NCBI GenBank assembly: GCA_002715985.1
Contig: PBAO01000017.1
Location: 1-33,689 of the forward strand
From: Lysobacterales bacterium
GTDB lineage: Bacteria > Pseudomonadota > Gammaproteobacteria > Nevskiales > Salinisphaeraceae
Direction: 5' to 3'
DNA length: 33,689 bases
In this document: positions 1-33,689 of the stretch, one piece after another
Numbering within the stretch: position 1 is the stretch's first letter
How the letters are laid out: the number at the start of each line of letters is the position of its first letter
Translations under genes and position numbers: made by a program
Notes under the pieces: model-generated
What the model saw: the letters and a program-made list of their open reading frames with translations, nothing else
Database searches by the model: none
Told to the model about the DNA's origin: nothing

Positions 1-864
1 GGCTGGTGTCGTGATCGGGGCCTGGGTGATACGCAGCTCGGTATCGTGCAGGCCGCGATCCTGCCAGCGCCCGTCGAACGTGATACGTGTGTTGCCGCGG
101 GTTTCCGCGGTGTCGTGATCAGCCAGGGCCGAGAGCAGCCTCGGGGCGTTCAGGCCCTTGATATCGAGATGCCAGCGTGCCTCGGCGGCTGGGTCTACCG
201 GCCCGGCCAGCCGGCCGGTCGCGGATACGTCCTGCCACCACTCAGGCCCGTCCGCGCTCGCGCTGGCCGCAAGCTGGCCGGGAGCGTTTTCCGAGATATC
301 GATATCGATGTCCTGCCAGCGCGCCCGGCCGTCGGGCAGGCGCTCGGACACCACGGTGAGCTGGCCGTCCGCCACGATCAGCTCGCTGAGGCGCCTGCGC
401 AGCTCGGCCACGCGTGTCAGGTCGAAACCCCCGGTGTCACGGGCCGGCCAGTGGGCCAGGCGGGGCCGGCCTTCGTCGGTGAGCACGGTCAATTTGGGCG
501 TGTCGAGGCGGATGCCGTCGGGAATATACTGGCCGCGTACCAGGTCGAGCAGCGAAAACGCCAGGCCGACGTGTTTGGCCGTGAATGCCGGTGCCTGCTC
601 GCCGTGGGGCGTGATGGCCAGATCATCGAGATAGACCATTGGGCCCTGGCGCGATATGCCCAGCGACAGGCCGTCGATGTCGATATCGGCATCGAGCGTC
701 TGTTCCAGGCGCGCGATGAGGGCGTCCTGATAATCCGGCACGAACCGATCGGCCAGCGGAATACCCACCACGGCTGCCCCCACCAACAACACCAGCAGGA
801 CGGCCAGGCCGATCAACGGCCGACGAACCCAGCGCCGTCGTCGACGACGGGATGCTTCAGTCAT
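1..864 (-). CDS. yhdP: YhdP/AsmA-like envelope protein, N-terminal part (runs off the window)
   Basis: The frame is open from the ATG at 864 to the window edge (288 codons), so only the N-terminus is present. The protein starts with an Arg cluster (residues 6-15) and one hydrophobic segment at about residues 17-35. An AsmA-like start follows, with motifs such as DRFVPDYQ and then IDGLSLGISRQGP. That topology, a single N-terminal anchor and a long periplasmic body, fits the YhdP/TamB/AsmA group of large proteins implicated in phospholipid transport between inner and outer membrane. The position directly downstream of rng on the same strand matches the rng-yhdP order of many gammaproteobacteria, which is the strongest argument for YhdP. 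No good SD is visible before the ATG, and 160 bp separate it from rng. Another AsmA-family member cannot be excluded from this fragment. Confidence 0.75.
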   Translation of the reverse strand, partial: MTEASRRRRRRWVRRPLIGLAVLLVLLVGAAVVGIPLADRFVPDYQDALIARLEQTLDADIDIDGLSLGISRQGPMVYLDDLAITPHGEQAPAFTAKHVGLAFSLLDLVRGQYIPDGIRLDTPKLTVLTDEGRPRLAHWPARDTGGFDLTRVAELRRRLSELIVADGQLTVVSERLPDGRARWQDIDIDISENAPGQLAASASADGPEWWQDVSATGRLAGPVDPAAEARWHLDIKGLNAPRLLSALADHDTAETRGNTRITFDGRWQDRGLHDTELRITQAPITTPA

Positions 865-1024
865 GGTTGGGCCGGGCGGGCGATCGTGGGTCAAGCATCG
901 GCGGGTATACGGGCACCGGATAGAACGGCGGCATCAAACGCTTGCAGCGGATCGATGAACGCGGCGTCGCAATCGCCCGGCGCGCGACAGTCCACGCCCC
1001 GGCTTACGACATCAAGCGGTTAGC

Positions 1025-2530
1025 TTACAGGACGACCACATCGAATTGTTCGGGCCCGTAGAGGGTTTCGGCCTGGAGCTGGATGTCGCAACTCAGCTGC
1101 TGCGACAGTTCCGCCAGGGGAGCGGCCTGGGCATCGAGCAGCTCATCGACCGTGTCCGGGGCCGCCAGAATGAGCAGGCGCTCGGCGGCCATATCGGCCG
1201 GGCGCTGGCTGTGGCGGCGCGTGATCTCGCGAAACAGCTCGAAGATCACGGTTTCCGGCGTCTTGAGCTGGCCCCGGCCCTGGCACGTCGGACACGGCGC
1301 GCACAGCAGCTGTTCCAAGGATTCACGGGTACGCTTGCGGGTGACTTCAACCAGGCCGAGGGCGGAGATGCCGCCCAGCGTGGTTTTGGCAGGGTCGGCG
1401 GCCAGCGCGCGCGTGAGCTGGTCGAGCACCTGGGTCTTGTGGCCGGCATCGACCATGTCGATGAAGTCGATGACGATGATGCCGCCAAGATTGCGCAGGC
1501 GCAGTTGCCGGGCGATCGTCTGGGCGGCCTCGAGATTGGTGCGCAGTACGGTCTGCTCGAGGCTGCGGGTGCCCACGAAACCGCCCGTGTTCACATCGAC
1601 CGTGACCATGGCTTCGGTCTGCTCGATAACGAGAAACCCGCCGGATTTCAGCGGCACCTGGGGCTGCAGGGCCCGCTCGATGGCATCTTCGATGCCGTAT
1701 TGCGAAAAAAGCGGCGCCGGCCCGTCGTGCAACAGAACACGATCAGCCAGCTCCGGGGCAAAGCGCGCGGTGAAGGCCCGCATGTCCTGCCAGGCGCTGT
1801 GATCATCGATGAGTACGGCATCAACGTCCGGCGTAAGCAGGTCGCGCAGCATACGAATCGGCAGTGGCAAGTTGCCGTAGACCAGCGTTTCCACGGGCAC
1901 ACGCTTGGCACTGGCCTGGATATCGGCCCAGACGGCCGCCAGAAACCGCATGTCGGCGGCGATGGCCGCCAGATCGCAGCCATCGGCCACGGTGCGCACG
2001 ATGAAACCGCCGGTAAGCCCCAGTTCCTCGCGTAGCCGGGTGATGCCCTCGTGCAGGCGCGCCCGTTCACCGTCGGCCTCGATACGCGCGGATATGCCGA
2101 TACGCGGGGTATAGGGCATGTAAACAAGAAACCGTGACGGCAGGGCCAGATCCGTCGTCAGGCGCGCGCCTTTGGTGCCCATGGCGTCACGGCTGACCTG
2201 TACCAGTACGCGATCCTGGGCCACCAGGCGTTGTTCGATACGAGATCGGGCCGTGGCTGCATCGCTTGGGCGCACCATATCGGCCAGCTGTAGAAACGCC
2301 GCGCGTGCCAGGCCGACATCAACGAATGCGGCCTGCATGCCGGCCAGCACGCGTTGGACACTGCCCAGATAGATATTGCCGACCGCACTGGCCGTGGCGT
2401 CTCGCTGGACATGAATATCCTGCAGGATGCCGTTTTCGATCTGTGCCGCGCGGGTTTCGCCCAGACCGGCGTTGACCAGAATCTCGATCCGGGGGGAGGC
2501 TGCCTGGCGTTGTGGGGCCGCGTCACTCAC
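1025..2530 (-). CDS. rng: Ribonuclease G
   Basis: RNase G is the short paralogue of RNase E. It cuts single-stranded 5'-monophosphorylated RNA, matures the 16S rRNA 5' end and turns over some mRNAs. The 501-residue product has an S1 domain (about 38-125, with GNIYLGSV and AAFVDVG). The DNase I-like catalytic core carries the two metal-binding aspartates, D312 in VTVDVNTGG and D355 in IIVIDFIDM. The zinc-link CxxCxxC lies at 410-416. Length is normal for RNase G, and the long RNase E tail is absent. The start is a GTG at 2530, chosen because homology begins about 14 residues later and no better codon lies upstream in frame. No SD is visible. The maf gene that often precedes rng is missing here; rlmH lies directly upstream after a 135-bp gap. 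Confidence 0.95.
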   Translation of the reverse strand: MSDAAPQRQAASPRIEILVNAGLGETRAAQIENGILQDIHVQRDATASAVGNIYLGSVQRVLAGMQAAFVDVGLARAAFLQLADMVRPSDAATARSRIEQRLVAQDRVLVQVSRDAMGTKGARLTTDLALPSRFLVYMPYTPRIGISARIEADGERARLHEGITRLREELGLTGGFIVRTVADGCDLAAIAADMRFLAAVWADIQASAKRVPVETLVYGNLPLPIRMLRDLLTPDVDAVLIDDHSAWQDMRAFTARFAPELADRVLLHDGPAPLFSQYGIEDAIERALQPQVPLKSGGFLVIEQTEAMVTVDVNTGGFVGTRSLEQTVLRTNLEAAQTIARQLRLRNLGGIIVIDFIDMVDAGHKTQVLDQLTRALAADPAKTTLGGISALGLVEVTRKRTRESLEQLLCAPCPTCQGRGQLKTPETVIFELFREITRRHSQRPADMAAERLLILAAPDTVDELLDAQAAPLAELSQQLSCDIQLQAETLYGPEQFDVVVL

Positions 2531-2598
2531 CGCGGGACTGCGCCGACTCGCGGCGCGCGAACTTCTGCGTGAAAAAACAATATCTTGCTCATACAGCG

Positions 2599-2627
2599 AT
2601 TGTCATGAGCCGGCCCCGATCTGACAA
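2599..2627 (-). promoter_or_regulatory. Candidate sigma70 promoter for rng
   Basis: On the minus strand TTGTCA (2627-2622) and GACAAT (2604-2599) are separated by exactly 17 nt, in the 135-bp gap between rlmH and rng. Each box matches the consensus at four or five of six positions. A 21-codon reading frame (ATG at 2592, beginning MSKILFFHAEV) lies between this promoter and rng, and its TGA overlaps the rng GTG. It could couple translation or be chance. Confidence 0.35.
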
Positions 2628-2665
2628 CTGAACAAACATCGTAGGCGCCCGATGAGCGAAAGCGA

Positions 2666-3136
2666 TTACGCCCGATGATAGGGGTGCCCGATGAGCATGC
2701 TGTGGGCCCTGAAGAGTTGCTCGGCAACGATCACACGAACCAGTGGGTGGGGCAGGGTCAATGCCGACAACGAGCGGCGGCTATCGGCGCGTTGACGCGA
2801 GGCCTGGCCCAACCCGTCCGGGCCGCCCACGAGAATTGCACGATCACGCCCGTCGGCCATCCAGTCGCGCAGATCGTTGGCCAGGGCCTGTGTCGACCAT
2901 GCCTTGGCATCGACATCGAGGGCGATGACGTGTTCATCGCGCCCGATGGCTCGGGTCATACGCTCGTCTTCAGCGGCGATCGCCCTGGCGGCATCGCTGG
3001 CCTGCTTGCGCATGCCGGGCGCGATCTCGACCAGCTCCAGGCGGCACTCACGCGGCAGGCGGGCGGCATAATCCGCGTAGGCGCTGGTCACCCATTTGGG
3101 CATCTTGCGGCCGACCGCGATCAGGCGGATACGCAT
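2666..3136 (-). CDS. rlmH: 23S rRNA (pseudouridine1915-N3)-methyltransferase RlmH
   Basis: RlmH is a small SPOUT-class methyltransferase that methylates pseudouridine 1915 in helix 69 of 23S rRNA, using S-adenosylmethionine on the assembled 70S ribosome. The 156-residue product has the family start (MRIRLIAVGRKMPKW), the SAM-loop region ILVGGPDGLG, a TLPHPLVRVIVAEQLFRA block and the diagnostic C-terminal IGHPYHRA. Length is almost identical to the E. coli protein. It sits 10 bp downstream of rsfS, and the rsfS-rlmH pairing is one of the most conserved in bacteria, so co-transcription is very likely. Confidence 0.96.
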   Translation of the reverse strand: MRIRLIAVGRKMPKWVTSAYADYAARLPRECRLELVEIAPGMRKQASDAARAIAAEDERMTRAIGRDEHVIALDVDAKAWSTQALANDLRDWMADGRDRAILVGGPDGLGQASRQRADSRRSLSALTLPHPLVRVIVAEQLFRAHSMLIGHPYHRA

Positions 3137-3146
3137 GACGAACCTG

Positions 3147-3563
3147 CTAGGTCGGCGAGCTGTTGGCTCCCGTGGTGGCCAGATCCACGTCCCAGAGTTT
3201 TTCGATCTGGTAATAGGCCCGTGTGACCGGCTGCATGATATGCACGACCACGCCGTTGAGATCGATGAGCACCCACTCGGCCTGGTCCAGGCCTTCGACG
3301 CGCGGTGCCAGGCCCTGGGCCTTGGCGTGCTGAACCACGGTCTCGCCGAGACGTTTGACGTGCCGATTGGTACGCCCGGTGCAGATCACCATGTGATCGG
3401 CGATCGTGGTCAGCTCGGCCACGTCGAAGACCTTGACCGATTCGCCCTTGAGCTCACCCACGGCATCCACGGCTAGCCGCAGCAGCGGCGCGTCGGCCGG
3501 AATATCGGCCAGGATATGATCAATCGCGGTGAGATCGGTGTTTTGTTCTTGTGCAACCATCAT
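3147..3563 (-). CDS. rsfS: Ribosomal silencing factor RsfS
   Basis: RsfS binds ribosomal protein L14 and blocks joining of the 30S and 50S subunits, dampening translation in stationary phase or starvation. The DUF143/Iojap core is clear: a LKGESVKVFDV segment, DHMVICTGRTNRHVKRL, then EWVLIDLNGVVVHIM and YYQIEKLWD. At 138 residues it is somewhat longer than the E. coli protein because of both an N-terminal extension and a short Ser/Thr-containing tail. The ATG at 3563 overlaps the nadD stop by four bases (ATGA), indicating translational coupling. Confidence 0.95.
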   Translation of the reverse strand: MMVAQEQNTDLTAIDHILADIPADAPLLRLAVDAVGELKGESVKVFDVAELTTIADHMVICTGRTNRHVKRLGETVVQHAKAQGLAPRVEGLDQAEWVLIDLNGVVVHIMQPVTRAYYQIEKLWDVDLATTGANSSPT

Positions 3564-4246
3564 GTGCTCTGCGCGCGGGGCGCGCGGTAGATATCGGTAT
3601 CCATAATGTCCTCGAGGATCACCTCGGGCAAGAGATAGCGGGGGCTGGCACCGGCGGCGATCAGTTCGCGGATACGGCTGGCGGATATCACCAGCGGCGG
3701 CGGCGCGTAACTGTATATCAAGCCGGTGGGCTGATTCTTCAAGGCGGCCGGATCACTCACCCCACGCTCGGCCAGCAGCTCCACGGCTTCCGGGGCCAGT
3801 TCGGCAGGCAGGCCGGGCCGCTCGATCAACACGATATGCGCGTGATCGAAGAGTTCCTGCCAGCGATTCCAGGACGGCAGTTTGGCAAAGACATCCCGGC
3901 CCATGATCAGACACAGCGGGTGCTCGGGGAAATCGCTGCGCAGCGAGGCCAGCGTGTCGACCATATAGCTGTGGCCTTCGCGCATCAGCTCGCGATCGTC
4001 CAGGGCCAGAAGCGGCTCGTCGGCGGTGGCCACACGGATCCACTTGGCACGCTGGCCGGGGGTGGCGCCGGGTTGCTCGCGGTGCGGCGGCCGGCCGTTG
4101 GGAATCAGGCGCACCTGGGCCAGGTCAAGCTCGGTGGCAAGCTCCATGGCCAGGCGCAGATGCCCGTTATGTACCGGATCGAACGTGCCGCCCAGAACAC
4201 CGATCGGGGCGCCGGCCGGCCCCAGGGGAGGTTGTTTAGCGGACAT
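3560..4246 (-). CDS. nadD: Nicotinate-nucleotide adenylyltransferase
   Basis: NadD transfers AMP from ATP to nicotinate mononucleotide, giving deamido-NAD in NAD biosynthesis. The 228-residue product shows the nucleotidyltransferase signature [15 protein letters not shown] near the N-terminus and the second ATP-binding motif ISASRIRE near the C-terminus. The reading frame extends upstream to 4387, but that part lies wholly within the proA 3' end. The ATG at 4246, giving [12 protein letters not shown] before the GGTFDP motif, yields the usual length and is preferred. It overlaps the proA stop by 11 bases. The chain proA-nadD-rsfS-rlmH is a standard proteobacterial operon. Confidence 0.94.
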
Positions 4247-5540
4247 GGCCATCGCCAAAGACGACATATTTCTGCGAGGTGAGCCCTTCCAGACCGACCG
4301 GGCCGCGGGCGTGCAGTTTATCGGTGGAGATGCCGATCTCTGCCCCCAGACCGTACTCGAAGCCGTCGGCGAAACGCGTGGAGGCATTGACCATGACCGA
4401 GGCCGAGTCCACGGCCCGAATGAAGATTCGGGCCCGGGTCACGCTTTCGGTGACGATGGCATCGGTGTGGTGCGAGCCCCAGCGCTCGATATGATCGATC
4501 GCGCTATCCATGTCGGGCACGATCTTCACCGCTAGCGTGGGGGCCAGATACTCGGCGGCCCAGTCGTCATCGGTTGCCGGCTCGATGCGCGGGCCGAGCC
4601 GTTTGCGGGTCTCGGCGCAGCCGCGCAGGGTCACCCCGGCCTGCATCAGGTTCTGAGCCAGTGGCTCGAGGATACGCTCGACCTGTGACTCGGCCACCAG
4701 CAGGGTTTCCATCGTGTTGCAGGTGCCATAGCGCTGGGTCTTGGCGTTCACGGCGATGGCCACGGCCTTTTCACGGTCGGCATCGTCATCGACATAGACA
4801 TGACAGACGCCGTCGAGATGCTTGATGACGGGCATGCGCGCGTTGTCGGCCACGAACTCGATCAGCCCCTTGCCGCCGCGCGGCACGATGACATCGATGT
4901 GCTCGGGCAGGGCCAGCATGGCCCCGACGGCGGCCCGATCCGTGGTGTCCACGATCTGGACGGCGTCTTTGGGCAGGCCGGCATCGGTGAGCCCGCGGGC
5001 CACGGCATCGGCGATCGCCTGGTTGGAGTGCACCGACTCCGAGCCGCCGCGCAGGATCGCGGCGTTGCCGGATTTCAGGCACAGCGCGGCGGCATCCGCC
5101 GTCACGTTGGGCCGCGACTCATAGATGATGCCGATCACGCCCAGTGGTACGCGCATACGCCCGACCTGGATACCCGACGGACGGAAGTTCATGTCCGTTA
5201 GGTTGCCGATCGGATCGGCCAGGGCCGCGACCTGACGTACGCCTTCGGCCATGCGCTCGATACGGGCCGGACTCAGCTCCAGTCGTTCGATGGCTGCATC
5301 GTCGAGCTGGCCGCGGGCGTCCTTCACATCGCGCGCGTTGGCCGCAAGGATGGCATCACTCTGGCTGATCAGGGCTTCGGCGATGGCAAACAGGGCCGCG
5401 TTCTTCTCGCCCGGCTCGGCCGCGGCCATACGCCGGGCCGCGCGACGGGCACGCTGGCCCATATCGCGGATCTGTCTATCGATTCGACCGTTCGGGCCAT
5501 CGTGGCCACCGCGGGCGGGTTCGCGAATGTTCGCGCTCAT
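4236..5540 (-). CDS. proA: Gamma-glutamyl phosphate reductase
   Basis: ProA reduces gamma-glutamyl phosphate to glutamate-5-semialdehyde with NADPH, the second step of proline synthesis. The 434-residue product belongs to the aldehyde dehydrogenase superfamily. It contains [20 protein letters not shown], the GGSESVHSN nucleotide region, [14 protein letters not shown], and the catalytic cysteine in [14 protein letters not shown]. The C-terminus [22 protein letters not shown] is typical. The frame is open far upstream (to 6416) through holA, but the ATG at 5540 overlaps the holA stop as ATGA and gives near-family length, so it is chosen. The N-terminus is about 15 residues longer than usual, and an internal ATG ([11 protein letters not shown]) is an alternative start. 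proB is not in the window. Confidence 0.94.
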
Positions 5541-6595
5541 GACAAAGGGCTCGCATGGAATGGGTCGTTGCCACAGACAATCGTCGGGGTCGCCCCCGAC
5601 AATGCAATGATCAATGTTATCAGTTCGTCCCAGGCGCGACCGCTTGCCGCGCCCTTGTTGATGGCATCGAGTCGTGCGGCCTGGCTCAACAGACGCGCCA
5701 GGCGCCGGGGCTCGGCCCGGCGCGCGGCCGTGGCCAGCGCGCGTTTGCGCGGGGCCGGCAGGAATATCTTGCCCAGATAGGCATCCAGCCGGTTGGCACG
5801 CGCGGCCAGAGCGGCCTGATAGAGCGTGCGCAGTTCCTTGACCAGCGCCCAGGTGATCGGCACCACGTCCACGCCCTCGGCACGCAGGCGCGACAGGCTT
5901 TTCAGCGCGCCCCGGGTATCGCCATCGACGGCCTTGGCCGGCAGATCGAAGATATCGAAACGGGCATGGTCGCTGGCCGCTTCGGCGACCTGGGCGCGCT
6001 CGATACGGGTATCCGGATACAACAGCGCCAGACGGTCGATCTCCTGGGCTGCGGCCAGGAGATTGCCTTCGTTCTGGGTGGCCAGTAGCTGGATGGCCTC
6101 GTCGGCCAGGTCGATGTTTTTCTCGTGTGCCCGCGCGGTTATCCAGGCCGTCATGCGCGAGGCCGGCAGGCCCCAGGCATAGCTGACCACGCCGGCCTTG
6201 GCCACGGCCTTGTACCAGGCGGCCTTGCGCGCCGAGCTGACCAGGCCGGGTGCAACGATCAAAAGCAGCGTGTCCGGCGTGTCGCGCTTGACGAAATCGA
6301 CGATGGCCGCGCTGCCGGCCTTGCCGCCGGGCCCCTTGTCCGGCAGATGCAGCTCGACGATACGGCGCTCGGCGAACAGGGACTGGGTGGCCCCGGCATC
6401 GGCCAGCTGCGCCCAATCGAAGCCGGGTTCGGCGTGCAGGATGTCTCGCTCGTCAAAGCCTTCACGCCGGGCACGGGCGCGCACGGCATCCGCGGCCTCG
6501 ACCACGTGCAACGGTTCCTGTCCGCCGATCAGATAACAGCGGGCCAAAGGATGCCGGGCGAATTCGCGTGCGAAATCCTCGGCGCGAATATCCAT
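5537..6595 (-). CDS. holA: DNA polymerase III subunit delta
   Basis: HolA is the delta subunit of the clamp-loader complex. It opens the beta clamp so that it can be placed on primed DNA. The 352-residue length matches the family. Recognisable parts are the N-terminal [20 protein letters not shown], the beta-contacting region around residues 60-85 ([18 protein letters not shown]), and the C-terminal collar region with [13 protein letters not shown]. In many gammaproteobacteria holA follows leuS and lptE. Here it follows speD by 10 bp, so the upstream context is rearranged. It overlaps proA by four bases and is probably co-transcribed with it. Confidence 0.92.
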
Positions 6596-6605
6596 CAGTG
6601 ATCCA

Positions 6606-7367
6606 TCAGTTGAAGTTGCGCCCGTAGAAGATGTCGGTGATTTCGCCGGCGATACGCTCGGTGAGCGTTTCTGCCTCCTCGGGCGTGAGATCGGCGGCGT
6701 TTTCGGCGAACAGATATTCGTCCAGATCGAATTCCGTCAGGCGCATCTTGGTATGAAAGATGCGCTCGGAGAGCACGTTGACATCCACCATCTGATACCG
6801 ATCCCGAATATCGGGGGCGATGTAGTCCTGAATCGAGGCGATCTTGTGGTCGATGAAATGCTTGCCTCCGTCAACATCGCGCGTGAAGCCGCGCACACGA
6901 TAATCCAGGGTCACCACGTCGGATTCGAAGCTGCGGATCAGGTGATCGAGTGCTTTCAACGGCGAGATCAGGCCGCAGGTCGAGACATCGATATCCGCCC
7001 GGAAGGTCGAGATGCCGTCATCCGGATGGAACTCCGGATAGGTATGCACCGTGATATGGCTCTTGTCGAGATGACCGACCACGGCATCGGGTGCCGGGCC
7101 TTCGTAGGCGGTCTCCTCGGCGATGAGGATCGTCACTGATGCGCCTTCCGGCTCATAGTCCTGGCGGGCGACGTTCAGGATATGCGCCCCGATCATGTCC
7201 GAGACCTCGGTGAGGATCTGGGTCAAGCGGTCGGCGTTGAACATATCGTCGAGATAGGCGATATAGGCTTTTTTCTGTGCCTGCGTACGGGCATAGCAGA
7301 TGTCGTAGATATTGAACGACAACGATTTTGTCAGGTTGTTGAAGCCATGCAGCCGGAGTTTGTCCAT
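6606..7367 (-). CDS. speD: S-adenosylmethionine decarboxylase proenzyme
   Basis: SpeD decarboxylates S-adenosylmethionine to provide the aminopropyl donor for spermidine. It is made as a proenzyme that cleaves itself and turns a serine into the catalytic pyruvoyl group. The cleavage motif [14 protein letters not shown] is intact, with the scissile K102-S103 pair. The following blocks [43 protein letters not shown] and [16 protein letters not shown] are diagnostic of the longer E. coli/Pseudomonas type. The ATG at 7367 ([12 protein letters not shown]) gives 253 residues; the frame runs on upstream to 7520 without family similarity. No speE is adjacent, so the aminopropyltransferase must lie elsewhere. 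The osmC-like gene is upstream by 80 bp. Confidence 0.96.
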
Positions 7368-7447
7368 GTAGGGCGGTTCCGCGTCGGGCCGGGGAAACGA
7401 GGGCGGGCAGGTATCGGGACGGTGTGCTTGCCCCGTCGACCCATCGC

Positions 7448-7867
7448 TCAGTCGGCAGCTTCGATGGTATAGCCGTGCGTCATGTTGACGGTTTCTTGCA
7501 GCATGATCGAAGCCGAGCAATATTTCTCGGCCGATAGCTCCACCGCACGCGCAACGTGTTTTTCCTTGAGGTCATGCCCGGTCACGATGAACTGGACATG
7601 GATATCGGTGAACACCTTCGGCTCGGTCTCGGCGCGTGTGCCGTCCAGCTCGATCCGACAGCCCGTCACATCTTGGCGCGATTTCTTCAGGATATGCATG
7701 ACATCCATCGCGCTGCAGCCCCCCACGGACAACAACAGCATCTCCATGGGCCGAAAGCCCGCATTCTCGCCGCCCAGGTCGGGCGGGCCATCGATCGTGA
7801 TTTCGTGTCCCGAATCAGCCGTGCCGGTGAAGGCCAGGCCCTGGTGCCAGTCGAGTGTCGCTTTCAT
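7448..7867 (-). CDS. OsmC family protein (YhfA-like)
   Basis: OsmC/Ohr-family proteins reduce peroxides through a pair of cysteines. The YhfA subgroup next to crp and speD is less well characterised. The 139-residue product starts [15 protein letters not shown] and has the two family cysteines, one in [14 protein letters not shown] and the other in [12 protein letters not shown]. The ATG at 7867 matches the usual YhfA start; an in-frame ATG five codons upstream (7882) is possible. The order osmC-like then speD is the same as in Pseudomonas, where crp/vfr precedes the osmC-like gene. Here the upstream neighbour is the non-coding end of the TSP3 block. The catalytic activity is inferred from family only. 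Confidence 0.88.
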
Positions 7868-8407
7868 TGCCCTGGACGCCATGCTTGGTTGTAACAGTTA
7901 CGTGGGGACGATAATGCCGGAAAAAAGTCGTCGATTCGCGATTGCCGGCCAAACTTATGTGATGCGTGTGCTTGCCTCGAAGAGCCCGGCCGTGTGTCCG
8001 GTGGACGAGTCGGTGCCCTGCGGTGTTGCCCGTCGCGTCTCGTCGGGCACGGCAGGCGACCAAAAGCGCAGCGCTTGCACACGATATCGACAAGCCTCGG
8101 CAAGACCCGATGCCGTCGGCATCCGAGGCGCTGGCGGGCTGGGCGACAACGTGCGTTGTGAATAGCCAGGCCAGCCGATGGGTCGATATCAGATATGCCC
8201 TGCTCTGTGAAAGCGCTTGATTTGCCCGGGCTTCGACGCAGAACCACCTGTCGGCCGTTGCGGGCTGAGGGGGCATGTGACCCGCTGATCGGCAATGAAT
8301 ATCGTGTTTTCAGGCCGGTGTGTGAGCGTGGCCGCCAAGCTGAATCGTCGTCCGGCTCAACGCCGGGTTGCTCTCCATACGCCGAAAACATCGCGGACGA
8401 AGCGCGC
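7868..8407. other. Non-coding spacer between the osmC-like gene and TSP3 gene A
   Basis: About 540 bp without a convincing gene. Open frames exist on both strands but are rich in Arg, Ser and Ala, lack SD sequences and resemble no family I know. A short inverted repeat GTAAC-a-GTTAC (7891-7901) lies about 24 bp upstream of the osmC-like ATG and could be a regulator site. This is the place where crp/vfr stands in Pseudomonas-type genomes, and I see no remnant of a crp helix-turn-helix or cAMP-binding domain. Confidence 0.6.
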
Positions 8408-8438
8408 AAAAAAAGAGGCGCGACTTTCGTCGCGCCTC
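8408..8438 (-). terminator. Intrinsic terminator of TSP3 gene A
   Basis: A perfect 10-bp stem (8415-8424 with 8429-8438, GAGGCGCGAC/GTCGCGCCTC) has a 4-nt loop. On the minus strand it is followed by seven T residues (8414-8408). It lies 41 bp after the stop of gene A. A smaller hairpin with a GAAA tetraloop (8453-8466) sits between the stop codon and this terminator. Confidence 0.93.
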
Positions 8439-8479
8439 GAATGCGTCTACCGGCGCTTTTCAGCGCTTCTATTTAGGGC

Positions 8480-11400
8480 TCAGTTCGTATCGATCGCCGG
8501 CGCAACACAGGCCGAGTAAAGATCGTAACGGGTGAGGGCCTGGAGCACGCCTCCGAAACGCAGCCTGACGGCATCGAACGTTTCGTTGGTGCGTGTGGTG
8601 ACAGCCATGCGGTCGCCGTCCGTGCTTAGCAGGCGGAGCGCCAGCAGATTGCCGCTCCCATTGCCGTCGACAACGTTGCCATCGTTGAGCAGCACCAGGG
8701 AGATGTTGTCGAGCAGGCCAACATCCAACAGGCCGCCTTGCTTGCCGATGATGAAGGCGACCCGCGTACCGCTGCCGCTGTAGTCACGCGCGGTATCGGT
8801 CACGGTCGTGTTTACCGGGCCGGCCAGGTTGGCACCGATCGTTAGTTCGGCAGCGTTGTCCAGGTTGTCGTCGATCAGATTGTTTCGATCCTCCAACCCG
8901 CTCAGGCCAATCAGTCCGCCACCGTCGAAGTCGACCGTTGCATTGGGCTCGATGATCGGCTGGAACGCCGAGTTGCCGCCACATGCGATCTGCTGGTTGC
9001 CATCACAGGCATCGCCCACGCCGTCACCGTCGGTGTCGCGCTGGTCGGCGTTGGGTGTCGTCGGACAGTTGTCATCACAGTTCGAGGTTTCCCCGTCCAT
9101 GCAGCGATTGTCGTCGGGTGAGCCCGAGTTGTCGCCGTCATCGAGCACGCCGTCGCCGTCATTGTCTGGATCACAGGCATCACCCTGGCCATCACTGTCG
9201 GTATCGGTCTGGTTCGGGTTGGCCACGTTCGGGCAGTTGTCGTTGCCGTTCGTGACGCCGTCGTTGTCGTTATCGCCCATGTCGTTGTTCGGATCATCGT
9301 CACAGACATCGCCAACGCCGTCGTTGTCGCTGTCCATCTGATCCGGGTTGGCGTTTACCGGGCAGTTGTCGTTGCCGTCGGTGACGCCGTCGCCGTCGTC
9401 ATCGGTGTCGCAGACATCGCCCGTGCCGTCGCCGTCGGTATCGGCCTGGTCATTATTGGCCGTCATCGGGCAGTTGTCGTTGCCGTTGTTGACGTCATCA
9501 CCGTCAATGTCGTCATCGCAGGCATCGCCGATGCCGTCGCTGTCCGTATCCATCTGGTCCGGATTGGCGGTCATCGGACAGTTATCGACGCCGTTGTCGA
9601 CCCCGTCGCCGTCGTCGTCGGTGTTCATGTCACCGCCGCCGTTGGGCGTGCCGTCACAGGCATCGCCCATGCCGTCGCCGTCGGTATCCGTCTGGTTCGG
9701 ATTGGCGGTCATCGGGCAGTTGTCGTTACCGCCGATGACGCCATCGCCGTCCGGGTCGTCGTTGTTGTTGTCGCAGACATCGCCAATTCCGTCGCCGTCC
9801 ATGTCGGCCTGACTCGGGTTAGCGGTCATCGGACAATTGTCGTTGTTATCGGCGATTCCATCGTTGTCGGTATCCATGCCGCCGTTGGGCGTGGGATCAC
9901 AGACATCGCCGAACCCGTCACTATCGGTGTCAATCTGATCTGGGTTGGCCACTCTGGGACAGTTGTCGTCACCGTTGTTGACGTTGTCGCCGTCCTGGTC
10001 GCCCGAGCCGTCGCCGGGCTGGTTGTCACAGACATCGCCAATGCCGTCATTGTCCGAATCCGTCTGGTTCGGATTGGCGTCCATCGGGCAGTTATCCATC
10101 ATGTTGGTCACGCCGTCGCCATCGGTGTCCATATCCGGATTGCTACCGTTGGGCGTGGGATCACAGGCATCCCCCGTGCCGTCGCTGTCGCTGTCGGCCT
10201 GATCCGAATTGGCGACCAACTGACAGTTGTCGTTGCCATCGGCCACGCCGTCGCCGTCGTCATCGGCGTCGCAAACGTCGCCCATGCCATCGCCGTCGAT
10301 ATCGGCTTGATCAGCGTTGGCCGTCATGGGGCAGTTGTCCTGCCCGTTGGGCGTGCCGTCGCCGTCGTTGTCACCGTTGGGGTCGACGCCGTTGCCATCG
10401 GGCGTCGCGTCGCAGGCGTCACCCAAGCCGTCGTTGTCACTGTCCTGCTGATCGGGGTTGGCGGCCATCGGGCAATTGTCATTGCCGTCGGCGACGTTAT
10501 CGCCGTCCATGTCCGTCGGATCGTTGTTGCCGTTCGGTGAATCATCACAGGCGTCACCGATGCCGTCCTGATCGGAATCGGCCTGATTCGGGTTCGCTGT
10601 CATCGGGCAGTTGTCGTTGACGGCGGGAATATTATCGCCGTCCTGGTCACCGCCTTGCGGGGTTTCATCGCAAACATCACCGAAACCGTCGCCGTCGGCA
10701 TCCGTTTGATCGGGGTTGGCGACGATCGGGCAGTTGTCAGCGTCGTTATTGGTGCCGTCGTCGTCGAGATCGTCCGGGTCACCGTTGGGTGAGCCGTCGC
10801 AGGCATCGCCTACGCCGTCGCTATCGGCGTCGGTCTGATTGGGGTTGGCAACCGTCGGACAGTTGTCCTGTCCGTCGCGCACACCGTCATCGTCTCCGTC
10901 GCTTTCGTCGTTATTGGCGTCGCAGGCATCGCCGACGCCGTCACCGTCGTCATCACTTTGACCGGGGTTGGAAACTCTCGGGCAGTTGTCTGTCCCGTCA
11001 GCGACACCGTCATCGTCACCGTCGGTTGCGCCCGGGAAGCGATCACAGAGATCACCGACCCCGTCACCATCCGAATCTCGTTGATTCCTGTTGGGGATGA
11101 GAGGGCAGTTGTCATTGCCATTGGCGATGCCATCACCATCCCGATCATCGCCGGCTGGGGACTCGTCGCAAAGGTTGCCAAAGCCGTCGCCATCGGCATC
11201 GCCTTGATCGGTATTGGGCGTCAGCGGGCAATTGTCCATGCCGTTAGCAACATCGTCGCCGTCGCGATCGTTATCGCAGGCGTCCCCGTCGCCGTCGTTA
11301 TCGGTATCGACCTGGTCCGCGTTGGCCGACATTGGACAATTGTCGTTGTCGTCCACGACCCCGTCGTTGTCCCCGTCAACGACCTGGCCGGAATCGTTAC

Positions 11401-11512
11401 CATTATCTTTGTCATCGTTGCCAAGATCGACATTCTTGTCGTCACTGCAGCCACTTAAAAAAAGCGCGCAGGCAACAAGGCTGGCTGTAGCCAGAGATCT
11501 CATCCCCAACAT
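8480..11512 (-). CDS. TSP3-repeat calcium-binding outer-membrane lipoprotein A (19 repeats)
   Basis: The 1010-residue product starts with a lipoprotein signal ending in the lipobox LSGC (Cys22). The +2 residue is Ser, so outer-membrane sorting is expected. After a short Asp/Asn linker come 19 thrombospondin type 3 repeats (about residues 46-838) of the form DNCPxxANPxQxDxDxDGxGDxCD, separated by DGDGVxNG-like linkers. In this family the acidic side chains wrap calcium ions and the cysteines pair. Repeat 10 has DNCQ in place of DNCP. Before the last repeat there is a Cys-containing insert (NRCMDGETSNCDDNCP). Residues 842-1010 form a module shared with genes B and C. The SD is GAGGGAG, 7 nt before the ATG at 11512. 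The ATG at 11503 is a weaker alternative. The role is not known; a calcium-dependent surface or adhesive function is inference. Confidence 0.9.
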   Translation of the reverse strand: MLGMRSLATASLVACALFLSGCSDDKNVDLGNDDKDNGNDSGQVVDGDNDGVVDDNDNCPMSANADQVDTDNDGDGDACDNDRDGDDVANGMDNCPLTPNTDQGDADGDGFGNLCDESPAGDDRDGDGIANGNDNCPLIPNRNQRDSDGDGVGDLCDRFPGATDGDDDGVADGTDNCPRVSNPGQSDDDGDGVGDACDANNDESDGDDDGVRDGQDNCPTVANPNQTDADSDGVGDACDGSPNGDPDDLDDDGTNNDADNCPIVANPDQTDADGDGFGDVCDETPQGGDQDGDNIPAVNDNCPMTANPNQADSDQDGIGDACDDSPNGNNDPTDMDGDNVADGNDNCPMAANPDQQDSDNDGLGDACDATPDGNGVDPNGDNDGDGTPNGQDNCPMTANADQADIDGDGMGDVCDADDDGDGVADGNDNCQLVANSDQADSDSDGTGDACDPTPNGSNPDMDTDGDGVTNMMDNCPMDANPNQTDSDNDGIGDVCDNQPGDGSGDQDGDNVNNGDDNCPRVANPDQIDTDSDGFGDVCDPTPNGGMDTDNDGIADNNDNCPMTANPSQADMDGDGIGDVCDNNNDDPDGDGVIGGNDNCPMTANPNQTDTDGDGMGDACDGTPNGGGDMNTDDDGDGVDNGVDNCPMTANPDQMDTDSDGIGDACDDDIDGDDVNNGNDNCPMTANNDQADTDGDGTGDVCDTDDDGDGVTDGNDNCPVNANPDQMDSDNDGVGDVCDDDPNNDMGDNDNDGVTNGNDNCPNVANPNQTDTDSDGQGDACDPDNDGDGVLDDGDNSGSPDDNRCMDGETSNCDDNCPTTPNADQRDTDGDGVGDACDGNQQIACGGNSAFQPIIEPNATVDFDGGGLIGLSGLEDRNNLIDDNLDNAAELTIGANLAGPVNTTVTDTARDYSGSGTRVAFIIGKQGGLLDVGLLDNISLVLLNDGNVVDGNGSGNLLALRLLSTDGDRMAVTTRTNETFDAVRLRFGGVLQALTRYDLYSACVAPAIDTN
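8483..8989 (-). other. Shared C-terminal module of lipoprotein A
   Basis: Residues 842-1010, beginning IACGGNSAFQP. Landmarks shared with B and C are NLIDDNLDNAAEL, TVTDTARDYSGSGTRVAFI, GLLDVGLLDNISLVLLNDG, TFDAVRLRFGG and the closing YSACV. The first and last cysteines are kept in all three proteins. The inner CxxC seen in B and C is replaced here by LIGL. The predicted fold is a beta-rich sandwich, by inference from alternating hydrophobic residues. Confidence 0.7.
8999..11377 (-). repeat. 19 tandem TSP3 repeats in gene A
   Basis: Coding repeats of roughly 36-46 codons. The conserved core is DNCP-x5-NxxQxDxDxDGxGDxCD, and linkers vary in length (NDRDGDDVAN to DGNGVDPNGDNDGDGTPN). Repeats 13-17 are the most alike (most with MTAN after DNCP), suggesting recent amplification inside the array; earlier repeats are more diverged. 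The nucleotide repetition makes the region prone to expansion, contraction and assembly error. Confidence 0.9.
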
Positions 11513-11589
11513 GTATTTGCTCCCTCGTAGCGACGGTTCGTTTGGTTAGTTCGTCGTGCTATCGATCCTCCAGCAGTTCGCTATCTGCG

Positions 11590-11730
11590 TCTAAGTCTTC
11601 GTTTCAGCTAAATTATTGACTACAATTTATTTGTTATAGACACAAAATTTTAATATTAAAAATCAATTAATTATTGGTATTTTCTTCATATGGAATAAAA
11701 TTCCATTTTTTTTAAAAATGCTGTTTTTCA
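11590..11730 (-). promoter_or_regulatory. AT-rich promoter region of TSP3 gene A
   Basis: A strongly AT-rich stretch of about 140 bp in an otherwise GC-rich window, located 80-220 bp upstream of the gene A ATG. On the minus strand it contains TCTATAAC (11640-11633), whose TATAAC is a possible -10 box. A similar TCTATAAAA occurs in the corresponding region upstream of gene B. No convincing -35 is seen at standard spacing. It may hold UP elements or be a target of an H-NS/MvaT-type silencer; both are inference. Confidence 0.5.
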
Positions 11731-12252
11731 AAAATCCGGCGCCAGAAAAAATCCGCCGGCGTTTGGACCTATCGCTTGATTCAATTGGCGGGCTCGCGCG
11801 ATTTCATGAAGCCCCGCGTCGGGGTTCGGGCAATGAATGACTCGCTCGATGAACAGGGTCGCGATCGGTTCGGCCGACGGCACAGCGGGCACACGCACTT
11901 TATTGCCGACTTATGCGCCGGCGAATGCTGACCGCCTGGCCCAGGCGAGCGATCCAATCCTGAGAGCGTGCGGGCCCGTCGCGTGGACGACGAATCCGAC
12001 AGGCCCGGTGCACAGACCGCGGTATTGCGCGCTTCCCAGCGCCTAACCAGCCGTGTTTCGCGGAATGCCGGGCAGCATGATGTGTCGCCGATGTATTCGG
12101 CCGATCGCCGTGCCCGCTCGTATGAGCGTTCTGGCCGCGCGGCTGTTGCCATGCAACGACCGGGCGCCACCCTTGTCGAGAAGAATCGTGAACCGGAATG
12201 CGACAGCCCGGGCCAAGCAGGGACAGGGCCGCAGGATCTGGCGAAACACAAT
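11731..12252. other. Non-coding spacer between TSP3 genes A and B
   Basis: About 520 bp of normal GC content with no supported gene. Reading frames of up to 168 codons exist on the minus strand, but they begin inside the gene B terminator hairpin, have no SD and are rich in Arg, Pro and Ser. At 11738-11761 there is a 6-bp GC-rich stem (CCGGCG/CGCCGG) followed by T residues on the minus strand, a weak terminator-like element just before the AT-rich region. Confidence 0.55.
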
Positions 12253-12282
12253 AAAAAAGACGCGATCCGTGGATCGCGTCTT
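12253..12282 (-). terminator. Intrinsic terminator of TSP3 gene B
   Basis: A 12-bp inverted repeat (12257-12268 with 12271-12282, AAGACGCGATCC/GGATCGCGTCTT) is followed on the minus strand by a short T tract. It lies about 46 bp after the stop of gene B. The stem core GCGATCC/GGATCGC is nearly the same as in the gene C terminator (GTGATCC/GGATCAC). Confidence 0.9.
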
Positions 12283-12328
12283 GTCATGGGCGCCCCTCGT
12301 TGCCGAGCGGCGTATTACGGCTAGCGGA

Positions 12329-14509
12329 TCAGGGCGTCAACAGATCACCCACACCGCCGAGCAGACCGCCCAGCACATCGCCGAGCGTGGTTCGCAGATT
12401 GCTCAGGGCATCGACCAGGCCAGCGCCGGCCCCGGTCTGTGATCCATCCTGAAGATTAGACAGATCCAGATTGTCGAGGGCGCTTTCCAGTGATGACAAG
12501 GCATTGTCGACATCGCCGACGTTGTTGTCGCCCGTCAAGCTCAAGTTCGACAACGAGTCGTCGAGCGTATCCAGGGCGTCGGACAGGCCGCTCGACAGAC
12601 CGGTTGTTCCATCGTTCAGATTAATGGCGTCGATCGAGCTTTTGATGTTGGTCAGAAGGCTCTCGAGCACGTCGTTGTCAATGTCATCGCCGCTGTCGGC
12701 CAGGCGGTTCTGGAGCTGACTCAGCGTGTTGGTCAGTGTCTCGACGGGATCGTCATTGCCAAGCACGGACGTCAACTGCATACGGAGCTGGTCGAGGCCC
12801 TGTGTGATCGCGCTGTCATCCATGCCGCTCAGGTCGGCATCGGCCAAGGAGGCCAGAAGGGATTGCAACGGGTTGTCGGCGCTGCCGTCCTGCACGCTTT
12901 CTATCGTGCCGTTTAGGTTGTCGAGCAGGTTGACCAGTGGGTCGGATACCGCGCCGTTCGAAGCATCGAGCTGCGTGATGGCCACTTGCAGTTGGCTGAG
13001 TGCGCTCTGTGCGGCATTCGACAAGGCCTCGCCGGCATCCTGATTGGCAAGCGCATCACGAACCTGCATCAGCGCGTCGCGTACGGCGGCACTGGCGTCA
13101 CCGCTGTTGTTGTCGCCCAGCCCGGACAGGGCCCCCTGAAGCTGGCTCAGTGTGTTCTCCAGCGGGCTGTCGCCGTTGCCAGCGTCCGGATCGAATCCAT
13201 TCAGGCCGGTCGTGAGACTTGTCACCAGATTGTCGAGCGAGAGGTCGCCCCCGGCCATCGTCAGCTGCGATAGCTGCCCCTGGAGGGTCATGAGCGCCGC
13301 GTTCACATCACTCGACAGGCCCTGGGTGTCACCGGCATTCAGCGTGGCGGCCAAGGCGTCGGTAACCTGCGTGACGGCATCATTGAGCCCATCGCTTACC
13401 GCGTTGTCGTTGCCGAGATCGGTGAGCTGTGCGGTCAGTCCCGACAGGGCGTCGGAGAGTCGGTCGGTATCGGTGATATCACCGCCGTCGGGGATCGTGC
13501 CGTTCTGTACACAGGCCGCGAATACATCGACGTTCGAAAGCGCATTCACGCCGCCGTTCAACCGCAGGCGGATGGCATCGAAAGTCTGGTTGGTCTGCAC
13601 GAGCGCCAGCTGACGGCTGTTGTCGCCGATCAGGCCCAGCAGGTCCAGATTCAACAGGTCCGAGTCGTTCGAATCGGCGACTTCTTCGCCGTCGTTGAAC
13701 AGGGTGACATCCAGGCTACGAATCAGATCGAGCGTCAAGACATTGTCTGGGCGTGCCAGGATGAAACCGACGCGACGATTCCCCGTGTAATCCTGACTGC
13801 CGGTCACCGTGATGAAGGCGCTGCCGCCCAGGGCGCCGACCGTGGTGTTCAGACGGGCCGCGTTGTCCAGATTGCTGTCGATGGCGTTGTTCGGATTCTG
13901 TACGCCGCAGAGCAGGCAGACGCCGTCGGTGCCGGCGGCCACGCTGACGTCATCACTGTTGTCGTCGGCGTTCGCGATCGGCGAGAACGCAGCGTTGTCG
14001 CCGAAGCTGCAGGAGGACGCCGCGACGTCCGAATCGGTATCGCATACATCGCCAACACCGTCGCTGTCGGTATCGGTCTGATCCGGGTTGGGTGTGGTCG
14101 GGCAGTTGTCGTTGTCGTTGTTGACGCCGTCACCGTCTGCGTCGCCGTCTCCATTGCCCTGGTCGCCATCGCAGGCGTCACCGATGCCGTCGCCGTCGGC
14201 GTCCTGTTGGTCCGGGTTGGACGTCAGCGGACAGTTGTCCGGGCCGTCGGCGACACCGTCATCATCGTCGTCGCTGTCGCAGGCATCGCCCATGCCATCG
14301 CCATCGGTATCGATCTGATCCGGATTCGCGATCGCCGGGCAGTTGTCGTCGTTGTCGTTGATGCCATCGCCGTCGTTATCGACGGGCTGCATGCTGTCGT
14401 CGCCATTATCGGTTTGGCCAAGATCGACGTTCTTATCGTCGCTACAACCGGTGACCAGTAGCGCACAGGCTACGAGGCCGGTCGCTCCCCAGTAACGTAT
14501 ATCGAACAT
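12329..14509 (-). CDS. TSP3-repeat lipoprotein B with long helical C-terminal extension
   Basis: The 726-residue product starts with a lipoprotein signal (lipobox VTGC, Cys22) and the CSDDKNVDL sequence also found in A. Only three TSP3 repeats follow (about residues 44-160). Next comes the shared module (166-336), which here includes the inner CLLC pair and NPNNAIDSNLDNAARL. The remaining ~390 residues (345-726) are unique to B. They are rich in Leu, Asp, Ser and Asn, with recurring segments like LSDALSGLTAQLTDL, ENTLSQLQGALSGL and DALDTLDDSLSNLSL, separated by DxxNxD-type turns. They contain no cysteine and probably form a repetitive helical rod, ending in a Gly/Leu-rich tail (VLGGLLGGVGDLLTP). 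The SD AAGGGG lies 7 nt before the ATG. Function unknown; it may be an extended surface protein. Confidence 0.88.
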   Translation of the reverse strand: MFDIRYWGATGLVACALLVTGCSDDKNVDLGQTDNGDDSMQPVDNDGDGINDNDDNCPAIANPDQIDTDGDGMGDACDSDDDDDGVADGPDNCPLTSNPDQQDADGDGIGDACDGDQGNGDGDADGDGVNNDNDNCPTTPNPDQTDTDSDGVGDVCDTDSDVAASSCSFGDNAAFSPIANADDNSDDVSVAAGTDGVCLLCGVQNPNNAIDSNLDNAARLNTTVGALGGSAFITVTGSQDYTGNRRVGFILARPDNVLTLDLIRSLDVTLFNDGEEVADSNDSDLLNLDLLGLIGDNSRQLALVQTNQTFDAIRLRLNGGVNALSNVDVFAACVQNGTIPDGGDITDTDRLSDALSGLTAQLTDLGNDNAVSDGLNDAVTQVTDALAATLNAGDTQGLSSDVNAALMTLQGQLSQLTMAGGDLSLDNLVTSLTTGLNGFDPDAGNGDSPLENTLSQLQGALSGLGDNNSGDASAAVRDALMQVRDALANQDAGEALSNAAQSALSQLQVAITQLDASNGAVSDPLVNLLDNLNGTIESVQDGSADNPLQSLLASLADADLSGMDDSAITQGLDQLRMQLTSVLGNDDPVETLTNTLSQLQNRLADSGDDIDNDVLESLLTNIKSSIDAINLNDGTTGLSSGLSDALDTLDDSLSNLSLTGDNNVGDVDNALSSLESALDNLDLSNLQDGSQTGAGAGLVDALSNLRTTLGDVLGGLLGGVGDLLTP
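13502..14014 (-). other. Shared module of lipoprotein B (internal position)
   Basis: Residues 166-336. It matches the C-terminal modules of A and C through NPNNAIDSNLDNAARL, RRVGFILARPDNVLTLDLI, LDVTLFNDGEEV, TFDAIRLRLNGG and FAACV. B shows that the module can be internal and followed by another domain. Four cysteines (one near the start, the CLLC pair, one in FAACV) could form two disulphides. Confidence 0.7.
14030..14380 (-). repeat. Three tandem TSP3 repeats in gene B
   Basis: Three repeats with cores [40 protein letters not shown] and DNCPTTPNPDQTDTDSDGVG, each closed by a DACD or DVCD. The calcium-binding Asp pattern is intact in all three. The contrast with 19 and 15 repeats in the neighbouring paralogues is the main difference. 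Confidence 0.9.
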
Positions 14510-14599
14510 TGGAATTCCCCTTGTCTATCCGATGGGACCGGAAGTGTCCACCGGTTGGTTCGATATTCGCCAGTCGGTTTTGCTCGAGTCAAACTTCTT

Positions 14600-14740
14600 T
14601 CAAAAGCCGTCCGTTAGTTAGATTTTCGTGAATTTTAAGTATTTGATTTTAGTAATTTAAATTTTCTTTTATAGAATCTGGTCGACTGCAATCAGTTTGT
14701 GTGATGCTTTTTTCGGTATATTATTGGCGCAAATTGATTG
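14600..14740 (-). promoter_or_regulatory. AT-rich promoter region of TSP3 gene B
   Basis: An AT-rich stretch at the same relative place as the one upstream of gene A, roughly 90-230 bp before the ATG at 14509. On the minus strand TTCTATAAAAG (centred near 14671) contains a possible -10 box TATAAA (14673-14668). A CTGATT 16 nt upstream is a poor -35. The shared TCTATAA motif upstream of A and B suggests a common promoter type, which is an inference from two sequences only. Confidence 0.45.
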
Positions 14741-15274
14741 GTCACGATCATTAACATTGGTGACAAGCGCTGAGCCCGGTACCTGCTATTGAAGTTGGGT
14801 CACAGCGCAAGAAGGCCATCGTCCGCCATACCTGTTGTCCGGGGAGCGTAGTCTTGCCTGGACGTTCTTGAAACGCATACGGTTTCTTTCGGCGGGCGGG
14901 TTTGCCCCGGCATCGCGAACACCGTATCCAACGCTGCGTCGCTTGCCGGCGGCGGTTGGCGGTGTCCGCTCGAGCTCTGGATACGCGGGGCCGTTGTGTA
15001 ACAGTTCGTGTTACTCGCACGCTGATCGACCCGCCGCATGCCGCTGCTGCGACATACATGATGTCGCTGAATATGATCACGTTGGGCCAGTGCAGAGCCG
15101 CCGAGGGGGCGCCCTGACGGCGCTCGCCGGGGTTGGAGCCCATGAATGCAGCGGTGTTGTAGCGGCCTGTGCCAGGCACCGGCCCATGCCGAGCTCCACG
15201 CGATTCGATGCACAACCGTCTCTGGGACGCTGCCGGGCGCGGCAATCGTGCGTCAGTTGTGTGGTGCGTTGGCC
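14741..15274. other. Non-coding spacer between TSP3 genes B and C
   Basis: About 530 bp with no supported gene; the open frames present have no SD and no family resemblance. An inverted repeat GTAACA-5 nt-TGTTAC (near 14999-15015) is a possible regulator site and resembles the GTAAC repeat upstream of the osmC-like gene. The length and layout parallel the spacer between A and B. Confidence 0.55.
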
Positions 15275-15306
15275 AAAAAAAAGGCGTGATCCGAGGATCA
15301 CGCCTT
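15275..15306 (-). terminator. Intrinsic terminator of TSP3 gene C
   Basis: A 12-bp inverted repeat (15281-15292 with 15295-15306, AAGGCGTGATCC/GGATCACGCCTT) is followed on the minus strand by a run of eight T residues (15282-15275). It lies about 53 bp after the gene C stop, just past a second hairpin. Confidence 0.93.
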
Positions 15307-15327
15307 TATATCGCGTCATGCGATGAG

Positions 15328-15351
15328 CGAGCCGGTACGAATACCGGCTCG
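15328..15351 (-). other. Stable UUCG-loop hairpin after TSP3 gene C
   Basis: A perfect 10-bp stem (15328-15337 with 15342-15351) has the loop TTCG when read on the minus strand. It starts 8 bp after the stop codon of gene C and precedes the true terminator. It could protect the mRNA 3' end. On the plus strand it is followed by TTTT, so weak bidirectional termination is possible. Confidence 0.6.
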
Positions 15352-15358
15352 TTTTCGG

Positions 15359-17974
15359 CTAGCGGGGCTGTCTTACGCAGACCGCGGAGACATCCACGAT
15401 GCTGCCGATATTGGCCAGTCCGCCGACCAGTACACGCCCTGCATTGAAGGGCTGGTCGGAACTGAAGACCAGTGCTTGCTGGGTCACGTCGTTGATCACG
15501 TTGAACAAGGTCTTCGTCAACGGCAGGTTGCCGAGCGTCGAGGCGAGCACGCCGTTATTGAGCGTCTCGAACGACACGGATGAAAGCAGGCTGCGACTGA
15601 GCAGGCCGCCTTCACGCGAGACCAGGAAGGCGACTTCCGAGCCGGCCGGGAACATTTGCGCCGTATCCGTGACCGTAAGGCCCGCGTTGCTGAGCACGTT
15701 GAACGGGATCGAGATACGCGAAACGTTATCCGGGTTGTCGTCGATCAGGTTCTCCGGGTTGCGAACCGAGCAGCCGAGACAGAACGGCGAAACCTGACGG
15801 TTCACTTGTGCCGTGTGGCCGGTGATCGGAACGAAATCCTCGTTCATGCCACAGGCAATGGCATTGCTCGAGTCGCAGGCATCGCCCACGCCGTCACCGT
15901 CGCGGTCTTCCTGGTCGGCGTTCGGTGTCAGCGGACAGTTGTCGTCGCAGTGAGTGCGATCGCCATCGGTACAGACTTTGTCACCTTCGGTGCCCGAGTT
16001 GTCGCCGTCGTCCAGTATGCCGTCATCGTCGTCATCGGTGTCACAGGCATCACCCTGACCGTCGCCGTCGGTATCCAGCTGGTCGGCGTTGGCCATGTTC
16101 GGGCAGTTGTCGTCGTTATTGTTTACGCCGTCACCGTCGACATCGTTGTCGTTGGTGTCATCGCAGGCATCGCCCACACCGTCTTGGTCGGTGTCTGCCT
16201 GCTGCGGGTTGGCCGTCAGCGGGCAGTTGTCCGAGCCGTTGTCGATGCTGTCGTCGTCCTTGTCGTTGTCACAAGCATCGCCGACGCCGTCGTTATCGGT
16301 ATCCAGCTGATTCTGGTTCGCCGTCATCGGGCAATTGTCGACGTCGTCGTCGATGCCGTCGTGATCCGAATCGTTCATCTGATCCGGGGTGTCGTCGCAG
16401 ACATCGCCCACGCCATCACCATCACTGTCTTTCTGATCGGGGTTGGCGATCATCGGGCAATTGTCGACGTCGTTGTTGGTGCCGTCACCATCGGTGTCTT
16501 TGTCGTCGTCTTCGTTACCGTTGTCGGTATCGCAGGCGTCGCCGATGCCATCGTTGTCGACGTCATTCTGGTTGGGGTTGGCCGTCATCGGGCAGTTGTC
16601 GGTTTCGTTGGGGATCCCGTCGCCATCCGAATCGTCGTTATTGCCGTTGTCGCCGTTATCCGTGCCGTCGCTCGGATCACAGACATCACCCAGGCCATCG
16701 CCGTCGTGGTCTTCCTGTTTCGGGTTGGCGATCATCGGGCAATTATCGTTGACGTCGTCGATACCGTCGCCGTCGGAGTCGTTGCCCGTCTCGTTGTTAT
16801 CGGAATCGCAGGCGTCGCCCACGCCATCGCCGTCGCTGTCGGCCTGATCAGGATTGGCTAGGGCCGGACAGTTGTCGGTGCCGTTGTCGATGCCGTCGTC
16901 ATCACGGTCGGTGTCGCACACGTCGCCGATGCCATCGCCGTCGGTGTCGATCTGGTCAGCGTTGGGGGTGACAGGGCAGTTGTCGTCGCAGTTTTCGGTA
17001 TTGCCGCCGGTGCAGGCGTTATCGCCTTCGCCGTCGGCCGGGTTACCGCCCGTGTCGCCGTTGTCGTCGCCGGGGCCGCTGTTGTCGCCGTCGTCCGGAA
17101 TGCCGTCGTTGTCGTTATCCGGGTCACAGACATCGCCAACGCCGTCGCGATCGGTGTCGAGCTGATCGGGGTTGGCAATCAGCGGGCAGTTGTCGACCGG
17201 ATCATTGATGCCGTCGCCGTCGGTGTCATGCGCCGAGTCGTCGCCGTCCGGCGTGCTGTCGCAGACATCGCCGATGCCGTCGTCATCCGAATCCTGCTGG
17301 TTCGGGTTGGCGTTGACCGGGCAGTTGTCGCTGCCATCGGGAATGCCGTCGCCGTCGTCGTCGGTATCACAGACGTCGCCCAGGCCGTCGTCGTCGCTGT
17401 CGAGCTGGTCAGCGTTCGGGATGGTCGGACAGTTGTCCATTTCGTCGTTGATGCCGTCACGATCGGTGTCGTTCGGCGTATTTGGCGTGGCGTCGCAGGC
17501 ATCGCCCTGGCCGTCGTCATCGCTGTCGGTCTGGTCCGGGTTCGAGACGTCGGGACAGTTGTCGGTATTATCCGGCACGCCGTCCATGTCGTCGTCGTTG
17601 GGCGTATTCGGGGTGTCGTCACAGGCATCGCCGACGCCATCATTGTCCGAATCTTCCTGGTCCGGATTGGCCACGAGCGGGCAATTATCGCGATCGTCAT
17701 TGATGTCGTCGTCATCGTCATCGGAATCGCAAGCGTCACCGAAACCATCGCCGTCGGTGTCTTTCTGATCGGCATTGGGCACCATCGGGCAATTGTCATC
17801 GCCGTCGGCCACACCGTCATTGTCGTCATCGGGCATCTGGCCGGGGGTATCGGGCGCGCCGCTCCCGTTGCCATTGTTGCCGTTCAGGTCTACATCCTTG
17901 TGATCGCTACAGCCTGTGATGGCAAGAGTGCACGCCATCAAAGCTGCAAAGAACACATATCGTATGCTTTGCAT
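15359..17974 (-). CDS. TSP3-repeat calcium-binding outer-membrane lipoprotein C (15 repeats)
   Basis: The 871-residue product has a lipoprotein signal with lipobox ITGC (Cys22, Ser at +2) and the family start CSDHKDVDL. Fifteen TSP3 repeats (about residues 49-703) follow, then the shared module (706-871) with the inner CLGC pair, [16 protein letters not shown] and a final SAVCV. Two Cys-containing inserts occur, before repeats 7 and 15. Both have the pattern DDGDNSG, an acidic stretch, one Cys, then CDDNCPxTPNADQ, and the same pattern is found once in gene A. The SD AAAGGGAG stands 7 nt before the ATG. It is the first TSP3 gene downstream of the trp operon but is separated from it by a terminator and has its own promoter. 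Calcium binding is well founded; the cellular role is unknown. Confidence 0.9.
15362..15859 (-). other. Shared C-terminal module of lipoprotein C
   Basis: Residues 706-871, starting [11 protein letters not shown]. It carries the same landmarks as in A and [55 protein letters not shown] and a closing Cys. Four cysteines are present, as in B. This copy is the most diverged of the three around the [15 protein letters not shown] segment. Confidence 0.7.
15866..17830 (-). repeat. 15 tandem TSP3 repeats in gene C
   Basis: Cores such as [20 protein letters not shown] and [20 protein letters not shown] are each closed by a DACD or DVCD. Linkers are longer and more varied than in A, for example [16 protein letters not shown] and [20 protein letters not shown]. 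The duplicated Cys-containing insert divides the array into two blocks: repeats 1-6 before the first insert and repeats 7-14 before the second, with repeat 15 after it. Confidence 0.9.
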
Positions 17975-17998
17975 CCAACCGCTCCCTTTGCAGGTATG

Positions 17999-18016
17999 GC
18001 CGATTTTTGGATCGGC
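17999..18016 (-). promoter_or_regulatory. Hairpin in the 5' leader of TSP3 gene C
   Basis: A 6-bp stem GCCGAT/ATCGGC with the loop CCAAAA when read on the minus strand. It lies between the predicted transcription start and the SD of gene C. It may tune translation or mRNA stability. The leader is too short for a known riboswitch. Confidence 0.35.
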
Positions 18017-18034
18017 TCGTTATTGAGAGAGCGG

Positions 18035-18063
18035 AATTTCGATTGCGCCCAATTTTTTGTCAA
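18035..18063 (-). promoter_or_regulatory. Candidate sigma70 promoter of TSP3 gene C
   Basis: On the minus strand a perfect -35 box TTGACA (18063-18058) is followed after 17 nt by a weak -10 GAAATT (18040-18035). It lies just after the terminator of the trp operon and about 60 bp before the gene C ATG, so gene C should be transcribed independently of trpC. Confidence 0.5.
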
Positions 18064-18081
18064 CTGTCTCTAATTGCAGAC

Positions 18082-18103
18082 AAAAAAAACGACCGCACGG
18101 TCG
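18082..18103 (-). terminator. Intrinsic terminator of the trp operon
   Basis: On the minus strand a short GC-rich hairpin (CGACCG/CGGTCG, 18090-18095 with 18098-18103) is followed by eight T residues (18089-18082). It lies about 120 bp after the trpC stop. A 12-bp perfect palindrome GAAAGCGCTTTC (18108-18119) stands just before it. Confidence 0.8.
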
Positions 18104-18226
18104 CCCTGAAAGCGCTTTCGCTAACAGTAAAATCTATATTTTCACGATCGGCATGGGGCTTGCCGGAGTGAGGCTACGTCAGTTTTTTCGTCATGATCGC
18201 GCTTTTTTTCGGCGATATTCTGAATC

Positions 18227-19063
18227 TCAAAATACGGTTTTATCGTGCAAAGGCGTGTCAACAGATGTGCCGAGCAATGCCCTTAGAGCCGTGGCCGGGT
18301 CGGGTTGTCGCATGAACGATTCGCCGATCAGAAACGCGCCGAAATCGGCCGTGGCCAGACGGGCCATGTCCTCGTGGGTGAAAATCCCGGACTCGCTGAC
18401 GAGCAGGCGCGTCGGGGCCACGTGCTCGCGTAGAACAAAACTCGTGTCGAGGGTGGTCTCGAATGTTTTCAAATCACGATTATTGATGCCGAGGATGGTG
18501 TCATCGGGCAACGTCAGAACACGGTCAAGCTCGTCCCGGGTATGCACTTCGGCGAGCACATCCATGCCCAGCTCGCGGGCTCGACCGGCCAGTTCGGCCA
18601 TGAGATCGGTCGACAGCGCGGCGGCGATCAACAGGATGCAATCGGCCCCGAGCGCACGCGACTGATCGATCTGTATGGGATCGATCATGAAATCCTTGCG
18701 TAGCACGGGCAGTCTGCACGCGTTTCTGGCCCGGGCCAGAAAATCGTTGTCGCCCTGGAAATAATCGCGATCGGTGAGCACTGACAGACAGGCGGCCCCG
18801 CCGGCGGCATAGCGTTCGGCCAGCCAGGCGACGTCGAAATCCTCGCGGATCAGCCCCTTGCTGGGCGATGCCTTCTTGATCTCGGCGATGATTGCACGCG
18901 GCGCCTTGGCCGCCAACGCCGCGGCAAAACCACGAGGCGCATCGGCGGCAGCGATCTGGTCGGCCAGACGGGCGGGGTCCAGCCCGGCGCGATAGGCGGC
19001 GATCTCTTCGTGCTTGGTGGCCAGAATACGGTCGAGCACGGTATGGGTCGTCTGAACGCTCAT
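18227..19063 (-). CDS. trpC: Indole-3-glycerol phosphate synthase
   Basis: TrpC closes the indole ring, converting carboxyphenylamino-deoxyribulose phosphate to indole-3-glycerol phosphate. The 278-residue TIM-barrel protein has the signature IIAEIKKASPSKG. It also carries CLSVLTDRDYFQGD, LRKDFMIDPIQIDQSRALGAD, ILGINNRDLKTFET and the phosphate-binding LLVSESGIFTHEDMARL. It is a single-function enzyme, not fused to TrpF. It follows trpD after 5 bp and is the last gene of the trp operon here. trpF, trpA and trpB are not in the window, which is the split arrangement usual in pseudomonads and relatives. Confidence 0.97.
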   Translation of the reverse strand: MSVQTTHTVLDRILATKHEEIAAYRAGLDPARLADQIAAADAPRGFAAALAAKAPRAIIAEIKKASPSKGLIREDFDVAWLAERYAAGGAACLSVLTDRDYFQGDNDFLARARNACRLPVLRKDFMIDPIQIDQSRALGADCILLIAAALSTDLMAELAGRARELGMDVLAEVHTRDELDRVLTLPDDTILGINNRDLKTFETTLDTSFVLREHVAPTRLLVSESGIFTHEDMARLATADFGAFLIGESFMRQPDPATALRALLGTSVDTPLHDKTVF

Positions 19064-19068
19064 AGGGG

Positions 19069-20106
19069 TTATCTCGCGACGGCGCGCCGCTGTGTGAAAG
19101 CCGCAATATCGGCCAGGCGCTGAGCGGCTGCGCCGGAGGCGAGCGTGTCGCGCGCCAGGCAGACGCCGGCCTGCAGCGTGTCGCGTACGCCGCCGACATA
19201 GAGTGCGGCACCGGCGTTGAAGGCGACGATATCGCTCGCCGGGGAGGGGCGGCCAGCCAGAACGTCGCGCACGGTGATCAACGATTGCCGGGCATCGGCC
19301 ACGCGAAGGGTGTCGAGGGTGGCGCGTTCCAGCCCGACGTCCTCCGGGGCGATCTTGTAAGTCGTCACTTGGCCGTCCTTCAACTCAGCCACGCGTGTCG
19401 GCGCATTGATCGACAGCTCGTCCAAGCCGTCTTCGCCGTGCACGACCATCACATGCCGGCTGCCCAGCTTGTGCAGCACGTGCGCCAGCGGCTCGCAGAG
19501 ATGCCCGTTGAACACGCCCATCAACTGATTGCGTGCCCCGGCCGGGTTGGTCAACGGGCCGAGCATGTTGAACAAGGTACGAATGCCCAGCGCCCGGCGC
19601 ACGGGCACGGCGTGTTTCATTGCCCCGTGATGGGCCGGTGCGAACATGAAGCCCACGCCCAGATCGCGAATACTGGCTGCAACATCGGCCGGAGTGGTGT
19701 CGAGCGCGATCCCGGCCCCCTCGAGCAGATCCGAACTGCCTGATTTGCTGGAGACCGAGCGGTTGCCGTGCTTGGCAACATGGCCGCCGGCCGTGGCAGC
19801 CACGATGGCGGCCGCGGTGGATACGTTGAAAATGCCCGCGCCGTCGCCGCCGGTGCCACAGGTATCGACCAGATGTTCGGCCAGGCCAGGATCCACCGGT
19901 ACCGGTGTGGCCAGCTCGCGCATGACGCCGGCGGCGGCAGCGATCTCTTCGATCGTCTCGCCCTTCATGCGCAGGCCCATCAAGAAGGCCCCGATCTGCG
20001 AGGCCTCAACCTGGCCGGTCATGATCGCGCGCATGGCACCGGCCATGCGCGGGCCGTCCAGATCGCGCCCGCGGGCGATATCGTCGAGCAGCTGTGCGTC
20101 AATCAT
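19069..20106 (-). CDS. trpD: Anthranilate phosphoribosyltransferase
   Basis: TrpD transfers the phosphoribosyl group from PRPP to anthranilate. The 345-residue product has the PRPP-binding motif [17 protein letters not shown], the [18 protein letters not shown] stretch with anthranilate-binding residues, and the [36 protein letters not shown] block. The frame is open upstream to 20274 but that part lies inside trpG. The ATG at 20106 overlaps the trpG stop as ATGA and starts [13 protein letters not shown], the normal N-terminus. TrpD is separate from TrpG, unlike the enterobacterial fusion. Confidence 0.97.
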
Positions 20107-20708
20107 GCCGCCTCGGGGCTGATCTCGCCGCAGCGCTTCAAGAACGTGCGCAGCATGGCGTGGCCATGATCGGACAGGATGGATTCGGGATGAAACTGTA
20201 CGCCCTCGGCGCCGGTGGGCGTATGGATCATGCCCATGATTTCGTCCATCGTGCCGTCGTCGTGTTCGGTCCACGCCGTGATCTCGAAATCGGCGGGCAG
20301 GCCATCACGGGCCACGATCAACGAGTGATAGCGCGTGGCCGTGAGTGGGTCTGCCAGATTTTCGAATACGCCGCGCCCGGTATGGCGAATGGTCGAGGTC
20401 TTGCCGTGCATGACCTGACGGGCCCGGGTGACCTGGCCGCCAAACGCCTGGCCCAGCGCTTGATGGCCCAGGCAGACTCCGAAGATCGGCAACCGGTGGG
20501 CCAGCTTTTCCATCAGCTCCAGCGATACACCGGCCTCGTTGGGCGTGCACGGGCCGGGCGAGACGACCACGCCGCTGGGCGCCATGGCCTCAATTTCGGC
20601 CACGCTGATCTCGTCGTTGCGCACCACATGCACTTCGGCATTCAGTTCGCCGAGATACTGCACCAGGTTGTAGGTGAACGAGTCATAATTATCGAGCATC
20701 AGAATCAT
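20103..20708 (-). CDS. trpG: Anthranilate synthase component II (glutamine amidotransferase)
   Basis: TrpG releases ammonia from glutamine for anthranilate synthase. The 201-residue class I amidotransferase shows the catalytic triad: C79 in [10 protein letters not shown], and H173 and E175 in QFHPESILS. The N-terminus [21 protein letters not shown] and the [11 protein letters not shown] loop are typical. It starts one base after the trpE stop and overlaps trpD by four bases, so translation of the three genes is probably coupled. In some organisms such a protein also serves p-aminobenzoate synthesis (PabA); the operon position argues for TrpG as the main role. Confidence 0.96.
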
Positions 20709-20709
20709 G

Positions 20710-22236
20710 TCACTGCTCCTTGCCCGCGCCTTGGGTCGTGCGCCGGGTCGACAGCCCCTGCTCGGCGAGGGCGGCCGCGCGCATGACCGCGCGCGCCTTG
20801 TTCATGGTCTCTTCCCATTCGGCCTGGGGTTCGGAATCGGCCACGATGCCGCCGCCGGCCTGGACATGAATCTCGCCGTCCTTGATCACGGCGGTACGAA
20901 TCGCGATCGCCAGGTCCATGCTGCCGTTACCGGCCAGATAGCCCACCGCACCGCCGTAGACGCCGCGTTTGACCGGCTCGATCTCGTCGATGATCTCCAT
21001 GGCCCGAATCTTGGGCGCGCCGGACAGGGTGCCGGCCGGAAACGCCGAGCGCAGCGCATCCATCGGGGTCAGATCCGCGCGTAGCCTGCCCGTGACGTTG
21101 GACACGATATGCATGACGTGCGAGTAGCGCTCGATGGCCATGCGCTCGGTCAGCTTCACGCTGCCCGGCTCGGCCACGCGCCCGACATCGTTGCGGCCCA
21201 GATCGATGAGCATCAGGTGTTCGGCGATCTCCTTCGGGTCAGCCAGCAGATCAGCGGCCAGTGCCTCGTCCTCGGCGGCATCGAACCCGCGTTTTCGGGT
21301 GCCGGCGATCGGGCGAACGGTCACTTCGCCGTCCATGGCCCGCACCAGGATCTCGGGCGAGGCGCCGACCACGTGGTGGTCGCCGAAGTTGAAGAAGAAC
21401 ATATAAGGCGACGGATTCAGGCTGCGCAGAGCCCGGTACAACGACATCGGCTCGGCCGCGAACGGCGCCGATAGACGCTGGCTGGGCACGACCTGCATGA
21501 CATCGCCGGCCTGGGTGTAGTCGCGGATACGCGCCACGGCATCCTTGTAACCGGCCTCGGTCAGGCCGGAGACGAACCCCGTATCATCGAGAACCGGGGT
21601 GTCGGTATCGGTGCGGGTGGCCGGTTGTGCCAGCGGGGCATCCAGCGCATCGAGAATCGTATCCAGCCGTCGGGCCACGCGTGCCCGATCGGCCGCATCG
21701 TCTTTCAGATGATGGGCCACGACATACAGTTTGCCCGACAGATTATCGAAGATGACCAGTTCCTCGGCCACGAGCAGCAGGATATCCGGCAGGCCCAGCG
21801 GGTCCTCCTTGTCGGTGCCGCCGCCGGCCAGGCGTGGCTCGATATAGCGAATCGTGTCGTAGCCGAAATAACCCACCAGACCGCCCGTCAGGCGCGGCAG
21901 CTCCGGCAATCGGGGCAGCGGTCGAGCGTCGTTGAATGCCTGTATCCAGGCCAGCGGGTCGGCGGTCTCGATGGCCCGGCTGGGCTGGCCGTCGCGCTCG
22001 TGGACGAGTGCGTTTCCGGTCACGCGAATACGCTCGGTGGCCGGCAGACCAATGATGGAATAGCGCCCCCAGCGCTCGCCACCCTGCACGGACTCCAGCA
22101 GGAAGGAGTAGGGGCCGTCGGCGACTTTCAAATACGTCGACAGGGGCGTGTCGAGATCGGCCAATGCTTCGACCACAAGCGGCACACGCTCGGCAAGCCG
22201 GGTATCAACGGGCCGGGAATCTACGGGCTGAGACAT
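20710..22236 (-). CDS. trpE: Anthranilate synthase component I
   Basis: TrpE makes anthranilate from chorismate with ammonia supplied by TrpG, the committed step to tryptophan. The N-terminal part has the tryptophan feedback site [19 protein letters not shown], so end-product inhibition is expected. The C-terminal chorismate-binding domain has [50 protein letters not shown] and [20 protein letters not shown]. The chosen ATG at 22236 ([13 protein letters not shown]) gives 508 residues; another start at 22278 would add 14 residues of no recognisable similarity. The SD is weak. A Trp-rich leader peptide lies 64 bp upstream. Confidence 0.96.
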
Positions 22237-22271
22237 AACGCATCGTTCGGTTTTCAGGCAACTGGAATAAC

Positions 22272-22310
22272 GGCGCATACGGGCACCGGCCGGGCGAGTT
22301 CAGCCTCGCC
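22272..22310 (-). promoter_or_regulatory. Possible trp attenuator hairpins
   Basis: On the minus strand a perfect 6-bp hairpin (GGCGAG, loop GCTGAA, CTCGCC; 22310-22293) overlaps the third Trp codon and the stop codon of the leader peptide. A second 5-bp hairpin (GGTGC/GCGCC, 22287-22272) is followed by GTTATT, a poor terminator. A stem over the first two Trp codons (GCGGC/GCCGC) is also possible. A ribosome stalled at the Trp codons would change which stems form, as in classical attenuation. The weak U run leaves the exact mechanism uncertain. Confidence 0.4.
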
Positions 22311-22380
22311 AGCACGCCAGCGGCCATCGCCAAGCCGCGTCGCTGCGGCCGTGGTCTCGTATCGAACGAATCAGCGTCAT
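22300..22380 (-). CDS. trpL: Probable trp operon leader peptide
   Basis: A 26-codon frame upstream of trpE begins MTLIRSIRDHG and has three Trp codons close together near its end (W17, W19 and W24, in AAWRWPLACWRG). An AGGA sequence stands 8 nt before the ATG. Tryptophan is normally the rarest residue, so three in eight codons just upstream of trpE is a strong sign of a leader peptide whose translation senses charged tRNA-Trp. The stop codon lies 64 bp from the trpE ATG, and inverted repeats overlap the end of the frame. No other reading of this 300-bp gap is convincing. Confidence 0.65.
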   Translation of the reverse strand: MTLIRSIRDHGRSDAAWRWPLACWRG

Positions 22381-22560
22381 GACTGAAATCCTGCCGGAAT
22401 TCGAACGGCTTGCCAAGGTCGGCGCCCGAGCCGATCGACAACGTATCCAGCCGCGGCCCGCCAGGGGGCGATCAAGTCAATGCCGGCGGGTCGGACCTCC
22501 GCGATAGTGCGTGATGTGTCGGACACACGCCGGGAGCCGGCAATGCGCGAGGGCACGTGA

Positions 22561-22583
22561 CGGGGCGGCCAGACTCGCCCCGG
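22561..22583 (-). other. GC-rich hairpin after rpe
   Basis: A 7-bp perfect stem CGGGGCG/CGCCCCG lies directly after the rpe stop, without a T tract. It may be a weak or Rho-assisted terminator between rpe and the trp leader. The rest of the gap (22381-22560) shows no gene and no clear promoter. Confidence 0.35.
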
Positions 22584-22584
22584 A

Positions 22585-23289
22585 TCAAGACGACGACAAC
22601 GCCTGCTTCATCGCGGCGATCGTCTGCCCGTAATCCTCGGTCTTGAAGATGGCCGAGCCGGCGACGAAGGTATCGGCGCCGGCGGCGTGAATAGCGGCGA
22701 TATTGTCGGTCTTCACACCGCCATCGACCTCGATACGGATCTCGCGGTCGGTGCCCTCGATCACCGTGTCCACGATCTCGCGAGCCTCGCTGATCTTGCC
22801 CAGTGACTCGGTAATGAACGACTGCCCGCCAAAACCGGGGTTCACAGACATGATCTGGATGATATCGATCTTGTCGAGCACGTATTTCAGCCATTCGAGT
22901 GAGGTGGCCGGGTTGAACACCAGCCCGGTCTTGCAGCCCAGATCCCGAGCCAGGGCAAGGCTGCGATCGACGTGGCGGGTGGCCTCGGGGTGAAACGTGA
23001 TCGAGGCGGCCCCGGCCTCGGCAAAGCCGCGAATGAGATCATCCACGGGCTCGCACATCAGATGCACGTCGATCGGGATACCCGGGCGCGAGGCATTCAA
23101 GCGCTTGGCCAGGGCCGCACAGACCGGCGGGCCGAAGGTCAGATTCGGCACGTAATGGTTGTCCATGACGTCGAAATGGATCCACGTCGCCCCGGCATCG
23201 ATGACGGCCTCGCACTCATCACCCAGGCGGGTCATGTCGGCCGACAGGATCGAGGGCGCAATCACGGGGGCAAAAGGAGAGTGGGCCAT
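22585..23289 (-). CDS. rpe: Ribulose-phosphate 3-epimerase
   Basis: Rpe interconverts ribulose-5-phosphate and xylulose-5-phosphate in the pentose phosphate pathway. The 234-residue TIM barrel contains [15 protein letters not shown], the metal-binding [25 protein letters not shown]-type [27 protein letters not shown] and [12 protein letters not shown], all family signatures. The ATG at 23289 gives the normal N-terminus; the frame runs upstream to 23394. In many gammaproteobacteria rpe is followed by gph and then trpE; here gph is absent and trpE follows after about 350 bp. Confidence 0.96.
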
Positions 23290-23582
23290 GGGGTCACCGG
23301 GTAAGAACAACGAGCGCCAACGCTCTGTCAAAGCTCGCGCCGCGTCAAGGCCGTGCCAGCGGGCCAGGCTTCGGATGGTCGGCGTATCGTTCATTTTCGG
23401 ACGCGTGTTTCAAACAGGTTGCGCCCGGGCTCTGGCCTTCGGCGTGGCTTGCCTTGCTCGCGGCACGCCAGAGCCGCGGCTTGCGTGTTGGCCGGCCAGA
23501 GTCCGGGCACCCACGCGGTGCTCGTACGAAACGACAACAGCCCCTAGAATGCTGCGCGTTACACGCCTACGAGGAAGCCGAC
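23290..23582. promoter_or_regulatory. Divergent intergenic region rpe/purC
   Basis: A 293-bp gap between divergently transcribed genes, so promoters for both should be here. For purC, TAGAAT (23545-23550) is a good -10 box and lies about 33 bp before the ATG, but no good -35 stands at 16-18 nt. No PurR-like palindrome (ACGCAAACGTTTGCGT type) is evident. Confidence 0.4.
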
Positions 23583-24509
23583 ATGGCCGACACATTGTTC
23601 GAGTCCGATATCCACTCGGTGCCGCTGGTCATGCGCGGCAAGGTTCGCGATGTGTATGCCGTGGACGCCGATCATCTGCTGATCGTGGCCACGGACCGGC
23701 TCTCGGCCTTTGATGTGATCCTGCCGGATCCGATCCCCGGCAAGGGCCGCGTGCTCACGCAGGTATCGAATTTCTGGTTCGAGCATTTTGCCGGCACTGT
23801 GGCCGATCAGCGGGCCGATATTCCCCTGGAGGCCGTGCTTTCGCCGGCCGAACAGGCGCAGGTCGATGGCCGTGCGGTGATCGTCAAGCGCCTGAACGCC
23901 CTGCCGGTGGAGGCGGTGGTGCGTGGCTATGTCGTGGGTTCGGGCTGGAAGGACTACCAGGCCACCGGCGCCATCTCGGGGATCACGCTGGCGCAAGGCC
24001 TGCGCCAGGCCGAACAACTGGCCGAGCCGATCTTCACGCCGGCCACCAAGGCCGAGGCCGGTGATCACGACGAAACCATCGCATTTGCGCGCATGGCCGA
24101 TATCGTCGGGCACGAGCGGGCCGAGGAGATCCGTAATGTATCGGTATCGCTGTATACGCGAGCAGCGGCCTATGCCGCCGAGCGCGGCATTCTGATCGCC
24201 GATACCAAGTTCGAGTTCGGCGTCGACGAAGACGGCACGCTGACCCTGATCGATGAGGCGCTCACGCCCGATTCATCGCGCTTCTGGCCGGCCGACAGCT
24301 ATGAAATCGGCACCAGCCCGGCCAGTTTCGACAAGCAGTATGTCCGCGATTATCTGGAAACGCTGGACTGGGACAAGACCGCGCCCGGCCCGCGCCTGCC
24401 GCAGGATGTCATCGACAAGACCGCAGCAAAATACGCCGAGGCCCGCGACCGCCTGATCGGCCAGGCCGGCCCGAGCGCGCCGGGCCGCTCAGCTGCCGCT
24501 CGCGGCTGA
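23583..24509 (+). CDS. purC: Phosphoribosylaminoimidazole-succinocarboxamide synthase
   Basis: PurC joins aspartate to carboxyaminoimidazole ribonucleotide with ATP, giving SAICAR in purine synthesis. The 308-residue product is of the longer type found in fungi and many bacteria. It has the N-terminal [39 protein letters not shown] region, [14 protein letters not shown], and [34 protein letters not shown]. The SD GAGGAAG lies shortly before the ATG at 23583; the frame continues upstream to 23454 without similarity. The last 21 bp overlap the convergent gene on the minus strand, and the C-terminal tail ([10 protein letters not shown]) looks like a read-on extension. Confidence 0.96.
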
Positions 24510-25118
24510 TGCCTTCAATGCCTTGTCGAGCTGGGCGATGACCGGGTTGTAGTTGGTGCTGCGGTTCTGTAGGGCCAGAAACACCGCATAACCGTAGGGG
24601 CGCACATCGTTCGGGCCGCCGCGTTTTCTCAGATCGGCGTCGTGGTCGATCACATAATCGACCATGCGCGGGTCATTGCGCTTGATGGCGAACAGCAGCG
24701 GTGTCAGATGCTCGGAATCCGTACGCGGGTCCGTGGCATCGATATCGCCGCCGTGGGCCAGATAATAATCGCCGCAGGTATACGGATCGCCCCCGAGTGC
24801 GGCTTCGTGTTGCAGGATCGCCACCAGGCCCCCCTTGTCGGCCAGGGCCCGGGTGGCTGCGCTGGAGGCGTTGTCGTTGGCCGCTTTCTCGCAATAGGCG
24901 ATCGCAGGCTCGAGTTCGGCCGGCGGTGACTCGGAGGATGCGGGCTCTTGCTGGTCTCCCGCTGCCTCGGGCGATTTGCTGGCGGACGGCGCGGCGGGTC
25001 CGCCGGTCGCGTTGTTGTCGCTTGGCGCGGCCTCGTTGTCTTGCTGGACGCTCTGAATCAAGAACCCGCCGATGACGAGGATCGCCAGAATGCCTATCGC
25101 GATACCGATCTTTTTCAT
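24489..25118 (-). CDS. Membrane-anchored protein with ankyrin-like repeat, function unknown
   Basis: A 209-residue protein with an N-terminal signal-anchor ([20 protein letters not shown]). A low-complexity linker rich in Pro, Ser, Ala and acidic residues follows (about 28-70), then a domain with two cysteines (AYCEKAA and YTCGDYYLA). The [20 protein letters not shown] region followed by IDHDADL resembles an ankyrin repeat, as does the preceding block ending in [11 protein letters not shown]. The domain is expected outside the inner membrane. An AAGG sequence stands 7 nt before the ATG. It is 33 bp downstream of prpB and may be co-transcribed. Its 3' end overlaps purC by 21 bp in convergent orientation. 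I do not recognise a named family. Confidence 0.65.
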
Positions 25119-25151
25119 GCTGTGCCTTGGTTGCGCGCGGGAAGAGGGCGG

Positions 25152-26024
25152 CTATTCGCTACGATGCCCGAACAGCTGGTCCAGCTTGTCCTCGAACTGG
25201 TGATAGCCCAGATGATCGTAGAGTTCATCGCGGGTCTGCATCGTCTCGAGGGCCGGCTTCTGCGTGCCGTGCTCACGAATCGTGGCATAGACATCGAGCG
25301 CGGCGTTGGCCATGGCGCGCGAGGCCGACAACGGATAGAGCACCATGGCCACGCCCTGATCGGCCAGCTGGCTGGTGGTGTAGAGCTCCGTGGCTCCGAA
25401 CTCGGTGATGTTGGCCAGCACCGGCACGCCGAGATCGGTGAAGCGCTTGTACATGGACAGATCCGTCATTGCTTCGGCAAAGACATAGTCAGCGCCGGCC
25501 TCGATACAGGCCGCGGCCCGCTCGACCGCGGCCTCCAGCCCGTCGACGGCCAGCGCATCGGTGCGGGCCATGATCTTCATCTCCGAGCGCGCGTCCACGG
25601 CCGCAGTCACGCGATCGACCATTTCTGCCTGGGTGACGATCTCCTTGCCCGGGCGATGACCACAGCGCTTGGCTGCCACCTGGTCCTCGATATGTACGGC
25701 CGCCGCACCCGCGCGCTCCATGAGTTTCACCGAGCGCTCGATATTGAAGGCACTGCCCCAGCCGGTATCGATATCCACCAGCAGCGGCGTGTCACAGGCG
25801 TATGTGATGCGCGAGACGTCTTCGAGCACATCGTTCATGGTCGTCATGCCCAGATCCGGCAGGCCGTACGACCAGTTGGCCACGCCCCCGCCCGACAGAT
25901 AGATCGCACGAAAACCGGATTGCTCGGCCAGCATGGCCGAGTAGGCGTTGATCGCCCCCACGATCTGTAGCGGGTTTTCTTCAGCCAGGGCAGCAGCGAA
26001 ACGCTGCGGGGCAGATAAGGACAT
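25152..26024 (-). CDS. prpB: 2-Methylisocitrate lyase (PEP mutase/isocitrate lyase family)
   Basis: The 290-residue product belongs to the PEP mutase/isocitrate lyase superfamily. It has the catalytic loop [14 protein letters not shown] (Cys121), [14 protein letters not shown] and VHIEDQ, as in PrpB, which splits 2-methylisocitrate into pyruvate and succinate in the methylcitrate cycle. The N-terminal [18 protein letters not shown] segment is also PrpB-like. The gene stands apart from prpC and acnD/prpD, which are not in the window. Its neighbours are an aldehyde dehydrogenase and the alkane cluster. Propionyl-CoA arises from odd-chain alkanes, so this placement makes sense; oxaloacetate decarboxylase-type relatives are a less likely alternative. 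Confidence 0.88.
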
Positions 26025-26056
26025 ACCAGAACTCCAATAAGACCGAGGTGCGACGA

Positions 26057-27526
26057 TCAGCTCAACCAGCGGACCGCAAAACGAATGAACCAGCGCGTGA
26101 ACGCGTTATAGGGCGGGCGGAACAGGAACGCCAGCGAGAACCGATCCTGCAACACCGAGCGCTCATGTGAAAACGCCTTGAAGCCGGCATGGCCGTGGCT
26201 GTTGCCGATACCGGAATTATTCACGCCGCCAAAGGGCAGCTGTCCGTGCAGAAAATGCAGCATGGCCGTATTGATACAGGTGCCCCCGGCGCTGGTGTGC
26301 GTGACCACGGTGTCGATGACCTGCTTGTCCTTGGCATAGATATACAGCGCCAGCGGCTTGGGCCGAGCGTTGATGCGCGCGATGGCCGAGCCCAGATCGT
26401 CATAGGTCAGTATCGGCAGCACCGGGCCGAAGATCTCTTCTTCCATGACGCGTGCGTCGTCGCCGACGTCGGTGAGCAGGGTCGGGGCCACGTAGCGGTC
26501 ATCGTTGGCCGGCACGTCGCCTGACGCCAGCCGCGCGCCGCGTTCACGAGCGTCCTCCAGCAGGCCGCGGATACGCTCGTAGTGGCGCTGGTTGACGATA
26601 CGACAATAGTCGGCGTTGTCGCGGCGCGTATCGGCCGCGCCATAGAGATGATCCAGCGCCTTGAGGGCTTCATCGATAAAGGCCTGTCGTATGTCTTTGT
26701 GAACATAGACATAGTCCGGCGCGATACAGGTCTGCCCGTTGTTGGCGAACTTGCCCCAGACAAGCGTGCGGGCTGCGTTTTTCAGATCTGCCGAGGCATC
26801 GACGATGACCGGTGACTTGCCGCCCAGCTCCAGCGTGACCGAGCTCAGGTGCTTGGCCGCCGCAGCCATCACGATCTTGCCCACCGCCGGAGAGCCGGTG
26901 AAAAACATATGATCGAACGCCAGGGCCAATAACGACTGCGAGGTTTCCACCGCGCCTTGCACCACGGCCACTTCGTTGTCGTCGAACAGCTCGGCCACCA
27001 TCTCGGCCATCAGCCGTGCACAGTGCGGCGTCATTTCCGAGGGCTTGAGGATCACCGTGTTGCCGGCTGCGATGGCAGAAACCAGCGGGCCGAACGAGAG
27101 GTTGATCGGATAGTTCCAGGGCGAAATGATCAGACAGCGCCCGCGGGGCTCGTTGATGACCTTCGCGCTCGTGCCGAGCATGAGCAGGGTCGGGCGCTTG
27201 CGCTCGGCCTTCATCCAGGATTTGAGCTTGCGCATGGCGTGGTGCGCTTCCTCGACCACCGGCAGAATTTCGGTGACCTCCACCTCGGCCGAGGGTTTGG
27301 CGAAATCGGCATGACAGGCGGCCATGATGTCCTCGCGACGGGCGAACATCAGTGCGCGCAGGCGCTTGAGCTTGTCGATGCGCTGCCCGGGCGTGGATTG
27401 TCGCAGGGCCAGGGCAGTGTCTTTCTGGGCAGCGAAGAGTCGCTCGATCTCGTGCGGATCGGTATCGGCGATACTTGAGGCCGAATCCGTGGCCGGGTCG
27501 CGGTCTGTCATGGCCGTAGCGCTCAT
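26057..27526 (-). CDS. Class 3 aldehyde dehydrogenase (coniferyl/fatty aldehyde type)
   Basis: The 489-residue NAD(P)-dependent enzyme oxidises an aldehyde to the carboxylic acid. Visible features are the [29 protein letters not shown] block, the catalytic Glu233 in [13 protein letters not shown], and the nucleophile Cys267 in [15 protein letters not shown]. The family C-terminal motif [20 protein letters not shown] is also present. The product ends in a hydrophobic/basic tail ([20 protein letters not shown]), which recalls the membrane tail of class 3 fatty aldehyde dehydrogenases. Automatic names for relatives are often coniferyl aldehyde dehydrogenase. The nearby alkB cluster makes long-chain aldehydes a likely substrate, by inference. 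A strong SD (GGAGG) precedes the ATG. Confidence 0.9.
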
Positions 27527-27619
27527 AGATCCTCCGGGCGGCGTGCCCTCGCAGTAACAGATTATCGTCGAGCCGGTGGGCCGGCATTATCGATGGCGTC
27601 TCAGCGCGCTGTGACTCTT

Positions 27620-28270
27620 TCAGATATGACCGGTTTTGAGTGTCCTGGCAAGGTCATCGATCAAGGTGCTGTCGCGTGCATAGGAGGTGAAGAACATGTG
27701 CGCGAACAGCCCGACCAGCGCGCGATGATCAGCCGGCGAGCGCTCGCCCAGGGGCAGCACGATCGCCTCGACCTGAGCGATGAACGCATCGGCCACGCGC
27801 TCGGCCGATAGCGGCAGCGCCAGCGTGGCGTCGTCGACCGCGGCCTGCAGGATCTGGGTGGTCGCGCCACGCGCCATGGCCTCGAAATCGTGCTGAACCG
27901 TCATCGCCTCCTCGACGGGGGCCGTGGCCGGGCGCAGCCAGAAGCCGGCCACACCGTGGGCCACACACGGATCGGCCAGCAGATTCTCCAGCCCCTCGAA
28001 GGCCGCAAGGATCTGTCGTGCCGGGGCGTCTTCCATGAGTGCAGCCGTGAACACATGGGTCTCGAACAGGCCGACCAGGTCACGCATGCAATCGGCATAA
28101 AGCGCCTGTTTGCTTTCGTAATGCCAATACAGCCCGGGTTTGGTCAGCCCGCACTCGCGCGCCAGGTGCGTCATGGACACGCCGTCGTAGCCAAAGCGGC
28201 CGAACAGCGTGAACGCGGTTCGGCGCACGAGATCGACAGACGGCGATGGCGCGTTTGAAACGGTAGACAC
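27620..28270 (-). CDS. TetR family transcriptional regulator
   Basis: A 216-residue TetR-type repressor. The N-terminal helix-turn-helix domain reads FTLFGRFGYDGVSMTHLARECGLTKPGLYWHYESKQALY (residues 19-57), a very typical TetR start. The rest is the ligand-binding domain and is not diagnostic. The start is a GTG at 28270, giving the usual short N-terminal arm. The gene is divergent from alkB and upstream of the aldehyde dehydrogenase on its own strand (94-bp gap). A candidate promoter TTGATA-17 nt-TCGAAT (28334-28306) lies next to a 14-bp palindrome. It probably represses alkB and itself until an alkane-derived ligand binds. Confidence 0.9.
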   Translation of the reverse strand: MSTVSNAPSPSVDLVRRTAFTLFGRFGYDGVSMTHLARECGLTKPGLYWHYESKQALYADCMRDLVGLFETHVFTAALMEDAPARQILAAFEGLENLLADPCVAHGVAGFWLRPATAPVEEAMTVQHDFEAMARGATTQILQAAVDDATLALPLSAERVADAFIAQVEAIVLPLGERSPADHRALVGLFAHMFFTSYARDSTLIDDLARTLKTGHI

Positions 28271-28305
28271 GGATCAGGCGTATTCGAGAAAAGAAACGTT
28301 GTCGG

Positions 28306-28370
28306 ATTCGAGACTAGCACGCGACCCGTATCAATGCGGCTTGACCGATCGGTCAGCTCGGCGCTAAGTT
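28306..28370. promoter_or_regulatory. Divergent promoters and TetR operator between tetR and alkB
   Basis: A perfect 14-bp palindrome TGACCGATCGGTCA lies at 28342-28355. It overlaps TTGACC (28341-28346), the likely alkB -35 (a weak -10 TAAGTT follows after 18 nt). It is 7 bp from the -35 of the divergent tetR promoter (TTGATA 28334-28329, 17-nt spacer, TCGAAT 28311-28306). Binding there would block both promoters. The GACCG/CGGTC half-sites are common in TetR-family operators. Confidence 0.65.
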
Positions 28371-28424
28371 ACATTCGTTGGTGTAAAAGATACAGCGGTC
28401 AGTGAAGATCGCGTGGAGGAGACC

Positions 28425-29606
28425 ATGTCCACCCCTGAAATGACGCTCGAAGAAGCGCGGGCCTATGACAAGAAGCGATGGCTGTGGCCGATGGGTTTCG
28501 GCATCATCATTCTGGTCGGGGCCGCCACCCTGGCCGGCTGGTGGTTCGATATCACCTGGCTGATGTTTGCCGGCGTGATCACGGTGTACGGCATCGTTCC
28601 GGCGCTGGATTTTCTGATCGGCAAGGACAGCACGAACCCGCCGGAGCGCGTGCTCGACGTGCTCGAGGACGATCCCTACTACCGGGTGTCCACGTATGTG
28701 TTCGTCGTGGTGCAGTTCTTTTTCGTGATCGCCGCGGCGGCCCTGGTCGGCTACGGCGATCTGAACATCTGGCAGTGGCTCGGCATTACGACGACGATCG
28801 GCATGTTGTCGGGCATTGCGATCAATACCGCGCACGAACTGGGGCACAAGAACACCCGGCTCGAAAGCTGGTTGGCCAAGATCGTGCTGGCGCCCGTGGC
28901 CTACGGTCATTTCTACGTCGAGCACAATTACGGCCACCACTCGAACGTGGCCACGCCGGAGGACCCGGCCAGCGCGCGCATGGGGGAGCATTTCTGGCGC
29001 TTCCTGTGGCGCACGATGGGCGGCAGTGCGAAATCGGCCGTGCACGTCGAGACCGCGCGTCTCAAGCGAAAGGGGCGTGGTTTCTGGCACTGGCGCAACG
29101 AGTTGTTGCAGTCCTGGGGCATGACCGTGGTGCTGTGGGCGCTGCTGATTGGTTTCTTCGGCTGGCTGGTGCTGCCGTTTCTGATCATCCAGGCCTTCAT
29201 CGGCGCATCGCTTCTGGAAGCGGTCAACTACTGCGAGCATTACGGGCTGCTGCGGAAAAAGCGTGACAACGGCCGCTATGAGCGCTGCCGCCCCGAGCAC
29301 TCGTGGAACAACGACCACATCGTGACCAATATCTTTCTGTTCCATCTGCAGCGTCATTCGGATCATCACGCACATCCGACCCGGCGCTATCAGTCGCTGC
29401 GTCATTTCGACGAGGCGCCCGAGCTGCCCACGGGCTACGCCGGCATGATCGTGCTGGCCTATTTCCCGCCGCTGTGGCGCAAGGTGATGGACAAGCGCGT
29501 GGTGGCGCACTACGACGGCGATATTCGTCAAGCCAATCTGCAGCCGTCTCAGCGCGACAGGCTGCTGGCCAAGTATCCGCCGCCGAGCGCGGGCGCAACG
29601 GCGTAA
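28425..29606 (+). CDS. alkB: Alkane 1-monooxygenase
   Basis: AlkB is an integral-membrane di-iron enzyme that hydroxylates n-alkanes at the terminal carbon, using electrons from rubredoxin. The 393-residue product has the complete histidine set: HELGH (137-141), EHNYGHH (166-172), the NYCEHYG motif (268-274) and LQRHSDHH (308-315). About six hydrophobic membrane segments lie at roughly 22-40, 44-65, 90-110, 115-135, 233-250 and 252-268. The ATG at 28425 has the SD GGAGG five bases upstream; a GTG at 28413 would add four residues but would remove this SD. The gene ends with its own terminator and is followed by its electron-transfer partners. Confidence 0.97.
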   Translation: MSTPEMTLEEARAYDKKRWLWPMGFGIIILVGAATLAGWWFDITWLMFAGVITVYGIVPALDFLIGKDSTNPPERVLDVLEDDPYYRVSTYVFVVVQFFFVIAAAALVGYGDLNIWQWLGITTTIGMLSGIAINTAHELGHKNTRLESWLAKIVLAPVAYGHFYVEHNYGHHSNVATPEDPASARMGEHFWRFLWRTMGGSAKSAVHVETARLKRKGRGFWHWRNELLQSWGMTVVLWALLIGFFGWLVLPFLIIQAFIGASLLEAVNYCEHYGLLRKKRDNGRYERCRPEHSWNNDHIVTNIFLFHLQRHSDHHAHPTRRYQSLRHFDEAPELPTGYAGMIVLAYFPPLWRKVMDKRVVAHYDGDIRQANLQPSQRDRLLAKYPPPSAGATA

Positions 29607-29670
29607 GCTGCCATGCCGTAGTACTCCCCATCGCCGGTGATCGAGGCGTCTGATAGCCTTGGGTCACCTG

Positions 29671-29700
29671 AACGGGCGCTGTCCCTACAGCGCCCGTTTT
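29671..29700 (+). terminator. Intrinsic terminator after alkB
   Basis: A perfect 12-bp stem (29671-29682 with 29687-29698, AACGGGCGCTGT/ACAGCGCCCGTT) has a CCCT loop and runs into four T residues (29697-29700). It stands between alkB and rubredoxin, so alkB transcripts probably end here for the most part, and rubredoxin may depend on read-through or its own promoter. Confidence 0.88.
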
Positions 29701-29739
29701 GTATGATCGAATGCAAGAAACAACGCCTAGGAAAACGTT

Positions 29740-29907
29740 ATGAAGAAATGGCAGTGCATCGTCTGCGGCTTTGAGTACGACGAAGCCCAGGGCATGCCCG
29801 ACGAAGGCATCGAGGCCGGTACCAAGTGGGAAGATATTCCCGATGACTGGACCTGCCCGGACTGTGGCGCGCCGAAGGACGACTTCGAAATGATGGAAGT
29901 CGAGTAG
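29740..29907 (+). CDS. rubA: Rubredoxin
   Basis: A 55-residue iron protein, [20 protein letters not shown] at the start, with the four iron-binding cysteines in two CxxC pairs (C6/C9 and C39/C42, in WQCIVCG and [14 protein letters not shown]). This is the short AlkG2/RubA type that passes electrons from rubredoxin reductase to AlkB. The SD AGGA stands 7 nt before the ATG. It is 133 bp downstream of alkB and about 100 bp upstream of the reductase gene. This gene is easily missed because of its small size. Confidence 0.97.
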
Positions 29908-29928
29908 GCGAGGCGCTGATTCGTCAGA

Positions 29929-29983
29929 CAGGCCGGCACGTCCGGCCTGGGATTGACTCCTTGGGGCCGCATTGTGCGGCCCC
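29929..29983 (+). other. Two hairpins between rubredoxin and its reductase
   Basis: The first is an 8-bp stem CAGGCCGG/CCGGCCTG with a CACGT loop (29929-29949). The second is a 9-bp stem GGGGCCGCA/TGCGGCCCC with a TTG loop (29963-29983). Neither is followed by a T tract, so they look like mRNA-stability or processing elements that could set different levels of the two products; weak termination is possible. Confidence 0.5.
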
Positions 29984-30010
29984 GTTCGATTGTCGATAGA
30001 ACGAGACCTC

Positions 30011-31168
30011 ATGGATCCGATCATCATCATCGGCACCGGCCTGGCTGGCTACAGCGTGGCCCGGGAGCTGCGCAAGCACGACACCGAAAAGCCCATCGTG
30101 CTCATCACGCGCGACGACGGGGCCAGCTACTACAAGCCGGATATCTCCGAGGCCAAGGCCAAGGACAACGCCCCCGAAGACCTGGTGCAGAAGACCGCCG
30201 AAGAAATGGCCGACATGCTCGACGCCACCGTGCGCACCTACGAGCAAGTCGACACCATTCAGCCCGAGGCGCATCAGATTCGGCTGGGTGAGGAAACGCT
30301 GACTTACGACAAGCTGGTGCTGGCCTGGGGCGCAGAGACGATCACGCTGAATCTCGGCGGTGATGCCGCCGAAGACGTGCACAAGATCAACAGCCTGTCG
30401 GAATACCGTACGTTTCGCGCCAATCTGGATGACGATGCCGAGGTGGCCGTGCTGGGCGCCGGCCTGATCGGCTGTGAGTTCGCCAACGATCTCATCCAGT
30501 CCGGGCACAAGGTCAGCGTGGCCGATCCGTCCGAGTGGCCGCTGGCGCAGCTGATTCCGAAACAGGCCGGCAAGGCGGTCAGGAAAGCGCTGGCCGATGC
30601 CGGCGTGGACTGGCATCTGGGCCATGCCGCTACCGGCATCATGCACGGCGACAACGGCCGTTATCAGGTCGAGCTCGACAACGACGACATCATCGAAGCC
30701 GATATCGTGCTTTCGGCGGTGGGCCTGAAAGCGGGCGTCGATCTGGCGGAGAAGGCCGGGCTGGCCGTGGATCGGGGCATCAAGGTCGATCGCACGCTGC
30801 AGACCTCCGACGCCGATATCTATGCCCTGGGTGACTGTGCCGAGGTCGATGGCATCTGGCGTCCGTATGTTGCCCCGCTCATGCAGTGTGCGCGTACGCT
30901 GGGCAAGACGCTGGCCGCCGGCGATGGCGAGGAGCCGGGCAAGGTCAGGTACCCGACGCTCCCGATCATGGTCAAGACCCATCTGTGCCCGGTGATCGCT
31001 TATCCGTCGGCCGATCGCGGCGGCGAATGGACGATCGAGGGCGACGATCACAGCGTGGAGGCCTCGTATCTGGATGACGAGGGCAACCTGCTGGGCTTTG
31101 CCCTGACCGGTGAGGCCACGAAAAAACGCAAGGACTACCTGAAAAACGCCCCGGCAATCATGGATTGA
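30011..31168 (+). CDS. rubB: Rubredoxin-NAD(+) reductase
   Basis: A 385-residue FAD flavoprotein that passes electrons from NADH to rubredoxin. The FAD-binding Rossmann motif IIIIGTGLAGYSVAREL is at the N-terminus. The NAD-binding motif VAVLGAGLIGCEFANDL follows in the middle, and the second FAD contact DADIYALGDCAEVDG towards the C-terminus. The YYKPDISEAKAKD segment and the C-terminal domain (LPIMVKTHLCPVIAYP) are typical of rubredoxin reductases of the AlkT/RubB type. The ATG at 30011 is placed one residue before the first beta strand. With alkB and rubA it completes the hydroxylase system. Confidence 0.95.
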   Translation: MDPIIIIGTGLAGYSVARELRKHDTEKPIVLITRDDGASYYKPDISEAKAKDNAPEDLVQKTAEEMADMLDATVRTYEQVDTIQPEAHQIRLGEETLTYDKLVLAWGAETITLNLGGDAAEDVHKINSLSEYRTFRANLDDDAEVAVLGAGLIGCEFANDLIQSGHKVSVADPSEWPLAQLIPKQAGKAVRKALADAGVDWHLGHAATGIMHGDNGRYQVELDNDDIIEADIVLSAVGLKAGVDLAEKAGLAVDRGIKVDRTLQTSDADIYALGDCAEVDGIWRPYVAPLMQCARTLGKTLAAGDGEEPGKVRYPTLPIMVKTHLCPVIAYPSADRGGEWTIEGDDHSVEASYLDDEGNLLGFALTGEATKKRKDYLKNAPAIMD

Positions 31169-31193
31169 TCGGGCGTTCGGTGGCCGCTTCCGG

Positions 31194-31224
31194 AGCCTGC
31201 ACGAACGACGCGTGCGGGCTTTTT
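31194..31224 (+). terminator. Intrinsic terminator after rubredoxin reductase
   Basis: A 10-bp stem with one G-T pair (AGCCTGCACG 31194-31203 with CGTGCGGGCT 31211-31220) has a 7-nt loop and ends in five T residues. It closes the plus-strand alkane cluster before the convergent FAD oxidoreductase gene. Confidence 0.85.
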
Positions 31225-31237
31225 CGTGCGGGCTGGT

Positions 31238-32368
31238 TCAAACACGTTCTGCGAGTTCGTTCCGGGCAACCGCGGCCAAGCACTCGCCGGCCCAGCGCGC
31301 GCCCTTGATATTGCCGGCCATGGGCCCGAGCGAAAGGCTGGCGGCCCGGCCCACCACATGCAGCCCGGCGGTGATCTGCAGATCAGCATCCAGGGGGACA
31401 TGCCCCTGGCCATCGGTCTGGGCGCCGGTATCGGCGAGCACCTGCGCCAACAGGCTGTCCACGCCGGGTTCTGATTCAAAGCCGGTGGCCAGAATCACGC
31501 GCTCGGCGGCCAGTACACGCCCGTCGGCCAGACGCAGCGTATCGTCGTCGCAGGCCACGGGCTCACCGTGAATCCAGTCCAGCGCGCCGGCCGCCAGCCG
31601 GGCCGTGATGTCGGCGTGCACATCCGGGGGCAGCGTGCCCGGGCGGCGTGCCTGGGCCAGCAGGCCCGTGCGTCGGGCGACCGGGGCGTCCAGAAACGGG
31701 CGCATGCCCAGCGGGCCGGCATAGCGCGGCTCGGAGTCGAAATCGCAGGCTTGGGGCGTATGTCGCGTCAGCCAGGCGACCCGGTGACCCGCCTCACAGG
31801 CACGCAGCGCCAACTGGGCCCCGGTGATGCCGCCGCCCACGATGACAGTGGCCCGGCCCGGCGCGCCGAGATGAAAATCGGTATCGAAGACGTGTTCACA
31901 AGCGCCGAGCCCGGGCGGGCGGTACGGCTGTTCCGGCCCGGTGGCCAGCACGACATGTCGCGCTGTCGTCGTGGTGCCGTTGTCCAGCACGACCTGCCAC
32001 GCATCCGAGTCGGGCGTCACGCGGAGGGCGCGCTGATGAATCTGATGCATGCCGGCCAGCTCGGCCTCGGCCAGCGCATTGAACAGAGCCAGCGAGGGGC
32101 GCTTGTAATAGCCCAGCAGATGACGCGCGTCGTAGCCGGCGCTTTGGCTGAAATGCAGCAGGCTGCGCCGATGCCGCCCGAGATGATGCGCGTTCGATGA
32201 ACGTAAATAGCGCATGCCGGTGGCCGCGGCCCGCCGGTGCCAGGCCTGCATCGGCGGTTCGGGATCCACGAGTGCCAGCGCAAGCGACGGGTCCGCCGCC
32301 CGTACCGCGGTGGCGACGAACCGCCCCTGCGGCCCCGCGCCGATGACCAGCCAGTCGTAACGAGCCAC
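31238..32368 (-). CDS. FAD/NAD(P)-binding oxidoreductase, substrate unknown
   Basis: A 376-residue flavoprotein with two dinucleotide-binding motifs: VIGAGPQG (residues 8-15) for FAD and VIVGGGITGAQLALRA in the middle for NAD(P). The ILATGFESEPGVDSLL block follows. The N-terminal SSNAHHLGRHRRSLLHF and YYKRPSLALFNALAE segments recall SidA/PvdA-type N-hydroxylating monooxygenases and lysine N-oxygenase-like proteins, but the match is too loose to name a substrate. The start is a GTG at 32368, which puts the FAD motif at the normal distance. It follows sixA by 10 bp and is probably in the same transcript. Confidence 0.8.
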   Translation of the reverse strand: MARYDWLVIGAGPQGRFVATAVRAADPSLALALVDPEPPMQAWHRRAAATGMRYLRSSNAHHLGRHRRSLLHFSQSAGYDARHLLGYYKRPSLALFNALAEAELAGMHQIHQRALRVTPDSDAWQVVLDNGTTTTARHVVLATGPEQPYRPPGLGACEHVFDTDFHLGAPGRATVIVGGGITGAQLALRACEAGHRVAWLTRHTPQACDFDSEPRYAGPLGMRPFLDAPVARRTGLLAQARRPGTLPPDVHADITARLAAGALDWIHGEPVACDDDTLRLADGRVLAAERVILATGFESEPGVDSLLAQVLADTGAQTDGQGHVPLDADLQITAGLHVVGRAASLSLGPMAGNIKGARWAGECLAAVARNELAERV

Positions 32369-32378
32369 GACCGGCCGG

Positions 32379-32888
32379 CTAACCCATCTGGCGCAGCTGG
32401 GTGCCGGTCACCAGCCAGCGCAGGGTGCCGGTGCCGCCTTCCGGGGCGCCGGGAAATTCCAGCAGGGCAGCGCCGGCGCGCCTGAAGGCCAACAACCGGT
32501 CGCGCTTGCGCGTCAGGCTCCATGACACCCAGGTCGCCAGGTCCGGTTCGTGGCCGACCAGCACCACACGACGCTCGCCGAAGTGGGTATGCAGCCAGCC
32601 ATCCAGTGCGCCCATATCCACCGGCGGGGCCAGCACATCGGCCTGGTCCACCGGGGCGTCATCGAGATAGGGCGCGATCAGCGCGGCCGTCTGGCGTGCC
32701 CGCAGCAGTGGGCTGGTCAGAATGTCGTCGACCGGCTGATCGGCCAGAAGCTTGCGCAGCCCGATGGCCGCTGCCCGGGTGGCCCGCTCGCCCTGGGCCG
32801 TCAGCGGGCGCTCGGTATCCGATAGGCCCATGCCGTGGGCGGTCGCGGCATCGAGCGCAATGCCGTGGCGAATCACAATGATATCCAT
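32379..32888 (-). CDS. sixA: Phosphohistidine phosphatase SixA
   Basis: SixA removes phosphate from histidine residues; in E. coli it acts on HPt domains and the nitrogen phosphotransferase system. The 169-residue histidine-phosphatase-fold protein has the catalytic RHG motif (R7 H8 G9 in IVIRHGIALD), TSPLLRARQTAALI and the second catalytic histidine in VVLVGHEPDLATW. Length is close to the family. A general role as a histidine-type phosphatase is firm; the phosphorelay target is inference. Confidence 0.9.
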   Translation of the reverse strand: MDIIVIRHGIALDAATAHGMGLSDTERPLTAQGERATRAAAIGLRKLLADQPVDDILTSPLLRARQTAALIAPYLDDAPVDQADVLAPPVDMGALDGWLHTHFGERRVVLVGHEPDLATWVSWSLTRKRDRLLAFRRAGAALLEFPGAPEGGTGTLRWLVTGTQLRQMG

Positions 32889-33208
32889 GGCCGTGATTGT
32901 GGCTTGTTAACGCGCCTCAGGCCACTCCGGGCAATGACTCGCGTCTCACGCAGGGCGCTTGGGCGACAACATCGTGCTATCAGCGCGCCTACGGCTTTAG
33001 GCAAATTTCATCGACCTCCCGCATGCGACGCCGCCATCGGCCAAAGGCTTGCCAGAACAGCCACCTGCGCGCTTGTCTCGGAGGCTGTGCGTTAACCCGT
33101 GCAAGCACTCGGGCGAGCTTGTCAGACACAACACCTGTGGGTCATGGCGTGCCGGTGGCGGTTTTATCGGCGATGGCGCAAAGCCTTTACAGAAGCGCGA
33201 CCGCGCAG
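32889..33208. other. Intergenic region upstream of the nrdA control sites
   Basis: About 320 bp between the divergent sixA and nrdA with no supported gene. Small open frames on the plus strand have no SD and lead into the control region. No clear terminator or named motif was seen here. Confidence 0.5.
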
Positions 33209-33242
33209 TTATCCACCGGGTTTATCCACAGCGTTATGCACC
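33209..33242 (+). promoter_or_regulatory. Cluster of three DnaA-box-like sites upstream of nrdA
   Basis: Three 9-mers in the same direction: TTATCCACC (33209-33217), TTATCCACA (33222-33230) and TTATGCACC (33234-33242). The middle one is a perfect DnaA box (TTATNCACA), and the outer two differ only in the last base. They are spaced 12-13 bp apart. DnaA control of nrdAB is established in E. coli, so ribonucleotide reductase is probably tied to replication initiation here too. Confidence 0.7.
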
Positions 33243-33271
33243 TTGATGAACGGGCTTAGGCACAATATATA
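33243..33271 (+). promoter_or_regulatory. Candidate nrdA promoter
   Basis: TTGATG (33243-33248) and TATATA (33266-33271) are separated by 17 nt. The -10 lies inside the first NrdR-like box and the -35 abuts the last DnaA-like box, a layout suited to repression by NrdR and control by DnaA. A second possible -10 (GATAAA, near 33283) is downstream. Confidence 0.5.
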
Positions 33272-33316
33272 GTGATTCAGATGATAAATACCGGGGATTG
33301 ACCACAGCATCTAGTG
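33261..33316 (+). promoter_or_regulatory. nrdR box: Two NrdR-box-like sites upstream of nrdA
   Basis: CACAATATATAGTG (33261-33274) and CACAGCATCTAGTG (33303-33316) resemble the NrdR consensus (ACACWATATATWGTGT type). They are 42 bp apart, exactly four helical turns, which matches the known habit of NrdR to bind two boxes on the same face of DNA. The second box is the more degenerate. NrdR represses ribonucleotide reductase genes when dATP is high. Confidence 0.7.
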
Positions 33317-33423
33317 GGGTATCTTTAGCAGCCAACGCACCGGCCAGCGTCGTCATACGGCGTGCGGCCACCGCAGGACACCGCGATCAAAGCGGCGCGC
33401 CACCCATTTTCTCGGGAGCAGAC

Positions 33424-33689
33424 ATGGCAGACACACAGGTATCGGAGCGAACGGAGCACCGCCCGCAGGCCGGCGACCAGCCCAGTCAGGGCGCGGCCCT
33501 GGCGGCCACTCAGCCGGGTTCGCACAAGGTCATCCGTCGCAATGGCAAGGTTACGCCGTTCGATGCCTCCAAGATCGAGCTGGCCGTCACCAAGGCCTTC
33601 ATCGACGTGGAAGGCCAGCAGGGCGCGGCCTCGAGCCGTATCCGCCAGACCGTCAAGGACATCACCGAGCAGGTCGTCCAGGGCGTGAC
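33424..33689 (+). CDS. nrdA: Ribonucleotide reductase large subunit, N-terminal fragment
   Basis: The frame is open from the ATG at 33424 to the window end (88 codons). A low-complexity N-terminal tail (MADTQVSERTEHRPQAGDQP and on to about residue 33) precedes an ATP-cone domain: KVIRRNGKVTPFDASKIELAV followed by TKAFIDVEGQQGAASSRIRQTVKDITEQV. The same tail-plus-cone start is known in Pseudomonas-type class Ia NrdA, where the cone binds ATP or dATP to switch activity. Catalytic parts lie beyond the window. The DnaA-like and NrdR-like sites upstream support the identity. Confidence 0.93.
   Translation, partial: MADTQVSERTEHRPQAGDQPSQGAALAATQPGSHKVIRRNGKVTPFDASKIELAVTKAFIDVEGQQGAASSRIRQTVKDITEQVVQGV

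Follow-up and report, generated by a model that had tools for sequence, protein, structure and literature searches.

Three consecutive genes in the window (the whole stretch of 33,689 nucleotides that was analysed, from the genome of a salt-loving Salinisphaera) appear to encode three paralogous lipoproteins, here called A, B and C, in which a stalk of TSP3 repeats bears a shared module, or head. This architecture is well supported. The reading that we prefer, with about even confidence, is that these are outer-membrane lipoproteins with a glycan-binding head of the lectin class on a calcium-stiffened TSP3 stalk. No title among the literature matches listed dealt with the Salinisphaera trio proteins.

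All three genes lie on the minus strand in the order C, B, A: C at 15359..17974 (871 aa, 15 TSP3 units, C-terminal module), B at 12329..14509 (726 aa, three units, the module and a long tail) and A at 8480..11512 (1010 aa, 19 units, a module without CxxC). They occupy a slot whose upstream flank is trpC (18227..19063, minus strand; indole-3-glycerol phosphate synthase, Pfam IGPS E 3.7e-86), which is on the same side in relatives. The downstream flank is an osmC-like gene (7448..7867, minus strand), present in 13 of the 14 genus genomes searched, whose product, named by eye, we take to be OsmC. Beyond it is the S-adenosylmethionine decarboxylase gene speD (6606..7367, minus strand; NCBIfam TIGR03331, E 1.9e-128), with its start placed from orthologs. 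Positions 7000-18300 contain no Rfam match at the gathering score, and the B module, the one query used in tblastn against plasmids and phages, found no match there.

The signal peptide and lipobox, read from the sequence by eye, place Cys22 in the motif LSGC in A, VTGC in B and ITGC in C, and in every case the lipobox is followed by CSDHKDVDL or CSDDKNVDL, as the original prediction had stated for both the lipobox and the common start. We infer Sec-dependent export of the proteins and lipidation of their Cys22, and the lipobox together with the residues that follow the cysteine suggests that they would then most likely be delivered to the outer membrane.

Spacers of 849 bp (C-B) and 816 bp (B-A) separate the genes, in keeping with the gaps of about 800 bp first reported. 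A hairpin scan placed a terminator after C (15280..15307) and B (12257..12282), and a terminator-like site after A (8415..8438), all on the minus strand. In S. japonica the stem of the C terminator still pairs, one pair having changed on both sides and one having become G-U, and the B terminator has one two-sided compensatory change. Because every gene is followed by a terminator-like hairpin, and two of these hairpins show compensatory changes, a single operon C-B-A was rejected, and the earlier proposal of separate transcription units is probably correct. The possibility that the two spacers are duplicated DNA was also discarded, their similarity being confined to a 30-bp terminator stretch. 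A further intrinsic terminator-like site in the trpC-C gap (18086..18107, minus strand) lies in or adjoins a 143-bp stretch that is 86% identical in S. japonica. The candidate sigma-70 promoter of C, read by eye (18035..18063, minus strand), consists of TTGACA (18058-18063), a 17-nt spacer and GAAATT (18035-18040); both hexamers and their spacing can also be read in the S. japonica spacer, the -10 element fits the consensus at three of six positions, and the motif scan does not list the candidate.

The repeat numbers and TSP3 identity proposed at the outset were borne out by counting DNC-anchored units (19 in A, three in B and 15 in C; n=37), all 37 of which have a second cysteine exactly 20 residues past the first, and by Pfam TSP_3 (PF02412). 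The stalks (A, 8993..11383; B, 14018..14383; C, 15863..17833; all minus strand) matched this family with E-values of 1.1e-142, 7.1e-25 and 3.3e-117 for A, B and C, respectively, and their scores (463.7, 86.8 and 382.3 bits against a curated cut-off of 25) place all three proteins in it; 18, two and 13 stretches pass individually. The trio resembles TSP3 proteins such as COMP and thrombospondin in its Asp-rich sites and paired cysteines: a segment of the A stalk (9338-9838) matched COMP 3fby with a phmmer E-value of 4.8e-47, and the Asp-rich stretches of the stalk repeats align with COMP. Unlike in those proteins, the repeat here makes up a stalk with a predicted lipid anchor, and the head that it bears is of another kind. 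The alignment suggests that the stalks may bind calcium, and the paired cysteines would provide one disulfide per repeat; calcium and disulfides together would stiffen stalks of three, 15 and 19 units. Within the window's own genome (assembly ~82% complete), all 36 TSP_3 matches fall in A, B and C. Since TSP3 repeats are common among the relatives, 32 of 41 genomes, that of the window among them, having TSP_3 matches above the cut-off, the stalk itself is ordinary. A TSP3 linker is also described, in passages of PMC12045341, in the OmpA-like protein TraB; Pfam found no OmpA domain in A, B or C.

Automatic naming under NCBIfam would make A and C cohesion proteins like MtsC, with which they share a long TSP3 array, and both score above the NF047638 cut-off of 350 bits (532.7 and 446.6). 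We consider this reading very improbable. The matches comprise 11 stretches in A and nine in C, the best of them inside the repeats, and it is because of the repeats that the name is assigned; B, at 86.1 bits, falls below the cut-off. MtsC carries a C-terminal MYXO-CTERM, described in passages of PMC11980579 (which spell MstC for what seems to be MtsC) as a Cys motif, a transmembrane helix and an Arg cluster, whereas A, B and C have an N-terminal lipobox and another C-terminal domain. MYXO-CTERM is missing, because the proteins end without a transmembrane helix or Arg cluster: by eye, A and C end in the module and B in a predicted helical tail. The three proteins thus lie outside the family, and the NCBIfam names MtsC and Omp28 selenoprotein were both set aside as repeat-driven.

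Whether the stalks point outward bears on a second alternative, in which these are periplasmic lipoproteins on the inner leaflet of the outer membrane, with stalk and head binding internal glycans or buffering calcium. The proteins are very acidic (net charge at pH 7 of -236 for A, -112 for B and -213 for C), they carry the lipobox alone, and no surface-export system was found in a search that had no positive control: Slam-type exporters gave no match in 14 genus genomes, and the search was silent on controls too and is hence uninformative. However, 15-19 repeats would be long for the periplasm, and a repeat number that varies among the paralogs, and in C between 15 units here and 17 in the S. 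japonica ortholog, would fit outward display better. We regard the periplasmic arrangement as possible but doubtful; A, B and C may instead be exposed at the surface.

The head is a module of ~170 aa common to A (8495..8992; E 1.9e-80 with alignment A1, which contains it), B (13490..14017; modelled alone) and C (15362..15862; E 3.3e-81 with A1, of which it is also part), all on the minus strand. The claim that the three share one C-terminal module was right in that the module is real in all of them; it has diverged, however, and in B it is not terminal, as a tail comes after it. The heads are 30-37% identical (B and C, 30%); in a three-way alignment the identity to A is 42% for B and 34% for C. 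Their cysteine pattern is a CxxC plus a terminal Cys, and among the 13 modules of alignment A4 the CxxC pair is absent from A alone. Within the order, 67 of 85 genomes carry the module. Searches of Pfam, NCBIfam and PDB gave no sequence match to it. We treat it as a defined but unnamed domain, and it is the module and its tandem arrays that are new here. In a module tree, A and the third S. japonica gene have no settled place because of their long branches. The nearest module to A by tree path is one from Microbulbifer (39% identity), which we do not take as kinship.

The predicted structure of the head suggests a beta-sandwich of the F-type-lectin/CBM32 (galactose-binding-like) class, which would sit at the end of the TSP3 stalk: rows 1-8 of the VIA results for the module are sugar-binding modules, and the Foldseek TM-score of the model is 0.48 (low). 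The module differs from F-type lectins, CBM32 and F5/8 type C in having no sequence match to them, no fucose motif and its own cysteines. Neither PF00754 nor PF22633 turned up when the 13 modules were matched against Pfam with E-values as high as 1, and a comparison with the F5/8-type C profile (hhalign) aligned 16 columns around the motif at a probability of 1.8% (E 0.027; reversed control 0.15), with no match in global mode, so that this weak link was dropped. The cation motif of F-type lectins (hhDGx), sought at any position in the module, occurs in its strict form (hhDG[NDS]) in no more than six of 69 module rows, with a looser one (hhDx[NDS]) in 52; the scarcity of the strict form tells against the lectin reading, as does the missing fucose motif. 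A head of F5/8-type fold could also be structural or protein-binding rather than sugar-binding, and serve as an envelope scaffold or in mutual cohesion. The F-type lectin fucose motif, given as HX24RXDX4(R/K) in passages of PMC5712786 and searched as HX24RX[DE]X4[RK], occurs in none of 69 module rows, and the fold gives no ligand, as SUN domains appear among the Foldseek rows and an intraflagellar-transport protein in both the Foldseek and VIA rows; against this stand the leading VIA rows. We think a head that binds no sugar somewhat unlikely, and glycan binding by the heads the better expectation.

B extends ~386 aa past the module in a predicted helical tail (12332..13489, minus strand), without which A and C end. 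The B-type orthologs of alignment A3 have this tail, and L052 does not. The full-length model of B (pLDDT 45), in which the module is likewise poor and the tail helices are of low confidence, was set aside on grounds of quality.

The trpC-osmC slot is variable in the genus. Among 13 genomes it is nearly empty in five, contains other genes in one, a single B-type gene in four and a tail-less relative alone in one; the window has three genes there, and S. japonica, whose contig stops 179 bp past the third, has three or more. S. hydrothermalis is among the species with a single gene. The nearly empty slots, together with the head of A lacking CxxC, indicate that the system is dispensable. A search for the trio in related genomes, proposed originally as a check, found that C and B each have an S. 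japonica ortholog (86% and 88% identity) in the same order, under purifying selection (dN/dS of 0.16 and 0.09). The third gene differs: in place of A, S. japonica has a protein without a lipobox whose head is 33% identical to that of A. The separate terminators, the lineage-variable slot and this different third gene are what would be expected if the trio were, as was at first thought, a set of surface variants that are interchangeable or expressed in alternation. That description is improbable, given that B and C are individually conserved and only the third gene is not, that the heads are so diverged and that B has a different domain order with its tail. A, B and C are distinct rather than interchangeable proteins.

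On the outer-membrane lectin reading, the most likely use of the proteins would be to bind glycans, whether of the cell's exopolysaccharide, of nearby cells or of surfaces, at varied distance from the membrane, with stalk length perhaps acting as a ruler. A comparable set occurs in Microbulbifer taiwanensis (L046), which has three consecutive same-strand lipobox genes of 35, 16 and nine units; there the module is at the C-terminus, as in A and C, and there is no B-like tail. In the module tree its modules cluster with the M. litoralis one (100/99), which suggests that this trio came from a separate duplication. A broader proposal, which we think rather unlikely, would make the module an order-wide, calcium-dependent lectin family with exchangeable stalks, borne on lipoproteins with TSP3, Ig-like or Gly/Thr-rich stalks. 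Tandem copies would then be molecular rulers that arose separately in Salinisphaera and Microbulbifer and hold different glycan-binding heads at different heights over the outer membrane. Automatic naming would label two of these proteins as a myxobacterial cohesion protein. For the unnamed head domain, fold and ligand class are predicted in a form that can be tested. The two lineages with trios of unequal stalks allow the importance of stalk length to be examined by natural comparison.

The window carries three long genes between trpC and an osmC-like gene, all on the minus strand: C (15359-17974), B (12329-14509) and A (8480-11512). Spacers of 849 bp (C-B) and 816 bp (B-A) separate them, and speD follows the osmC-like gene at the far side of this interval (hereafter, the slot). 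Each protein begins with a signal peptide that ends in a lipobox with Cys22, from which the stretch CSDHKDVDL or CSDDKNVDL runs onward. Searched against Pfam at E 0.001, A, B and C matched TSP_3 and no other family, and counting by the DNC anchor gave 19 TSP3 units in A, 3 in B, and 15 in C. Re-analysis confirmed the original prediction in its coordinates, repeat numbers and lipoboxes, and likewise in the shared module and the spacing of ~800 bp. The second Cys lies exactly 20 residues past the first in 37 of 37 units, a fixed spacing compatible with a single disulfide in each repeat. A segment of A spanning 167 residues matched COMP and thrombospondins of known structure (E 4.8e-47 to 4.7e-22), with the Asp-rich stretches lining up. 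All 36 TSP_3 matches in the window genome (an assembly ~82% complete) fall within A, B and C.

Because of their TSP3 repeats, A and C also cleared the thresholds of two NCBIfam models, MtsC (NF047638) and an Omp28-related selenoprotein (NF045500). MtsC carries a MYXO-CTERM tag, as described in PMC11980579, whereas A and C do not. We therefore rejected MtsC as a name for proteins whose scores are driven by repeats and which lack this tag; automatic pipelines may misname TSP3 proteins such as these.

Judged by sequence, the three proteins seem to fall into two types: B, with a short stalk, a head (the common ~170-aa module) and a tail; and A and C, with a long stalk, a special last repeat and a terminal head. 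This division rests on two features. Only B continues past the module, for ~386 residues, in a tail that a low-confidence structure model predicts to be helical. Conversely, the DNSG unit, a special repeat that has an additional pair of cysteines, adjoins the head in A, C, the S. japonica YTM-1 ortholog of C and a third S. japonica protein, with a second, inner copy in C and its ortholog; a pattern search of the other fetched loci yielded no match. Among 13 aligned modules, a CxxC motif is missing from A only, and its two cysteines are conserved in 60 and 63 of the 66 partly redundant module rows from across the order (three short rows of 69 were dropped).

Terminator-like hairpins lie 3' of trpC, C, B and A, the first four listed of 20 sites found by a scan of the region (11.0 expected). 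Base pairing of the C and B stems is maintained in S. japonica: each carries a single two-sided compensatory change, and the C stem has one additional change to G-U. Since a hairpin follows each gene and these stems are preserved, the predicted separate transcription of C, B and A is well supported, while the promoters are candidates. One such candidate, TTGACA and a weak GAAATT spaced 17 nt apart, was recognized by eye in the trpC-C spacer of both species, where a 143-bp stretch is 86% identical; AT-rich stretches were likewise seen upstream of B and A.

C and B each have an S. japonica counterpart in conserved order (86% and 88% identity), with dN/dS values of 0.16 and 0.09 (0.05-0.07 for trpC, trpE and trpG); by protein part, values ranged from 0.05 (B module) to 0.18 (C module). 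B has three units in both species, and C has 15 in the window versus 17 in S. japonica. Such ordered orthologs with low dN/dS argue against the suggestion that B and C are interchangeable variants, which survives only as a possible exchange at the third place. There, the window has A, and S. japonica has a 509-aa protein with seven units. Read by eye, its signal peptide is an ordinary one lacking a lipobox; its head shares 33% identity with the A head. A 25-row module tree gave neither A nor this third S. japonica gene a settled place.

Named records identify the window's genus as Salinisphaera, of which we searched 14 genomes with trpC and the osmC-like protein. Each was found in 13; one genome (G010) had neither and was excluded from slot counts. 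Only 97-193 bp separate the two matches in five genomes (G003, G007, G008, G011 and G012). In G002 the slot spans ~1.7 kb and contains a LysR-type regulator gene plus a small exported ORF on the opposite strand (both named by eye), and no TSP3 gene. A single B-type gene occupies the slot in Salinisphaera sp. Q1T1-3 (G001), G004, S. hydrothermalis C41B8 (G006) and G009, and S. shabanensis E1L3A encodes one protein there without a tail, with five TSP3 units. In the window and in S. japonica the slot contains three genes; as the S. japonica contig ends 179 bp past the third, and the osmC-like gene begins another contig, that slot may hold more. The module was detected in 7 of 14 genus genomes and in none of three others of the family. 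In Salinisphaera sp. Q1T1-3, a long low-complexity insert of Gly-Ser/Asp-Gly type separates TSP3 units 2 and 3 of the B-type protein (locus L040, 6227-8734), perhaps an alternative means of lengthening the stalk. The record titled Endozoicomonas sp. G2_2 (G009) has a Salinisphaera-type trpC-TSP3-osmC-speD locus and is placed within this genus by the genome collection; its title looks wrong.

Within the order, 67 of 85 genomes carry the module; of 369 genomes sampled across the class, 5 matched, two of them (G121 and G386) outside the order. Microbulbifer taiwanensis and M. litoralis came to light when genome contigs were scanned. Among 80 module ORF records (those starting inside a fetched locus, from best-scoring, overlapping and hence redundant loci), a simple pattern picked out a lipobox in 71, and TSP3 occurs in 49; other stalks appear Ig-like or Gly/Thr-rich by eye. 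Adjacent module genes occur in one other genus of the order, three each in loci L059 and L060 and two each in L062, L064, L066, L070, L071 and L076. Neighbouring module genes in L059, L060, L064, L070 and L071 lack TSP3, several having Gly/Thr-rich stalks. M. taiwanensis has three consecutive TSP3 lipoprotein genes (locus L046, about 1300-10498) of 35, 16 and 9 units with the same end module. Their modules cluster with that of M. litoralis (support 100/99, 25-row tree), a grouping that suggests a separate duplication in M. taiwanensis.

A, B and C would be lipidated and sited in the outer membrane; a periplasmic role is a serious rival reading. Calcium, if bound, would stiffen stalks of different length, and the heads that these hold may adhere to glycans; a head without sugar binding is an equally serious alternative to weigh. 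The best reading is that A, B and C constitute a set of outer-membrane lipoproteins, with lectin-like heads on calcium-stiffened stalks, that would serve in glycan adhesion.
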